A stretch of DNA of 64,000 nt from Pseudacidovorax sp. RU35E (GTDB lineage: Bacteria; Pseudomonadota; Gammaproteobacteria; Burkholderiales; Burkholderiaceae_C): contig NZ_FTMY01000008.1 of NCBI RefSeq assembly GCF_900156165.1, forward strand, positions 1 to 64,000, written 5' to 3'. How positions within the stretch are numbered: the first letter of the stretch is position 1; each line of letters opens with the position of its first letter. The notes under the pieces are model-generated. The model ran no database searches and was not told where the DNA came from. It saw only the letters and a list, made by a program, of their open reading frames with translations. The position numbers and the translations under genes were made by a program. Shown piece after piece: positions 1-64,000 of this stretch.

Positions 1-95
1 AAGGGCGCGTGGGCACCGCTGAGGTTCATCAGCATGCCGTCGCGGCCGGCGACGGGGATGACTTCGATGTCGGTGATGGTGGGCGTGTGGCTCAT
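1..95 (-). CDS. gudD: Glucarate dehydratase, N-terminal fragment (cut by window edge)
   Basis: Only the first 31 codons are inside the window. They read through an IEVIPVAGRDGMLMNLSGAH stretch, which is the characteristic N-terminus of glucarate dehydratase in the enolase superfamily. The enzyme dehydrates D-glucarate to 5-dehydro-4-deoxy-D-glucarate in the cytoplasm. The ATG lies 5 bp beyond the kdgD stop, so the gene should be the third member of a bug-kdgD-gudD operon, and KdgD uses its product. The catalytic residues lie outside the window, so activity cannot be judged. The related galactarate dehydratase of the same superfamily is less likely, given the close N-terminal match. Confidence 0.85.
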   Translation of the reverse strand, partial: MSHTPTITDIEVIPVAGRDGMLMNLSGAHAP

Positions 96-100
96 GGCGC

Positions 101-1012
101 TTACTGCGGGCCCAGCTTGGCGATCAGCGCCTCGAGCGCGGCGTACTCGTCGGCCTTGAGGTCGGTGAGCGGCGCGCGCACCGGGCCGGCGCCGTGGCCG
201 ACGATCTTGGCGCCGGCCTTGACGATGCTGACCGCATAGCCCTGGCCCTTGTTGCGGATGGCCAGGTAGGGCATGAAGAAGTCCTTCAGCAGGCGGTGCT
301 GCGTGGCCATGTCGTCGTCCCGCACGGCTTCGTAGAACTGCATCGCCGTCTTCGGGATGAAGTTGAAGACGGCCGACGAGTACACCGGCGTGCCCAGTGC
401 CTTGTAGGCGGCGGCATAGACCTCGGCCGTGGGCAGGCCCCCGAGGTAGGCGAAGCGGTCGCCCATGGTCAGGAAGATGGAGCTCATCAGCTCGATGTCG
501 CCGATGCCGTCCTTGAAGCCGATCAGGTTGGGGTTGCGCTCGGCCAGCTTGGCCAGCGTCTCGGGCATCAGCTTGGCCTGGCCGCGGTTGTAGACGATGA
601 CGCCGAACTTGACGCTCTTGCACACGGCCTCGACATGGGCAGCCAGGCCTTCCTGGCCGGCTTCGGTCAGGTAGTGCGGCAGCAACAGGATGCCGTGGGC
701 GCCGGCACGCTCCGCTGCCTGGGCGCACTGGATGGCGAAGCGCGTGGGGCCGCCGGCGCCGGCAATGATCGGCACCTTGCCGCGGCAGGTGTCGACGGCG
801 GTCTTGATGATCTCGGGGTATTCGTCGGCGGTGAGCGAGAAGAACTCGCCCGTGCCGCCCGCAGCGAACAGCGCGCTGGCACCGTAGGGGGCGAGCCATT
901 CGAGGCGGCGGGTGTAGCCCTTCTTGTCGAAGTTGCCCTCGGCGTCGAAGTCCGTCAGCGGGAAGGACAGCAGGCCGGAGCCCATGATGGACTTGAGATC
1001 TTGCGGGTTCAT
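101..1012 (-). CDS. kdgD: 5-dehydro-4-deoxyglucarate dehydratase
   Basis: A 303-residue DapA/NAL-family TIM barrel of normal length. The enzyme dehydrates and decarboxylates 5-dehydro-4-deoxy-D-glucarate to 2-oxoglutarate semialdehyde, the step after GudD/GarD. Visible motifs are GGTGEFFSL (about residues 52-60), the tyrosine of VYNR (Tyr141) and the Schiff-base lysine in GFKDGIGD (Lys167). The ATG start gives [13 protein letters not shown], the usual N-terminus of this family. The gene lies 56 bp after the Bug receptor and 5 bp before gudD. The next enzyme, 2-oxoglutarate semialdehyde dehydrogenase, is not in the window. Assignment to KdgD rather than another DapA paralogue rests on the N-terminal signature and the aldarate context. 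Confidence 0.93.
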
Positions 1013-1068
1013 GTGCGGGTTTCCTGGGAGCGTGTGTTGAAAGAAAGAGAAGAAGAAGCGAGGGGAAG

Positions 1069-2043
1069 TCAGTCGAGCTTGATGCCGGCCTGCCGCACCA
1101 CGGCGGCCCAGCGGGCGCGTTCCTTGTCGAAGAACTGCTCTTCCTGGGCGCCGGTCATGGTCACGACCTCGGCGCCCTGCCCGGCCAGGCGCGAGCGCAC
1201 CTCGGCCGAGCGGATGGCGGCGATGAATTCGCGGTTGAGCCGCTGCACGATGGCATCGGGCGTGCCGCGCGGTGCCTTGACGCCCTGCCAGGTGCCGGAC
1301 TCGAAGCCGGGCACGCCCTGCTCGGCGATGGTGGGCACGTCGCCCACCAGCGGCATGCGCGTGGGCTTGGAAACGCCCAGCAGCTTGAGCTTGCCGCTCT
1401 GAACATGCGGCAGGGTGGCAAGCATGCCGTTCATCAGCACCTGGGTCTGGCCACCGACCGTGTCCTGGATGGCCTGCACGCCGCCCTTGTAGGGCACATA
1501 GGTCCAGCGGGCGCCGCTGGCGCGCTCCAGCGCCACGCCGGCCAGGTGCGGCGCGCTGCCGGTGGCGGTGACGGCGAAGTTGAGGTCGCTGGTCTTGGAC
1601 AGCGCCACCAGTTCCTGCAGCGTGTTGGCCTTGACCGACGGGTGCACCACGAGCAGGTGCGGCGAGTAGGCCAGCATGGTCACGCCACGCAGGTCCTTGG
1701 ACGGGTCGAAGGGCAGCTTGGTGTAGACGGAGGGGCTGATGGCCAGCGCGCCCACGTCGCACAGCAGCACCGTGTAACCGTCCGGCGCGGCCTTGGCGAC
1801 CATGTCCGCACCGAGGTTGCCGTTGGCGCCGGGCTTGTTGTCCACGATCACGCTCTGGCCCAGCGCCTGCGACAGCGGCTGGCTGATGGACCGCGCAATG
1901 ATGTCGGAGGAGCCACCCGGCGGATAGGGCACGACGATGCGGATCGGCTTGGCGGGCCACGCGTCGGCGGCGCGCACGGCGCCCGAGGCCACGAGCGCGG
2001 CACCGGCGGCGCTGCTGACGAACTGGCGGCGGTTGAGGGTCAT
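1069..2043 (-). CDS. Bug-family tripartite tricarboxylate transporter receptor
   Basis: A 324-residue periplasmic solute receptor of the Bug (TctC) family. The N-terminus carries a twin-arginine-like signal (MTLNRRQF, then a hydrophobic stretch, cleavage near AADA). The mature protein starts with [20 protein letters not shown], the ligand-loop signature of Bug proteins, and has the YVPYKGG motif in mid-sequence. It is first in an operon with kdgD and gudD, which suggests glucarate or another aldarate as ligand; that is inference. No TctA/TctB membrane partners are in the window, which is common for Bug receptors in Burkholderiales. A possible GntR operator lies about 65-80 bp upstream. Confidence 0.9.
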
Positions 2044-2105
2044 GTCTTGTCTCCGTTGGGCTGGGAAAGCAGCGCGGCCATGGATGAGTTGTTCTGGGCC
2101 GCCTT

Positions 2106-2125
2106 GTTGTCAGTCATCGTACAAC
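2106..2125. promoter_or_regulatory. Candidate GntR/FadR operator upstream of bug-kdgD-gudD
   Basis: GTTGT and ACAAC arms flank a 10-nt spacer. The reverse strand of the right half reads GTTGTACGA, identical to nine bases at the stronger palindrome in front of the adjacent FadR-type regulator (2992-3000). The site is about 65-80 bp upstream of the Bug receptor start, a natural place for repression. It fits only part of the TTGT-N3-ACAA symmetry, so it is a weak candidate on its own. Confidence 0.4.
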
Positions 2126-2165
2126 CAGGCAGGCGAGTACAAGTGGCAATGACCCCACGTCGGAC

Positions 2166-2966
2166 TCAGGTTGCCGGCGTCGCCGACTGGCGCTCGGCGG
2201 CTTCTTCGCGCGCGCGGCGCAGGCGCTCGCGGCTGTTCGTCAGGTGGATGCGCATGGCAGCACGCGCCGCATCCGCATCGCCGCGCGCGATGGCGGAGAA
2301 GATCTCCTCATGCTCGCGGTTGACGCGCTCCAGGTACGCCCCGCGGTGCGCCTGGTTGCGGATGGCGCTGACGCGCGTGCGCGGGATGATGTTGGTGCCC
2401 AGGTGGCCCAGGATCTCGGCGAAGTACGGATTGCCGGTGGCCTGCGCGATGGCGAGGTGGAAGCGGAAGTCGGGCGAGATGGAATCGCCCGCGTCGCCAG
2501 CGTCCTGCGCGAAGGCATCCAGCGCCTCGCGCATCGCCTGCAGATGCGCTGCAGAGTGGCGTTGCGCGGCCAGGCCGGCAGATTCGGTCTCCAGGCTGAT
2601 GCGGAGTTCCAGCACCGCCATCACGTCGACCGCGGTCGGGATCTCGGACGCATCCAGGCTGAACATGCCGGCCGCCCGCGGCTGCAGCACGAAGGTGCCG
2701 ATGCCGTGGCGCGTCTCGACCAGCCCGGCCGCCTGCAGTCGCGACAGCGCCTCGCGCACCACGGTGCGGCTCACGCCGTAGGTCTGCATGATGGCCGACT
2801 CGGTGGGCAGCTTGTCGCCTGGTCGCAGATGGCCGGCGCGGATGCGCTCGCCCAGGTCGTCCACCAGACCGTGGGCCAGACCCCGCGCGCGGCGCTGCGG
2901 CAGGACCCGGACCGGCTCCGTCTCGGAGGCGGGCACGGGCGTGGCAGAGGCAGGCGAACGGGGCAT
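2166..2966 (-). CDS. GntR-family (FadR subfamily) transcriptional regulator
   Basis: A 266-residue regulator with an N-terminal winged helix (LRPGDKLPTESAIMQTYGVS followed by RTVVREALSRLQAAGL) and a C-terminal FCD ligand domain, recognisable from DFRFHLAIAQATGNPYF and the EHEEIFSAI helix with metal-ligand-type histidines. FadR-subfamily proteins with FCD domains commonly sense sugar acids or other carboxylates. It lies directly upstream of bug-kdgD-gudD on the same strand, so control of aldarate use is the best guess. An alternative ATG at 2978 would add four residues; neither start has a clear ribosome site. The palindrome TTGTACGACAA just upstream suggests autorepression. Confidence 0.88.
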   Translation of the reverse strand: MPRSPASATPVPASETEPVRVLPQRRARGLAHGLVDDLGERIRAGHLRPGDKLPTESAIMQTYGVSRTVVREALSRLQAAGLVETRHGIGTFVLQPRAAGMFSLDASEIPTAVDVMAVLELRISLETESAGLAAQRHSAAHLQAMREALDAFAQDAGDAGDSISPDFRFHLAIAQATGNPYFAEILGHLGTNIIPRTRVSAIRNQAHRGAYLERVNREHEEIFSAIARGDADAARAAMRIHLTNSRERLRRAREEAAERQSATPAT

Positions 2967-2992
2967 GAAAGCCATCATAAGACGGCGGCCAG

Positions 2993-3003
2993 TTGTACGA
3001 CAA
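2993..3003. promoter_or_regulatory. FadR-type palindromic operator
   Basis: TTGTACGACAA is a perfect TTGT-N3-ACAA palindrome, the form expected for FadR-subfamily GntR regulators (core GT-N3-AC). It is 15-27 bp upstream of the two possible starts of the GntR gene, and in the gap shared with the divergent LacI gene, so it could control both. Confidence 0.55.
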
Positions 3004-3112
3004 CCGAGCACCCGATTGCCTTTCCGCCGAGGTGCGCACACGCCGCCACCGCAAGCCGCGAAGTTTGTGGCATGGTCGCGCTCCCGCCCCGCCCTCTCTG
3101 CCCTGCCCGCCC

Positions 3113-4141
3113 ATGAGTTCCCCGCGCAAGCGCGCTGCCACCATCCGCGACGTCGCCCAGGCGGCGAAGGTCTCGACCGCCACCGTCTCGAAGTTCGTCA
3201 ATGGCGGCCAGCGCTTCACGGCCGAGGTCGAAGCCCGCATCACCCAGGCAGTGAGCGCGCTGGGCTATTCGCTCAATCCCATGGCACGGGGCATGATCAC
3301 CGGCCGCACGGGCAACGTGGGCGTGGTGATCCTGGACATCCGCAACCCCTACTTCACCAGCCTGGTCAGCGGCGCCGCCCGGGTGGCGGCCGCGGCGGGG
3401 CTCAACCTCATCATTGCCGATGCAGCCGAGAGCACCTCGCCCGAACTCGGCGTGCTCCAGTCGCTGGTGCGGCGGGTGGACGGACTGGTGGTGAGCGCGC
3501 GCCTGCCCGCCACCGCCATCCAGGGCGTGCTGGACAGCGGCACGCCCGTGGTCTTCTTCGGCCGTCCCTCGCCCTTCCCGCAACATGCCAGCGTGGGCTG
3601 CGACAGCCACCAGGCCGGACTGCTGCTGGGCCGCCACCTGCGCGACCTGGGCCATCGCCGCATCACCTACCTGGGCTTTTCCGGCGCACGCTGGAGCGCC
3701 GATCGCGAGCGCGGCCTGCGCGAGGCCTTCCAGGGCGTGAAGGCGAGCGTGCGCACCGTGGACGCGTCGGCGCCCTCGACCGAGGAAGGCGAACGTCTCG
3801 CCTCCAGCCTGCTGCTGTCGCCCGAGCGCGGCGACGCCATCGTGGCCTACAACGACCTGCTGGCCATGGGCCTGCTGCTGGAAGCCAAATCGCTGGGCAT
3901 CGCCGTGCCGGACGAGGTCTCCGTGGCCGCCTTCGACAACATCGCCTACGGCCGTCTGGTGAGCCCCGCGCTGACCAGTGTGGACATGATGGGCGAAGCC
4001 ACGGGCGAGCTGGCCATGCGCCGGCTGATCGGCGCCATCCACGGCGAAGATGTGGCTTCGCAGGAAAACGTTATACCGCCGCGGGTCGTGCCCCGGAATT
4101 CCACGCGCAGCCTCGTCAAGGGTAAGCACCTAGCGCGCTGA
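3113..4141 (+). CDS. LacI-family transcriptional regulator (uronate/aldarate region)
   Basis: A 342-residue LacI/PurR-type repressor. The N-terminal helix-turn-helix reads TIRDVAQAAKVSTATVSKFV with a hinge-like segment near residue 50. The periplasmic-binding-protein-like effector domain follows, with GVVILDIRNPYFTSLVSGA at its start and VAAFDNIAYGRLVSPALTSV near the end, both typical. It is divergent from the GntR gene and 136 bp upstream of udh on the same strand. A near-perfect LacI-type palindrome lies in that gap (4209-4224), so it probably represses the udh-lactonase-TRAP operon in response to a uronate or aldarate. The ATG was chosen because the regulator homology begins there. Confidence 0.9.
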   Translation: MSSPRKRAATIRDVAQAAKVSTATVSKFVNGGQRFTAEVEARITQAVSALGYSLNPMARGMITGRTGNVGVVILDIRNPYFTSLVSGAARVAAAAGLNLIIADAAESTSPELGVLQSLVRRVDGLVVSARLPATAIQGVLDSGTPVVFFGRPSPFPQHASVGCDSHQAGLLLGRHLRDLGHRRITYLGFSGARWSADRERGLREAFQGVKASVRTVDASAPSTEEGERLASSLLLSPERGDAIVAYNDLLAMGLLLEAKSLGIAVPDEVSVAAFDNIAYGRLVSPALTSVDMMGEATGELAMRRLIGAIHGEDVASQENVIPPRVVPRNSTRSLVKGKHLAR

Positions 4142-4208
4142 ACTTGACGCCGCTGAAGGTGGTACGCACCATCGCGTCCTGCCCTTCGCGGCTTTTTTCA
4201 GGTCACGA

Positions 4209-4224
4209 AGTTAAACGTTTACCT
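4209..4224. promoter_or_regulatory. LacI-type operator in front of udh
   Basis: AGTTAAACGTTTACCT contains the perfect 10-bp palindrome TAAACGTTTA with the central CG typical of LacI-family operators, and further matching outer bases. It ends 53 bp before the udh ATG and follows the lacI-type gene. A weaker AAACGTT-containing sequence (4062-4077) lies exactly 147 bp upstream, inside the regulator gene, and could be an auxiliary site. Confidence 0.65.
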
Positions 4225-4277
4225 TGCCTCGCGGCCCCGTCGGCTGCACGCTTGCGATCACAGATCCCGCCTTGCCC

Positions 4278-5102
4278 ATGACCGCCATTTCTTCCTCCAG
4301 CCCGCGCCTGCATCGGCTGCTGCTCACCGGCGCGGCCGGCGGCCTCGGCCAGGTGATGCGGGAGCGGCTCGTTCCCTTCGCCGAGCGGCTGCGCGTCTCC
4401 GACATCACGGCCCTGGGCGAGGCCCGCGGCCCCCACGAGGAGGTCACGCCCTGCGACCTGGCCGACAAGGCCGCGGTGCATGAACTGCTGGCCGGCTGCG
4501 ACGCCGTGGTCCACCTGGGCGGCATCTCGGTGGAGCGGCCCTTCGAGCAGATCCTCGAGGCCAACATCAAGGGCATCTACAACGTCTACGAGGCCGCGCG
4601 CCGCCAGGGCGTGGGCCGCATCGTCTTCGCCAGCTCCAACCATGTGATCGGCTTCTACAAGCAGACCGAGCACATCGACGCCACGGCGATGCGTCGGCCC
4701 GACGGCTACTACGGCCTGTCCAAGTCCTTCGGCGAGGACATGGCCCAGTTCTACTGGGATAGGTACGGCATCCAGACGGTGAGCATCCGCATCGGCTCTT
4801 CCTTCCCGGCGCCCGCCAACCGCCGCATGATGAGCACCTGGCTCAGCTACGATGACCTGACGCGGCTGGTGGAGCGGTCGCTGTTCACGCCGGATGTGGG
4901 CCACACCGTGGTCTTCGGCGCCTCGGCCAACCGCGAGGTGTGGTGGGACAACCGCGCCGCGGCCCACCTCGGCTGGGTGCCGCAGGACGATTCCGAGGTC
5001 TTCCGCGCGCAGGTCGAGACCCAGCCGCCGGTGGCCGCCGACGACCCGAACGCCATCTACCAGGGCGGCGCCTTCACCGCCCAGGGCCCCTTCGGAGACT
5101 GA
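4278..5102 (+). CDS. udh: Uronate dehydrogenase
   Basis: A 274-residue short-chain dehydrogenase/epimerase. It oxidises D-glucuronate or D-galacturonate with NAD to the aldarolactone, the entry step of the oxidative uronate pathway. The N-terminal Rossmann motif is LLLTGAAGGLG (residues 14-24). FASSNHVIGFY supplies the catalytic Ser region, and YYGLSKSFGED holds the Tyr-x3-Lys pair. IRIGSSFP, TWLSYDD and VWWDNRAAAHLG are specific to uronate dehydrogenases. The ATG at 4278 was chosen because an upstream extension has no family homology and would start in the operator. The lactonase gene begins 4 bp after the stop, as expected for consecutive steps. Confidence 0.94.
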   Translation: MTAISSSSPRLHRLLLTGAAGGLGQVMRERLVPFAERLRVSDITALGEARGPHEEVTPCDLADKAAVHELLAGCDAVVHLGGISVERPFEQILEANIKGIYNVYEAARRQGVGRIVFASSNHVIGFYKQTEHIDATAMRRPDGYYGLSKSFGEDMAQFYWDRYGIQTVSIRIGSSFPAPANRRMMSTWLSYDDLTRLVERSLFTPDVGHTVVFGASANREVWWDNRAAAHLGWVPQDDSEVFRAQVETQPPVAADDPNAIYQGGAFTAQGPFGD

Positions 5103-5106
5103 GACC

Positions 5107-5997
5107 GTGCAGGCATCCCGAGCCGAACTCGTCGTCGACGCGCGCCATGGCACCGGCGAGAGCCCGGTGTGGCAGGCGGGCGAGCAGGCGCTCTACTGGG
5201 TGGACATCCCCGGCCGCACGCTCAACCGATGGACGGCGGCCGAGGGCCACCGGCAGTGGGCCACGCCGCAGATGCCCGCCTGCATCGCCGCCATCGCGGA
5301 CCGGCCCGGCCAGTGGCTGGCCGGCATGGAGGACGGCGTGCACACGCTCACCCTCGGCACTGATGGCCAGGCGCAGCTCACGGCCCTGGCACCGGTGCAG
5401 CATGCCCGCACCGGCATGCGCTTCAACGACGGCCGCTGCGACCGCCAGGGCCGCTTCTGGGCCGGCACCATGCTGATGGACATGGGCGCCGCCGCCCGGG
5501 TCGGCGTGCTCTACCGGCTGGACGGCGCCACGCTGCAGCCCGTGCTGGACGACCTCATCACGCCCAACGGCCTGGCCTTCAGCCCCGACGGCCGCACGAT
5601 GTACCTGTCGGATTCGCATCCTGAGGTGCAGGCCATCTGGGCCTTCGACTACGACCCCGACACGGGCACGCCGTCCAGACGCAGACTCTTCGTCGACATG
5701 ACGCCGCTGCCCGGTCGGCCCGACGGCGCGGCCATCGACGTCGACGGCGGCTACTGGATCTGCGGCAACGATGCCGGCCTGGTGCACCGCTTCACGCCGG
5801 ACGGCCGGCTGGACCGCTCGCTCGAAGTGCCCGTCAAGAAGCCCGCCATGTGCGCCTTCGGCGGACCCGCGCTCGACACCCTCTTCGTCACCTCGATCCG
5901 GCCGGCTGGCGACCTGTCGGATCAACCCCTGGCCGGCGGCGTGTTCGCGCTACGGCCCGGCACGCAAGGCCTGCCCGAGCCGGCCTGGCGACCCTGA
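5107..5997 (+). CDS. SMP-30/gluconolactonase-family lactonase
   Basis: A 296-residue six-bladed propeller hydrolase beginning at GTG, 4 bp after udh. Metal ligands of the SMP-30 family are visible: Glu in GTGESPVW near the N-terminus, Asn in RFNDGRCDRQGRFWAGTM, Asn in TPNGLAFSPDGRTMYLSD and Asp in GRPDGAAIDVDGGYW. The family hydrolyses sugar lactones. Next to udh, the likely substrates are the glucaro- or galactaro-lactones released by uronate dehydrogenase, giving the free aldarates for GudD/GarD. The exact lactone is inferred from context. L-arabinono- or gluconolactonase activity is the alternative. Confidence 0.88.
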   Translation: MQASRAELVVDARHGTGESPVWQAGEQALYWVDIPGRTLNRWTAAEGHRQWATPQMPACIAAIADRPGQWLAGMEDGVHTLTLGTDGQAQLTALAPVQHARTGMRFNDGRCDRQGRFWAGTMLMDMGAAARVGVLYRLDGATLQPVLDDLITPNGLAFSPDGRTMYLSDSHPEVQAIWAFDYDPDTGTPSRRRLFVDMTPLPGRPDGAAIDVDGGYWICGNDAGLVHRFTPDGRLDRSLEVPVKKPAMCAFGGPALDTLFVTSIRPAGDLSDQPLAGGVFALRPGTQGLPEPAWRP

Positions 5998-6057
5998 AGC
6001 TTCGAAGAACACACACCGCCACCACCGCCCATCCGGGAACAACGAGAGGAAGACAAC

Positions 6058-7035
6058 ATGACCAAGACCATCCGTTTTAAGACCACCCTGCTCGCCCTGG
6101 CCGCCAGTGCCGCGGCACTGGCGGCGCAGGCCACCGAGTTCCGCTCGGCTGACATCCACCCCGACGACTACCCCACCGTGACGGCGGTGAAGTTCATGGG
6201 CGAGCGGCTCAAGCAGCTGTCGGGCGGCAAGCACAGCATCAAGGTGTTCAATAACAGCGCACTCGGCAGCGAGAAGGACACCATCGAGCAGACCAAGATC
6301 GGCGCGCTGCAGATGGTGCGCGTGAACATCGCGCCCATGAACAACATCTGCCCCGAGACGCAGGTGCCGACCATGCCCTTCCTGTTCCGCTCCACCGACC
6401 ACCTGCACAAGGTGCTGGACGGCCCGATCGGCGAAGACATCCTCAAGAGCTGCGAGAAGCAGGGCTTCATCGGCCTGGCCTTCTACGACAGTGGCGCCCG
6501 TTCGATCTACACCGCCAAGAAGCCGGTGCGCACCCTGGCCGACGTCAAGGGCCTGAAGATCCGCGTGCAGCAGTCCGACCTGTGGGTGTCGCTGGTGGAG
6601 GCCATGGGCGGCAACGCCACGCCGATGCCCTTCGGCGAGGTGTACACGGCCCTCAAGACCGGCCTGGTGGATGCGGCCGAGAACAACTACCCGTCGTACG
6701 AGAGCTCGCGCCACTTCGAGGTGGCCAAGTACTTCAGCAAGACCGAGCATTCGATGGCGCCGGAGATGCTGCTCTTCTCCAAGCGTGCGTGGGACCGCCT
6801 CTCGCCCGAGGAGCAGGGCTGGATCCGCCAGGCCGCCAAGGAGTCGGTGCCCTACATGCGCAAGCAGTGGTCCGAGCGCGAGGCCAAGTCGCTGGCCGCG
6901 GTGAAGGCCGGCGGCGCCGAGATCATCGAGATCGACAAGAAGCCCTTCGAGGCCGCCATGAAGCCCGTCTACGACAAGTTCATCACCGATGCGCGACTGA
7001 AGGACCTGGTCAAGCGGGTGCAGGACACGCAGTAA
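6058..7035 (+). CDS. dctP: TRAP transporter solute-binding subunit (DctP type)
   Basis: A 325-residue periplasmic receptor with a Sec signal peptide (about residues 1-25, hydrophobic [15 protein letters not shown], cleavage before TEFRSA). The DctP fold is shown by [20 protein letters not shown], the [13 protein letters not shown] segment containing the conserved ligand-carboxylate arginine, and the [20 protein letters not shown] region. Placed after udh and a lactonase, a hexuronate ligand such as glucuronate or galacturonate is likely, but this is inferred from neighbours. A GAGGAAG ribosome site precedes the ATG. DctQ and DctM follow, separated from it by strong stem-loops. Confidence 0.92.
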
Positions 7036-7040
7036 GCCCG

Positions 7041-7087
7041 AGAGGGGGTTCGCCCCCGTCCCGTCCCTCCCCCAGCGGGGGAGGGAC
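7041..7087 (+). other. Tandem stem-loops between dctP and dctQ
   Basis: Two adjacent hairpins lie in the 67-bp gap. The first has GGGGG/CCCCC arms (7044-7056). The second is a perfect 11-bp stem, GTCCCTCCCCC and GGGGGAGGGAC around an AGC loop (7063-7087). No T-run follows, so this is probably an RNA-stabilising or partial-attenuation element that keeps receptor levels above those of the membrane subunits. Confidence 0.6.
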
Positions 7088-7102
7088 AAAGAAAGAAACC
7101 CC

Positions 7103-7591
7103 ATGTATTCCCGCTTCTGCCGCGCCCTCGCGCGCGCCTGCATGGTGCTGGGCATCATCGGCCTCGTCGCAGTGATCTGCGCCGTGAGCTGGCAGGTGTT
7201 CGGCCGCTACATCCTCAACAGCACGCCCACCTGGGCCGAGAGCCTGGCGCTGCTCATGGTGCTCTACGTCACCATGTTCGGCGTGGCCGTGGGGGTGCGC
7301 GACGCCGGCCACATCGGGCTGGAATCGCTGCTCGTGCTGGCACCGCCCCGGCTGCGCCTCAAGCTGGAGATGCTGATCCACGTGCTGGTGGGCCTGTTCG
7401 GCGCCGCGATGGCATGGAACTGCGCCTACCTCGCCGAGTCGGTGTGGGACTACCGCCTGCCTACGCTCTTCATCTCCGAAGGCTGGAAGTACGTGCCGCC
7501 CAGCTTTGCCGGCGTGCTCATCGTGCTGTTCTCCATCGAGCACATCCTCGCGCTGGCCCAGGGCCGCGAACTGGAGCCGTCGTGGACCTGA
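7103..7591 (+). CDS. dctQ: TRAP transporter small permease subunit (DctQ type)
   Basis: A 162-residue inner-membrane protein with four predicted membrane segments, at about residues 10-33, 45-66 (ESLALLMVLYVTMFGVAV), 88-112 and 130-152. ILNSTPTWAESLALLM, with the Trp-Ala-Glu motif, is typical of DctQ. The family supports assembly and activity of the large DctM channel. It lies between dctP and dctM on the same strand, so the three form one TRAP importer driven by a sodium or proton gradient. Confidence 0.9.
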   Translation: MYSRFCRALARACMVLGIIGLVAVICAVSWQVFGRYILNSTPTWAESLALLMVLYVTMFGVAVGVRDAGHIGLESLLVLAPPRLRLKLEMLIHVLVGLFGAAMAWNCAYLAESVWDYRLPTLFISEGWKYVPPSFAGVLIVLFSIEHILALAQGRELEPSWT

Positions 7592-7670
7592 TGCCCATGC
7601 GCTGCTGCCGCTCTCCTTTCGTCATGCGCCCCGCGCAACTTCCTCGTCCCGCTGCGCGCCCGGAGGCCGC

Positions 7671-8966
7671 ATGACCATCCCGCTGCTCATCCTTACCCTG
7701 TCGTTCACCGCCCTGCTGCTGCTGGGCGTGCCGGTCGCCTTCTCCATCGGCCTGTCGGCCCTGGCCACGCTGCTCTACGAAGGCCTGCCGCTCGCGGTGG
7801 GCTTCCAGCAGATGATGTCCGGCATGGGGATCTTCTCCTTCCTGGCGATCCCCTTCTTCATCTTCGCCGGCGAGCTGATGCTCTACGGCGGCATCGCCGA
7901 CCGCATCGTCGACTTTGCCAAGTCCCTGGTCGGCCATGTGCGCGGCGGCCTGGGCATGAGCAACGTGGTGGCCTGCACGCTGTTCGGCGGCGTCTCGGGC
8001 TCGCCGGTGGCCGACGTGTCCGCCATGGGCGCGGTGATGATCCCGATGATGAAGAAGGAGGGCTACCACGCCGACTACGCGGTCAACGTGACCACGCATG
8101 CGGCCCTGGTCGGCGCGCTGATGCCCACCAGCCACAACCTCATCATCTATTCGCTGGCGGCGGGCGGAAAGGTGTCGATCGCGGCGCTGATCCTGGCCGC
8201 GCTGATGCCGGCCATCATCCTCACGCTGTGCAACCTGCTGGCGGCCTACGTGGTAGCGGTTCGCCGCGGCTATCCGGCCGGCACCTTCCCGGGCTGGGCC
8301 ATCGTCGCGCGCAGCTTCGCGGCGGCACTGCCGGGGCTGTTCATCGTGGTGCTGATCCTCGGCGGCATCCTGTCGGGCATCTTCACGGCCACCGAGTCGG
8401 CGGCGGTGGCGGTGCTCTATGCGCTGGCGCTGACGATCTTCCTGTACCGCACGCTGAAGTGGGCGCACTTCATCAAGGCAGCGGCCAAGGCGGTGCGCAC
8501 CACGGGCGTGATCCTGCTGCTGATCGGCATCTCCAGCACCTTCGGCTACCTGATCAGCCTGTATGGCGTCGCGGAGCTGACGGGGCAGATGCTGTCCAAG
8601 GTGTCGACCACGCCATGGGTGATCTTCCTGCTGATCAACGTCATCCTGTTCCTGCTGGGCACCTTCCTGGACATGGCGGCGACCATCCTGCTGTGCACGC
8701 CCATCTTCCTGCCCATCGCGCAGCAGTACGGCATGACCTCGGTGCAGTTCGGCATCCTGATGCTGATCAACTGCGCGCTGGGGCTGAACACGCCGCCGGT
8801 GGGCACGACGCAGTTCGTGGGCTGTGCCATCGGTGGCGTGTCGGTGGGCGAGGTGATGCGCACCATCTGGCCCTTCTATGGCGCGCTGATCCTGGCGCTG
8901 GGGCTGGTGACCTTCGTGCCGCAGTTCTCGCTGTGGCTGCCCAGCATGTTCATGGTCGTGAGGTGA
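7671..8966 (+). CDS. dctM: TRAP transporter large permease subunit (DctM type)
   Basis: A 431-residue DctM protein with roughly 12 hydrophobic segments. Family motifs include AIPFFIFAGELMLYGGIADRI, the GGVSGSPVADVSAMGAVMIP helix and GLNTPPVGTTQFVGCAIGG near the C-terminus. It forms the translocation channel of the importer with DctP and DctQ. The ATG at 7671 is preceded by GGAGG at a short spacing; in-frame sequence further upstream is not membrane-protein-like. It ends 24 bp before the stop of a convergent LacI-family gene. Confidence 0.93.
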   Translation: MTIPLLILTLSFTALLLLGVPVAFSIGLSALATLLYEGLPLAVGFQQMMSGMGIFSFLAIPFFIFAGELMLYGGIADRIVDFAKSLVGHVRGGLGMSNVVACTLFGGVSGSPVADVSAMGAVMIPMMKKEGYHADYAVNVTTHAALVGALMPTSHNLIIYSLAAGGKVSIAALILAALMPAIILTLCNLLAAYVVAVRRGYPAGTFPGWAIVARSFAAALPGLFIVVLILGGILSGIFTATESAAVAVLYALALTIFLYRTLKWAHFIKAAAKAVRTTGVILLLIGISSTFGYLISLYGVAELTGQMLSKVSTTPWVIFLLINVILFLLGTFLDMAATILLCTPIFLPIAQQYGMTSVQFGILMLINCALGLNTPPVGTTQFVGCAIGGVSVGEVMRTIWPFYGALILALGLVTFVPQFSLWLPSMFMVVR

Positions 8967-8990
8967 CGAAGCCCCCCGCATGAACGCCGT

Positions 8991-9992
8991 TCAGCCGGCC
9001 GTGGATTCGCGCTCGACGATGCGGAAGCCCACGTCCACCACGGGCTGAGCGACCGGCTCGCCGCGGCAGCGGGTCAGGACCATCTGCGCGGCCCGACGGC
9101 CGATGTCGGCCCCGTCGACCGCGACGGTGCTGAGGCTGGGAAACAGGTGGGCCGAGAAGTCCGCATTGCCGAAGCCGCAGATGGCCAGGTCCTGGGGCAC
9201 GCGCAGGCCGCGGGCCAGGGCCTCGACCATCACGCCGTGCGCCAGCTGGTCGGAGCTGCAGCACACGGCCCGCAGGTCGGGGGCCTCGCGCAGCAACTGG
9301 GCCAGTGCGCCACGGCCGAGCTGCAGGTTGCTCGGGGCCGGAACCTGGGCGATGGGCACAGGCGCGCCGAAGGCGGCGGCAAACGCATGGCTGCGCTGCT
9401 GCGCCCGGTGGTCGTCCGCCGTGGCAATGCCCACCCGCGACCAGCCCTTGGCGCGGAAGAAGGCCGCCAGCGCCTCGCCCACCGCCGGGTGCGAAAAGCC
9501 GACCAGCATGTCCACCGGGGAGCGCGACAGGTCCCAGATCTCCACCGTGGGGATGCCGGTGCGGCGCACCCGCTCGCGCACCGCCTCGTCCTGGACCAGC
9601 CCGGCGAAGACGATGCCGTCGGGCTGGCGGCTGATCATGGTGTTGAGCACCAGCGCCTCGCGGGCCCGGTCGTAGCCCGTCTGGCCCAGCAGCAGCTGGT
9701 AGCCCTCCTGCGCCAATGACTCGGTCAAGGTCTGCACCGAAGGCAGGAACTGCGACACGTTGAGCGCCGGCACGATGCCCGCCACCATCCGGCTGCGCTT
9801 GGACTTGAGCCCGCCGGCCAGCAGGTTGGGGATGTAGCCGGTGGCCTCCACCGCCTGCTGCACCCGGGCGATGGTGGCCGGCGAGACCAGTGACGGGTTG
9901 CCCAGCGCACGCGACGCCGTGATCGGCGACACGCCGGCATGGCGGGCCACGTCGTGCAGCGTGGCGGATTTGGAAGGAGGAAGGGCGCGCAT
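8991..9992 (-). CDS. LacI-family transcriptional regulator (divergent from garD)
   Basis: A 333-residue LacI-family repressor. The N-terminal helix-turn-helix is [20 protein letters not shown], followed by the [20 protein letters not shown] hinge region and a ligand-binding domain with [20 protein letters not shown]. It is transcribed divergently from garD, and the 168-bp gap holds two near-identical LacI-type palindromes, so it is probably the garD repressor. The ligand is likely galactarate, glucarate or a breakdown product (inference). It is a different subtype from the LacI at 3113, and the operators near the two genes differ, arguing for separate targets. Confidence 0.9.
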
Positions 9993-10059
9993 GGAAGGCG
10001 GCCGAGCCTACCAGTTCGACGGCCGCCGGCTACGGGTCAACCCGCAATGGCGAGAGCCA

Positions 10060-10138
10060 ATGACAACGATATCATCCGCGCCGCGTGTTCCGTTTCTCCC
10101 ACTCAGCTGCGCTTCGCAGCGAATGACAACGATGTCAT
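10060..10138. promoter_or_regulatory. Paired LacI-type operators in the lacI-garD gap
   Basis: ATGACAACGATATCAT (10060-10075) and ATGACAACGATGTCAT (10123-10138) are near-palindromes of the form ATGAYAWCGWTRTCAT and differ at one base. Their centres are 63 bp apart, six turns of B-DNA, so both face the same side of the helix, as needed for a repressor tetramer to loop DNA. The second ends 22 bp before the garD start. Confidence 0.75.
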
Positions 10139-10160
10139 CCGTCGCCGAGCCACCCTTCCG

Positions 10161-11744
10161 ATGACCGCCGATCGCCCTCCTCTTCGCATCGCCATGCATC
10201 CCGCCGACAACGTGGCCATCGTGGCCAACGACGGCGGCCTGCCGGCCGGCACCGTGTTTCCTGACGGCCTCGTGCTGGTCGACAAGGTGCCCCAGGCCCA
10301 CAAGGTGGCGCTGGAGGACATTGCCGAAGGCGGTGCTGTGCGCCGCTACGACGTCGTCATCGGCTATGCGCTGAAGCCGATTCCCCGCGGCAGCTGGGTG
10401 CACGAGCGCCTGCTGCGCATGCCCGAGGCGCGCTCGCTCGAAGGCCTGCCCATCGCCACCGTGCGCCCGGAGTCGCCGCCGCCCCTGGAGGGCTACACCT
10501 TCGAGGGCTACCGCAATGCCGACGGCTCGGTCGGCACCCGCAACATCCTGGCCATCACGCAGACGGTGCAGTGCGTGGCCGGCGTCACCGACTTTGCCGT
10601 GCAGCGCATCAAGGCCGAGCTGCTGCCGCGCTATCCAAACGTGGACGATGTGGTGGCTCTGGAGCATTCGTACGGCTGCGGCGTGGCCATCGACGCGCCC
10701 GACGCGGCGGTGCCCATCCGCACTTTGCGCAACATCAGTCTCAACCCCAACTTCGGCGGCGAGGTGATGGTGGTGAGCCTTGGCTGCGAGAAGCTCCAGC
10801 CCGAGCGCCTGCTGCCGCCCGGCAGCATCCCCCTGGTCGACGAGCGCAGCGTGGCCGAAGTGGGCGCCAGCGCGGACGCGCCGCTCGACGTGGTCTGCCT
10901 GCAGGACGAGGCCCACGTGGGCTTCATGTCCATGGTCGAGTCCATCCTGCGGCAGGCCGAGGTGCACCTGGCGCGCTTGAATGCCCGCCGGCGCGAGACC
11001 GTGCCCGCCAGCGAGCTGGTGGTGGGCGTGCAATGCGGCGGCAGCGACGCCTTCAGCGGCGTCACAGCCAACCCGGCCGTGGGCTTCTGCACCGACCTGC
11101 TGGTGCGTGCCGGCGCCACCGTGATGTTCAGCGAGGTGACCGAGGTGCGCGACGGCATCGACCAGCTCACCGCGCGCGCCGCCACGCCCGAGGTGGCGCA
11201 GGCCATGATCGACCAAATGGCCTGGTACGACGCCTACCTGCAGCGCGGCCAGGTGGACCGCAGCGCCAACACCACGCCGGGCAACAAGAAGGGCGGGCTG
11301 TCCAACATCGTCGAGAAGGCCATGGGCTCCATCGTCAAGAGCGGCAGCGCGCCCATCAGCGGCGTCGTGGCGCCTGGCGAGAAGGCGCGGCAGAAGGGCC
11401 TGCTCTATGCAGCCACGCCGGCCTCGGACTTCATCTGCGGCACGCTGCAACTGGCCGCCGGGATGAACCTGCATGTCTTCACCACCGGCCGCGGCACGCC
11501 CTATGGCCTGGCCGAGGCGCCGGTCATCAAGGTGGCCACCCGCAGCGACCTGGCCCGCCGCTGGCACGACCTGATGGACGTCAACGCCGGCCGCATCGCC
11601 GACGGCGAGGCCAGCATCGAGGACATGGGCTGGGAGCTGTTCCGCCTCATGCTCGACGTGGCCTCGGGCCGCAGGAAGACCTGGGCCGAGCAGTGGAAGC
11701 TGCACAACCAGCTGGTGCTGTTCAACCCGGCGCCGGTGACCTGA
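10161..11744 (+). CDS. garD: Galactarate dehydratase (UxaA/GarD family)
   Basis: A 527-residue enzyme, close to the usual 523 or so of the E. coli protein. It dehydrates meso-galactarate to 5-dehydro-4-deoxy-D-glucarate, the KdgD substrate. An N-terminal SAF domain (about 10-90, [20 protein letters not shown]) is joined to the UxaA-type domain, with [17 protein letters not shown], the cysteine motif [12 protein letters not shown], and [36 protein letters not shown] is conserved in the C-terminal half. The ATG just after the operators was chosen because the SAF homology begins there. A second Bug receptor follows 44 bp downstream, probably in the same operon. Confidence 0.93.
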
Positions 11745-11788
11745 GACTTTTCTTTTCGATTCATCCAGCAAGAGACGGAGACAACCGC

Positions 11789-12781
11789 ATGCAACGACGC
11801 CACTTCATCCGCACCACGGCCGCAGCCGCCGCCCTGGCCACGGCCGGCCTGCCCGCGCTGGCCCAGGGCAGTTGGCCCACGGGCAAGGCCATCACCTACC
11901 TGGTGCCCTTCCCGGCCGGCGGCACCACCGACACGGTCGGCCGCCTGATCGCGCAGAAGCTGGGCCCGGTGCTGGGCACCAGCGTGGTCATCGACAACCG
12001 GGGCGGTGCCGGCGGCAGCATCGGCTCGGAGATCGCCTCGCGGGCGCCCGCCGACGGCTTCATGCTGCTGGGCGGCACCATCAGCTCGCATGCGATCAAT
12101 GTCAGCCTGTATCCGCGCATCGGCTACGACCCGGTCAAGTCCTTTGCGCCGGTCACGCTGATCGGCACGAACCCGGTGGTGCTGGTGGTGCCGGCCAACA
12201 GCCCCTACAAGAACCTGCAGGACGTGCTGAACGCCAGCAAGGCCAAGAGCGGCGGCCTGTCCTCGGCCTCGGCCGGCACCGGCACCTCGCAGCACCTGGC
12301 GCTGGAACTGCTGGCCTACAAGTCGGGGGTGAAGTTCACCCATGTGCCCTACAAGGGCAGCGGCCCGGCCATCCAGGACGTGATCGGCGGGCAGGTGGAC
12401 ATGATGTTCGACACCACCGTGGTGGCCGGCCCGCACATCCAGAGCGGCAAGCTGCGCGCCATCGCGGTCACTTCGGCCAAGCGCCTCGGCTCCATGCCCG
12501 ACGTGCCCACCGTGGCGGAATCCGGCGTGGCGGGGCTGAAGGATTTCGAGGTCGTCTCCTGGCAGGCCATCTTCGTGCCGGCCGGCACGCCGGCCCCCGT
12601 CGTGGACCGCCTGCACAAGGAGATCCGCACGATCCTGGCCGAGCCCGAGATGCAGGAGCGCCTCAAGAGCCTGGGCATGGAGCCGGCCGACATGACGACG
12701 GCCCAGATCGCCAACTTCCAGAAGGCCGAGGTCCAGAAGTGGGCCCAGGTCATCAAGGCGGCCAACATCAAGGCCGAGTGA
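11789..12781 (+). CDS. Bug-family tripartite tricarboxylate transporter receptor
   Basis: A 330-residue Bug receptor with a twin-arginine-like export signal (MQRRHFIRTTAAAAALATAG) and the signature ITYLVPFPAGGTTDTVGRLI after cleavage. The central THVPYKGSGPAIQDVIGGQV motif is characteristic. It follows garD by 44 bp on the same strand and has a GGAG ribosome site. An aldarate such as galactarate is the likely ligand by association only. No cognate TctAB is nearby. A GC-rich inverted repeat just after the stop (about 12791-12811) may end the transcript, but no T-run follows. Confidence 0.9.
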   Translation: MQRRHFIRTTAAAAALATAGLPALAQGSWPTGKAITYLVPFPAGGTTDTVGRLIAQKLGPVLGTSVVIDNRGGAGGSIGSEIASRAPADGFMLLGGTISSHAINVSLYPRIGYDPVKSFAPVTLIGTNPVVLVVPANSPYKNLQDVLNASKAKSGGLSSASAGTGTSQHLALELLAYKSGVKFTHVPYKGSGPAIQDVIGGQVDMMFDTTVVAGPHIQSGKLRAIAVTSAKRLGSMPDVPTVAESGVAGLKDFEVVSWQAIFVPAGTPAPVVDRLHKEIRTILAEPEMQERLKSLGMEPADMTTAQIANFQKAEVQKWAQVIKAANIKAE

Positions 12782-12891
12782 GCGAAGGCGCGGCCGGCGG
12801 GCCGCCGGCCGGGGCGGCACCGTACAAATCCCGGGGCAACCGGCAAGGACCCCGTCTATAGAATCGAACGCCCACGATCGCTGGTATCCCC

Positions 12892-13740
12892 TTGTCCGAC
12901 CGTTTCGCCGTCTTCCCCCAGTACCTCTATCCCAAGCAGGCATTGACCTCCTTCGCAGGCTGGGTGGCCGGCAAGGAGCGCGGCGCACTGACGACCTGGA
13001 TCATCCGCAACTTCGTCGCCAAGTACGGTGTCGACATGAGCGAGGCGATCGAAAGCGACATCGCCCGCTACGCCAGCTTCAACGATTTCTTCACACGCGC
13101 ACTCAAGCCGGACGCCCGGCCCATTGCCGGCGCGCCGCTGGTGTCCCCGGTCGACGGCGCCATCAGCCAGTTCGGCCCCATCGCGGGCGACCAGATCTTC
13201 CAGGCCAAGGGTCACCGCTACACCACCACCGCCCTGGTAGGCGGCGACGCGGCCCTGGCTGCCCAGTTCCAGGACGGCAGTTTCGCCACGCTCTACCTGA
13301 GCCCGCGCGACTACCACCGCATCCACATGCCCTGCGACGGGCGACTCACCCGCATGATCTACGTGCCGGGTGCGCTGTTCTCGGTCAACCCGACCACGGC
13401 GCGCGGCGTGCCGGGGCTCTTTGCCCGCAACGAGCGCGTGGTCTGCGTATTCGAGGGCGAACGGGGTCCCTTCGTGCTGGTGCAAGTCGGCGCCACCATC
13501 GTCGGCAGCATGGCCACGGTGTGGCACGGCGTGGTCAATCCGCCGCGCGGCGGCGAGATCCGCGAATGGCACTACGACGACCCCGCGCTGCGCTTCGTCA
13601 AGGGCCAGGAGATGGGCCGCTTTCTGCTGGGCTCGACAGTGGTCATGCTCTTTCCTGCGCCGGCCCTGGCGTTCAACCCCGCATGGGCACCCGGCCGCGC
13701 CGTGCGTCTGGGCGAGCCCATGGCCGGCGCCGACCAATAG
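12892..13740 (+). CDS. psd: Phosphatidylserine decarboxylase proenzyme
   Basis: A 282-residue membrane-associated enzyme making phosphatidylethanolamine from phosphatidylserine. It begins at TTG, giving MSDRFAVFPQYLYPKQALTS; no better start is available, and the homology begins here. YLSPRDYHRIHMP carries conserved active-site histidines. The self-cleavage site LGST (Gly247-Ser248) near the C-terminus generates the pyruvoyl cofactor, so the protein should mature normally. Length and C-terminal placement of the cleavage site fit the type I family. A TATAGA -10-like box lies about 30 bp upstream (12857-12862). Confidence 0.94.
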   Translation: MSDRFAVFPQYLYPKQALTSFAGWVAGKERGALTTWIIRNFVAKYGVDMSEAIESDIARYASFNDFFTRALKPDARPIAGAPLVSPVDGAISQFGPIAGDQIFQAKGHRYTTTALVGGDAALAAQFQDGSFATLYLSPRDYHRIHMPCDGRLTRMIYVPGALFSVNPTTARGVPGLFARNERVVCVFEGERGPFVLVQVGATIVGSMATVWHGVVNPPRGGEIREWHYDDPALRFVKGQEMGRFLLGSTVVMLFPAPALAFNPAWAPGRAVRLGEPMAGADQ

Positions 13741-13797
13741 ACTGCGCCCACACGACATCCCGGGCCACCCCGCGCCCATGACGAGGAGGGTTTGCCG

Positions 13798-14139
13798 ATG
13801 AGCTCCAAGGACCAGGCCGCCGTGCGGCAACTGCTGGCACTGCTCGAGGCCCGGTATGCGCTGCGGGTGCTCTGGGCGCTGCGCGACGGCCATCCGCAGA
13901 CTTTCCGCCTGCTGCAGGACAGCGTCGGCGGCATCACGCCCAACACACTCAACACCCGCATCAAGGAACTGCGCGAGGCCGGCCTGCTGTGCCACGGCGG
14001 CGATGGCTATTGCCTCACGACGAGCGGGCAGGACCTGCTCAAGCGCCTGTCCGACCTGCAGGCCTTTGCCGGCCGCTGGCAGGTGGGGCTGGTCAAGAAG
14101 ACGCCCGCGACGCCGGCCGAGGCATCGCCCTCCGCCTAA
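13798..14139 (+). CDS. HxlR-like winged-helix regulator
   Basis: A 113-residue single-domain winged-helix protein. [40 protein letters not shown] and the wing ending [11 protein letters not shown] align with the HxlR/MarR-like architecture. There is no ligand domain and no cysteine sensor motif typical of the redox-sensing HxlR proteins. The start at ATG 13798 has an AGGAGGG ribosome site about 10 bases upstream. It lies between psd and an FKBP isomerase on the same strand, and its target is unknown. The charged C-terminal tail ([14 protein letters not shown]) is probably disordered. Confidence 0.8.
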
Positions 14140-14204
14140 ACTCGCGTGTTTGCCCCGCCGTGCAGCCCCGCTGCCGTACGGCCTGTCCATCCAAAGGAAT
14201 CTCC

Positions 14205-14555
14205 ATGCCCACCACCGCATCCGGCCTGCAATATGAAGACACCGTCGTCGGCGAAGGCGCCGAAGCCCGCGCCGGCCAACATGTCCACGTGCACTACACC
14301 GGCTGGCTCTACAACGACGGCCAGCAGGGCGCCAAGTTCGATTCCAGCCTGGACCGCAACGACCCCTTCGCCTTCCCGCTGGGCGCCGGCCATGTGATCA
14401 AGGGCTGGGACGAGGGCGTGGCCGGCATGAAGATCGGCGGCAAGCGCACGCTGATCATCCCCCCGGGCCTGGGCTATGGCGCCCGTGGTGCGGGTGGCGT
14501 GATCCCTCCCAACGCCACGCTGAAGTTCGACGTCGAGCTGCTCGACGCGCACTGA
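14205..14555 (+). CDS. FKBP-type peptidyl-prolyl cis-trans isomerase
   Basis: A 116-residue cytoplasmic FKBP domain without a signal peptide. Hallmarks are [73 protein letters not shown] and the C-terminal LKFDVELLD. It speeds prolyl isomerisation during folding. A Rho-independent terminator follows directly. Its position upstream of grpE-dnaK-dnaJ is consistent with a folding role but does not prove co-regulation. Confidence 0.95.
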
Positions 14556-14575
14556 ACTCCGGCACTTCGCTCGGC

Positions 14576-14607
14576 AAGGCGGCCCCACCATGGCGGCCGC
14601 CTTTTTC
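14576..14607 (+). terminator. Rho-independent terminator after the FKBP gene
   Basis: AAGGCGGCC and GGCCGCCTT form a perfect 9-bp stem around a 10-nt loop, followed by a run of five T. It separates the FKBP gene from the grpE promoter. Confidence 0.85.
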
Positions 14608-14684
14608 TTGGCTCCTGATCGTCTTCCTCGATGGCCCTCGCGGCTGTCATTGGAAATTTCTTCGCCTTTGCGCAGCATCCCCAC

Positions 14685-14712
14685 CTTGAAAAGGGCTTTG
14701 GGGGCCTTAGCT
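14685..14712 (+). promoter_or_regulatory. Sigma-32-like heat-shock promoter of grpE
   Basis: CTTGAAA (14685-14691) is a perfect sigma-32 -35 element. Thirteen bases later CCTTAGCT gives a partial match to CCCCATNT. It lies 35-62 bp before the grpE ATG. Confidence 0.55.
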
Positions 14713-14746
14713 GCGGGGCAGTTTCGAACCCCAAAGTCCATCGACC

Positions 14747-15301
14747 ATGACGGAGAACACCCCCCACACGCCCGCCCCCGAAGGCCAGCAGGTTGCCGCT
14801 GACGTCCAGAACGACGCCGCGCACGCCGAGGGCACGGCCGTGCAGAACCTGGAAGCCGAGCTGGCAGAGCTGAAGGCCAAGTCGGCCGAGCTGGCCGATC
14901 AATACCTGCGCGCCCAGGCCGACGTTCAGAACGCCCGTCGCCGCGCCGACGAGGAAATCTCCAAGGCCCGCAAGTTCGCCGTGGAATCCTTCGCCGAAAG
15001 CATGCTGCCGGTGCTCGACAGCCTGGAAGCCGGCCTCGCCATCAAGGAAGCCACGCCCGAGCAGATCCGCGAAGGTGCCGAAGCCACGCTGCGCCAGCTC
15101 AAGAGCGCGCTGGAGCGCAACAAGGTGATCGAGGTGGCGCCTGCCGCCGGCACCAAGTTCGACCCGCACCAGCACCAGGCCATTTCGATGGTGCCGGCCG
15201 AGCAGGAAGCCAACACTGTCGTGAGCGTGCTGCAGAAGGGCTACACCATCGCCGAGCGCGTGCTGCGGCCGGCGCTGGTGACCGTCGCGGCGCCCAAGTA
15301 A
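14747..15301 (+). CDS. grpE: GrpE nucleotide exchange factor
   Basis: A 184-residue co-chaperone that releases ADP from DnaK. The acidic N-terminal tail is followed by a long coiled coil (about residues 30-95, [20 protein letters not shown] then [15 protein letters not shown]) and a C-terminal beta domain with [13 protein letters not shown] and [20 protein letters not shown], the family signature. It is first of grpE-dnaK-dnaJ. The ATG gives [13 protein letters not shown], a normal disordered N-terminus. Confidence 0.97.
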
Positions 15302-15337
15302 TTCGTCCTTGCTCCACAGGAAATCCCCGGCCCGTCC

Positions 15338-15365
15338 CTTGAAACCGGCCGAGTTATCCACAAGT
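15338..15365 (+). promoter_or_regulatory. Sigma-32-like promoter in front of dnaK
   Basis: A second perfect CTTGAAA (15338-15344) is followed after 13 bases by CCACAAGT, a fair match to CCCCATNT. It lies in the 104-bp grpE-dnaK gap, so dnaK may have its own heat-shock start in addition to readthrough from grpE. Confidence 0.5.
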
Positions 15366-15405
15366 TCAGCACAACAGATTCTTCAGATTCAGGAGTAACA
15401 ACACC

Positions 15406-17349
<1,944 letters not shown>

Positions 17350-17368
17350 TTGCCTTGAGCTGACGTGG

Positions 17369-17405
17369 GGCTGGTCACCTGTCCGAGGGTGGTCCAGCCT
17401 CTTTT
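17369..17405 (+). terminator. Attenuating hairpin between dnaK and dnaJ
   Basis: GGCTGG and CCAGCC, extended inward by CACC/GGTG with a small bulge, form a stem followed by TCTTTTCG. The T-run is broken, so partial termination is likely, which would keep DnaJ below DnaK. Confidence 0.55.
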
Positions 17406-17438
17406 CGTTTTCCACCGAACCGCTTCCGCGCGAGTCCC

Positions 17439-18584
17439 ATGGCAAGCAAACGCGACTATTACGAGGTCCTCGGCGTTCCCAAGAACGCCGGCGAGGACGA
17501 GATCAAGAAGGCCTATCGCAAGCTGGCGATGAAGTACCACCCTGACCGCAATCAGGGCGATGCCGCCACCGAGGCCGAGGCGAAGTTCAAGGAGGCCAAG
17601 GAGGCCTACGAGATGCTGTCGGACGCCGACAAGCGCGCGGCCTACGACCAGTACGGCCACGCTGGCGTCGACCCCAACATGCGCGGGGGCATGGGCGGCG
17701 GCGCGGAGGGCTTCGGCGGCTTTGCCGAGGCCTTCGGCGACATCTTCGGCGACGTGTTCGGCGGCGGCGCGGGCGCTCGGCGCGGCGGCGGCCGTCAGGT
17801 CTTCCGGGGCAGCGACCTCAGCTACGCGATGGAGATCACGCTGGAGGAAGCCGCCGACGGCAAGGACGCGCAGATCCGCATTCCCAGCTGGGACGAGTGC
17901 GGCACCTGCCACGGTAACGGTGCCAAGCCGGGCACCAAGCCCATCACCTGCACCACCTGTCACGGCTCCGGTGCCGTGCAGATGCGCCAGGGCTTCTTCA
18001 GCGTGCAGCAGACCTGCCCGCAGTGCCGCGGCACCGGCAAGATCATCCCCGAGCCCTGCCCCACCTGCCAAGGCCAGGGCAAGGTCAAGAACAACAAGAC
18101 CCTCGAGGTGAAGATCCCCGCCGGCATCGACGACGGCATGCGCATCCGCAGCACCGGCAATGGCGAGCCGGGCACCAATGGCGGCCCGCCGGGCGACCTC
18201 TACATCGAGATCCGGCTCAAGAAGAACGAGGTCTTCGAGCGCGACGGCGACGACCTGCATTGCATGGTGTCGGTCAGCATGACCACCGCCGCGCTGGGCG
18301 GGGAGATCGAGGTGCCCACGCTCAAGGGCCCGGCCGCCATCGACATCCCCGAAGGCACGCAGAGCGGCAAGCAGTTCCGTCTGCGCGGCAAGGGGATCAA
18401 GGGCGTGCGATCCAGCTACCCCGGCGACCTCTACTGCCACATCCGTGTCGAGACCCCGGTCAAGCTCACGGAGTACCAGCGCAAGCTGCTGAAGGACCTG
18501 GACGAGTCGCTCAAGAAGGGTGGCGACAAGCACAGCCCGCAGGAAAAGGGCTGGCTGGACAAGGCCAAGGAATTCTTCAGCTGA
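17439..18584 (+). CDS. dnaJ: Chaperone DnaJ (Hsp40)
   Basis: A 381-residue class A J-protein. The J domain (about 1-70) holds the HPD motif in [12 protein letters not shown] Gly-rich linker follows ([20 protein letters not shown]). Four CxxCxGxG-type zinc repeats ([32 protein letters not shown]) are intact, then the C-terminal substrate-binding domains. It stimulates DnaK ATPase and delivers clients. It is last of the grpE-dnaK-dnaJ set and is followed by a strong terminator. Confidence 0.98.
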
Positions 18585-18624
18585 TCCAGGCCTCCGGGCG
18601 CCACCCGCCTCCCCGCCGTCGAAG

Positions 18625-18662
18625 GGCGCTGCACGGTTCTGCCGTGCAGCGCCTTTGTTTTG
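18625..18662 (+). terminator. Rho-independent terminator after dnaJ
   Basis: GGCGCTGCACGG and CCGTGCAGCGCC form a perfect 12-bp stem around a TTCTG loop, followed by TTTGTTTT. Confidence 0.92.
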
Positions 18663-18824
18663 CACCATGCATCCACCCCAGTGCAACAAGCGACTGTTGC
18701 CCACAGGCCACGGCTGCTTCGCTGCTTTACATGCGGTCCGATGCCTACGGCTTTGTGGGCCATTGCCGACGGACGTAGGTCCTGCTCCCGTTTCATTCGG
18801 GTTTGCGCGCATCTCCCCATCCAG

Positions 18825-18840
18825 CGGCACGTCTTTTGCG
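18825..18840 (+). promoter_or_regulatory. Sigma-54-type promoter upstream of prkA
   Basis: CGGCACGTCTTTTGCG matches the sigma-54 consensus TGGCACG-N4-TTGCW at all positions except the first and last, with the invariant GG-N10-GC spacing. Transcription would start near 18851, leaving about 200 nt of leader before prkA. The 465-bp dnaJ-prkA gap (18585-19049) otherwise holds the dnaJ terminator and a TTGCAC/GTGCAA inverted repeat (18660-18686) that might bind an activator. I see no gene in it. Confidence 0.6.
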
Positions 18841-19049
18841 TACCACTTCATGACAGCAGATGCTGGAACTTCGGCGCAACGTGCATCCCCAAGAATTGGG
18901 CGGGTCCGATCCCGCTAATCCAGGCACACGTTGGTTGAGGTTCTGCCGTATGCTGGAACCGCGTCTTGAGGAGTTTCCGGAGCCTGGCGGCCTGGTCATC
19001 CGCTGTGGCTCGATGTTGAATCCTGCCGACCCATTGGAGGTGTGCACCC

Positions 19050-20972
19050 ATGGACGTCATCAGCAATTTCACCGCCCGGTACGAGCGCACGCGCGAAGAG
19101 GTCATGTCGCTGCAGGACTACCTGAATGTCTGCAAGCGCGACGCCACGGCCTACGCGACCGCCGCCGAGCGGATGCTGAAGGCCATTGGTGATCCGGAGG
19201 TGGTCGACACCCGCAACGACACCCGCCTGTCGCGCATCTTCGCGAACAAGGTCATCAAGATCTACCCGGCCTTCCGCGAGTTCTACGGCATGGAAGACGC
19301 CATCGAACAGGTGGTCTCGTACTTCCGGCACGCGGCCCAGGGCCTCGAAGAAAAGAAGCAGATCCTCTACCTGCTGGGCCCGGTGGGCGGCGGCAAGAGT
19401 TCCATCGCCGAGCGGCTCAAGCAGCTGATGGAGCAGGTGCCCTTTTATGCCATCCAGGGCTCGCCAGTGAACGAATCGCCGCTGGGCCTCTTCGATGCCG
19501 CCGAGGACGGCGAAATCCTCGAGAAGGAATACGGCATCCCGCGCCGCTATCTGCAGCGCATCTTGTCGCCGTGGGCCGTCAAGCGGCTGGAGGAATACGG
19601 CGGCGACATCCGACAGTTCAAGGTGGTGAAGCGCCATCCCTCGGTGCTCAAGCAGATCGCGGTGGCCAAGACCGAGCCGGGCGACGAGAACAACCAGGAC
19701 ATCAGCTCGCTGGTGGGCAAGGTCGACATCCGCAAGCTCGAGACCTATGCGCAGGACGACCCCGATGCCTACAGCTATTCCGGCGGCCTGTGCCTGGCCA
19801 ACCAGGGCCTGCTCGAGTTCGTGGAAATGTTCAAGGCGCCAATCAAGGTGCTGCATCCGCTGCTGACGGCCACCCAGGAAGGCAACTTCAAGGGCACCGA
19901 GGGCTTCGGAGCCATTCCCTTCGACGGCGTGGTGCTGGCCCACAGCAACGAGAGCGAGTGGAAGGCCTTCCGCAACAACAAGAACAACGAGGCCTTCCTC
20001 GACCGCATCTACATCGTCAAGGTGCCGTACTGCCTGCGCGTGTCCGAAGAGATCCGCATCTACGACAAGCTGGTGCGCAACTCGTCGCTGGCCGCGGCGC
20101 CCTGCGCGCCTGGTACGCTGAAGATGATGGCCCAGTTCTCGGTGCTCACGCGGCTGAAGGAGCCGGAGAACTCCAACGTCTTCAGCAAGATGCAGATCTA
20201 CGACGGCGAGAACCTGAAGGACACCGATCCCAAGGCCAAGTCGCTGCAGGAGTATCGCGACTACGCGGGCGTGGACGAGGGCATGAGCGGCGTGTCCACC
20301 CGCTTCGCCTTCAAGATCATCTCCAAGGTCTTCAACTTCGACAGCACCGAGGTTGCCGCGAACCCGGTGCACCTGATGTATGTGCTGGAGCAGCAGATCG
20401 GGCGCGAGCAGTTCCCGCCCGAGACCGAGCAGAAGTACATCGGCTACATCAAGGAGATGCTGGCCCCGCGCTACGCGGAGTTCATCGGCAAGGAGATCCA
20501 GACAGCCTACCTCGAGAGCTATTCGGAATACGGCCAGAACATCTTCGACCGTTACGTCACCTATGCCGACTACTGGATCCAGGACCAGGAGTACCGCGAC
20601 GTGGACACCGGCGAGGTCTTCGACCGAGCGGCCCTCAATGCCGAGCTGGAGAAGATCGAGAAGCCGGCAGGCATCTCCAACCCGAAGGACTTCCGCAACG
20701 AGATCGTCAACTTCGTGCTTCGGGCGCGGGCCGGCAACAGTGGCCGCAACCCGACGTGGACCAGCTACGAGAAGCTGCGCACGGTGATCGAGAAGAAGAT
20801 GTTCTCGAACACCGAGGAGCTGCTGCCCGTGATCAGCTTCAACGCCAAGAGCAGCGCCGACGAACAGAAGAAGCACGAGGACTTCGTCACGCGCATGGTC
20901 GAGAAGGGCTACACGCCCAAGCAGGTGCGCCTGCTCTGCGAGTGGTACCTGCGCGTGCGCAAGTCGTCCTGA
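19050..20972 (+). CDS. prkA: PrkA/YeaG-family serine protein kinase
   Basis: A 640-residue cytoplasmic protein of normal length. The N-terminal AAA-like PrkA domain has the Walker A motif LGPVGGGKSS (about residues 109-118). The C-terminal half contains the kinase-like segment of the family, with RYAEFIGKEIQTAYLESYSE. E. coli YeaG acts with YeaH in adaptation to sustained nitrogen starvation and other stress. The ribosome site GGAGGTG is 7 bases from the ATG. A sigma-54-type promoter lies upstream, and yeaH follows by 34 bp. The start agrees with the family N-terminus. Confidence 0.95.
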   Translation: MDVISNFTARYERTREEVMSLQDYLNVCKRDATAYATAAERMLKAIGDPEVVDTRNDTRLSRIFANKVIKIYPAFREFYGMEDAIEQVVSYFRHAAQGLEEKKQILYLLGPVGGGKSSIAERLKQLMEQVPFYAIQGSPVNESPLGLFDAAEDGEILEKEYGIPRRYLQRILSPWAVKRLEEYGGDIRQFKVVKRHPSVLKQIAVAKTEPGDENNQDISSLVGKVDIRKLETYAQDDPDAYSYSGGLCLANQGLLEFVEMFKAPIKVLHPLLTATQEGNFKGTEGFGAIPFDGVVLAHSNESEWKAFRNNKNNEAFLDRIYIVKVPYCLRVSEEIRIYDKLVRNSSLAAAPCAPGTLKMMAQFSVLTRLKEPENSNVFSKMQIYDGENLKDTDPKAKSLQEYRDYAGVDEGMSGVSTRFAFKIISKVFNFDSTEVAANPVHLMYVLEQQIGREQFPPETEQKYIGYIKEMLAPRYAEFIGKEIQTAYLESYSEYGQNIFDRYVTYADYWIQDQEYRDVDTGEVFDRAALNAELEKIEKPAGISNPKDFRNEIVNFVLRARAGNSGRNPTWTSYEKLRTVIEKKMFSNTEELLPVISFNAKSSADEQKKHEDFVTRMVEKGYTPKQVRLLCEWYLRVRKSS

Positions 20973-21006
20973 TCGATCCTCTCCGCCACCATGGAGGTGC
21001 TGCACC

Positions 21007-22293
21007 TTGGCGATGTTCCAGCAGATCATTGACCGGCGCCTGTCGGGCAAGAACAAGTCGGTCGGCAACCGCGAGCGCTTCCTGCGCCGCTACCGCACGC
21101 AGATCCGAGATGCAGTGCGCAAGGCGGTCAGCGGCCGGGGCATCCGCAACCTGGAGGCGGGCGAGGACATCACGCTGCCGCGGCGCGATGTGTCCGAACC
21201 CACCTTCGGCCATGCGCAGGGTGGCAACCGCGAATACGTGCACCCGGGCAACCAGGAGTACGTGCGTGGCGACCGCATCGAGCGGCCCAAGGGCCAGGGC
21301 GGTGGCGGCTCGGGCAGTGGGCAGGCCAGCGACAGCGGCGAAGGCGAGGACGACTTCGTCTTCCGCCTGACGCGCGAGGAGTTCATGCAGGTCTTCTTCG
21401 AGGACCTCGCCTTGCCCCACCTGATCCGCACCCAGCTGGCAGAGGTGCCCGAGTGGAAGAGCCACCGGGCCGGCTTCACCAGCGATGGCACGCCCAACAA
21501 CCTGCATGTGGTGCGTTCCATGCGCGGGGCGCTGGCGCGGCGCATCGCGCTGGGCGGACAGGACCGCAAGGACATCCGTGCGCTCGAAGCGCGCATCGCC
21601 GATCTGGCGCGCGAGCCCGCGCCCGACGCGGAGCTGATGAAGTCGCTGCAGGAGGAGCTGGACGGCATCCGCCGCCGCGCACGCCACGTGCCCTACATCG
21701 ACCCCATCGACCTGCGCTACCGTAGCCGCGTGCGCACGCCAGTGCCGAGTGCCAAGGCCGTGATGTTCTGCCTCATGGACATCTCCGGCTCCATGGACGA
21801 GTCGCGCAAGGACATGTCCAAGCGCTTCTTCATGCTGCTGTACCTGTTCCTCACCAAGCACTACGAGAAGATCGAGCTCGTCTTCATTCGCCACCACACC
21901 CAGGCGCAGGAGGTGAGCGAGGACGACTTCTTCCATGCGACAGAGACGGGCGGCACGGTGGTCTCCAGCGCATTGGTGCTGATGCGCGACATCATCCGCG
22001 CCCGCTACCCCAGCAGCGAGTGGAACATCTACGGCGCGCAGGCCAGCGACGGCGACAACTGGCACCAGGACAGCGGCCGCTGCCGCGAGCTGCTGGCCGA
22101 CTCCATCCTGCCGCTGGTGCGCTACTACGCCTATGTGCAGGTGGCCGAGGCCGAACAGAACCTGTGGCAGGAGTACACGCAACTCGAAGACCGCTTCGGC
22201 CACTTCGCGATGCGCAAGGTGTCGAGTGCGCAGGACATCTACCCGGTGTTCCGCGATCTGTTCAAGAAGGAAGGCGCGGCAGCAGCCGCCTAA
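21007..22293 (+). CDS. yeaH: YeaH/YhbH family protein (DUF444, VWA-like)
   Basis: A 428-residue protein that accompanies PrkA in most genomes. The N-terminus reads FQQIIDRRLSGKNKSVGNRE. A glycine-rich linker lies near residues 98-110. The C-terminal von Willebrand-like half carries the MIDAS-type motif LMDISGSMDES near residue 258. Its role is thought to be as partner or target of the PrkA kinase, but the biochemistry is poorly known. TTG at 21007 is preferred because GGAGG lies 9 bases upstream. An in-frame ATG at 21013 would have a 15-base spacing. Confidence 0.92.
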   Translation: MAMFQQIIDRRLSGKNKSVGNRERFLRRYRTQIRDAVRKAVSGRGIRNLEAGEDITLPRRDVSEPTFGHAQGGNREYVHPGNQEYVRGDRIERPKGQGGGGSGSGQASDSGEGEDDFVFRLTREEFMQVFFEDLALPHLIRTQLAEVPEWKSHRAGFTSDGTPNNLHVVRSMRGALARRIALGGQDRKDIRALEARIADLAREPAPDAELMKSLQEELDGIRRRARHVPYIDPIDLRYRSRVRTPVPSAKAVMFCLMDISGSMDESRKDMSKRFFMLLYLFLTKHYEKIELVFIRHHTQAQEVSEDDFFHATETGGTVVSSALVLMRDIIRARYPSSEWNIYGAQASDGDNWHQDSGRCRELLADSILPLVRYYAYVQVAEAEQNLWQEYTQLEDRFGHFAMRKVSSAQDIYPVFRDLFKKEGAAAAA

Positions 22294-22326
22294 GTGGGAA
22301 TGAACCCGCCAGGAGCCAAGGACACG

Positions 22327-23865
22327 ATGACCCCGTCCCGCCTGCCCCCCGTCTTCGAGCGCTCGCCCGAGCGCCTGCCCAGCCCGTCCGACTGGACCTT
22401 CGAACTCATCGAGACCTACCACGACGAGATCGCCAGAACGGCGCGCGCCTTCGGCCTGGACACCTACCCAAACCAGCTGGAGATCATCTCGGCCGAGCAG
22501 ATGATGGACGCCTATTCCAGCGTGGGCATGCCGGTGCTCTACCGCCACTGGTCCTACGGCAAGCAGTTCATCGCCACCGAGAAGAATTACCGCCGCGGCC
22601 ACATGGGCCTGGCGTATGAGATCGTCATCAACTCCGACCCGTGCATCTCCTACCTGATGGAGGAGAACACGATGGCCATGCAGTCGCTGGTGATTGCCCA
22701 CGCGGCCTATGGCCACAACAGCTTCTTCAAGGGCAACTACCTCTTCCGCATGTGGACGGATGCCTCGTCCATCATCGACTACCTGGTCTACGCCAAGAAC
22801 TACATCGCCGAATGCGAGGAGCGCCATGGCGTGGAGGCGGTGGAAGACCTGCTCGATTCCTGCCACGCGCTGATGAACTACGGCGTGGACCGCTACCGCC
22901 GGCCGCAGAAGCGTTCGCTGGCGCAGGAGAAGGAACGGCGCGCCGAGCGCGAGGCCTACATCCAGCGCCAGCTCAACGACCTGTGGCGCACGGTGCCACG
23001 CTCCGGCGCAGCGGCCCAGGACCCGCAGGCGGCGCGCCGCTTTCCCGAGGAGCCGCAGGAGAACCTGCTGTACTTCATCGAGAAGAACGCCGCTCTGCTG
23101 GAGCCCTGGCAGCGCGAGGTGGTGCGCATCGTGCGCAAGGTGGCGCAGTACTTCTATCCGCAGCGCCAGACGCAGGTCATGAACGAGGGCTGGGCCACCT
23201 TCTGGCACTACACCCTGCTCAACACCATGTACGACCGCGGCCTGCTGGCCGACGGCTTCATGATCGAGTGGCTTAGCTCGCACACCGCCGTGGTCTACCA
23301 GCCGCCAGTGGGTCACCGCGCCTACAGCGGCATCAATCCCTACGCGCTCGGCTTCGCGATGTACAGCGATTTGAAGCGCATCTGCGAGAAGCCCACCGAG
23401 GAAGACCGGCAGTGGTTCCCGGACATCGCTGGCTCCAACTGGCTGACGACGTTGGACTACGCCATGCGCAACTTCAAGGACGAGAGCTTCGTCGGCCAGT
23501 TCCTGAGTCCGAAGGTCATGCGCGACTTCCGCTTCTTTGCCATCCGCGACCACGAGGCCGACCCGGAACTGGAGGTGGCCGCGATCCACGACGAGGCCGG
23601 CTACCGGGCACTGCGCGAGTCACTGGCGCGGCAGTACGACCTGGGCAGCCGCGAGCCCGACATCCAGGTCTGGAATGTGGACCTGCGCGGCGACCGTTCA
23701 CTGACGCTGCGCCACACGCAGCGCCACAACCGGCCGCTGCACGAAGAGACGCCCGAGGTGCTCAAGCACGTCGCGCGGCTCTGGGGCTTCGACGTCCACC
23801 TGGAAAGCGTGGACGACAAGGGGCGCGTGGGCTATCGCAAGACGGTGAGCCCGAAGCGGAGTTAG
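22327..23865 (+). CDS. SpoVR family protein
   Basis: A 512-residue protein of the SpoVR/YcgB family. Conserved stretches include QMMDAYSSVGMPVLYRHWSY, GKQFIATEKNYRRGHMGLAY, HAAYGHNSFFKGNYLFRMWT and VMNEGWATFWHYTLLNTMYD; the HExxH-like and Asn-Glu-Gly-Trp motifs hint at a metal site. The biochemical role is unknown; the name comes from a Bacillus spore cortex gene, but the family is widespread in non-sporulating bacteria beside prkA and yeaH. The ATG at 22327 has AGGAG upstream; in-frame GTG 22294 and ATG 22300 would lengthen it by up to 11 residues. Confidence 0.94.
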   Translation: MTPSRLPPVFERSPERLPSPSDWTFELIETYHDEIARTARAFGLDTYPNQLEIISAEQMMDAYSSVGMPVLYRHWSYGKQFIATEKNYRRGHMGLAYEIVINSDPCISYLMEENTMAMQSLVIAHAAYGHNSFFKGNYLFRMWTDASSIIDYLVYAKNYIAECEERHGVEAVEDLLDSCHALMNYGVDRYRRPQKRSLAQEKERRAEREAYIQRQLNDLWRTVPRSGAAAQDPQAARRFPEEPQENLLYFIEKNAALLEPWQREVVRIVRKVAQYFYPQRQTQVMNEGWATFWHYTLLNTMYDRGLLADGFMIEWLSSHTAVVYQPPVGHRAYSGINPYALGFAMYSDLKRICEKPTEEDRQWFPDIAGSNWLTTLDYAMRNFKDESFVGQFLSPKVMRDFRFFAIRDHEADPELEVAAIHDEAGYRALRESLARQYDLGSREPDIQVWNVDLRGDRSLTLRHTQRHNRPLHEETPEVLKHVARLWGFDVHLESVDDKGRVGYRKTVSPKRS

Positions 23866-23955
23866 CTGCCTACGCACGCCCCGGGTTCACGCCGTGCCAT
23901 CGCCGGCGGTGATGCGGCCCTGTCGCAGACGGCCAGAGGGGCAGTGGCCGCCGCC

Positions 23956-24321
23956 CTACTCCACCTTGCCGCGGCAACTCCCGTCACCCCGCCCCGTCAA
24001 TCCCCCGGAAGGCGCGCACAGGAGCCTGCCGTCGGCACTGTAGAGATGGTTGAACAGGTCGCAGCAGGGCGACGTCAACAAATAGGCCCGCTGCCCGAGG
24101 TACCGCACGCGCCGCAGCGGCAATATGGACTGGGCCGATGGATCCGACTCCAGGCGCCGGATCTCCTGAACGATGCGCTCGTCCGGGTAAGCGCTGCCGC
24201 CGGTGTGGCCGGCGTCGGCGACGTCGGCGGTGTCGGCCTTGTCTTCATGCCGGCTCGCGCACCCGGCGAGCGCTGCGATGAAGACCGCGGCGAGTCCATA
24301 TCGAAGCGCGCGGTACTGCAT
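23956..24321 (-). CDS. Small lipoprotein with DUF6970-like C-terminal domain
   Basis: A 121-residue predicted lipoprotein. The signal peptide MQYRALRYGLAAVFIAALAGC ends in a lipobox (LAGC), so Cys21 should be lipidated. After a charged low-complexity linker, the C-terminal half reads RVRYLGQRAYLLTSPCCDLF, then LYSADGRLLCAPSGGLTGRG, then DGSC. The CCD and CAPxGGLTGRGDG pattern resembles a small domain of unknown function (DUF6970, from memory) found in envelope proteins. The four Cys could form disulfides. It follows the adenine deaminase gene by 23 bp on the same strand but has no evident link with purines. Confidence 0.75.
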   Translation of the reverse strand: MQYRALRYGLAAVFIAALAGCASRHEDKADTADVADAGHTGGSAYPDERIVQEIRRLESDPSAQSILPLRRVRYLGQRAYLLTSPCCDLFNHLYSADGRLLCAPSGGLTGRGDGSCRGKVE

Positions 24322-24344
24322 GGGGCCGTCCTGCAGCGCGTCGC

Positions 24345-25421
<1,077 letters not shown>

Positions 25422-25440
25422 CTAAGCATAAAGCGCCAGC

Positions 25441-25469
25441 AAAGAAAACGGCCGCTCGAAAGCGGCCGT
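25441..25469 (-). terminator. Rho-independent terminator after the BMP importer genes
   Basis: Read on the minus strand, ACGGCCGCT and AGCGGCCGT form a perfect 9-bp stem with a TTCG loop, followed by TTTCTTT. It ends the importer operon 100 bp beyond the receptor gene and 47 bp before the adenine deaminase start. Confidence 0.85.
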
Positions 25470-25486
25470 GCATGTTGCCAGAGCAC

Positions 25487-25560
25487 CCGCGGAACCGGCT
25501 TTGCCGGGCCGCTGGGTGCGCCCCTTGAGGGGGATTCGGCTACACGAAGTGAGCAAAAAA
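25487..25560. repeat. Intergenic dispersed repeat, copy A
   Basis: Starts with CCGCGGAACCGGC (shared with copy C), then a CCCCTTGAGGGGG core and TACACGAAGTGA (shared with copy B). It lies between the receptor and adenine deaminase genes. Confidence 0.5.
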
Positions 25561-25568
25561 CGGGGTGG

Positions 25569-26735
25569 TCAATTTTTGCCTGGCACCTTGCCTTCCACGC
25601 CCTTGACGTAGAAGTTCACGCCCGACAGGAACTTGTCGTCGGCGGCGGCGCCGGCGGCGACGAGTTCCTTGCCGTCCTGGCCGACGATCGGGCCCTTCCA
25701 GATCTGGAAGGTGCCGTCCTTCAGGCCCTTCTTGACCTCGTCGACCTTGGCCTTGATGTCGGCCGGCACGTCGTCGGCCACGGAGACCAGGTCGATCGCG
25801 CCTTCCTTCACGCCCCACCACGTCTGGCCGGTGGTCCAGGTGCCGTCCAGCACGTCCTTGGTGGCCTTGATGTAGTAGGGGCCCCAGTTGATCACGGCCG
25901 AGGCCAGGTGGGCCTTGGGACCGTAGGCGGTCATGTCGCTGTCCCAGCCGAAGGCACGCTTGCCCTTCTCTTGCGCCGTCTTGAGCACGGCGGGCGAGTC
26001 GGTGTTCTGGAACAGCACGTCGGCGCCGCCGTTGATCAGGGCGGTGGCGGCCTCGGTTTCCTTCGGCGGGCTGAACCATTCATTGACCCACACCACATTG
26101 GTGGTGATCTTCGGGTTCACCGACTGGGCTCCCAGCGTGAAGCTGTTGATGTTGCGCAGCACCTCGGGGATCGGCACCGAACCCACCACGCCCAGCTTGT
26201 TCGACTTGGTCATGGCGCCGGCGATGATGCCGGCCATGTACGCGCCTTCGTAGGTGCGGCTGTCGTAGGTGCGCATGTTCTCGGCCGTCTTGTAGCCGGT
26301 GGCATGCTCGAACTTCACGTCCTTGGCGTCGCCCGCGACCTTGAGCATGGGCTCCATGTAGCCGAAGGTGGTGCCGAAGATCAGCTTCTTGCCCTGGCCC
26401 ACGAAGTCGCGGAACACGCGCTCGGCATCGGCCGACTCGGGCACGCTCTCGACGAAGGTGGTCTTGATCTTGTCGCCGAACTCCTTCTCCAGCGCCTTGC
26501 GACCGTTGTCGTGCGCGAAGGTCCAGCCGCCGTCACCGACCGGGCCGACGTAGGCGAAGGCGATCTCCAGCGGCGCCGTCGAAGCCGGGGCCGGCGCAGC
26601 AGCGGTGGGCGTGGGCGCCGCCGGTGCCGCCGCAGCAGGGGCTTCTTCCTTCTTGCCGCAGCCCACCAGGGCGGCAGCAGCCGCGGCGGAGATGGCGGCG
26701 AGCTTGAGCAGCGAGCGCTTGTTCAGATCGGTCAT
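25569..26735 (-). CDS. BMP-family ABC transporter substrate-binding lipoprotein
   Basis: A 388-residue receptor of the Bmp/Med family, which binds purine nucleosides or related ligands. The N-terminus MTDLNKRSLLKLAAISAAAA runs into a lipobox (LVGC), so it is a lipoprotein, followed by an Ala/Pro-rich linker. Family motifs are FAYVGPVGDGGWTFAHDNGR, the GTTFGYMEPM segment and YMAGIIAGAMTKSNKLGVVG. It lies 55 bp after permease 2 and is the last gene of the ABC operon. Its neighbours (AzgA permease, adenine deaminase, XdhAB) argue for a purine base or nucleoside as ligand. Confidence 0.92.
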   Translation of the reverse strand: MTDLNKRSLLKLAAISAAAAAALVGCGKKEEAPAAAAPAAPTPTAAAPAPASTAPLEIAFAYVGPVGDGGWTFAHDNGRKALEKEFGDKIKTTFVESVPESADAERVFRDFVGQGKKLIFGTTFGYMEPMLKVAGDAKDVKFEHATGYKTAENMRTYDSRTYEGAYMAGIIAGAMTKSNKLGVVGSVPIPEVLRNINSFTLGAQSVNPKITTNVVWVNEWFSPPKETEAATALINGGADVLFQNTDSPAVLKTAQEKGKRAFGWDSDMTAYGPKAHLASAVINWGPYYIKATKDVLDGTWTTGQTWWGVKEGAIDLVSVADDVPADIKAKVDEVKKGLKDGTFQIWKGPIVGQDGKELVAAGAAADDKFLSGVNFYVKGVEGKVPGKN

Positions 26736-26790
26736 TGTCTAAAGGTCCTTGGCAGCAAGACGTTGAGGAAGGTAAAAAACGCAGCGCGCA

Positions 26791-27711
26791 TTATGAGCCG
26801 GGGTAGAACGGTTTCCCGATCGACGCCGGCATGTTGACGCGGATGAACGCGGGGTTGCGCGAGATCAGCGCCAGCACAACGATGGTGGCCACGTACGGCA
26901 TCATGGCCAGGAACTGGCTGGGCACATCGACCCCCACGCTCTGCAGATGGAAGCCCAGTTGCGTCACGCCACCAAAGAGATAGGCGCCCAGCAGCACCCG
27001 CATGGGCCGCCAGGTGGCGAAGGTGGTGAGCGCCAGCGCGATCCAGCCGCGGCCGGCCACCATGTTCTCCACCCACAGTCCCGTGTAGACCACCGACAGG
27101 TAGGCACCCGCCAGGCCGCACAGGGCGCCGCCCGCCATGACCGCCATCAGCCGGATGCGCCGCACCGGATAGCCCAGCGCATGCGCCGATTCGGGCGATT
27201 CGCCCACCGAGCGCAGCACCAGGCCGGCCCGCGTGCGGTAGAGGAACCAGATCAGCGCGAAGGTGAGCGCCACCGCGAAGTACACCAGCGGATGGTGGCG
27301 GAACAGCGCCGGCCCGATGAAGGGGATGTCGCCCAGCACGGGAATGGCGAAGGCCATCCCGCCCGGCGCCTTGGCCTGCACGTAGTTGATGCCGACGAAG
27401 GCCGAGAAGCCCACGCCGAAGAGCGACAGCGCCAGGCCCGTCGCGTACTGGTTGGTGTTGAGCCAGATGACCAGCACGCCGAACAGGCCCGCCAGCAGCG
27501 CGCCAACCGCCATGCCGGCCGCGAAGCCGATCCAGGCGTTGTGCGTGTGCACATAGGCCGCGAAGCCGCCGATGGCCGAGCACAGCATCATGCCTTCGGC
27601 GCCCAGGTTGACGATGCCGGCCTTCTCGTTGATGAGCAGGCCGAGCGCGGCGATGGCCAGCACCGTGCCGGCGCTGAGCATGGCGCCCAGGAGGAGTGCG
27701 TAGCTTTCCAT
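26791..27711 (-). CDS. ABC transporter permease (nucleoside/BMP type), subunit 2
   Basis: A 306-residue inner-membrane permease of the branched-chain/BMP-associated family, with about eight to ten hydrophobic segments. GLLINEKAGIVNLGAEGMML near the N-terminus and SVGESPESAHALGYPVRRIR in mid-sequence are the EAA-like family hallmarks. It pairs with the larger permease upstream to form the channel. The two are separated by 89 bp that contain a dispersed repeat. Confidence 0.91.
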   Translation of the reverse strand: MESYALLLGAMLSAGTVLAIAALGLLINEKAGIVNLGAEGMMLCSAIGGFAAYVHTHNAWIGFAAGMAVGALLAGLFGVLVIWLNTNQYATGLALSLFGVGFSAFVGINYVQAKAPGGMAFAIPVLGDIPFIGPALFRHHPLVYFAVALTFALIWFLYRTRAGLVLRSVGESPESAHALGYPVRRIRLMAVMAGGALCGLAGAYLSVVYTGLWVENMVAGRGWIALALTTFATWRPMRVLLGAYLFGGVTQLGFHLQSVGVDVPSQFLAMMPYVATIVVLALISRNPAFIRVNMPASIGKPFYPGS

Positions 27712-27729
27712 TCAGGTCTCCTGCAGGGC

Positions 27730-27795
27730 CGCCCCAAGGGAGGCCTGCGCCCCCGCGGGGGGCAACGAATACACGAAGTGATGAGTGTGGGGGGC
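27730..27795. repeat. Intergenic dispersed repeat, copy B
   Basis: A GCCCCCGCGGGGGGC core followed by ATACACGAAGTGATG and a closing GGGGGGCC. It occupies most of the gap between the two permease genes. Confidence 0.5.
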
Positions 27796-27800
27796 CATGT

Positions 27801-28940
27801 TCAGGCTTCCTTGACCTGGGGAACCACATCGGGCGTCGATGCCTGCAGCGACGACGTGCCTACCGTGGGCGACACCGGCCGCGCCGCCGCCTTCATGCGC
27901 ACGCGGTACGCCACCAGCGTGTCGCAGGCCAGCAGCGTGAACAGCAGCAGGCCCTGGAACACCGCCGTCAGCGACTTGGGCAGGCCCAGGCGCGACTGCG
28001 CCAGTTCGCCGCCGATGTAGAACATGCTCATCAGGATGGCCGAGAACACCATGCCCACCGGATGCAGCCGCCCGACGAAGGCCACGATGATGGCCGCGAA
28101 GCCGTAGCCCGCCGGCACATAGGGCGTAAGCTGGCCGATGGGGCCGGCCACTTCCAGCGCGCCGGCCAGGCCCGCCGCGCCGCCCGAGGTCAACAGCGCG
28201 ATCCACACCGCACGCCGGGCCGAGAAGCCCGCATAGCGCGCCGCCGCCGGCGCCAGCCCGCCCACCTGCTGCGCGAAGCCCAGCCGGGTGCGGAACAGGA
28301 AGACCCACAGCGCCGCCACGCCCACCAGTGCGATCACGATGCCGATGGTCACGCGCGAGCCCTTCATCAGCCGCGGGATCTGCGTCACCGCCTCGAAGGT
28401 CTTGGTCTGCGGGAAGTTGTAGCCCATCGGATCCTTCCATGGGCCGCCCACCAGCCACAGCAGCAGCAGCGTGGCCACGTAGACCAGCATGAGGCTGGTG
28501 AGGATCTCGTTGGCATTGCACACGTCGCGCAGCCAGGCCACGATGGCCGCCCACAGCATGCCGCCCAGCACCCCAGCCACCAGGATGGCCGGCACGATCC
28601 ACGGACCGGTGTTCTTGTCGGCCAGTAATGCCATGCCACCGGCCGCGATGGCGCCCAGCACGAATTGGCCCTCGGCGCCGATGTTCCACACATTGGAGCG
28701 GAAGCACACCGCCAGTCCCAGCGCGATGACCAGAAGCGGCGTGGCCTTGACCAGCAACTCGCCGATGGCGTAACTGCTCTTGATCGGCTCCCAGAAGAAG
28801 ACCTGCAGCCCTCGCACCGGGTCCTTGCCCAGCGCGGCGAACAGGATCACGCCGATCACCACCGTGATCAGCAGCGCCAGGATGGGCGAGCCGTAGCTCC
28901 AGAAACGCGACAGCTGCGGCCGCAACTCAAGCTTGAGCAT
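27801..28940 (-). CDS. ABC transporter permease (nucleoside/BMP type), subunit 1
   Basis: A 379-residue permease, longer than subunit 2 by N- and C-terminal extensions. LGLAVCFRSNVWNIGAEGQF and FVGRLHPVGMVFSAILMSMF are conserved in the YufP/NupB group. Its start overlaps the ATPase stop by 14 bp, indicating translational coupling. The C-terminal 35 residues (RPVSPTVGTSSLQASTPDVV) look disordered and are probably cytoplasmic. Confidence 0.91.
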   Translation of the reverse strand: MLKLELRPQLSRFWSYGSPILALLITVVIGVILFAALGKDPVRGLQVFFWEPIKSSYAIGELLVKATPLLVIALGLAVCFRSNVWNIGAEGQFVLGAIAAGGMALLADKNTGPWIVPAILVAGVLGGMLWAAIVAWLRDVCNANEILTSLMLVYVATLLLLWLVGGPWKDPMGYNFPQTKTFEAVTQIPRLMKGSRVTIGIVIALVGVAALWVFLFRTRLGFAQQVGGLAPAAARYAGFSARRAVWIALLTSGGAAGLAGALEVAGPIGQLTPYVPAGYGFAAIIVAFVGRLHPVGMVFSAILMSMFYIGGELAQSRLGLPKSLTAVFQGLLLFTLLACDTLVAYRVRMKAAARPVSPTVGTSSLQASTPDVVPQVKEA

Positions 28941-30468
28941 GGATGCCCTCCTCCTTCGCGCGCGAAGCCGCGCCCTCCCACAGTCCGCTCATCCATTCGC
29001 CGATCTGCGGCACGGTGGCCGCGGCACGGTCGATGGAAGGCGACAGCCGCCCCTTGGCGATCACATGCAGCCGGTCGCTGATCTCGAACAGCTCGTCCAG
29101 CTCCTCGCTGACCACCAGCACGGCGCAGCCCGCATCGCGCAGCGCCAGGATCTCGGCGCGGATCAGGGCGGCAGCGCCCACGTCCACGCCCCAGGTCGGC
29201 TGCGACACGATGAAGAGCTTGGGGCTGGCGTCGATCTCGCGGCCGACGATGAACTTCTGCAGGTTGCCGCCCGACAGCGACTTGGCCGCCGACTGCGGCC
29301 CGCCAGCCTTGACCTTGAAGCGCTCGATGATGGCGCGCGCCTGCTGCTCCAGCTGGCCGATGCGCAGCCAGCCGCCGCTGCCCACCGCGTCGTCGCGCGT
29401 CAGCAGCAGGTTGTGGGCGAGGCCCAGCGTGGGCACGGCACCGCGGCCGAGGCGCTCCTCCGGCACGAAGTGCAGGCCCAGCTTGCGACGCGCCCGTGGA
29501 CGCAGCCGGCCGGCGCCCTGGCCGAAGAGGCGGACCATGCCGGGCTCGGCCCGCACGTCCTCGCCCGACAGGGCGTAGAGCAGTTCCTTCTGGCCGTTGC
29601 CCGACACGCCGGCGATGCCCACCACCTCGCCCGCGCGCACCTGCATCGAGACGTCTTCCAGGTCGACGCCGAACTGGTCTTCGCGCGGCAGGCTCAGGCG
29701 CTCGACGGCCAGCGCCACCTCCCCCACGCTGGACGGCCGGTGCGTCAGCGGCGGCGGCTCGGCACCGATCATCAGGCGCGACAGCGACTCGTTGGTCTCC
29801 TGCTGCGGATTGCACACGCCCGTGACCTTGCCGCCGCGCAGCACGGTGCAGGCGGTGCACAGCTCGCGGATCTCGTGCAGCTTGTGGCTGATGTAGAGGA
29901 TGGAGCAGCCCTCGGAGGCCAGCTTCTTGAGCACCACGAAGAGTTTCTGCACGGCCTGCGGCGTCAGCACCGAGGTGGGCTCGTCCAGGATCAGCAGTTT
30001 GGGGTCGGTGAGCAGCGCGCGGATGATCTCCACCCGCTGCATCTCGCCCACCGACAGGGTGTGGACCGGCCGCAGCGGGTCGATCTCCAGCCCGTACTCG
30101 CCCGCCTTGGCCACGATGCGGCGCGTGACCTCGGCCAGTGCCAGGCTTTTGTCCAGGCCCAGCCAGACGTTCTCGGCCACCGTCAGCGTGTCGAACAGGC
30201 TGAAGTGCTGGAACACCATGCTGATGCCCAGTTGCCGCGCCTCCTGCGGATTGCGGATGGCCACCGGCTGGCCGTTGAAGCGCACCGTGCCCTCGTCCGG
30301 CTTGACCGAGCCGTAGATGATCTTCATCAGCGTGGACTTGCCGGCGCCGTTCTCGCCCAGCACGGCATGGGTTTCGCCGGGCTGGACGGTGAGCGACACG
30401 TCGCTGTTGGCGACCACCGAGGGATAGCGCTTGGTGATGTGCGCGAGCTGGAGTCTGGGGGGAGACAT
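28927..30468 (-). CDS. ABC transporter ATPase (nucleoside/BMP type, double domain)
   Basis: A 513-residue protein with two nucleotide-binding domains, as in sugar and nucleoside importers. Domain 1 has the Walker A GENGAGKST, the signature LSVGEMQRVEI and Walker B LLILDEPTSVL. Domain 2 has the degenerate loop GVSGNGQKEL and the signature LSGGNLQKFIV, so one ATP site is probably non-canonical, which is usual in this family. It energises the two permeases and BMP receptor encoded downstream. The start at 30468 gives MSPPRLQLAHITKRYPSVVA, where the family homology begins. Confidence 0.93.
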   Translation of the reverse strand: MSPPRLQLAHITKRYPSVVANSDVSLTVQPGETHAVLGENGAGKSTLMKIIYGSVKPDEGTVRFNGQPVAIRNPQEARQLGISMVFQHFSLFDTLTVAENVWLGLDKSLALAEVTRRIVAKAGEYGLEIDPLRPVHTLSVGEMQRVEIIRALLTDPKLLILDEPTSVLTPQAVQKLFVVLKKLASEGCSILYISHKLHEIRELCTACTVLRGGKVTGVCNPQQETNESLSRLMIGAEPPPLTHRPSSVGEVALAVERLSLPREDQFGVDLEDVSMQVRAGEVVGIAGVSGNGQKELLYALSGEDVRAEPGMVRLFGQGAGRLRPRARRKLGLHFVPEERLGRGAVPTLGLAHNLLLTRDDAVGSGGWLRIGQLEQQARAIIERFKVKAGGPQSAAKSLSGGNLQKFIVGREIDASPKLFIVSQPTWGVDVGAAALIRAEILALRDAGCAVLVVSEELDELFEISDRLHVIAKGRLSPSIDRAAATVPQIGEWMSGLWEGAASRAKEEGIHAQA

Positions 30469-30542
30469 GGGGTTGGCCTTCGGGGGTCGCTCTTTTGCAA
30501 AAAAACGGTGAATGCTAGTCGCCTCGGGCCGACCCGGATAGG

Positions 30543-31844
30543 TCAGTGACCCGGCAGGTAGATGTACTTGAAGAGGAAGATCCCGCCGATGACCCACACC
30601 ATCCAGTGCGCCTCGCGCGCCCGGCCGGTGAGCAGCTTCAGCACCGCATAGCTGATGAAGCCGAAGGCCAGGCCATTGGCGATGGAATAGGTGAAGGGCA
30701 TGGCCAGCGCGGTGATGGCCGCGGGGATGACCTCGGTGGTCTCGTTCCAGTCCAGTTCGGTCAGCTCCCTCAGCATCAAACATGCCACGAAGAGCAGGGC
30801 CGGCGCCGTCGCATAGGCCGGCACCACGCCGGCCAGCGGCGCGATGAACAGGCAGGCCAGGAAGAGCACCGCCACCGTCAGCGCCGTGAGCCCCGTGCGG
30901 CCGCCGGCCTGCACGCCCGCCGCGCTCTCCACATAGGCCGTGGTGCTGGAGGTGCCCAGCAGCGAGCCCGCGAAGATGGCGCCCGAATCGGCCAGCAGCG
31001 CCTTGTTGAGCCGGTCCATCTTGCCCGGCACCAGCAGGCCGGCGCGCTTGGCCACGCCCATCAGCGTGCCGGTGGCATCGAACAGCTCGACCAGGAAGAA
31101 CACGAGGATCACGTTCAGGATGCCGCCCGCCAGCGCACCCTTGATGTCCAGCTGCAGCAGCGTGGGCGCGATGGACGGCGGCGCCGACACCACGCCCTTG
31201 AACTCGTTGCCGGCGAAGAAGAAGCTGGCCAGCGTCACGGCCACGATGCCGATCAGGATGGCACCCGGCACCTTGAGCCGGTCCAGCATCACGATCAGGA
31301 AGAAGCCCAGCACCGCCAGCACGGCCGCGGGCTGGTGAAGGTCGCCCAGCGTGACGTAAGTAGCCGGCGAGGCGGCGACGATGCCCGCACTCTTGAGCGC
31401 GATCAGCGCCAGGAAGAGGCCGATGCCCACCGTGATGGCATAGCGCAGCGACAGCGGGATGCCCCGGATGATCAGCTCGCGGATGCGGAACAGCGTCACC
31501 AGCAGGAACAGGCAACCCGAGACGAACACCGCCCCCAGCGCTGCCTGCCAGGTGAAGCCCATGTGCTGCACCACCCCGTAGGCGAAGTAGGCGTTCAGGC
31601 CCATGCCCGGCGCCAAGGCGATCGGGTAGTTGGCATACAGGCCCATGATGGCCGAGCCCAGGGCGGCGATCACGCAGGTGGCGACGAAGACGGCCTCCTT
31701 CGGCATGCCTGCATCACCCAGGATCGAGGGGTTGACGAAGATGATGTAGGCCATCGTGAGGAAGGTGGTCAGGCCTGCCAGCAGTTCGGTGCGCACGGTC
31801 GTGCCGTGCTCCTGCAGCTTGAACAGCCGCTCGATCGCATTCAT
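30543..31844 (-). CDS. AzgA-family purine permease (adenine/guanine/hypoxanthine)
   Basis: A 433-residue inner-membrane proton symporter of the NCS2 superfamily, AzgA branch, with about 12 to 14 hydrophobic segments. ERLFKLQEHGTTVRTELLAG at the N-terminus, TMAYIIFVNPSIL, ALAPGMGLNAYFAY and the TSSTTAYVESAAGVQAGGRT signature are diagnostic and match E. coli AdeP/GhxP. It probably imports adenine, guanine or hypoxanthine for adenine deaminase and XdhAB. It starts 45 bp after the LysR gene and precedes the ABC importer by 74 bp. Confidence 0.93.
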   Translation of the reverse strand: MNAIERLFKLQEHGTTVRTELLAGLTTFLTMAYIIFVNPSILGDAGMPKEAVFVATCVIAALGSAIMGLYANYPIALAPGMGLNAYFAYGVVQHMGFTWQAALGAVFVSGCLFLLVTLFRIRELIIRGIPLSLRYAITVGIGLFLALIALKSAGIVAASPATYVTLGDLHQPAAVLAVLGFFLIVMLDRLKVPGAILIGIVAVTLASFFFAGNEFKGVVSAPPSIAPTLLQLDIKGALAGGILNVILVFFLVELFDATGTLMGVAKRAGLLVPGKMDRLNKALLADSGAIFAGSLLGTSSTTAYVESAAGVQAGGRTGLTALTVAVLFLACLFIAPLAGVVPAYATAPALLFVACLMLRELTELDWNETTEVIPAAITALAMPFTYSIANGLAFGFISYAVLKLLTGRAREAHWMVWVIGGIFLFKYIYLPGH

Positions 31845-31889
31845 GGGTTTTGTCTCCGGTGTTGTTGTGAATGAGGAAAGCGAAAGGAA

Positions 31890-32831
31890 TCAGGGGCCGC
31901 CGGGCTGACGCAGCGAGGCGGCCGCGTTCTTGACCTGCTCGCGCAGCCATTGCGCCGCACTCGACGAATGCGTGCGCTCGTGCCAGAGCTGGTAATAGAG
32001 CAGGCGCGGCAAGGTGGCCGGGCAGTCGAGGATGCGCACCGGCAGCTGCTGCGCGAAGCGCTCGCAGAACTGGCGCCCCGTGGTCAGCACCAGCAGGCTG
32101 CTGGCCACCATCTGCGGGATCAGGCTGAAGTGCGCGCAACGCGCCGTGATGTTGCGCTGCCGGCCGATGGCATCGAGCAGCTGGTCGATGATGCCGCGCG
32201 CGCCTGGGTGCGTGGGCGTGGGCGCGATGTGTTCGGCCTCCAGCCAGGTCTCGAGGTCCCAGCCGCGCCGCACCGCGGGGTGTTCCTGGCTCACCATCGA
32301 CACGACCTCGTCGCCGAAGAGGCGCGACATGTGCAGGTCTTCCGGCGGCTTGAGCCAGTTGCCGATCACCAGGTCCAGCGTGCCTTCGGCCAGGTGGGCG
32401 TGGTAGTCGGAGTCGGAGGAGAGCGGATGGATCTCGATGCGCGTGAGCGGCGCGAGCCGCTTGATCTGCGTCACCACCAACGGCAAAAACAGCGGGTCGA
32501 GGTAGTCGTTGGCGGCGATGCGGAAGGTGGTGGCCGCCGTCTGGGGCTCGAAGCCGCGCACATCGGAGAACAGCATCTCGGCCGCCCGCAGGATGCTGGC
32601 GGCGGGCTCGATCATGCGCAGGCCCGCCTCGGTCGGCACCATGCCCGAGCCCGACCGCACCAGCAGGGGATCGCCCGACAGCTCGCGCAGCCGCTTGAGC
32701 GCCGCCGAGACGGCCGGCTGGTACATGCCCAGCCGCAGGGCAGCGCGCGAGACGCTGCGGTCGGTGAGCACGGTGTAGAGCACCCGGATGAGGTGCAGAT
32801 CGATCTTGTCGAAGAGGGCCTGGTCTCGCAT
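31890..32831 (-). CDS. LysR-family transcriptional regulator (purine cluster)
   Basis: A 313-residue LysR regulator. The N-terminal winged helix reads DLHLIRVLYTVLTDRSVSRA then ALRLGMYQPAVSAALKRL, and an effector-binding domain follows from about residue 95 (TTFRIAANDYLDPLFLPLVV). The subtype resembles NodD/NahR-like LysR proteins. It sits between xdhB and azgA on the same strand, so it is a good candidate regulator of this purine cluster. Its target may be the palindromic region upstream of xdhA (37111-37174); this is inference. Confidence 0.88.
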   Translation of the reverse strand: MRDQALFDKIDLHLIRVLYTVLTDRSVSRAALRLGMYQPAVSAALKRLRELSGDPLLVRSGSGMVPTEAGLRMIEPAASILRAAEMLFSDVRGFEPQTAATTFRIAANDYLDPLFLPLVVTQIKRLAPLTRIEIHPLSSDSDYHAHLAEGTLDLVIGNWLKPPEDLHMSRLFGDEVVSMVSQEHPAVRRGWDLETWLEAEHIAPTPTHPGARGIIDQLLDAIGRQRNITARCAHFSLIPQMVASSLLVLTTGRQFCERFAQQLPVRILDCPATLPRLLYYQLWHERTHSSSAAQWLREQVKNAAASLRQPGGP

Positions 32832-32910
32832 GGGGCCTCACTCTGCCAGAGACAGGCAGCGCCCGGCCCCCCTGACGGGAGCCTGGGCGGCCGCTGTTCC
32901 GGCCGAACGA

Positions 32911-35343
32911 TCAGGCGTCGGCAGACGCGGCCTGGACCGCGGTGAGTGCACGCAGAATCGCTTCGCTGGTGGCCGGTGCCCGCAGCGGAGGCTCGATCCG
33001 GTGGCCGCCCGCCGCGGACACGGCGTCGCGGATGGCGAAGAACACCGAGAAGGGCAGCAGCAGCGGCGGCTCGCCGACAGCCTTGCTGCGGTGGATGGAG
33101 TCCTCGGCGTTGGGGCCGTCGAAGAGCCGCACGTTGAACACCGGCGGGCAATCGTTGGCCGTGGGGATCTTGTAGGTGCTGGGCGCGTGGGTCAGCAGCT
33201 TGCCGTTGCCCGGATGCCAGACCAGCTCTTCGGTGGTGAGCCAGCCCATGCCCTGGATGAAGGCCCCTTCGACCTGGCCGATGTCGACGGCCGGATTGAG
33301 CGAGCGGCCGGCGTCGTGCAGCACGTCGGCGCGCAGCAGCTTCCATTCGCCGGTGAGGGTGTCGATGACCACCTCGCTCACCGCCGCGCCATAGGCGAAG
33401 TAGTAAAAGGGATGGCCCTGCATGGTCTGTGAGTTCCAGTGCAGGCCGGGCGTGCTGTAGAAGCCGTCGGACCACAGCTGCACCCGGTCGGTGTAGGCCT
33501 CGGCCACCAGCGTGGCGAAGGTGAGCTCGCGCCCGGCCACCTGCACCTTGCCGTTGGCGAAGCGCACCGCATCGGGCGTGCCGCCATGGCGACGCGCAGC
33601 GAAGTCGGCCAGCCTTTCGCGGATCTGCCGCGCGGCGTCCTGCGCGGCCTTGCCGTTGAGATCGGCACCCGTGGAGGCGGCCGTGGCGGAGGTGTTCGCC
33701 ACCTTGGTCGTGTCGGTGGCCGTGGCGCGAACGCGCTCGAATTCCACCCCCAGTTCATGCGCGACCACCTGCGCCACCTTGGTGTTGAGGCCCTGACCCA
33801 TTTCGGTGCCACCGTGGTTCACCAGAATGGAGCCGTCGGTGTAGACATGCACCAAAGCGCCGGCCTGGTTGAAGTGCGGCACGTTGAAACTGATGCCGAA
33901 CTTGATCGGCGTGAGTGCCATTCCCCGCTTGAGCACCGGACTCTTGGCGTTGAAGGCCTCGATGGCCTCGCGCCGTTCGCGATAGTCGCTCGAAGCCTCG
34001 AGCTGGCCCACGAGTTCGTGGATCACGTTGTCGCGCACCGTCTGGCCGTAAGGCGTGACATTGCGCTCGGTCTTGCCGTAGAAGTTGGCACGGCGCACAT
34101 CCAGTGCATCGCGGCCGAGCTGCCGGGCGATGGAATCGAGCACGTATTCCACTGCAATGGCGCCTTGTGGCCCGCCGAAGCCGCGGAACGCGGTGTTGCT
34201 CTGGGTGTTGGTGCGGCCCGAGAAGCCATGCATGCTCACCTCGGGCAGCCAGTAGGCGTTGTCGAAGTGGCACAGGGCGCGGGTCATCACCGGGCCGGAA
34301 AGATCGGCCGAGTGGCCCGCGCGCGAGACCATGCTGATCTCGGCGCCGAGGATGCGGCCTTCGTCGTCGAAGCCCACTTCGTACTCGTACCAGAAGCAGT
34401 GACGGCGGCCGGTGATGAGGAAGTCGTCGTCGCGGTCGGGGCGCAGCTTGACCGGCCGGCGCAGCTTGTTGGCCGCCACGGCTGCAATGCAGGCGAACAG
34501 GCCCGACTGCGATTCCTTGCCGCCGAAGCCGCCGCCCATGCGTCGGCATTCGATATGCACCTCGTTGGAATGCAGGTGCAGCGCATGCGCCACCAGGTGC
34601 TGCATTTCGGTGGGATGCTGGGTCGAGCAGTAGACCTGCATCGTCCCGCCCTCCTTCGGGATGGCGTAGCTGATCTGGCCTTCGAGGTAGAACTGCTCCT
34701 GGCCGCCGACATCGATCTGGCCGGTGAGGCGGTGCGGCGCGGCCTCGATGGCGGCACGCACGGCGATCCCCTTGTCGCTGCGGGCCAGGTGCATGGGCGG
34801 CACCACGTACTGGCCGCGGGCATGGGCCTGCTGCGGCGTCAGCACCGGCTCGGCCGGCACCACGCGGGCCGCTTCCTTGGCGCGGGCAGCAGCGCGGCGG
34901 GCCTCGGTGCGGGTACGGGCGATCACGGCGAACAGCGGCTGACCGAGGAAGCGGATCTCGCCATCACAGAGTAATGGATCGTCGTGCACGATCGAGCCGC
35001 AGTCGTTGGCACCGGGAATGTCGTCGGCCACGATCACGTCCACCACGCCGGGCATGGCCCGGATGGCGTCCAGGTCCAGGCCTTCCAGGCGTCCGGCCGC
35101 CACGGGCGACAGGCCCAGCGCGCAGTGCAGCGTTCCGGCCAGCTCGGGCAGGTCGTCGGTGTAGGTGGCCTCGCCGGCCACGTGCAGATGGGCGGACTCG
35201 TGGGGACGGCTGATGCCCACGCGCGCCCCCTGCGCCAGGGCCTGGGCCTCGGCATCGGTGTCGATGCGGGCGGCCGTGTTGGCGGCGTAGTCGGCAAAGG
35301 CCTCGGCAGACTGCAGCAGGGCGGGGTCGATCGGCTTGTTCAT
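32911..35343 (-). CDS. xdhB: Xanthine dehydrogenase molybdopterin-binding subunit
   Basis: An 810-residue large subunit that oxidises hypoxanthine to xanthine and then urate at the molybdenum cofactor. ECRRMGGGFGGKESQSG, RGFGGPQGAIAVEY and the GTEMGQGLNTKVAQVVA segment bind the cofactor, and the catalytic glutamate is in KAVGEPPLLLPFSVF near the C-terminus. Length fits the bacterial two-subunit enzyme. It starts 3 bp after xdhA. The accessory XdhC gene, which usually follows and inserts sulfurated cofactor, is missing here; a LysR gene is found instead. Confidence 0.96.
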   Translation of the reverse strand: MNKPIDPALLQSAEAFADYAANTAARIDTDAEAQALAQGARVGISRPHESAHLHVAGEATYTDDLPELAGTLHCALGLSPVAAGRLEGLDLDAIRAMPGVVDVIVADDIPGANDCGSIVHDDPLLCDGEIRFLGQPLFAVIARTRTEARRAAARAKEAARVVPAEPVLTPQQAHARGQYVVPPMHLARSDKGIAVRAAIEAAPHRLTGQIDVGGQEQFYLEGQISYAIPKEGGTMQVYCSTQHPTEMQHLVAHALHLHSNEVHIECRRMGGGFGGKESQSGLFACIAAVAANKLRRPVKLRPDRDDDFLITGRRHCFWYEYEVGFDDEGRILGAEISMVSRAGHSADLSGPVMTRALCHFDNAYWLPEVSMHGFSGRTNTQSNTAFRGFGGPQGAIAVEYVLDSIARQLGRDALDVRRANFYGKTERNVTPYGQTVRDNVIHELVGQLEASSDYRERREAIEAFNAKSPVLKRGMALTPIKFGISFNVPHFNQAGALVHVYTDGSILVNHGGTEMGQGLNTKVAQVVAHELGVEFERVRATATDTTKVANTSATAASTGADLNGKAAQDAARQIRERLADFAARRHGGTPDAVRFANGKVQVAGRELTFATLVAEAYTDRVQLWSDGFYSTPGLHWNSQTMQGHPFYYFAYGAAVSEVVIDTLTGEWKLLRADVLHDAGRSLNPAVDIGQVEGAFIQGMGWLTTEELVWHPGNGKLLTHAPSTYKIPTANDCPPVFNVRLFDGPNAEDSIHRSKAVGEPPLLLPFSVFFAIRDAVSAAGGHRIEPPLRAPATSEAILRALTAVQAASADA

Positions 35344-35346
35344 CGT

Positions 35347-36924
35347 TCAGGCTCCGAAGGCAGGGGCATGGGGCATCACCGACCAGACGCTGGTCTCCAG
35401 CGCCTCCAGCGGTTCGTGGGCGCGCGTCTCGAGCCAGAAGCGCTGCAACAGGTTCTGTGCCACCTGCAGGCGGTAGTCGGCCGACGCGCGCAGGTCGGTC
35501 AGGGGCTTGAAGTCCTGGGCCAGGGCCGCCTTGGCGGCCTCCACCGCCTGCTGCGTCCAGGGCTGGCCGACGACGGCGGCCTCGGCCTGGGTGGCGCGGC
35601 GCACGGTGGCGGCCATACCGCCATACGCCAGGCGGATGCTGCGCACCACGTCGCCGTCGAGTTCGAGCGCGAAGCCGGCGCACAGGGCCGAGATGTCGCA
35701 GTCGAAGCGCTTGCTGATCTTGTAGCCGCGCAGCCGGCGCGCGAAGGCCGGCAACGGCAGCACGATGGCCTGCACGAATTCGCCGCTCTCCAGCTGGTTC
35801 TTCATGTAGTCGACGTAGAAGTCGGGCAGCGGCATGCGGCGCACGCGCGCTCCCCTGCGCAGTTCCACCTCGGCATCGAGCGCCATCAGGATGGGCGGCG
35901 AGTCGCCGATCGGCGAGCCATTGGCCACGTTGCCGCCCAGCGTGCCCGCGTGGCGGATCGGCGGCGAGGCGAAGCGCAGCCACACATCCTGCAGAGAGGG
36001 CGCGCGTTGCACGATGGCGGACCAGGCGTCCTCGAGCGACACGGCGGCGCCGATCCACAGTTCGTCCTCCTCCACCACGTCGATGCGCTTGAGCTCGGCC
36101 ACATTGCCGATGTAGAGGATGTCGCCCAGGTCGCGGAACTGCTTGTTGACCCACAGCCCGATGTCGGTGGAGCCGGCCAGCAGCCGGGCCTGGGGCTTGG
36201 CGGCGCGCAGTTCGGCGAAGGCGTCCAGGCTGGCGGGTGCGTGGAAGTGGTCGGTGCGCTGGCCCAGGGGAGCCGCGTAGTCGAAGGTGGCGTCGGTGCG
36301 CAGGGCCTGCAGCGCCTGCACCACCGGGGTGGTGTCCAGTCTGACCGGCGGCAGGTCGAACATCTTCTGGCCGGCGTCGAGGATGGGCCGGTAGCCGGTG
36401 CACCGGCACAGGTTGCCCGACAGATCGTCGGCCAGCTGCTGCCGCGTCGGCCGGGTGCCGCGCTCGCCGTGCTGCTCGTAGCTGGCCCACATCGACATCA
36501 CGAAGCCGGGCGTGCAGAAGCCGCACTGGGAGCCATGGCAGTCCACCATGGCCTGCTGGACCGGATGCAGTTGCTGCACAGGATGCTTGGAGTGGCGCTC
36601 GCCGTCGTGCACACAGGCCGTCTGCGCCTTCAGGTCCTCGACGGTGAACAGCGCCTTGCCGTGCAGCGTGGGCAGGAACTGGATACAGGCATTGACCGTC
36701 TGCAGCCTCAGCCCGCCGACGGCGCCCGTCTCGCCCTCGTCCGCCAATTCGCCGATGACCACGGTGCAGGCACCGCAGTCGCCCTCGTTGCACCCCTCCT
36801 TCGTTCCGGTGCAGCGTGCGTCCTCGCGCAGCCAGTCGAGCACGGAACGTGTCGGATGCACGCCGTCGACCGCCACCACGCGGCCGCGGTGGAAGAACTG
36901 AATGGGTTGGGTGGTGTGGGTCAT
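35347..36924 (-). CDS. xdhA: Xanthine dehydrogenase small subunit (2Fe-2S and FAD)
   Basis: A 525-residue electron-transfer subunit. The N-terminal plant-type 2Fe-2S site is EGCNEGDCGACTVV (Cys45, 50, 53), the second cluster has CHGSQCGFCTPGFV and GNLCRCTGYRPIL. The FAD-binding domain follows (LLAGSTDIGLWVNKQF; GGNVANGSPIGDSPP), then the CO-dehydrogenase-type C-terminal domain. It passes electrons from the molybdenum centre of XdhB to NAD. An in-frame ATG at 36942 would add six residues. No clear ribosome site decides between the two. Confidence 0.95.
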   Translation of the reverse strand: MTHTTQPIQFFHRGRVVAVDGVHPTRSVLDWLREDARCTGTKEGCNEGDCGACTVVIGELADEGETGAVGGLRLQTVNACIQFLPTLHGKALFTVEDLKAQTACVHDGERHSKHPVQQLHPVQQAMVDCHGSQCGFCTPGFVMSMWASYEQHGERGTRPTRQQLADDLSGNLCRCTGYRPILDAGQKMFDLPPVRLDTTPVVQALQALRTDATFDYAAPLGQRTDHFHAPASLDAFAELRAAKPQARLLAGSTDIGLWVNKQFRDLGDILYIGNVAELKRIDVVEEDELWIGAAVSLEDAWSAIVQRAPSLQDVWLRFASPPIRHAGTLGGNVANGSPIGDSPPILMALDAEVELRRGARVRRMPLPDFYVDYMKNQLESGEFVQAIVLPLPAFARRLRGYKISKRFDCDISALCAGFALELDGDVVRSIRLAYGGMAATVRRATQAEAAVVGQPWTQQAVEAAKAALAQDFKPLTDLRASADYRLQVAQNLLQRFWLETRAHEPLEALETSVWSVMPHAPAFGA

Positions 36925-37470
36925 GGAACTGTTTTGGGGCATCGTGCAGGCCACCGCGGTGCAACGCACAGGGCGGCCGTGAAGTTATTCGCAGTGGCGC
37001 ATCCGTGGATATCCGCCCGACCATATCGCTCATCCGGCAAACCGTATGCCGACAGGTCGGACAGCCCCTGCTTGAGCAGTTTCCGCGCCAGGGTCTCGAG
37101 CTGCGTCGGCACGTCTCTTGCATGACAAAGCAAGACGTTCAACAACGTTGACGTCATATAAGAGCACGTATAAGGCAAATCAGGGATTTCATATGTCACC
37201 ATTCCGCTTCTGCGCGCGGCTTCTGCGCGCCGCCTCCCCTCCTCGACGCTTTTCTTCCGCGTCGCGCATGCAACAGCCCGCCGATCCGACATCGGCCCGG
37301 CCCAGCGCCCTCCGCGGCTGAGGCCGCGGCTCCCACGCTTCCGACCCAGCTGCCCCCCGGCAAGTGCCTGGGCCTGCGCGGCCCATCCGTCCGTCGGTGC
37401 ACGGCCGTACGGGCGGCGTGGCTGCGCCCATTCCCGTTTTCCTCCAACAGCGCAACGCGCGCACAACATC
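36925..37470. promoter_or_regulatory. 546-bp divergent control region between xdhA and the NCS2-UraD gene
   Basis: No convincing gene lies here. Between 37111 and 37174 there are overlapping dyads: ACGTCTCTTGC/GCAAGACGT (37111-37138, 8-nt loop, 2-nt bulge) and TCAACAACGTTGA (37139-37151), a T-N11-A LysR-type box with TCAAC/GTTGA arms. TTGACG (37148) followed 15 nt later by TATAAG (37169) could be a rightward promoter, and an earlier TATAAG lies at 37157. The stretch 37190-37470 shows nothing I recognise; with a start at 37169 the fusion-gene leader would be almost 300 nt. Confidence 0.5.
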
Positions 37471-39399
37471 ATGAAAACTGCTGTCACACCGTCCACGCCA
37501 GCCTCGCGGCGTGTCCATCCCGTCGATGAAGTGCTGCCCATTCCCCAACTCGCCGCCTATGGCTTCCAGCACGTGCTCGCCTTCTATGCGGGCGCGGTGC
37601 TCGTGCCCATCATCCTGGCCGGCGCACTGGGGCTCAGCAGCGAGCAGCTGATCCACCTGATCAACGCCGACCTCTTCACCTGCGGCATCGCCTCGATCCT
37701 GCAGGCCTGGGGCGTCGGCAAGGTGGGCGTGCGGCTGCCGCTGCTACAGGGTGTCACCTTCACCGCCGTCAGCCCCATGATCGCCATCGGCCTGGCGGCA
37801 GGCGGGGGCGTCACCGGCCTGCTGGAGATCTACGGCTCGGTGCTGGTGGCCGGGTTGTTCACCTTCTTCGCGGCGCCCTACTTCGCACGGCTGATCCGCT
37901 TCTTCCCACCCATCGTCACGGGCTCGGTGATCCTGATCATCGGCATCGCCCTGCTGCCGGTGGCGGCCAACGACATCGTCGTCGGCAAGGGACCGAACGC
38001 CATCCAGAACCCGGTGCTGCTCAAGAACTGCCTGTACGCATTCGGCACGCTGGCGCTGATCGTGCTCATTCAGCGGCTGTTCACCGGCTTCATGGCCACG
38101 GTGGCCGTGCTGCTGGGCCTGGTGATCGGCACGCTGGTCGCATGGGCGCTGGGTGACGCGCACTTCGACAAGGTCGGCAGCTCGGCCTGGTTCGGCTACA
38201 CGTCGCCCTTCTATTTCGGCATGCCGACCTTCAGCATCACCGCGGTGGTCTCGATGCTGATCGTCATGTGCATCACCATGGTCGAGACGACCGGCGACGT
38301 CTACGCCACCGGCGAGATCGTGCGCAAGCGCATCGGCAGCGACGACATCGCGCGCGCGATCCGCGCGGACGGCGCGGCCACCTTCCTCGGCGGCGTGTTC
38401 AATTCCTTCCCCTACACCTGCTTTGCCGAGAACGTCGGCCTCGTGCGGCTCACCCAGGTCAAGAGCCGCTGGGTGGTGGTGGCCGCCGGCATCATCATGA
38501 TCGTGCTGGGCTCGCTGCCCAAGGCGGCGGCAATCGTCGAAGGCATTCCGCACCCGGTGCTGGGCGGCGCGGCGCTGGCCATGTTCGCGGCCGTGGCCGT
38601 GGTGGGCGTGCAGACGCTGTCGAAGGTGGACTTCAACGACCACCGCAACATCGTGATCCTGGGCACCAGCCTCGGCCTCGGCATGCTGGTGACGGCCCAG
38701 CCCTTCATCAGCACCGCCTTTCCGAAGTGGGCCGAGATCGTCTTCGGCAGCGGCATCACGCTGGGTGCGCTGACGGCCATCGCGCTGAACATCGTCTTCA
38801 ACCACATCGGCGGTGGCGCCCATACGGCCGTCGCCGGCCGGCCCGGCAGCCTGGTGAGCCTGGAGCAGGTCAACGGCATGAGCCGCAAGGAATTCAACGC
38901 CACCTTCGGCCCCCTGGTCCAGAACATGGACTGGGTGCTGGAGCGCGCCTATGCCGCACGCCCCTTTGCCAACACGTATGCCCTGCGCACATCCTTCCAG
39001 GACACCCTGCTGACCGGCACGCCCGAGCAGCAGCAGGCCCTGATGGCGGCCTTCCCCGACCTCGGCAGCGAGGGCGACGCCGCCAATGCCTACCTGCTCG
39101 ACCATGAGAAAGCCGGCATTGCGGCGATGTCTCAGGAGGAGGTGGCCACCATGGCACGCGCCTACCGGGCCCAGTTCGGCTTTCCGCTGATCGTCAGTGC
39201 CCGTGACGCGCATTACGAGCGCATGGTGCGCCAGGGCTGGGAGCGGCTCGGCAACGCCCCGGCGGTCGAGCGGGCTGCCGCGCTGGTAGAGATGGCCCGC
39301 ATCGCCAACTACCGCTTCGACGACCTGGTGGCCGACGCCAATCCGATCGTCAGCGCCCGCCTGCGCGCCTTCGACGCCAGCCCCGCCGGCGCCCACTGA
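37471..39399 (+). CDS. NCS2 nucleobase permease fused to an OHCU-decarboxylase-like domain
   Basis: A 642-residue fusion. Residues about 20-445 form an NCS2 nucleobase:cation symporter with some 12 to 14 membrane helices (AAYGFQHVLAFYAGAVLVPI; LPLLQGVTFTAVSPM; VFNSFPYTCFAENVGLVRLT), like uric acid/xanthine permeases. Residues about 455-635 match the 2-oxo-4-hydroxy-4-carboxy-5-ureidoimidazoline decarboxylase (UraD) fold: VNGMSRKEFNATFGPLVQNM, DWVLERAYAARPFAN, ALMAAFPDLGSEGD, RAQFGFPLIVSARD. In active UraD the HPDL motif supplies the catalytic His; here it is Phe528-Pro-Asp-Leu. Glu546 (HEKAG) may be the second catalytic residue. The tail is therefore probably inactive or altered. It is divergent from xdhAB, and transport of xanthine or urate is likely. 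Confidence 0.87.
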   Translation: MKTAVTPSTPASRRVHPVDEVLPIPQLAAYGFQHVLAFYAGAVLVPIILAGALGLSSEQLIHLINADLFTCGIASILQAWGVGKVGVRLPLLQGVTFTAVSPMIAIGLAAGGGVTGLLEIYGSVLVAGLFTFFAAPYFARLIRFFPPIVTGSVILIIGIALLPVAANDIVVGKGPNAIQNPVLLKNCLYAFGTLALIVLIQRLFTGFMATVAVLLGLVIGTLVAWALGDAHFDKVGSSAWFGYTSPFYFGMPTFSITAVVSMLIVMCITMVETTGDVYATGEIVRKRIGSDDIARAIRADGAATFLGGVFNSFPYTCFAENVGLVRLTQVKSRWVVVAAGIIMIVLGSLPKAAAIVEGIPHPVLGGAALAMFAAVAVVGVQTLSKVDFNDHRNIVILGTSLGLGMLVTAQPFISTAFPKWAEIVFGSGITLGALTAIALNIVFNHIGGGAHTAVAGRPGSLVSLEQVNGMSRKEFNATFGPLVQNMDWVLERAYAARPFANTYALRTSFQDTLLTGTPEQQQALMAAFPDLGSEGDAANAYLLDHEKAGIAAMSQEEVATMARAYRAQFGFPLIVSARDAHYERMVRQGWERLGNAPAVERAAALVEMARIANYRFDDLVADANPIVSARLRAFDASPAGAH

Positions 39400-39474
39400 G
39401 GGGCTGCCGCGTGCTGCGGCGGGGGGCGTGCCCCGCTTCCCGCCGCAGCACGGTGCTCTGCCGTCGCACGCCGG

Positions 39475-40398
39475 TCAGGCCGGCGTCATGGCCTCGCCGA
39501 ACAGGCGCACGATCTCCCCGCGCAGCCAGCGGTTGGGCGCATCGTCCTCGAAGCGGCGGCTCCAGTGCAGAGCCACGCCGAAGTCGCGCAGCGGGAAGTC
39601 GGGCTCCACGATGGCGAAGCCGGCCCCCTCGCCGAAACTGCGCGCGATGTTGCGCGGCATGACCACGGCCAGATCGGTGGCGCGCACGATGGCGGGCAGC
39701 ACCATGAAATGCTCGGTCACGAGCCGCACACGCTCCTCCAGTTGCATCAACTGCAGGATGCGCAGGGTGTCGGCATGCGAGCGCACGGCCACGAACTCCA
39801 GCCCCTGCAGCGCAGCCAGCAGCGCCTTGCCACGCAGCGCCCGCCGCGCGAACGCGTGGCCGGCACGCACCAGCACGATGTAGCGATCCTGAAGCAGGTG
39901 CTGGTGACGCGTGTCCTTCACCTTGGGCAAAAAGCCGAAGGCCAGGTCGATGCGGCCTTCGTCCAGTGCGGTGGCGATGTCCTGCGGGCGCAGCGGCAGC
40001 GTCTCCAGCCGCACACCGGGCGCCAGCGCGCGCAGGTGCTGCATCAGCGGCGGCAGGAAGCGGCCCTCGCCGATGTCGCTCATGTGGATGCGGAAGGTCT
40101 TGCGCGAGCGGGCCGGGTCGAAGCGTTCGGGTTCGGCCACGGCCTCGTCCAGCGTGGCGAGCGCGGCCCGCACGGCCGGCGCCAGCCGCTCGGCCCGCGG
40201 TGTGGGCGCCACGCCGCCGGCCACCCGCGTGAACAGCGCATCGCCCAGCGCCAGCCGCAGCCGGGTCAGGCCGTGGCTGACCGCGGGCTGGGTCAGGCCC
40301 AGGACCTCGGCGGCGCGGCTCACATTGCGGGTGCGGTGCACGGCATCGAAGACGCGCAGCAGGTTGAGGTCCAGCTTTTCCATATGCACGCCGTTCAT
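39475..40398 (-). CDS. LysR-family transcriptional regulator (divergent from iorA)
   Basis: A 307-residue LysR protein. The helix-turn-helix lies in LDLNLLRVFDAVHRTRNVSR then AAEVLGLTQPAVSHGLTRLR. The effector domain begins near TFRIHMSDIGEGRFLPPLMQ. NahR/NodD-type LysR proteins of this shape often sense aromatic acids. It is transcribed away from iorA with 139 bp between the starts, so it probably controls iorA-iorB-bug-thioesterase. ATG 40398 has a GGAG 13 bases upstream; ATG 40383 (MEKLDLNLL) is the alternative. Confidence 0.88.
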   Translation of the reverse strand: MNGVHMEKLDLNLLRVFDAVHRTRNVSRAAEVLGLTQPAVSHGLTRLRLALGDALFTRVAGGVAPTPRAERLAPAVRAALATLDEAVAEPERFDPARSRKTFRIHMSDIGEGRFLPPLMQHLRALAPGVRLETLPLRPQDIATALDEGRIDLAFGFLPKVKDTRHQHLLQDRYIVLVRAGHAFARRALRGKALLAALQGLEFVAVRSHADTLRILQLMQLEERVRLVTEHFMVLPAIVRATDLAVVMPRNIARSFGEGAGFAIVEPDFPLRDFGVALHWSRRFEDDAPNRWLRGEIVRLFGEAMTPA

Positions 40399-40537
40399 AA
40401 CACTTAGCGGCTCCATTGCATTGAGGACATGCCCCAGGCGCCGCACACTCCGCGCTTTCGACAAGCGGCGCCCCACGCCGCCGTGGCCGTCACCGCTGGA
40501 TGGCGGCCCTGCATCCCCACGACGGAGAGACAAGAAC

Positions 40538-42691
40538 ATGGAAGTTTCCTTCAGCAAGGAAGTACAGGCGCTGCGTCTGGGCGCGGGTCAGACCTTCCAC
40601 GGCGAGGGCATCCTGGCCATCACCAAGGGCCTGCTGCAGGCCGGCGTCGCCTATGTGGGCGGCTACCAGGGCGCGCCGGTGTCGCACCTGCTGGACGTGA
40701 TGGTGCAGGGCCGCGACTACATGCAGGAGCTGGGCGTGCATGTCGAGGCCTGCTCGAACGAGGCATCGGCCGCGGCCATGCTGGGCGCCTCCATCCACTA
40801 CCCGCTGCGCGGCGCCGTGACCTGGAAGTCCATCGTCGGCACCAACGTGGCGGCCGATGCGCTGTCCAACCTGTCCTCACCGGGCGTGACCGGCGGCGTG
40901 CTGATCGTGGTGGGCGAGGACTATGGCGAAGGCGCCAGCGTGATCCAGGAGCGCACCCATGCCTATGCGCTCAAGTCCAGCCTGTGCCTGCTCGACCCGC
41001 GCCCGCACCTGCCGACCATGGTGCGCATGGTGGAGGAAGGCTTCAACCTCTCCGAGGCCTCGAGCATGCCCTGCGTGATGGAGCTGCGCATCCGCGCCTG
41101 CCATGTGCGCGGCAGCTTCGACTGCAAGGACAACCGCGCCCCGGCCGTCAGCACCCGCAGCCTCATGGAAGAGCCGGCCCGCTTCGACTACGAGCGCCTG
41201 GCCCATCCGCCCGTCACCTTCGGCCACGAGAAGCGCAAGAGCGCCGAGCGCATCCCGGCGGCGCAGCGCTACATCGCCGAGCACGGCCTGAACGAACTGA
41301 TGCCCGGCCCGCGCGAGGACCTGGGCATCGTGGTGCAGGGCGGCCTGTACAACGCCCTCATCCGCGCGCTGCAGCAGCATGGCCTCGCCGATGCCTTCGG
41401 CCAGAGCGAGATCCCGATCCTGGTGCTCAACGTCACCTACCCGCTGGTGCCGGACCAGATCGTCGACTTCGCCGCCGGCAAGCGCGCCCTGCTGGTGGTG
41501 GAGGAAGGCCAGCCCGAGTACATCGAGCAGGACATCGCCACCCTGCTGCGCCGCCGCGACCTGCAGACGCCGCTGCACGGCAAGGACCTGCTGCAGATGG
41601 CCGGCGAATACACCACCGAGGTGCTGACCCGCGGCCTGGCCACCTTCGCCGCGCGCTACCTGCCCGAGGGCGCCGGCCAGACTGGCACCGACTGGCTGGC
41701 CGCCAACGACGCGCGCCGCCGCGCCGTGGCCGAGCTGCTGGGCAAGCCGTTGCCGGGGCGGCCACCGGGCTTCTGCATCGGCTGCCCGGAGCGGCCGGTG
41801 TTCTCGGCCCTCAAGCTCGCGCAGCAGGAAGTGGGCAAGGTGCACATCGCGGCCGACATCGGCTGCCATGCCTTCGGCACCTTCGAGCCCTTCAGCGGCG
41901 GGCATTCGATCCTGGGTTACGGCATGAGCCTGGCCAGCCGCGCGGGCGTCTCGCCCATGATGCAGCGGCGGGTGCTGTCGATCATGGGCGACGGCGGCTT
42001 CTGGCACAACGGCCTGCTCACCGGCGTGCAGAGCGCGCTGTTCAACGGCGACGACGCCGTGCTGCTGATCTTCAAGAACGGCTACACCAGCGCCACCGGC
42101 ACGCAGGACATCATCTCCACGCCCGACGAGGACACCAAGGCCCGCGCCGAGGACAAGCAGCAGAGCCTGGCCCACAAGAACCACACCATCGAGGACACGC
42201 TGCGCGGCCTGGGCGTGAAGTGGATGCGCACCGTCCACACCTACGAGGTGGCGACCATGCGGGCCACGCTCACCGAGGCTTTCACGACGTCCTTCGAGGG
42301 CCTGAAGGTCATCATCGCCGAGGGTGAATGCCAGCTGGAGCGCCAGCGCCGCATCAAGCCCTGGCTCGCGCAGCTGCTCAAGAAGGGCGAGCGCGTGGTG
42401 CGCGTCAAGTACGGCGTGGACGAGGACGTGTGCAACGGCGACCACGCCTGCATCCGCCTGTCGGGCTGTCCCACGCTCACGCTCAAGGACAACCCCGACC
42501 CGCTCAAGGTGGACCCGGTGGCCACCGTCATCGACGGCTGCGTGGGCTGCGGCCTGTGCGGCGCCAACGCCCATGCGGCCACGCTGTGCCCCAGCTTCTA
42601 CCGGGCCGAGGTGGTGCGGAACCCGCGCTGGCACGAGCGGCTGCTGCATGGCCTGCAGTCGGCGCTGGTCAATGTCCTGCGTCCGGCGTGA
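40538..42691 (+). CDS. iorA: Indolepyruvate ferredoxin oxidoreductase, alpha subunit-like
   Basis: A 717-residue 2-oxoacid:ferredoxin oxidoreductase subunit. It has the pyrimidine-binding POR domain at the N-terminus (GEGILAITKGLLQAGVAYVG, GGYQGAPVSHLLD), a thiamine-diphosphate domain (FCIGCPERPVFSAL, IAADIGCHAFGTFEP, SIMGDGGFWHNGLLTGV) and a C-terminal ferredoxin-like segment. The enzyme converts aryl- or other 2-oxoacids plus CoA into acyl-CoA, CO2 and reduced ferredoxin. The first Cys cluster is unusual (CNGDHACIRLSGCP near 631); the second is CVGCGLC plus Cys near 668-683. IorB follows with overlapping or near-touching ends. The physiological 2-oxoacid is not known. Confidence 0.88.
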   Translation: MEVSFSKEVQALRLGAGQTFHGEGILAITKGLLQAGVAYVGGYQGAPVSHLLDVMVQGRDYMQELGVHVEACSNEASAAAMLGASIHYPLRGAVTWKSIVGTNVAADALSNLSSPGVTGGVLIVVGEDYGEGASVIQERTHAYALKSSLCLLDPRPHLPTMVRMVEEGFNLSEASSMPCVMELRIRACHVRGSFDCKDNRAPAVSTRSLMEEPARFDYERLAHPPVTFGHEKRKSAERIPAAQRYIAEHGLNELMPGPREDLGIVVQGGLYNALIRALQQHGLADAFGQSEIPILVLNVTYPLVPDQIVDFAAGKRALLVVEEGQPEYIEQDIATLLRRRDLQTPLHGKDLLQMAGEYTTEVLTRGLATFAARYLPEGAGQTGTDWLAANDARRRAVAELLGKPLPGRPPGFCIGCPERPVFSALKLAQQEVGKVHIAADIGCHAFGTFEPFSGGHSILGYGMSLASRAGVSPMMQRRVLSIMGDGGFWHNGLLTGVQSALFNGDDAVLLIFKNGYTSATGTQDIISTPDEDTKARAEDKQQSLAHKNHTIEDTLRGLGVKWMRTVHTYEVATMRATLTEAFTTSFEGLKVIIAEGECQLERQRRIKPWLAQLLKKGERVVRVKYGVDEDVCNGDHACIRLSGCPTLTLKDNPDPLKVDPVATVIDGCVGCGLCGANAHAATLCPSFYRAEVVRNPRWHERLLHGLQSALVNVLRPA

Positions 42692-42702
42692 GCGCGCCCG
42701 CC

Positions 42703-44361
42703 ATGCCGATCCCCACTTCCAACGCCGCGCCCGCCATGACCGACGCCACCCACCAACGCCCTCTCACCCTGCTGCTGTGCGCCCTCGGCGGCGAAGGCGG
42801 CGGCGTGCTCACCGAATGGCTGATCGAAGCCGCGCGCCATGCCGGCTATGCGGCGCAGAGCACCTCGGTGCCCGGCGTGGCCCAGCGCACCGGCGCCACC
42901 ACCTATTACGTCGAGGTCTTCCCGGTGCCGCTGGCGCAGTTACAGGGTCGGCAGCCGGTGTTCAGCCTGGTGCCGGCGCCGGGCGCGCTGGACGTGATCG
43001 TCTCCTCCGAACTGCTTGAGACCACGCGCCAGATCGCCAATGGCATGGCCGACCCGGCGCGCACCCAGGTGCTCACCTCGTCCAGCCGAAGCCTGACCAC
43101 GTCGGAGCGCATGGCGCTGGGCGATGGCCGGGCCGATGCGGCGCAGCTGCTGGAGGTGGTGCGCCGCTTCAGCCGCGCGCACCAGGTGCTGGACATGGCG
43201 ACGATGGCCCGCGAATGCGGCACCGTCATCAGCAGCATCATGTACGGCGCCATCGCCGGCAGCGGTGTGCTGCCCTGGCCGCGCGCGGCCTTCGAGGCGG
43301 CGATCCACGATCCGGCCTCGGGCAAGGCGCCGGGCGCCACGGCGGCGGCCAGCCTGCGCGGCTTTGCGCGTGCCTACGAAGCCGTCAACGCGCCGCGGCA
43401 GCAGGCCGCCTTCGTCGATGCGCTGCTGAAGGACCCGAAGGTGGAAGCGACGCCGGCCCCGACGCTGGCCCCCGAGCTGGCGAGCCGCTTTCCGGCTGCC
43501 GTGCACGAGCTGTTGGCCCTGGGCCATGCGCGCACGCGGGAGTACCAGGATGCCGCCTACGCTCGCCGCTACACGGACCGCCTGTCGCGCGTGCTCGATG
43601 CCGAACGCGCGTCCGACCCCGCGGGCGCGCAGGGCTGGGCCGTCACCCATGAGATGGCCCGCTGGCTGGCCCTGTGGATGGCCTTCGACGACATCGTGCG
43701 CGTGGCCGCGCTCAAGGCCCGCGGGAGCCGCGCCGTGCGGGTGCGCACCGAGGTCAAGGCCGGCGAGGCCGACCTGCTGCGCGTCTACGACCACTTCAAG
43801 CCCGGCGTGCCGGAGTTTGCCGCCCTGCTGCCCCCCGCCCTCGGCCGCCGGCTGCAGGACTGGGACCGCGCCCGCCAGCGCCGCGGCCAGTCGCCGTGGG
43901 CCCTGCCGCTGAAGGTGGGCAGCCATTCGGTCGTCGGCATGGCGTCGCTGCGGCTGCTGGCCAGCCTGCGCCGGCTGCGCCCCATCGGCAGCCGCTTCGC
44001 CGAGGAGCAGCGGCTGATCGAGCACTGGCTCGCCGCCGTCGAGGCCGGCGCGCGCGAGGACTGGGCCCTGGGCCACGAGCTCGCGCTGTGCGGCCGGCTG
44101 ATCAAGGGCTACGGCAGCACCAACGAGCGCGGCAAGGCCAACCTGCTGCACATCGTCGACCACCTGGCCCGCAGCCCCGGCCGCACACCGGCCGAGCGGG
44201 CGCAGGCCATCGCCAAGGCCCGCGAGGCCGCGCTGGCCGACGAGGCCGGCACCGCCCTCGACGCCGCGCTGCGGGCCCACGGCGCGCCGCCGCGGCCGGT
44301 GGCCGAGCAGCCGATCCGCTGGATGCGCCGGCCGCCCCGCTCGCAAGGCCAGAGCGCCTGA
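42703..44361 (+). CDS. iorB: Indolepyruvate oxidoreductase, beta subunit-like (with DUF6537-type extension)
   Basis: A 552-residue protein, much longer than archaeal IorB (about 200). Residues about 15-200 form the POR-gamma-type CoA domain (LLCALGGEGGGVLTEWLIEA; GVAQRTGATTYYVEVFP). The C-terminal half, with LGHARTREYQDAAYARRYTD and LLRVYDHFKPGVPEFAALLP, resembles the DUF6537 region found in the large fused indolepyruvate oxidoreductases. It should form the complex with IorA. Starts at GTG 42688 (overlapping the iorA stop by 4 bp), ATG 42703 or ATG 42736 are all possible without a clear ribosome site. Confidence 0.85.
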   Translation: MPIPTSNAAPAMTDATHQRPLTLLLCALGGEGGGVLTEWLIEAARHAGYAAQSTSVPGVAQRTGATTYYVEVFPVPLAQLQGRQPVFSLVPAPGALDVIVSSELLETTRQIANGMADPARTQVLTSSSRSLTTSERMALGDGRADAAQLLEVVRRFSRAHQVLDMATMARECGTVISSIMYGAIAGSGVLPWPRAAFEAAIHDPASGKAPGATAAASLRGFARAYEAVNAPRQQAAFVDALLKDPKVEATPAPTLAPELASRFPAAVHELLALGHARTREYQDAAYARRYTDRLSRVLDAERASDPAGAQGWAVTHEMARWLALWMAFDDIVRVAALKARGSRAVRVRTEVKAGEADLLRVYDHFKPGVPEFAALLPPALGRRLQDWDRARQRRGQSPWALPLKVGSHSVVGMASLRLLASLRRLRPIGSRFAEEQRLIEHWLAAVEAGAREDWALGHELALCGRLIKGYGSTNERGKANLLHIVDHLARSPGRTPAERAQAIAKAREAALADEAGTALDAALRAHGAPPRPVAEQPIRWMRRPPRSQGQSA

Positions 44362-44400
44362 GACACCGAGAACCCCAATAGACCAAGAAGGAGACAAGCG

Positions 44401-45414
44401 ATGACCCCTCAACTCCATACCACGATCCGCAGCCCGCGCCGCCGCCTGGCGCTGACGCTTGCAGGTGCCGCGTGCGTGGCCGCCGCCCTGTCCGCCCCGT
44501 TGGCGGCCCATGCCCAGGCCTGGCCTGCCAAGCCGATCCGCGTGGTCGTCAACTTCCCGCCCGGCGGCGCCGCCGACCAGCTGGCGCGGCTCGTGGGCCA
44601 CCCGCTGTCGGAGGCGCTGGGCCAGCCGGTGGTGGTCGAGAACCGCGGCGGTGCCAACGGCAACATCGGCGGCGAGGCGGTGGCCCGCGCGCCAGCGGAC
44701 GGCTACACGCTGCTGATGAGCTCCGGCGGCATGGTGTCCGTGAATCCGCACCTGTACGAGAAGATGCCCTTCGATCCGGCCAAGGACCTGGTCCCGGTGG
44801 CCGCCGCGGCGCGCGTGCTGGTGTACCTGGTCATCCGGCCCGAGCTGCCGCCCAAGAACATCCAGGAGTTCATCGCCTACCTCAAAGCCCGGCCGGGCAA
44901 GCTCTCGTACGGCTCGCCGGGCGTGGGCAGTTCGCCGCACCTGGCGGGCGAGATGTTCAAGTCGCAGACCGGCACCTTCGCGACCCACGTGCCTTACCGC
45001 GGCGCGGCGCCCGCGCTGCAGGACCTGCTGGCCGGCCAGATCGACTACTACTTCGACCCCGGCATCGCGCTGCAGCAGGTCAAGGCCGGCAAGCTGCGGC
45101 TGCTGGCGGTGGGCAGCCCGCAGCGCTCGCCGCTCTTTCCCGACGTGCCCACGCTGGCCGAGGCGGGCCTGAAGGGCTTCGACGCCGACACCGTGTTCGG
45201 TTTCTATGCGCCGGCCGGCACGCCCGCGCCGGTGATCGCACGGCTCAACACCGAGATCAACAAGGTGCTGGCGCTACCGATGGTGAAGGAACGCATCCAG
45301 CAGCTGGGCGGCGAAGCGGCGCCGGGCACGCCGGCCGCCTTCCACGACCGGGCGATGACGGATTCGACGCGCTTCGGCGCCATCATCAAGGAACGCGGGA
45401 TCAAGGCCGATTGA
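44401..45414 (+). CDS. Bug-family tripartite tricarboxylate transporter receptor
   Basis: A 337-residue periplasmic receptor with an Arg-rich signal peptide (residues about 1-40, hydrophobic LALTLAGAACVAAALSA, cleavage near AHAQA) and the Bug signature WPAKPIRVVVNFPPGGAADQ. THVPYRGAAPALQDLLAGQI is the usual central motif. It lies 39 bp after iorB with an AAGGAG ribosome site, and 25 bp before a thioesterase gene, so it belongs to the iorAB operon. Its ligand may be an aromatic carboxylate or 2-oxoacid used or made by IorAB; this is inference. No TctAB genes are nearby. Confidence 0.9.
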   Translation: MTPQLHTTIRSPRRRLALTLAGAACVAAALSAPLAAHAQAWPAKPIRVVVNFPPGGAADQLARLVGHPLSEALGQPVVVENRGGANGNIGGEAVARAPADGYTLLMSSGGMVSVNPHLYEKMPFDPAKDLVPVAAAARVLVYLVIRPELPPKNIQEFIAYLKARPGKLSYGSPGVGSSPHLAGEMFKSQTGTFATHVPYRGAAPALQDLLAGQIDYYFDPGIALQQVKAGKLRLLAVGSPQRSPLFPDVPTLAEAGLKGFDADTVFGFYAPAGTPAPVIARLNTEINKVLALPMVKERIQQLGGEAAPGTPAAFHDRAMTDSTRFGAIIKERGIKAD

Positions 45415-45439
45415 ACACGGGGGCCGCTAACCTGCCGCC

Positions 45440-45865
45440 ATGTCCAAGACCATCACCTACACCGCCCGCGTCGAATTCGGCGACTGCGACCCCGCCGGCA
45501 TCGTCTGGTTTCCCAACTTCTTCGGCTGGATCGACGCCGCCTCGCGCCATTTCTTCGCCGGCTGTGGCGTGCCGCGCTGGGAGGAGACGACGCGCACCCT
45601 CGGCGTCATCGGCACGCCGCTGGTGGACACGAAGGCGCGCTTCGTCAGCACCGCCAGCTATGGCGACACCCTGCGGTTCGCGGTCCAGATCCGCGAGTGG
45701 CGCGAAAAGAGCTTCGTGCAGGCCTATCGCGTGACGCGTGACGACCCCGAGGGCGAGACGCTGATCCTGGAATGCGAAGAGGTGCGCATCTTCGGCGGCA
45801 AGCGACCGGACGGCCGGCTGCGCGCACTGCCCATTCCGCCGGAGATCCGCGCCTTGTGCGAATGA
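45440..45865 (+). CDS. Acyl-CoA thioesterase (4-hydroxybenzoyl-CoA thioesterase type)
   Basis: A 141-residue hot-dog-fold thioesterase. VEFGDCDPAGIVWFPNFFGW contains the 4HBT catalytic signature with the active-site Asp (FGDCDPAG, about residue 15). The fold is otherwise standard, with GDTLRFAVQIREWREKSFVQ. It hydrolyses aryl- or other acyl-CoA to the free acid and CoA. As last gene of iorA-iorB-bug-thioesterase, it could release the carboxylic acid from the acyl-CoA made by IorAB. The substrate is not determined by the sequence. Confidence 0.87.
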   Translation: MSKTITYTARVEFGDCDPAGIVWFPNFFGWIDAASRHFFAGCGVPRWEETTRTLGVIGTPLVDTKARFVSTASYGDTLRFAVQIREWREKSFVQAYRVTRDDPEGETLILECEEVRIFGGKRPDGRLRALPIPPEIRALCE

Positions 45866-46056
45866 CGTGTGGACGCGCCGGCCCGGCAACCGGACCGCAT
45901 CGGGGCGGCACCCAGGCCTACACGCAGGCGCGCCTTGCCGGGGCAACATCCCGTTACGCATGACGGCAGCCGGATCGGCTTCTTCATCGCAGCCGGCCTG
46001 AAGTCCTGTCATGGTCGCCGCGGCCTGGCCGCCCCATCCGTCTCGTGCGTCTTTCC

Positions 46057-46851
46057 ATGTTCCAGACCATCGCCCTCCATCCGGCCCCGACCGGGTCGCC
46101 GTCCGGCGGAAGCGGACGCTGCAAAGGCTGCCGCGAGGGAGAGACGCCGCTCTTTCCATTCAGCTTTGCCTACCAGCCGATCGTCGACGTGCCCGCCCGC
46201 AGCGTATGGGCGCACGAGGCACTGGTGCGCGGCCCGGGCGGCGAAGGCGCGATGACGGTGCTCGATCAGGTCAATGCCGACAACCGCTACCGCTTCGACC
46301 AGGCTTGCCGCGTCAACGCCATTCGCACGGCCGCCGACCTCGGCATGGACACCCGGCTGTCGATCAACTTCCTGCCGCAGGCCGTCTACCGGCCCGAGAT
46401 CTGCATCCGCACCACGCTCGAGGCGGCCGACAAATACGGCTTCCCACGCGACCGCATCGTGTTCGAGGTGACCGAGGGCGAGCGGGTGAGCGACGGCCCA
46501 TGGCTGGCGTCCATCCTCACCGAATACCAGCGCTGCGGCTTCCTCACCGCGATCGACGACTTCGGTGCCGGCTATGCGGGACTCACGCTGCTGGCCGACT
46601 TCCAGCCCGACATCGTGAAGCTGGACATGGCGCTGGTGCGCGATGTCGACAGCAGCCGGCCCCGGCAGGCGATAGCCCGCGGCATCCTGAGGATCTGCGA
46701 GGAACTGGCCATCACCGTCATCGCCGAAGGCGTGGAGACGGCCGGCGAGCGCGACTTCTTCGCCCACGAGGGCGTGCGGCTGATGCAGGGCTACCTGTTC
46801 GCCCGGCCCTGCTTCGAAGGGCTGGCCCCCGTGACCAACGTCGCCGGCTGA
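46057..46851 (+). CDS. Stand-alone EAL-domain cyclic-di-GMP phosphodiesterase
   Basis: A 264-residue cytoplasmic EAL protein, predicted to hydrolyse cyclic di-GMP to pGpG. All key residues are visible: Glu in HEALVRGPG, Asn in SINFLPQ, Glu in IVFEVTEGE, the DD pair in AIDDFGAGYAG, Lys in IVKLDMALV, Glu in VIAEGVET and Gln in LMQGYLFARP. No GGDEF, PAS or membrane segment is present. A short N-terminal extension carries a CxxC pair (GRCKGCREGE), possibly a metal or redox site. ATG 46057 was chosen over an in-frame GTG at 46045. Confidence 0.92.
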   Translation: MFQTIALHPAPTGSPSGGSGRCKGCREGETPLFPFSFAYQPIVDVPARSVWAHEALVRGPGGEGAMTVLDQVNADNRYRFDQACRVNAIRTAADLGMDTRLSINFLPQAVYRPEICIRTTLEAADKYGFPRDRIVFEVTEGERVSDGPWLASILTEYQRCGFLTAIDDFGAGYAGLTLLADFQPDIVKLDMALVRDVDSSRPRQAIARGILRICEELAITVIAEGVETAGERDFFAHEGVRLMQGYLFARPCFEGLAPVTNVAG

Positions 46852-46876
46852 ACGGCGCACAGGCGCGCCGGGCAGT

Positions 46877-48217
46877 TCACGCCGGCAGCACCAGCAGCGC
46901 GCGGAAGTCGTTCACGTTGGTGTGGGTGGGGCCGGTGACCAGCAGGTCGTCCAGCGCACCGAAGAAACCGTAGGCGTCGTTGCGGTCCAGGTGGTCCGAC
47001 AGCTTGAGGCCACGGCTCTGCGCGCGCGTCAGCGTGTCGGGCGCCACGAAGGCACCGGCGTTGTCCTCCACGCCGTCGATGCCGTCCGTGTCGGCGGCCA
47101 GGGCCCACACGCCCGCCTGCCCCATCAGGGCGCCCGCCAACCCCATGCAGAACTCGCCCGCGCGGCCCCCCCGTCCCTTGGGACTGCCGGCGGGCCGCGC
47201 ACGCACGGTCACCGTGGTCTCGCCGCCCGACAGGATCACGCAGGGACGCGCGAAGGGTGTGCCGTGCTGGGCCACCGCGCGGGCCAGGGCGGCATGCACC
47301 TTGCCGACCTCGCGCGATTCGCCCTCCATCTCGTCGCTCAGCACATGGGCCTCGATGCCGGCCTCGCGCGCCGCATGGGCCGCGGCCTCCAGCGACTGGC
47401 GCGGCGTCGCGATCAGGTGCACCGCATGGCCGTCGAACACGGCATCGCCGGGCTTGGGCGTCTCCAGGCAGCCGCCGCGCAGGCCTTCCATGACGGGCGT
47501 CGGCACCTCGATGCCGTAACGCTGCAGGATGGCGATGGCCTGCGCGCAGGTGCTGGCGTCGGGCACGGTCGGCCCACTGGCGATCACCGCCGGATCGTCG
47601 CCGGGCACGTCGCTGATGGTGAGCGTCACCACACGCGCCGGTGCACAGGCCGCTGCCAGCCGGCCGCCCTTGATGCGCGAGAGGTGCTTGCGCACGCAGT
47701 TCATCTCGCCGATGTGTGCGCCCGATTCGAGCAGCTGGCGGTTGATGCGCTGCTTGTCCTCCAGCGTCAGGCTGTCGGCCGGCAGCGTGAGCAGGGCCGA
47801 GCCCCCGCCGGAGATCAGGCACAGCACCAGGTCGTCGGCCGTGAGGCCCTGCGTGAGCGCCAGCATGCGTTCGGCCGCGCGCAGGCCGGCGGCATCGGGC
47901 ACCGGGTGCGCGGCCTCGACCAGTTCGATGCGCGAAGGCAGACCCGCCGGCCGCGGCGGGATGTGGCCGTAGCGCGTGACGACCAGGCCCGACAGTGGGG
48001 CGTCCTGCGGCCACAGGGCCTCGAGCGCCTGCACCATCGAGCCCCCGGCCTTGCCGGCGCCCAGCACCAGCGTGCGCCCGCGCGGCGGCGGCGGCAGATG
48101 TCCACCCATGCGTGCCAGCGGCAGTGCCTGGTGCACCGCCACCCGGTAGAGGTGTTCGAGGAAGGCACGCGGCTGATGGCGCGGATCGGGTGTGGACGCG
48201 GTGTCGGATGCGATCAT
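46877..48217 (-). CDS. Glycerate 2-kinase (DUF4147/MOFRL family)
   Basis: A 446-residue type-2 glycerate kinase, converting D-glycerate to 2-phosphoglycerate. LVLGAGKAGGSMVQALEALW and LCLISGGGSALLTLP form the N-terminal phosphate and substrate sites, and VILSGGETTVTVRARP, GRGGRAGEF, ADTDGIDG and HTNVNDFRALLV belong to the C-terminal MOFRL region. Glycerate could come from glyoxylate released in purine degradation or from aldarate metabolism; both are represented in the window. The start at ATG 48217 has GGAG nine bases upstream; ATG 48232 would add five residues. It is divergent from the 8-oxoguanine deaminase gene. Confidence 0.9.
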   Translation of the reverse strand: MIASDTASTPDPRHQPRAFLEHLYRVAVHQALPLARMGGHLPPPPRGRTLVLGAGKAGGSMVQALEALWPQDAPLSGLVVTRYGHIPPRPAGLPSRIELVEAAHPVPDAAGLRAAERMLALTQGLTADDLVLCLISGGGSALLTLPADSLTLEDKQRINRQLLESGAHIGEMNCVRKHLSRIKGGRLAAACAPARVVTLTISDVPGDDPAVIASGPTVPDASTCAQAIAILQRYGIEVPTPVMEGLRGGCLETPKPGDAVFDGHAVHLIATPRQSLEAAAHAAREAGIEAHVLSDEMEGESREVGKVHAALARAVAQHGTPFARPCVILSGGETTVTVRARPAGSPKGRGGRAGEFCMGLAGALMGQAGVWALAADTDGIDGVEDNAGAFVAPDTLTRAQSRGLKLSDHLDRNDAYGFFGALDDLLVTGPTHTNVNDFRALLVLPA

Positions 48218-48233
48218 GTTCGTTGTCTCCATG

Positions 48234-48256
48234 GGCCGCGGGCGGTTGCCGCGGCC
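48234..48256. promoter_or_regulatory. Inverted repeat between glycerate kinase and 8-oxoguanine deaminase
   Basis: GGCCGCGG and CCGCGGCC form a perfect 8-bp inverted repeat with a 7-nt spacer in the 65-bp divergent gap. It could be an operator for both genes; its GC richness makes chance more likely than for the other palindromes. Confidence 0.35.
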
Positions 48257-48282
48257 TTCGATTGCGCAAGAGGAATGTACTG

Positions 48283-49677
48283 ATGAAAACCCTGCTGATC
48301 CGCAACGCGGCCTGCGTCGCGACCTTCGACGATGCGCGCACCGAACTGCGCGACGCCTCGGTGCTGGTGCGCGGCCATCGCGTCGAGGCCGTCGGCCCCG
48401 CGGCCGAACTGCCGCAGCAGGCCGACGAGGTGATCGATGCCCGCGGCCATCTGGTGATGCCGGGGCTGGTCAACACCCACCACCACATGTACCAGTCGCT
48501 CACGCGCGCCATTCCGGCCACGCAGGACGCGGAGCTGTTCGGCTGGCTGCGTGGCCTCTATCCCATCTGGGCCGGGCTCACGCCCGAGATGGTGCAGGTC
48601 TCCACGCAGGTCGCCATGGCCGAGCTGCTGATGTCGGGCTGCACCACCAGCAGCGACCATCTCTACATCTATCCCAACGGCGTGCGGCTGGAGGACAGCA
48701 TCGAGGCCGCGCAGGCCATCGGCATGCGCTTCGTCGCCTCGCGCGGCGCCATGAGCCTGGGCCAGTCCAAGGGCGGCCTGCCGCCCGACCGCGTGGTGGA
48801 GGACGAGGAAGCCATCCTGCGCGACACCGAGCGCCTGATCACCACCTGGCACGACCGCAGCCATGGCGCCATGGTCAACGTGGCGGTGGCGCCCTGCTCG
48901 CCCTTCTCGGTCAGCCGCGAGCTGATGCGCGATGCCGCAGCCCTGGCCCGTCGGCATGGCGTGCGCCTGCACACCCACCTGGCCGAGAACGACCACGACA
49001 TCGCCTTCACCCGCGAGAAGTTCAGTTGCACGCCGGCCGAGTACGCGCAGGAGCTGGGCTGGCTGGGCGACGACGTCTGGCATGCCCACTGCGTGAAGCT
49101 GGACGAGGCCGGCATCGGCCTGTTCGCGCGCACGCGCACCGGCGTGGCCCACTGCCCCTGCAGCAACATGCGCCTGGCCTCGGGCCTGGCGCCCATCCGC
49201 CGCATGCTGGACGCCGGCGTGCCGGTGGGTCTGGGCGTGGACGGCAGCGCCAGCAACGACGGCGCGCACATGGTGGGCGAGGCGCGGCAGGCGCTGCTGC
49301 TGGCGCGGGTGCGGCGCTCGCTCGATGCCTTCGGCTGCGACCATGGCCCGGCCGAGATGACCGCGCGCGACGCCCTGGCGATGGCCACCCGCGGCGGCGC
49401 CCAGGTGCTGGGGCGCGCCGACATCGGCCACCTGGCGCCCGGCATGTGCGCCGACCTGGCCCTCTTCGACCTGCGCACCCTGGGCTTCGCCGGTGGCGCG
49501 GTGCACGACCCGGTCGCCAGCCTGCTGCTGTGCGCCAGCCCGCAGGCGGCGTACACGGTGGTCAACGGACGGATGGTGGTACGCGAAGGCCAGTTGGCGA
49601 CGGTCGAGCTTCAGCCGCTGGTGGAGCGGCACAACCGGCTGGCCCGAGACCTGGCCGAGGCCGCGCGAAGCATCTGA
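48283..49677 (+). CDS. 8-oxoguanine deaminase (amidohydrolase family)
   Basis: A 464-residue metal-dependent hydrolase with N- and C-terminal beta-sandwich strands around a TIM barrel. Zinc ligands are in MPGLVNTHHHMYQSLTRAIP, HTHLAEND, the HAHCVKLDE segment and LGVDGSASNDGAHM. The sequence belongs to the group of P. aeruginosa 8-oxoguanine deaminase (Pa0142), which also resembles hydroxydechloroatrazine hydrolases. It would convert 8-oxoguanine to urate and ammonia, feeding PuuD, encoded convergently next to it. Guanine or isocytosine deamination are alternatives. The ATG gives MKTLLIRNAACVATFDDART; no strong ribosome site precedes it (AAGAGGAA is about 10 bases upstream). Confidence 0.87.
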   Translation: MKTLLIRNAACVATFDDARTELRDASVLVRGHRVEAVGPAAELPQQADEVIDARGHLVMPGLVNTHHHMYQSLTRAIPATQDAELFGWLRGLYPIWAGLTPEMVQVSTQVAMAELLMSGCTTSSDHLYIYPNGVRLEDSIEAAQAIGMRFVASRGAMSLGQSKGGLPPDRVVEDEEAILRDTERLITTWHDRSHGAMVNVAVAPCSPFSVSRELMRDAAALARRHGVRLHTHLAENDHDIAFTREKFSCTPAEYAQELGWLGDDVWHAHCVKLDEAGIGLFARTRTGVAHCPCSNMRLASGLAPIRRMLDAGVPVGLGVDGSASNDGAHMVGEARQALLLARVRRSLDAFGCDHGPAEMTARDALAMATRGGAQVLGRADIGHLAPGMCADLALFDLRTLGFAGGAVHDPVASLLLCASPQAAYTVVNGRMVVREGQLATVELQPLVERHNRLARDLAEAARSI

Positions 49678-49712
49678 TCGAAAGGCCGCGGAGCAGGCCA
49701 CGCGGGCGACAT

Positions 49713-49821
49713 CCGCGGAACCGGCCTTGGCCTGTCCTGAGCCCGTCGAAGGGCCGGGCCGCAGGATGTGCCCCCTGCAAGGGGGTGGGCGAAGCGACAC
49801 GAGGTGCGCGAAGCCTGGGGG
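49713..49821. repeat. Intergenic dispersed repeat, copy C
   Basis: Begins with CCGCGGAACCGGC (as copy A), then CCTGAGCCCGTCGAAGGG, a motif I recall as a widespread REP-like unit, and a CCCCCTGCAAGGGGG core with GCGAAGCGACACG and AGCCTGGGGGT (as copy D). It fills the gap between the convergent 8-oxoguanine deaminase and puuD genes. Confidence 0.5.
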
Positions 49822-51027
49822 TCAGTTCGTCTTCGCGCCGCCCTGGAACCAGCGGCCGATCAAGGCCCGCTCGGCCTCGGTGATGCCGGTGGCGTTGTTC
49901 ATCGGCATGATCTTCGTCACTACCACCTGCTGGTAGACGGCCTGCGCATGCGCGGCCACCTGGTCGGGTGAGTCGAGGCGCACGTTCTTCATCTGAACGG
50001 CGGCGCCGTGGCACAGGTAGCAGCGCTGCTCCAGCACCTTCTGCACCTCGGCATAGGCGACCGGCGCGGCCTGCGCGGCGGCGGGTTGCGGGGCAACCGG
50101 CGCAGGCTTCATCCAGACGATGGTCAGGCCCAGCACGGCGACGCCGAGCATGGCGTAGGGCAGCGGGTGCTTTGCGTTGCCCAGCTTCCAGCGATGGCGC
50201 ACCACGAAGAACTGCCGGATGGCGGCGCCGCCCAGCATGATCAGCAGCAGCACGATCCAGTTCTGCGGATGCGTGTAGGTGAAGCTGTAGTGGTTGCTCA
50301 GCATCGCGAACAGCACCGGCAGCGTGAAGTAGGTGTTGTGCACGCTGCGCTGCTTGCCGCGCTGGCCGTGGATGGGGTCCACCGGCTTGCCCTCGCGCAG
50401 GGCCGCCACGCTCTTGCGCTGGCCGGGGATGATCCAGAAGAACACGTTCGCGCTCATGGTCGTGGCCATCATGGCGCCCACCAGCAGGAAGGCCGCCCGG
50501 CCCGCGAACCACTGGCAGGCCAGCCAGGCCGCAAAGGCGATGAAGAGGGCGATCAGCACGCCGACGATGGTGTCGCCGTTCTTGCGCCGGCCGAAGATCT
50601 GGCAGATGGCGTCGTACACCATCCAGAACACGACGAAGAAGGCGAGCGCCACGGCGATGGCGGCGCCGGGCTGCCAGTCCATCTTGCTCTTGTCGATGAG
50701 ATAGGTGCTGGCGTTCCACAGGTACGACACCGTGAAGAGCGCGAAGCCGCTCAGCCAGGTGGAGTAGCTTTCCCAGAAGGACCAGTGCAGGTGCTCCGGG
50801 ATCTTCTTCGGCGCCACCGCGTACTTCTGCATGTTGTAGAAGCCGCCGCCATGCACGGCCCATTGCTCGCCGCCGACACCCTTGTCGAGCGACTCCGCGT
50901 CCTTGGGCTTCTCGAGGCTGTTGTCCAGCATCACGAAGTAGAAGGAGGCACCGATCCAGGCGATCGCGGTGATGACGTGGAGCCAGCGCAGCAGCAGGTT
51001 GGCCCAGTCGAGGTAATAGCTTTCCAT
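49822..51027 (-). CDS. puuD: Urate hydroxylase PuuD (membrane urate oxidase with cytochrome c domain)
   Basis: A 401-residue integral membrane protein. Residues about 1-310 contain roughly eight hydrophobic segments (WLHVITAIAWIGASFYFVML, then HGGGFYNMQKYAVAPKKIPE and HNTYFTLPVLFAMLSNHYSF). The C-terminal domain has a haem c site, QRCYLCHGAAVQ, and the axial-ligand region TKIMPMNNATG. This is the arrangement of PuuD, which oxidises urate to 5-hydroxyisourate and passes electrons to the respiratory chain rather than to oxygen. It takes the product of XdhAB and 8-oxoguanine deaminase. 5-Hydroxyisourate hydrolase is not in the window. Confidence 0.95.
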   Translation of the reverse strand: MESYYLDWANLLLRWLHVITAIAWIGASFYFVMLDNSLEKPKDAESLDKGVGGEQWAVHGGGFYNMQKYAVAPKKIPEHLHWSFWESYSTWLSGFALFTVSYLWNASTYLIDKSKMDWQPGAAIAVALAFFVVFWMVYDAICQIFGRRKNGDTIVGVLIALFIAFAAWLACQWFAGRAAFLLVGAMMATTMSANVFFWIIPGQRKSVAALREGKPVDPIHGQRGKQRSVHNTYFTLPVLFAMLSNHYSFTYTHPQNWIVLLLIMLGGAAIRQFFVVRHRWKLGNAKHPLPYAMLGVAVLGLTIVWMKPAPVAPQPAAAQAAPVAYAEVQKVLEQRCYLCHGAAVQMKNVRLDSPDQVAAHAQAVYQQVVVTKIMPMNNATGITEAERALIGRWFQGGAKTN

Positions 51028-51318
51028 TGCCTAACCCTGAAAGGTCGTTCCGTCCTGCTCACCACCGCGGGCGCTGTAAGCAGAGAAGAGCCGCGAACGC
51101 CGGGCACCGGGGGTTGGTGCACCTCATCGCTCCGCTGCGGCGGTTTGTTGTGGACGGGAGTGTATACAGTTTGCCGTCGCACAGCGGAGGCCGCGCGACA
51201 CCGCCCCGGGTTTTCACCGAGCGCGACGTACAGGGTGCAATAAGCATGCCGCTCGGCGCGGCCGGCCGTGCGCAATTACCGCAATCGCGGGTTGTGTTGC
51301 GCGACGGCCCGCCTGGGT
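51028..51318. promoter_or_regulatory. 291-bp gap between chpA and puuD
   Basis: No gene is visible. TGTATACA (51161-51168) is an 8-bp palindrome about 135 bp upstream of puuD and could be a GntR-type operator or a -10 element. Nearer the chpA stop, GGCCGTGCGCAA (51264-51275) pairs with TTGCGC-g-ACGGCC (51297-51309), a 12-bp stem with one bulge and a small inner hairpin in the loop; without a T-run it may end chpA transcription in a Rho-dependent way. Confidence 0.4.
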
Positions 51319-54300
51319 TCAGGACGCAGGCGCCTCGGCCTCCTCCGGGGCGGGCGCTGCGTAGCGGCGTACCAGCGCCAGCAGTTCGTCCTCGCCGTAG
51401 GGCTTGCCGAGGTAATGGTCCACGCCCAGCGCCTGCGCATGCTCGCGGTGCTTGCCGGCGATGCGCGAGGTGATCATCACCACCGGCAGGTTGGCCAGTT
51501 GCGCATCGGCGCGGATGTTGCGCACGAGGTCGAAGCCGTCCATGCGCGGCATCTCGATGTCCGACAGTACCAGCGCCGGCCGCTCGCCCTGCAGCAGTTC
51601 GAGCGCCTGCAGGCCGTCGGCGGCCAGCGCCACCCGCCAGCCTTCGCGCTGCAGCAGGCGCTGCGTGACACGACGCACGGTGATGGAATCGTCCACCACC
51701 ATCACCAGCGGCACCTGGGCCGACGCGCGGCCCTCGTGGCCGGGCGCGTCGTGCGCGGGCAGGTCCAGGGCCACGCGCTGGCGCCGCCGCGCCTGACCGC
51801 CATGCAGGGTGCCCAGCACCACGGGGTTGTGGATCATCACCACGGCCCCCGACGCCAGCACCGTGACGCCCACCAGCCCGGGCACGCGCGACAGCTGCGG
51901 CCCCAGGTTCTTGACCACCACTTCCTGGCTGCCCAGCACCTCGTCCACATGCAGCAGCACACGCTGCGCGGCGCTGCGCACCACGACGACGGTGTTGGCG
52001 CGTCCAGGCGGCTGTTCGCTGGCGTCGGAGGCCTGCAGCAGCGCACCCGCCCAGTAGAAGGGCAGGCTTTCGCCACCGTAGCCGCCGTGTGCCTCGGCAT
52101 AGGCCTGCGCCAGTTCGGTGGCGCCGGCACGCTGCACCAGTTCCACCAGACTGGCCGGCACACCGAAGGTCAGGTCGCCGGCGCGCAGCATCACCACCTG
52201 GGTCACGGCCGTGGTGAGCGGCAGCACCAAGCGGAATTCGGTGCCCTGCCCGGCCATGCTGCGGGTTTCGATGCGGCCGCCCAGGGCCGTGACCTCGGCG
52301 CGGACCACATCCATGCCGATGCCGCGGCCGGCCAGCTCCGACACCTCGTTCGCAGTGGTGAAGCCGGGACGGAAAACCAGTTCGGCCAGCGCCTGCTCGT
52401 CCAGCGGCGCGCCGGGCGCGATCAGGCCCTGCGTCTCGGCGCGGTCGCGGATGCGCTCGGCCCGAAGGCCGCCGCCGTCGTCGGCAAAGCGGATGGCGAT
52501 GTCGTTGCCGTCCTGGCGCATCTCCACGCGCAGCTGCCCGGTGGCCGGCTTGCCGGCACGCTCGCGCTCCACCGGCGGCTCGATGCCGTGCACCACCGCG
52601 TTGCGCAGCAGATGCTCGAAGGCCGGCGCGATGCGGTCGAGCACCCCGCGGTCCATCTCCACCTCGCCGCCCAGCAGGTCGAGCGTCACCGGCTTGCCGG
52701 TCTCCTTGGAGGCCTGCCGCACCACGCGATAGAGACGCTCGGCAAGGTTGTCGAAGGCCACCATGCGCGTGCGCAGCAGCGAGCGCTGCAGCTCGCGCGT
52801 CTGACGCGCCTGGGTCTGCAGGCCGTCCTCGGCGACCTGCACGGTGCGCTGCAGCGTGCGGTGGACGGCGGCCACGTCGTCCACCGACTCGGCCATCATG
52901 CGGGTGAGTTCCTGCACCCGGGTGAAGCGATCGAACTCCAGCGGATCGAAGCCCTGCGCGTCGCGCGACTGCATCTGGCGCGACTGCATCTGGCTTTCGG
53001 CCTGCACCTCCAGGTCGCGCAGCTGCTGGCGCAACCGCTGCAGGTTGCTGGTGAGGTCGCCCAGCGCCCCGCGCAACTGCTCGACCGAGGCCTCCACGCG
53101 CCCACGGGTGATGGTGACCTCGCCGGCCTCGGCCATCAGCCGGTCCAGCAATTGCGCGCGGATGCGCACCAGCGGCCCGGCCGCTGCGGCGACCGTCGGC
53201 GTGGGAATGGGCAATGCGGCCGCCAGGGCCTGTTCGAGTCCGGGGGGACGGCGGCCTTCGGCGCGGCGGTCCGCCACCGCGGCCGACTCGGCACCGGGGG
53301 CCTCGGGATTGCGGTCGGCCAGTGCGGCGGCGCCTGTCTCCACCCGCAGGGCCGGCGCACTGTGCTCGGCGGCCACCGAGTCGGCGGCCTGCTGCTGCCG
53401 CCGCGCCTCGTCGGCGGAATCGGCGGCACGCAGCCGGTCGAATTCGGCCTGCAGCGCATCCAGCCGGCCCAGGGCCTGCTCCAGCGCGCCGCGCACGGCC
53501 TCGCCCAGACCCAGCGGCTCCAGGGCCGACTCCATCTGGTGGGCACGCTGGCCCAGGCGCATGGCGCCGGCGAGCCGGGCACTGCCCTTGAGGGTGTGCA
53601 GTGCGCGCAGCACCTGCGCCCGCGCGTCGCCGTCGGCCGGTTCGGCGGCCCAGGCGCGCAGCGCGCGGCTCAGCTCGGGCAGCAGTTCGGCGGCCTCTTC
53701 CTCGAAGATGGGGAAGAGTTCGTGGTCGACCGCGTCCTGCACGGCGCCGAGTTCATCCTCCGGCTCCAGCGCCACATCGGGCCCGAGCGCGGAGGCCGGC
53801 GTGCCTGGTGACATCGGCTCGGCCACGGGGACCGCAAGCAGTGCGCGAAGCCGATCCGGCAGGCCGGCGGCAGGCGCCTTGACGAAGCCGGCCGCGAACT
53901 GGTGCAGCAGCCTGCGGATTTCCTGCGCCGCCTCGACCAGCACGGCCGCCTCGGCCGTCCCTGCACGGTGCTCGCCCTGCAGGTGCTGCAACACCTGCTC
54001 CACGAGACGCGCCAGCTCGGACAGCAGCGCAAAGCCGACGGTGGCAGAACTGCCGGCCAGCGAATGCGCCGCGGCGACGGCGTCATCGGGCAGTCGGCGT
54101 TCCGGCACTTCGGCCCAGGCGGCCAGCCGTTCGGCGAGCTGGCGCGACCAGTCCTCGGCCTCGCTCAGGTAGACGTTGTAGAGGGCCTGCGGAATGCGCA
54201 GACCGCCGACCAACCGCACCTCGTCCGGCGCGATGCGCGGCAGCGGGTCGGACCCGGGCGGCGCGGGCTCAGGCGCGACGGCCTGCGCCGGCTCGGGTTG

Positions 54301-57300
54301 CGGCTCCGGCTCCGGCTCCGGGTACGGATGGGGCACGGCGGGCGCTTGCGCCGCTTCCAGTTCAGGCACGGGCGGCGCCGCCACAGAATCGTCGGCCGGT
54401 GCAGGCTGCGGCGCATCGGATGCCTGCTCCCCGGCGCCGCCCGAGGGCAGCGACTTGTTGGCAGCCGCCAGGCCGTCGTCGTCCGTCGCTTCGGACCGCA
54501 CCATCGACAGCTCGAAATCCACCCCATAGCCCGGCGCCAGGGGGACCGATTCCTCGGCAGGCTCGGCCTGGGCCGTGCGCTCGAAGTCGGCAGCCGTCTG
54601 GTCGTCGAACTCGGCCTCCTCATCCTCGCGCCGGATGGGCGCAGGCAAGGTGGGCGGCTCGTCGAAGGCGAGCTCCTCCTCCATGCGGGTGTGACCGAAG
54701 CCGGGCAGCGGCGGCGGCACGCGCGGCGAAGGCGGCGGATCAGGCAGCAGGTAGTCGAGGTCCGCCGGCCGGGTCGGGCCACCCAGATCGAGGTCGAGAT
54801 CGGGCAGCAGGTCGGGCTCTTCGACCGGCGCAGGCAGCGGCTCCAGGGGCGCAGGCAGCGTGGTGGCCTCGAAGTCCGGCTCGAAGATGGGCAGCGCCTG
54901 CAAAGGCGCAGGCGGCGGAGCCGGGACGGCCCTCGGACCCTGCGGATCGTCTGCCGACTTCGCGGCCTCCGAGTGCCGCGGCGACGCCGGCAGCGCCACC
55001 GGCTCGGGCGCGGCGATGAGGGCCCGCATGGGCGCCAGCCAGGGCTCGCTCGGCGGCGGCGTGCCACCGCCGGCGATGGCTTCGATCCAGGCGGCAAAGC
55101 CGGGCAACGCGCCCTGCAGCGCCGCCATCAGCGGGGCGTCGGCCCGACGTTGCTCGGCCAACCAGGTGTTGAGGACCTGCTCGCAGGACCAGGCGGCGTC
55201 GCCCACCTCGGCCAGCCCCACCATCCGGGCGCTGCCCTTGAGCGTGTGGAAGGCACGGCGCAGGACCGTGAGTTCATCGCCGCTGCCGGGCGGCTGGGCC
55301 AGCGACTGCAGCGCGACACGGGCGGACTGCAGCACCTCGCGTGCCTCGTCCAGGAAGATGGCGCGCAGGTCGTCCTCGTCCAGCTCGGCCACGTCCATGC
55401 CCGGTGGCAATGCCGCCTCCGGCCGGGCCGGACCGGGGGACGCTGGCGCCATCGGCGGCGTTTGCCAGGTCTCGGCGGCGCGGCTGAAGGCTTCCAGCGC
55501 CGGCGCCACGACGGGCTCGGGGGCCGTCCGGGGTGCGGGCGCCGCCACCTCGGCCAGGCGTTGGGCGATCTGCGCATCCACCGCACGCGCGCTCTCGTCG
55601 TCCCCGGCCGGCGACTCGTCCTGCGGCGGGGCGGCCGGCGCCGGTGCGCCCTGGCGGCCCATGAGGGGATCGAGCCGGCCGGCCAGCTCGTCGAAGACGA
55701 AGAGCCGCCGTGCCAGCGCGGGCTGGTAGGCCAGCATGTCGATCAGGAAGCCGAGCGCGCCCAGGTTGTGGCCCAGGCGCTCGACGCCGGGCGCCTCGGG
55801 CGCGATCTGCCCTTGGCCGGCGCCTTCGGCCAGCAATTGCTCCACATCCTCGCGCATGCGCTGAACGGCGCGCGCGGCCTGGTCCAGGCCCAGCACCGAC
55901 AGCACGCCACGCATCTGCGTGAGCTGGGCGGGCACGGCGCGCAGCACGCTGCCGTCCCCCGGCCGGCGGAAGAACTGGTCGAGCGACTTCTCCAGCTCGC
56001 CCAGGTGGGCGCGCAGCTCGTCCACCACGGTGCCCAGGCTCTGCCGGTCGCTCACGCGGTGGTAGAGCGCCTCCATCCACGGCGCCAGCGGTTCCGAGGG
56101 CGCCCCGCTGCGGGCACGCTCGATGCGGCCGGCCAGCTGCACGATGCGCTCGGCCAGTTCGCGGTCCTGCGGGTCGAGGTCGTCGAAGGCGGCCTCCATG
56201 TGCAGCAGCGCCGTCGCCACTTCGAGCGCCAGCTCGGTCGAGGGCGGCTCACCGCGGTGGATGACCTCGCCCAGCACCTGGTCGAAGGCCTGCACCAGCG
56301 GCGCAGCCGCCGGGTACAGGCCCATCAGCGATTCGCCCAGCTGGGCGAAGCTGTCGGCCGCCGGGCGCAGGCGGTTGAGGTCGCCATCGGAGATGGCCGA
56401 CCAGCATTCCTTGGCGGCCTCGGCGCGGCGGCGGGCCTGCGCCAGCAGGGCCGGATCGAAGCGCCCGAAGCGGCGCTGCTCGTAATCGACCGGATCGCCG
56501 CGGCCCAGGCCCCAGGCCCGGCGCACGGTGGTCAGCAGCGGCAGCGGGCCGGGCGGGGGGGTCGGCACGCGCGCCTGGGCGCAGAAGAAGAGCAGGTCCT
56601 GCCCGAGCCGGTCGGCCACGGGCGCCGCGCCGCGGGCCAGGGCCGCGTACTGCAGCATCACGCGCGAGGCGGTGCGCCGCGCATAGGCGTCGGCCGGCAG
56701 CACGCCTGCCCCCAGGGCCTCGAAGAAGGCGCCGGCCAGCAGCCAGAAGCCGGCGGATGGCGTGCCGGGCGCCTGCCCCGCCATCAGTCGCAGGCACAGG
56801 GCCGCCAGGCGGCGGGCCGATTCGGCATGGCCACTCTTGACCACCGGCAGCAGGTCACGGTCCAGGCCGGCGCGGACCTGGGCATCGAGCACCAGCGGCG
56901 GCACGCCTTCGGGCCGCGGCAGCGGCGGCCAGGACCAGGGCTCGGGCCACAGGTCGGCGGGGTGGATGCGCTCGGCACCCGCCAGCTCCAGCATGTCGCG
57001 GTAATGGGGAAACAGCCCCAGCGCTGGCGCCGGCCGGCCGCCCATGAGCCGTGCCAGGAAGTCGGTCAGGGCGAAGCCGGCCCGCTCGATGGCGGCCACG
57101 GCGGACGCGGTCTGCACGGTCGGCTCGCGCAGGAGCCGCTGCACCGCCCATTCCATGCCCGAAGCCAGCCGCCCCGCCCCGCCCTGCCCCACCATCTGCA
57201 GCGCGCCGGCTGCCTGGTGCAGGTGATGGACGGCGGCCTTCAATTCGGCCTCGTCGCCCGCCTGCCCCGGCGCGTGCCCCAGCTGATGCCGGTGCACCGC

Positions 57301-57414
57301 CTTGGCCGCGTTCTCCAGCGACTTGCGCACTTCGCCATGCACCCAGGCCAGCGGGCCGAGGTCGGTGGAAGTGGACTCAAGGATCGGCATCGTGCTGGCG
57401 CCAGCGGTATTCAT
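51319..57414 (-). CDS. chpA: ChpA/PilL hybrid chemosensory histidine kinase (multi-Hpt CheA)
   Basis: A 2031-residue cytoplasmic signalling kinase of the type IV pilus Chp system. An N-terminal PilL-type pseudo-Hpt region (LHQAAGALQMVG, residues 60-75) and helical repeats lead to three canonical Hpt sites: HTLKGSARMVG near 722, HSLAGSSATVG near 1115 and HTLKGSARLAG near 1271. Long Pro/Ala/Glu-rich linkers lie between. A dimerisation helix pair, the HATPase (LLRNAVVHGIEPP near 1600; GRGIGMDVVRAEV near 1700), a CheW-like domain near 1745 and a receiver (MVVDDS near 1903, Asp in VLSDIEMPRMDG near 1950) follow. It would phosphorylate PilG and PilH. It starts 66 bp after pilJ. Confidence 0.96.
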   Translation of the reverse strand: MNTAGASTMPILESTSTDLGPLAWVHGEVRKSLENAAKAVHRHQLGHAPGQAGDEAELKAAVHHLHQAAGALQMVGQGGAGRLASGMEWAVQRLLREPTVQTASAVAAIERAGFALTDFLARLMGGRPAPALGLFPHYRDMLELAGAERIHPADLWPEPWSWPPLPRPEGVPPLVLDAQVRAGLDRDLLPVVKSGHAESARRLAALCLRLMAGQAPGTPSAGFWLLAGAFFEALGAGVLPADAYARRTASRVMLQYAALARGAAPVADRLGQDLLFFCAQARVPTPPPGPLPLLTTVRRAWGLGRGDPVDYEQRRFGRFDPALLAQARRRAEAAKECWSAISDGDLNRLRPAADSFAQLGESLMGLYPAAAPLVQAFDQVLGEVIHRGEPPSTELALEVATALLHMEAAFDDLDPQDRELAERIVQLAGRIERARSGAPSEPLAPWMEALYHRVSDRQSLGTVVDELRAHLGELEKSLDQFFRRPGDGSVLRAVPAQLTQMRGVLSVLGLDQAARAVQRMREDVEQLLAEGAGQGQIAPEAPGVERLGHNLGALGFLIDMLAYQPALARRLFVFDELAGRLDPLMGRQGAPAPAAPPQDESPAGDDESARAVDAQIAQRLAEVAAPAPRTAPEPVVAPALEAFSRAAETWQTPPMAPASPGPARPEAALPPGMDVAELDEDDLRAIFLDEAREVLQSARVALQSLAQPPGSGDELTVLRRAFHTLKGSARMVGLAEVGDAAWSCEQVLNTWLAEQRRADAPLMAALQGALPGFAAWIEAIAGGGTPPPSEPWLAPMRALIAAPEPVALPASPRHSEAAKSADDPQGPRAVPAPPPAPLQALPIFEPDFEATTLPAPLEPLPAPVEEPDLLPDLDLDLGGPTRPADLDYLLPDPPPSPRVPPPLPGFGHTRMEEELAFDEPPTLPAPIRREDEEAEFDDQTAADFERTAQAEPAEESVPLAPGYGVDFELSMVRSEATDDDGLAAANKSLPSGGAGEQASDAPQPAPADDSVAAPPVPELEAAQAPAVPHPYPEPEPEPQPEPAQAVAPEPAPPGSDPLPRIAPDEVRLVGGLRIPQALYNVYLSEAEDWSRQLAERLAAWAEVPERRLPDDAVAAAHSLAGSSATVGFALLSELARLVEQVLQHLQGEHRAGTAEAAVLVEAAQEIRRLLHQFAAGFVKAPAAGLPDRLRALLAVPVAEPMSPGTPASALGPDVALEPEDELGAVQDAVDHELFPIFEEEAAELLPELSRALRAWAAEPADGDARAQVLRALHTLKGSARLAGAMRLGQRAHQMESALEPLGLGEAVRGALEQALGRLDALQAEFDRLRAADSADEARRQQQAADSVAAEHSAPALRVETGAAALADRNPEAPGAESAAVADRRAEGRRPPGLEQALAAALPIPTPTVAAAAGPLVRIRAQLLDRLMAEAGEVTITRGRVEASVEQLRGALGDLTSNLQRLRQQLRDLEVQAESQMQSRQMQSRDAQGFDPLEFDRFTRVQELTRMMAESVDDVAAVHRTLQRTVQVAEDGLQTQARQTRELQRSLLRTRMVAFDNLAERLYRVVRQASKETGKPVTLDLLGGEVEMDRGVLDRIAPAFEHLLRNAVVHGIEPPVERERAGKPATGQLRVEMRQDGNDIAIRFADDGGGLRAERIRDRAETQGLIAPGAPLDEQALAELVFRPGFTTANEVSELAGRGIGMDVVRAEVTALGGRIETRSMAGQGTEFRLVLPLTTAVTQVVMLRAGDLTFGVPASLVELVQRAGATELAQAYAEAHGGYGGESLPFYWAGALLQASDASEQPPGRANTVVVVRSAAQRVLLHVDEVLGSQEVVVKNLGPQLSRVPGLVGVTVLASGAVVMIHNPVVLGTLHGGQARRRQRVALDLPAHDAPGHEGRASAQVPLVMVVDDSITVRRVTQRLLQREGWRVALAADGLQALELLQGERPALVLSDIEMPRMDGFDLVRNIRADAQLANLPVVMITSRIAGKHREHAQALGVDHYLGKPYGEDELLALVRRYAAPAPEEAEAPAS

Positions 57415-57426
57415 GCGGTTGCTCCG

Positions 57427-57474
57427 TCCCCTGGAGGGGGAAGGCGAAGCGCGACGCGCACAGCCTGGGGGTGG
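57427..57474. repeat. Intergenic dispersed repeat, copy D
   Basis: A CCCCTGGAGGGGG core, GCGAAGCGCGACG and AGCCTGGGGGT, matching the second half of copy C. It occupies the 66-bp gap between pilJ and chpA. Confidence 0.5.
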
Positions 57475-57480
57475 TCCATG

Positions 57481-59751
57481 TCATGCAATCTTGAAACGGG
57501 CCACGGACTGCCGGAGTTCCTCGGCCATCTGCGACAGCTCGCGCACCTGCCGTGCCGTGGCGCGGGTGCCCTCGCCGGTCTGCTCGGTCACGGCGAAGAT
57601 GTGCTGGATGCTCGCGGCGACCACGTTGGCCGACTCGGCCTCGCGCGAGGCCGACTGCGAGATCTCCTCGATCAGCTCGGCCAGGCGGCGCGACACGCGG
57701 TCGATCTCGGACAGTGCCGTGCCCGCGTTGTCGGACAGCCGCGCGCCATCGACCACGCCCTGCGTGGAACGCTCCATGGCGCCCACGGCGTCCTGCGTGT
57801 CGGTCTGGATGGCCTTGACCAGCGCGGCGATCTGGCGCGTGGCGTCGCCCGAGCGTTCGGCCAGGCGCTGCACTTCCTCGGCCACCACCGAGAAGCCCCG
57901 GCCCGCTTCGCCCGCCGAGGCCGCCTGGATGGCCGCGTTGAGCGCCAGCACGTTGGTCTGCTCGGTGATGTCCGAGATCAGCTCGGTGATCTCGCCGATC
58001 TCCTGCGAGGACTCGCCCAGGCGTTTGATGCGCTTGGCCGTGTCCTGGATCTGGTCGCGGATCGCGTTCATGCCGCCGATCGCGTTCTGGACCGCCGACA
58101 GGCCGGACTCGGCCGCCTGCAGCGACTGGCGCGCCACCGAAGCCGATTCCTGGGCCTGGGCCGATACGCCGTTGATGCGGGCGGCCATGCTCAGCACGGA
58201 CTGGCCCGTCTCGCGGATCTCGCGCAGCTGCTCGGTCGAGGCGGCCAGCAGCTCGGTCGAGGTCTGGTCCACCTGGCCCGTGGTGTGGGCCACGCGGGTG
58301 GCCGTGTTCTGCACGTTGCCCACCAGCAGGCGCAGTTCCTCCACCGTGTAGTTCACCGAGTCGGCGATGGCGCCGGTGATGTCCTCGGTCACCGTGGCCT
58401 GCTGGGTCAGGTCGCCCTCGGCCACGGTCTGCAGCTCGTTCATCAGCCGCAGGATGGCGCTCTGGTTGGCGCTGTTGACCCGGTTGGACTCGCGGGCCTG
58501 TTCCTCGGCCTGCTGGCGCTCGCGCTCGGCCGCGACGGCGCGCACCCGGCCTTCACGCACCTGCAACCAGCCGATGACCGCCGCCAGGCCCAGCGCGGCC
58601 AGCGACAGCATCACCAGCAGCGCCAGCTCTTCGAAGCCCAGCCCCGTGCGCGACTGCAGCCGCGTCTGCAGCTCACCCAGCGCACGGCGCAGCGGCTCGC
58701 TGTCGGCCAGCACGGCCGCCTGCGCCTCGCGCGCGGCCACCACGCCCTGCAGGTTCTCGAGCACGGCGCGCGCCTGGGTCTGGTTCTGGCGATGGCTGTT
58801 GAGCAGCGCGGTCAGCGCCTCGCGCGCAGCGGGCTCGCGCAGCGGCGTCAGACCCAACGATGCGCTGCCGTCCTGGAGGCCGCGCACGAGTTCCTCGAAG
58901 CGCGTCATGTCCTTGCCGAGCAGGAACACGGCGTCCGGGCTCACGCCCTCGACGGTCAGGAATTCGCTGGCCGACTTGCCGATGCGCTGCGTGAGCATCG
59001 GCAACTGGCTGGCCGCCTGCGCCTCGGCGGGCGATCCGCTGCGCAGGCCGGCAGCCGCCACCGTCTGCGCCGCGTCCAGCTGGTCGGCCGACTGGCGCGC
59101 GATGGCACGCAGGCCGGCGCCGACTTCGATCAGCACCTTCTGCTGGCCGAGCACCACCTTGGCCCCCGCCTCGGCACGGCCGGCCAGGGGCTGGATGCGG
59201 GCCAGCACGGGCGCGTCGTCGGTGCCGAGGGGCGCCAGCCCCAGGTCGTCGTCGCCCCGGGCCAGCCCGGCGATGCGGCGCGTCAGGTCGTCGGTGCTGT
59301 CGCGCAGTTCGGCAAAGGCCGGCACCGTGCCCACCAGCGCCTGCGACACCGACTTGGCCAGCCGCTGCGACTGCATCAGCGCCTGGCCGGCGGAGGCGAG
59401 TTGCTGCGACACGCGGTCGGCGCGCACGGCCGTCCAGCCGGCGGCGGCCAGCAGCATCAGCACGAGCACGGCGAGCAATGCGATGAGCCAGCGCTGGCGC
59501 ACGGCGGGCACGTCGCGCACAGCAGCCGCCGGGATCGGGGCGGCGGCAGGGGCCGGAGCGGCGACCGGGGCGGCGTCGGCGCGCTGCTCGCGCGTCGAGA
59601 GCGCTTCCAGGCCGGCGGGCCGGGTTTCGGCGCGCCGGGGCGCAGGCGCCGGCGCATCCGCGCCGATCACCGTGGTCGGCTGGTCCAGATCGGCCGCACC
59701 GGATTCACGGCTGGGCATGTACTTCTTGAGCGTGTCGACGATCGGGGTCAC
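57481..59751 (-). CDS. pilJ: PilJ methyl-accepting chemotaxis protein
   Basis: A 756-residue transmembrane receptor. A cytoplasmic N-terminal tail precedes helix 1 (about 85-107, [20 protein letters not shown]). The periplasmic PilJ-type sensor region spans about 110-370 with two similar helical repeats ([35 protein letters not shown]). Helix 2 lies near 375-398, then HAMP and a long coiled-coil signalling domain with the hairpin tip [20 protein letters not shown]. It controls ChpA through the PilI adaptor, regulating twitching motility and surface responses. The order pilG-H-I-J-chpA is the standard one. Confidence 0.95.
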
Positions 59752-59788
59752 GGGCGGTCCTTCGAAACGGAGACGGCGGCGCGGGTCG

Positions 59789-60322
59789 TCACGCCGCGAT
59801 GTGCAGGAAGCCGGGGTCGGCGGCCAGCGCCTGCAGGTCGAGCACCTGCCAGGCCCGGCCGTCGCTGTCGGTGAGGCAGGCGCCCAGCCAGGGCGGGCGC
59901 ACGGCGTCGGCGTGCTGTACGGCGGTGAATGCGCTGGCGGCGCGCAGCCCCACCAGGGCGTCCACCCGCACGGCGGCGTTCACGCCCAGGCCCTCGCCCA
60001 GCGCCACGAAATGCGAACCCTCCGGCGCCTGGGCGCCCGCATCCGCGGGCAACGGCGAATCGGCGAGCCAATGCGCGAGGCGGATCACGCCGCACAGCCG
60101 GCCGCGCAGGTTGGCCACGCCCAGGAACCAGGGTTTGACGTAGGGAACGGGCTGCGGCGTGGTGGCCGGGAAGATCTCGCCGGCCTGCGGCAGCGGCAGC
60201 AGGCAGGGGCGGCCGCCAGCGTGGACGGCCAGCCACTGGGCAGCCAGCGGCCGCGCCTGCGCCGCCTGCAGCCGTTCGGCCAGGCGGGCCTGGAAGGCGC
60301 GCAGGGATTCACGCTGCGCCAT
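59789..60322 (-). CDS. pilI: PilI CheW-like adaptor protein
   Basis: A 177-residue single CheW domain. [20 protein letters not shown] is the central signature, and [16 protein letters not shown] and [20 protein letters not shown] complete the fold. It bridges PilJ and the kinase ChpA. It lies 37 bp upstream of pilJ and after pilH with a 117-bp gap that shows nothing notable. The ATG gives [20 protein letters not shown], a usual PilI N-terminus. Confidence 0.92.
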
Positions 60323-60439
60323 GGCCTACCCCTTCGGTCGCAGGCAGGCGCCCCCCTGACTCGCCCACGCGGGAAGCGGCATGGACGGCGGCGGCGGGGC
60401 GGGCGAGGCGCATGGCGGAGTTCGGTGAGGAGGGCGGAC

Positions 60440-60805
60440 TCAGTCCAGCGCGTGGATCTTGGCCAGCAGCTCGTCGGCCTGCACCGGCTTGACGATGTAG
60501 TCGCGCGCGCCCTGGCGCAGTCCCCAAACGCGGTCGGTCTCCTGGCCCTTGCTGCTGCACAGGATCACGGGCACCTGGGCGAAACGCGGGTCGCGCATCA
60601 GGCTGCGGGTGAACTGGAAGCCGTTCTGCCCCGGCATGACGATGTCCATCAGGATCAGGTCGGGCAGGCCGACCTCCAGATGCCGCATGGCGGCCTCGGC
60701 GCTCTCGGCGGTGCGCACGGCAAAGCCGTGGCGCTGCAGCAGGTCGGTCAGAAACACCAGCTCGGTGCGGGAGTCGTCGACGACGAGCACGCTGCGGATG
60801 GTCAT
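60440..60805 (-). CDS. pilH: PilH single-domain response regulator
   Basis: A 121-residue CheY-like receiver. VLVVDDSRTE supplies the acidic pocket, the phospho-acceptor Asp is in DLILMDIVMPGQNG (about residue 52), and the Lys is in YIVKPVQADELL. No output domain is present. In Pseudomonas PilH acts as phosphate sink or antagonist of PilG in pilus retraction control. It lies 43 bp after pilG. Confidence 0.93.
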   Translation of the reverse strand: MTIRSVLVVDDSRTELVFLTDLLQRHGFAVRTAESAEAAMRHLEVGLPDLILMDIVMPGQNGFQFTRSLMRDPRFAQVPVILCSSKGQETDRVWGLRQGARDYIVKPVQADELLAKIHALD

Positions 60806-60848
60806 GGGCGGGGTTCTCTCCTGCCTGCGCGCACAGGGGCGCAGACGT

Positions 60849-61259
60849 TCATGAGGCAGCGGGCGCCGGTGCGGCCCCGTCGCCGCCGAACTGCCGCACG
60901 GCCTGCAGCAGCTGGTCCTTGGTGAAGGGTTTGGTCAGGTAGTCCTGCGAGCCCACCATGCGGCCGCGGGCCTTGTCGAAGACGCCGTCGCGCGACGACA
61001 GCATGACCACGGGCACGTGGCTGAACTGGGCATTGCGCTTGATGATGGCGCAGGTCTGGTAGCCGTCCAGCCGAGGCATGAGGATGTCGCAGAAGATCAG
61101 CTGCGGCTGGTGGTCGTTGACCTTCGAGAGCGCGTCGTAGCCATCCTCGGCCAGCAGCACCTCGTGGCCACCCTGCTTGAGGAAGATCTCGGCACTGCGC
61201 CGGATCGTGTTGCTGTCGTCGATCACCAGCACCTTGAAACCCGATCCGTTCGCACTCAT
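60849..61259 (-). CDS. pilG: PilG single-domain response regulator
   Basis: A 136-residue CheY-like receiver. KVLVIDDSNTIRRSAEIFLK opens the fold, the acceptor Asp is in QLIFCDILMPRLDGYQ, and the Lys is in DYLTKPFTKDQLL. It is phosphorylated by ChpA and promotes pilus extension in well-studied homologues. ATG 61259 has GAGAGG six bases upstream; further upstream in-frame starts would overlap that site. Confidence 0.94.
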   Translation of the reverse strand: MSANGSGFKVLVIDDSNTIRRSAEIFLKQGGHEVLLAEDGYDALSKVNDHQPQLIFCDILMPRLDGYQTCAIIKRNAQFSHVPVVMLSSRDGVFDKARGRMVGSQDYLTKPFTKDQLLQAVRQFGGDGAAPAPAAS

Positions 61260-61332
61260 CGCCATCCTCTCGTCTTGGCTGCCGGCCATACTGGGCGGCG
61301 GCGGCGCCCGGACGGTGCCGGCCCCGCGGGGA

Positions 61333-61503
61333 TCAGATCTCGACCATCTCGAAATCTTCCTTGCGCGCGCCGCACTCCGGACAGGTCCAGTTCATCGGAA
61401 CATCGGCCCAGGCGGTGCCGGGGGCAATACCATCGTCGGGCCAACCTGCCGCTTCGTCGTAGATCCACCCGCAAATCAGGCACATCCAGGTTTTCGTATT
61501 CAT
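61333..61503 (-). CDS. rubA: Rubredoxin
   Basis: A 56-residue iron protein with four cysteine ligands in two pairs: Cys8 and Cys11 ([15 protein letters not shown]) and Cys41 and Cys44 ([19 protein letters not shown]). The spacing, Gly-Trp and Asp-Phe positions are those of classical rubredoxin. It carries single electrons in the cytoplasm, for example to rubredoxin-dependent oxygenases or in oxidative stress defence. It lies 73 bp upstream of pilG on the same strand and is divergent from the thiD-like gene. Confidence 0.95.
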
Positions 61504-61556
61504 CGCAGCTTACGGGCCTCGTTCAAATAATGCAACAATTGTATCTAGACGTCACC

Positions 61557-61577
61557 CCTTTTGACGTTGTCAAAAGG
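61557..61577. promoter_or_regulatory. Perfect inverted repeat overlapping the thiD-like ribosome site
   Basis: CCTTTTGAC, a 3-nt spacer, then GTCAAAAGG. The right arm contains the AAAAGG that would serve as ribosome site, and the ATG is 9 bases further on. ACAATTGT (around 61535-61542) is another palindrome in the same 83-bp divergent gap. Confidence 0.6.
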
Positions 61578-61586
61578 ACTCGTGAC

Positions 61587-62597
61587 ATGCAGACGCACAG
61601 CGCCCGCCATCCCATGCCAAGACCCGGAAACCAGGCCCTTGCAGCGGCGCAAGCCGGCGATGTTAACGAAGGTGACGCAGCCGGCGATGACCCCGCGCAA
61701 GCCGATCTCCTGGACGGCGAGGAACTGCGCCAGCCCTGCGTGCTGGTCTTCAACGCCGGCGATGCCAGCGGTGCCACGGGCCTGAGCGCGGACGCGCTCT
61801 CCGTGGCCTCCGTCGGCGCCCACATGCTGGGCGTGACAACCGGCATCTACGTGCGCGACACGGCCGAGGTGTTCGACCATGTCGCCATCGACGAGGAGCA
61901 TGTGGCCGAGCAGGCCCGCGCCATCCTGGAGGACGTGCCGGTACAGGCCATCAAGGTCGGGTTCGCCGGCAGCCCCGACAACCTGAGCCTGGTGGCCGAG
62001 ATCGCCTCCGACTACCCCGAGGTGCCGGTGGTGGCCTACATGCCCAATCTGTCCTGGTGGGAGGACGAGCCCATCGACAGCTACCTGGACGCCTTCCGCG
62101 ACCTCGTGCTGCCCCAGACCGCCGTGCTGGTGGGCAACCAGGGCACGCTGCGCCGGTGGCTGCTGCCCGAGTGGGACGGCGACCGTCCGCCCACCCCGCG
62201 CGACATCGCCCGTGCGGCCGGCGAACTCGGCGTCTCCTACACCCTGGTGACGGGCATCCTGCGGCCGGACGGCTGGCTGGAGAACGTGCTCACCTCACCC
62301 CAGTCCACCGTGCTGAGCGAGAAGTACGAGCGGCTCGAAGCCGTCTTCGCCGGCGCCGGCGAGACGCTGTCGGCCGCCCTGGCCGCGCTGCTGGCCACCG
62401 GCGCCGACCTCGGTTCGGCCGCATCGGAAGCCCTGGCCTACATGGACCGCAGCCTGGACGCGGGCTTCCGCCCCGGCATGGGGCAGGTGCTGCCCGATCG
62501 CCTGTTCTGGGCCCAGCCCGAGGACGAAGAGGACGAGGGCACCGATCCGCTGGCCTCCACCGACTTCGCCCTGCCGCCGCACGACACCCGGCATTGA
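61587..62597 (+). CDS. ThiD-like (phosphomethylpyrimidine kinase family) protein, divergent
   Basis: A 336-residue ribokinase-like protein of the ThiD family. [20 protein letters not shown] replaces the usual glycine-rich AGSDSGGGAGIQADLKT, and [19 protein letters not shown] replaces the anion-hole [31 protein letters not shown] and [10 protein letters not shown] stand where KIGML and DPVM normally occur. It has an N-terminal extension of about 50 residues and an acidic C-terminus ([11 protein letters not shown]). ThiD makes hydroxymethylpyrimidine diphosphate for thiamine, but the altered catalytic motifs leave activity in doubt. hemL follows 11 bp downstream, probably in the same transcript. 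Confidence 0.72.
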
Positions 62598-62608
62598 CCC
62601 CGCCCGAC

Positions 62609-63892
62609 ATGACCGACACCAATCAACAACTCTTCGACCGTGCGCGCGCCGTGATCCCCGGCGGCGTCAATTCGCCCGTGCGCGCCTTCCGCGCCGTCGG
62701 CGGCACACCGCGCTTCATCGCCCGCGCGCAAGGGCCCTACATGTGGGACGCTGCCGGCCAGCGCTACATCGACTACATCGGCTCCTGGGGACCGATGATC
62801 CTGGGCCACGGCCACCCCGCCGTGGTGGAGGCCGTGCAGCGCGCGGTGGCCGAGGGCTTCTCCTTCGGCGCGCCGACCGAGCGCGAGATCGAGCTGGCCG
62901 AGGCCATCCTGGCGCTGATGCCGTCGATGGAGATGGTGCGGCTGGTGAGCTCCGGCACGGAGGCCGCGATGAGCGCCCTGCGCCTGGCGCGCGGCGCCAC
63001 CGGCCGGCGCCACATCGTCAAGTTCGAGGGCTGCTACCACGGCCATGCCGATGCGCTGCTGGTCAAGGCCGGCTCTGGCCTGGCCACCTTCGGCAACCCC
63101 ACCTCCGCCGGCGTGCCGGCCGAGGTGGTGCAGCACACGCTGGTGCTCGAATACAACAACATCGCCCAGCTCGAAGAAGCCTTCGCGCTGCATGGCCATG
63201 ACATCGCCTGCGTGATGATCGAAGCCATCGCCGGCAACATGAACTTCCTGCGGGCCACGCCCGAGTTCGCCCGCCGCTGCCGCGAGCTGTGCACGCAGCA
63301 TGGCGCGCTGCTGGTGTTCGACGAGGTGATGACGGGCTTTCGCGTCGGCCTGCATGGCGCGCAGGGCGTGCTGGGCATCAAGCCCGACCTCACGGTGCTG
63401 GGCAAGGTGATCGGCGGCGGCATGCCGCTGGCCGCCTTCGGCGGGCCGCGCGCCATCATGGAACAACTGGCGCCGCTCGGTCCGGTCTACCAGGCCGGCA
63501 CGCTGTCGGGCAACCCGGTGGCCACCGCCTGCGGCCTGGCCACGCTCAAGGAGATCGCCCGACCCGGCTTCTACGAGACGCTGTCGGCCAAGACGCGCGC
63601 CCTGGCCGAAGGTCTGCGCCACGCGGCGGCCGATGCCGGCGTGCCCTTCAGCGCCGACTGCGAAGGCGGCATGTTCGGTTTCTTCCTGCTGCCCGAGCTG
63701 CCGCAGAACTACGGCACGGTGATGACCAGCGACGGCGCGAAGTTCAACGCGCTGTTCCACGGTCTTCTGGACCGCGGCGTCTATATTGCGCCGGCCTTGT
63801 ACGAAGCCGGCTTCGTGAGCTCGGCCCATGCGGCCGAGGACATCTCCGCCACCATCGAGGCGGCGCGCGAGGTGTTCAAGACGCTGGGCTGA
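62609..63892 (+). CDS. hemL: Glutamate-1-semialdehyde 2,1-aminomutase
   Basis: A 427-residue PLP enzyme of normal length, making 5-aminolevulinate for tetrapyrroles from glutamate-1-semialdehyde. The PLP lysine is Lys266 in [28 protein letters not shown] start ([18 protein letters not shown]), [52 protein letters not shown] and [12 protein letters not shown] are all conserved. It uses the C5 pathway substrate from glutamyl-tRNA reductase. Haem demand in this genome includes cytochromes such as the partial one just downstream and PuuD. Confidence 0.97.
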
Positions 63893-63916
63893 GCGCCCGC
63901 AGCCCGCGGCGCGGCG

Positions 63917-64000
63917 TCAGCGACTGGCTGGCCGCTGCGCCAGCACCCACTGCGCCATCAGCCGCGCATCGGCTTCGCCGATCTGCGGATGCCGCGGCAT
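63917..64000 (-). CDS. Cytochrome c family protein, C-terminal fragment
   Basis: The last 27 codons and stop of a gene running off the right edge. The sequence MPRHPQIGEADARLMAQWVL matches the C-terminal helix of small class I cytochromes c (Met axial ligand followed by Pro, then the E-x-D-A-R-x-L-x-x-W-V-L helix). The haem-binding CxxCH site lies outside the window. The gene is convergent with hemL. Confidence 0.6.
   Translation of the reverse strand: MPRHPQIGEADARLMAQWVLAQRPASR

What the first reader, a model, noticed from the sequence alone, without database searches (positions are those of the whole stretch)
37471..39399. NCS2 purine permease fused to a UraD-like domain lacking the catalytic histidine
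One uninterrupted 642-codon frame joins a complete nucleobase symporter to a domain that aligns along its length with OHCU decarboxylase (NGMSRKEF, DWVLERAYAARPFA, FPDLG, FGFPLIV). In known UraD enzymes the His of HPDL is catalytic; here codon 528 is Phe, while an acidic residue (Glu546) remains. A transporter tied to a degenerate downstream enzyme suggests a sensing, gating or scaffolding role for urate-pathway intermediates rather than catalysis. It is divergent from xdhAB, so the pathway link is strong.
Basis: partly seen in the sequence, partly recalled or inferred. Interest (0 to 1): 0.72.

Follow-up and report, generated by a model that had tools for sequence, protein, structure and literature searches.

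The report
Purine importer with dead-enzyme tail
A bacterial importer of the purine-carrier family has, as a built-in tail, a copy of an enzyme of uric acid breakdown that lacks the key catalytic residue but is still well conserved, so the tail most likely senses or steers the pathway instead of doing chemistry.

Summary
The 642-codon frame is real: a complete NCS2 permease joined to a domain with the OHCU decarboxylase (UraD) fold (Pfam 8e-30; best PDB match zebrafish UraD). Phe528 replaces the catalytic His. This is a family trait: 0 of 190 tail-type domains examined keep His (165: F 107, Y 56, L 2; 25: Y 25). For all 80 fusion loci fetched (of 210 found) a separate UraD is in the locus (63) or elsewhere in the genome (17). 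In actinobacteria it usually lies directly downstream, in a uricase/HIU-hydrolase operon. The tails form one clade in a quick tree (SH-aLRT 99), are under purifying selection (median dN/dS 0.135) and keep Arg161. The main fused clade also has Glu at a permease-site position that is Gln in 11 unfused pbuX-type comparators. Best reading: a pseudoenzyme serving as cytosolic ligand-reading, dimer-coupling regulator of a urate-pathway importer. Loss of UraD catalysis is well supported by sequence; sensing is inferred. Ten paper searches found no description of the fusion.

The parts
37471..39399 (+). Fused gene: NCS2 permease plus pseudo-UraD tail, 642 aa
37558..38802 (+). NCS2 permease part (TIGR03173 pbuX / PF00860)
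   Evidence: fold matched to UraA and UapA
38428..38430 (+). Glu320; aligns with the Glu of UraA's YGEN motif (Glu290 and its role recalled); Gln in 11 unfused pbuX-type comparators, Glu in the own uracil-permease-like NCS2
   Evidence: E 104, Q 3, D 1 of 108 fused proteins
38872..39318 (+). UraD-like (OHCU_decarbox) domain, residues 468-616
   Evidence: AlphaFold2 model pLDDT 79.9, pTM 0.72; Foldseek top 14 all UraD-type or allantoin synthase
39052..39054 (+). Phe528 at the catalytic His67 position (zebrafish numbering)
39100..39105 (+). Asp544-His545 at the Glu87-Gln88 positions
   Evidence: D 100/105, H 99/105
39313..39315 (+). Arg615, the conserved Arg161 position of UraD
   Evidence: 105/105; 81/81 tails, 63/63 separate UraD
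39328..39348 (+). VADANPI C-terminal motif of the main fused clade; not in the separate UraD nor in the early-splitting fused tails aligned
35347..36969 (-). xanthine-dehydrogenase-type 2Fe-2S/FAD subunit, divergent
32911..35343 (-). xanthine-dehydrogenase-type molybdopterin subunit
31890..32831 (-). LysR regulator beyond the xdh genes
30543..31844 (-). second, unfused PF00860 permease
39475..40557 (-). LysR regulator downstream of the fused gene (a homologous frame is downstream in Variovorax L011)
49822..51027 (-). PuuD-type urate oxidase (PF06181, 433 bits)

Best explanation
The tail is a UraD-derived pseudoenzyme that acts in cis on a urate-pathway importer. Shown here: UraD fold; loss of the catalytic His in every tail examined, with other pocket positions kept to varying degree (Arg161 throughout; Ser84 and Glu/Asp87 in the Rubrobacter branch); one clade of tails; purifying selection; a separate His-bearing UraD for all 80 loci fetched; operon with uricase and HIU hydrolase in actinobacteria. 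Inferred: the tail lies in the cytosol, pairs with the tail of the second permease protomer as UraD subunits pair (UraD and NCS2 dimers recalled), and binds an intermediate or product (OHCU, allantoin or urate) without turning it over, so that uptake is tuned to the capacity of the downstream enzymes. It sits where the STAS domain sits in SLC26 transporters, which share the permease fold. The window's host, of the genus that holds Pseudacidovorax loci L008-L010, has xdh genes beside the importer and PuuD about 10 kb away.
For: His absent in 165 of 165 and 25 of 25 tail-type domains; Phe and Tyr interchange, so a hydroxyl acid/base is not needed. Separate UraD keep His: 63 of 63, 27 of 27. Separate UraD for 80 of 80 loci: 63 in the locus, 17 elsewhere in the genome. 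Tails one side of a branch, SH-aLRT 99, 35 of 76 rows. dN/dS medians: permease 0.107, tail 0.135, neighbouring UraD 0.191 (227, 225, 197 pairs). Arg161 81/81; Ser84 25/25, Glu/Asp87 25/25 (E 21, D 4) in the Rubrobacter branch. Operon: UraD directly downstream on the same strand in 59 of 63 loci that hold one (47 within 200 nt plus 12 whose domain match begins at, or up to 4 nt before, the stop); URAH 65/80, UOX 44/80. The main fused clade also changes a permease-site residue. SLC26 structures are among the fold matches. Against a strict UraD partner: in 60 of 63 loci the UraD is of the HPRI type, a lineage that in the tree lies far from the tails (17 rows, split 100), and 15 of 18 proteobacterial loci have no UraD in the fetched flank, yet keep the tail.
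Against: No ligand, transport or binding data. Pairing of tails is untested; pTM of the full model is 0.68, so the placing of the tail against the permease is unsure. Distribution is patchy: 4 of 15 genomes of the own genus and 0 of the other 85 genomes of that search, so the host genus can do without it. In the Pseudacidovorax/Variovorax pairs the tail changes faster (dN/dS 0.13-0.40). The main clade also altered Glu87 and Gln88, so ligand identity may have shifted. The permease tree splits the fused rows in two groups.
Confidence: 0.47

Rival explanations
1. Scaffold: the tail is a docking half that pairs with the catalytic UraD (and through it HIU hydrolase or uricase) at the membrane, so imported urate is handed to the enzymes and the unstable intermediates do not leak.
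For: UraD gene directly downstream in 59 of 63 loci that hold one; four proteins carry pseudo-UraD and His-bearing UraD in one chain behind permease sequence (P0081, P0082, P0090 about 825 aa; P0091 a partial; Pfam sees two stretches in P0090 and P0081). A plant UraD-HIU hydrolase protein (TTL) interacts with the membrane receptor kinase BRI1 (PMC2834698, passages).
Against: In 60 of 63 loci the UraD is of the HPRI type, far from the tails in the tree; in 15 of 18 proteobacterial loci no UraD lies in the fetched flank, yet the tail stays.
Confidence: 0.2
2. Active enzyme with altered chemistry: His545 next to Asp544 takes over, or the tail acts on another compound.
For: D544 100/105 and H545 99/105 in the main set; many clade-specific conserved residues.
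Against: His545 is Gln in five rows of the main set and Gln or Arg in early-splitting fused branches, while loss of His67 is universal among those examined; a separate UraD is present for all 80 loci.
Confidence: 0.13
3. Structural part only: the tail serves folding, dimer stability or targeting of the permease and binds no small molecule.
For: Conservation of many residues not shared with UraD and of the VADANPI end; UraD is a dimer (recalled).
Against: Arg161 and the FP of FGFP are kept in 81 of 81; unfused permeases of the same family do without a tail (10 rows).
Confidence: 0.16
4. Decaying passenger left by a chance fusion.
For: Loss of the catalytic residue; patchy presence in the own genus (4 of 15).
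Against: Purifying selection on the tail and a fold-wide set of conserved positions across phyla.
Confidence: 0.04

Closest known systems
OHCU decarboxylase UraD (PF09349, TIGR03164; zebrafish 2o70, Klebsiella 3o7h/5uou)
   Same: fold, length, Arg161, FGFP stretch
   Different: catalytic His replaced by Phe/Tyr; Glu87 to Asp and Gln88 to His in most of the main clade; the window's tail scores 80.5 against NCBI's cut-off of 96.25, while the host's two other UraD score 168.3 and 167.2; fused to a permease
NCS2 xanthine/urate permeases (TIGR03173 pbuX; UapA 5i6c, UraA 3qe7)
   Same: complete permease, above the family cut-off, same fold
   Different: Glu320 where 11 unfused pbuX-type comparators have Gln; extra C-terminal domain
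Msmeg_1293 of Mycolicibacterium smegmatis (named xanthine/uracil permease)
   Same: numbered next to msmeg_1294 OHCU decarboxylase, 1295 transthyretin and 1296 uricase; all four induced 3.5-4 fold in the tables at nitrogen limitation (PMC4617892, passages); phospho-Arg475 reported (PMC9604228, passages and section 8)
   Different: its sequence was not fetched; that it is a fusion is inferred from gene order in related Mycolicibacterium loci and from a residue number beyond the permease part. The phospho-Arg is rarely conserved in its homologues (0.23%). The passages seen do not mention a UraD tail
SLC26 transporters with C-terminal STAS domain
   Same: same permease fold class with a cytosolic C-terminal domain
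   Different: STAS and UraD are unrelated folds; the regulatory role of STAS is recalled
Plant allantoin synthase TTL (UraD-HIU hydrolase; 5z5m)
   Same: UraD domain in a multi-domain protein that interacts with a membrane protein
   Different: TTL shows UraD activity in vitro; two enzymes, no transporter

Membership tests
OHCU decarboxylase (UraD) | UraD fold and Pfam gathering score | tested here: met
OHCU decarboxylase (UraD) | catalytic His of HPDL/HPEL/HPRI (role recalled) | tested here: not met
   Phe528; 0 of 190 tail-type domains have His; separate UraD 63/63 and 27/27 have it
OHCU decarboxylase (UraD) | Glu87-Gln88 pair | tested here: not met
   Asp544-His545
OHCU decarboxylase (UraD) | Arg161 | tested here: met
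   Arg615
OHCU decarboxylase (UraD) | NCBI equivalog cut-off TIGR03164 | tested here: not met
   80.5 of 96.25 bits. Not a clean divider: of three other fused proteins tried, P0010 is below (85.9) but His-less P0113 (101.5) and P0169 (127.7) pass; of five His-bearing UraD, four pass (167-201) and the HPRI-type one (33.8) passes TIGR03180 instead
OHCU decarboxylase (UraD) | decarboxylase activity | not testable with these tools
   needs assay
NCS2 / pbuX permease | family score and full length | tested here: met
   TIGR03173 503.9 over 414.15 bits, 1-407 of 407
NCS2 / pbuX permease | purine-site residues: Glu272, and Gln at 320 (roles recalled) | tested here: inconclusive
   Glu272 kept in 108/108; position 320 is Glu in 104/108
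NCS2 / pbuX permease | urate or xanthine transport | not testable with these tools
   operon context only
Scaffold for UraD | physical contact with catalytic UraD | not testable with these tools
   gene adjacency and four tandem proteins only

The most novel reading that the evidence does not exclude
A family of metabolite-gated urate importers: a dead UraD domain, which binds but cannot decarboxylate the unstable intermediate OHCU (or its product allantoin), reports pathway load to the permease and sets uptake. The permease's purine site was retuned (Gln to Glu) in the main fused clade, and the whole unit then moved from actinobacteria into several proteobacterial lineages.
Probability: 0.33. 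Interest if true: 0.78.

Novelty: new variant of a known kind. Interest (0 to 1): 0.6.

Why it matters
It would be a clear case of an enzyme turned into a built-in sensor or regulator of the transporter feeding its own pathway. It also bears on annotation: several of these proteins are named OHCU decarboxylase by their sources although the tails examined lack the catalytic His, and others are named plain permeases although they carry the tail; two of the four fused proteins tested pass NCBI's UraD cut-off. The Glu320 of the main clade makes a substrate question directly testable.

Tried and rejected
Rejected: sequencing or frame artefact (both domains in all 120 listed homologues). Rejected: the tail as the host's only UraD (two other PF09349 domains in the own genome, both with His; a separate UraD for 80 of 80 loci). 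Rejected as general: His545 as relocated catalytic His (Q or R elsewhere). P0091 first looked like a fused domain with His; that was a cut artefact: its pseudo-domain is not His and a second, His-bearing UraD follows. A search for free-standing copies (103-330 aa) gave 46 hits: many on short contigs or still bearing permease sequence, two of them ordinary UraD-HIU hydrolase (P0166, P0167); they were not checked one by one, so free-standing copies are not excluded. P0138 and P0163 have Leu at the His place; P0163 looks frame-broken. The antisense 550-aa frame was not followed. Gap values printed were wrong for some loci, because another frame was taken as the fused gene; recomputed. Tail pairing could not be tested: no coordinates were returned.

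Rows dropped or not seen: one search used 105 of 121 proteins (length 580-700); one search used 108 (length 580-900, P0091 left out); one search kept 80 of 210; one search covered the genomes of 22 of the 80 loci (the 17 without UraD in the locus plus 5); one search lists 120 of 238, with a length filter. The 190 domains are 165 of the 167 proteins held (44 of them from the short-length search) plus 25. One search used pairs with permease identity of 86% or more and equal cut length, dS 0.05-1.5; pairs share species, and the UraD set holds only loci with UraD on the same strand, nearly all actinobacterial, so the three medians are not from the same pairs. Neighbour counts use a floor of 50 bits (60 for UraD domains). 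Trees are quick trees with SH-aLRT only and include the trait columns. On the permease tree the fused rows fall in two groups (24 rows, 100; and L127, L129 beside unfused L126, L128), so a simple single-fusion history is not shown. In one search the alignment around zebrafish 84-90 was gappy and gave no counts used here. The own uracil-permease-like NCS2 (L006), unfused, also has Glu at position 320.

Not in print: ten paper searches and passages of eleven papers (one section) gave no description of this fusion; only open-licence PMC papers are held. Nearest: a Rubrobacter xylanophilus table listing a permease beside a separate OHCU decarboxylase gene (PMC4016543, passage).

Full report
Observation. 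The frame at 37471-39399 (+) is open for 642 codons. It holds PF00860 at 26-411 and PF09349 at 468-616, with TIGR03173 (pbuX) above its cut-off and the UraD equivalog TIGR03164 below its cut-off. As a control, the host's two other UraD domains pass that cut-off (168.3 and 167.2 bits), but so do two His-less fused proteins, P0113 and P0169, so the score alone does not divide the two kinds. AlphaFold2 of the tail with 45 sequences gives pLDDT 79.9 and pTM 0.72; the 14 best PDB matches are all OHCU decarboxylase or allantoin synthase (2o8i, rank 13, is titled only as an Agrobacterium protein). The full model (pLDDT 79.1, pTM 0.68) matches UraA and UapA, and 2o70 for the tail.

Active site. Phe528 stands where UraD has its catalytic His (catalytic role recalled; the conservation is measured here). 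Across 105 full-length relatives the first alignment gave F 79, Y 25, H 1, the one H being a cut artefact. Over the 167 proteins then held, 165 tail-type domains carry F 107, Y 56, L 2 and no His. A third search from a Rubrobacter fusion added 25, all Tyr, with Ser at 84 in 25 and Glu or Asp at 87 in 25. Arg161 is kept: 105 of 105 (one of these rows, P0091, shows its other domain) and 81 of 81.

Spread and history. 80 of 210 relatives in GTDB representatives were fetched: 62 actinobacterial and 18 proteobacterial loci, from Pseudacidovorax, Variovorax, Bosea, Labrys, Solimonas and Nevskia to Gordonia, Williamsia, Rhodococcus and Mycolicibacterium (the division is mine, from record titles). The trait is patchy: in the search of 100 genomes (own genome and 99 relatives), 4 have the fused form, all among the 15 genomes of the own genus (told by score and open frame); in a sample of 119 genomes of the actinobacterial phylum, 22 have a permease match and the tails read there lie in 9. 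In a quick tree of 76 UraD domains the 35 fused tails are one side of a branch (SH-aLRT 99), in a group with the separate UraD genes of Rubrobacter-like actinobacteria; the proteobacterial tails lie inside the actinobacterial ones (16-row set 98, the proteobacterial group itself 93), which suggests transfer into proteobacteria. On the permease tree the fused rows are in two groups, so tail loss, a permease swap or more than one joining is needed.

Context. In actinobacterial loci the common order is permease-tail, UraD, HIU hydrolase, then uricase or, by eye, a FAD-type oxidase. UraD is in the locus in 63 of 80, HIU hydrolase in 65, uricase in 44, a large molybdopterin dehydrogenase subunit in 52. 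Of the 63, 59 have UraD directly downstream on the same strand; the others are L012, L016, L020, L022. Four proteins carry a His-bearing UraD in the same chain after the tail. The 17 loci without UraD come from genomes that all have one elsewhere, and 27 of 27 separate domains read there have His. In the window the fused gene is divergent from xdh genes and a PuuD urate oxidase lies at 49822-51027; the own genome has two more UraD domains, one fused to an N-carbamoyl amino acid hydrolase-like part with HIU hydrolase nearby on C8, one on C13 without such a partner.

Constraint. Pairwise dN/dS medians are 0.107 for the permease (227 pairs), 0.135 for the tail (225) and 0.191 for the neighbouring catalytic UraD (197, nearly all actinobacterial pairs). 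The tail is thus clearly under purifying selection, about as strongly as the working enzyme, though faster change is seen in the Pseudacidovorax/Variovorax pairs.

Permease. Position 320 aligns with the Glu of UraA's YGEN motif. It is Glu in 104 of 108 fused proteins (Q 3, D 1), and Gln in the own unfused pbuX-type paralogue and in the ten other unfused rows. The host's uracil-permease-like NCS2 has Glu too. Two early-splitting fused permeases have Gln and one has Gly. The change therefore marks the main fused clade (23 of 24 rows) and may mean another substrate or another protonation state.

Mechanism. Loss of UraD catalysis is strongly indicated. Among roles, cis sensing or gating is preferred over scaffolding for two reasons: the UraD in the locus is usually of a distant lineage (60 of 63 of HPRI type; tree), and in proteobacteria the tail persists where UraD is elsewhere in the genome (15 of 18). 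Against this stand the gene adjacency and the tandem proteins, which favour contact with UraD. A C-terminal cytosolic domain on this transporter fold is known from SLC26/STAS (fold match; regulatory role recalled).

Literature. In M. smegmatis, msmeg_1293-1296 are induced together at nitrogen limitation (PMC4617892, passages; its running text gives uricase 2.8-fold where its table gives 3.78); growth on uric acid there depends on GlnR (PMC4222082, passages); Msmeg_1293 bears phospho-Arg475, a residue rarely conserved (PMC9604228, passages and one section). That Msmeg_1293 has this tail is inferred, not tested. Plant TTL, a UraD-HIU hydrolase, has both activities in vitro and interacts with BRI1 (PMC2834698, passages). 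Ten searches found no account of the permease-UraD fusion.

Noticed in passing
window 49822-51027 (-): PuuD-type membrane urate oxidase (PF06181) about 10 kb from the fused gene, giving the host a urate route.
   Followed up: partly
window 37471-39399, codon 320: Glu at a permease-site position that is Gln in 11 unfused pbuX-type comparators; shared by the main fused clade.
   Followed up: partly
L122 and L123: A fused (Glu320) and an unfused (Gln320) permease side by side with UraD, uricase and HIU hydrolase matches, suggesting two different substrates.
   Followed up: no
P0081, P0082, P0090, P0091: Permease, pseudo-UraD and His-bearing UraD in one polypeptide (about 825 aa; P0091 is partial).
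   Followed up: partly
P0113, P0169: His-less fused tails that pass NCBI's UraD equivalog cut-off (TIGR03164), a likely source of wrong names.
   Followed up: partly
window 39911-44361 (+): Two frames with TPP_enzyme_C and with POR plus DUF6537 next to the fused gene (indolepyruvate-oxidoreductase-like by eye), with homologous frames in L010, L011 and L013.
   Followed up: no
window 51319-57414 (-): 2031-aa CheA-like protein with three Hpt stretches, CheW and response regulator parts.
   Followed up: no
G000 C9:212050-213408: Unfused pbuX-type paralogue on the same contig, beside a frame that looks by eye like a TonB-type receptor.
   Followed up: partly
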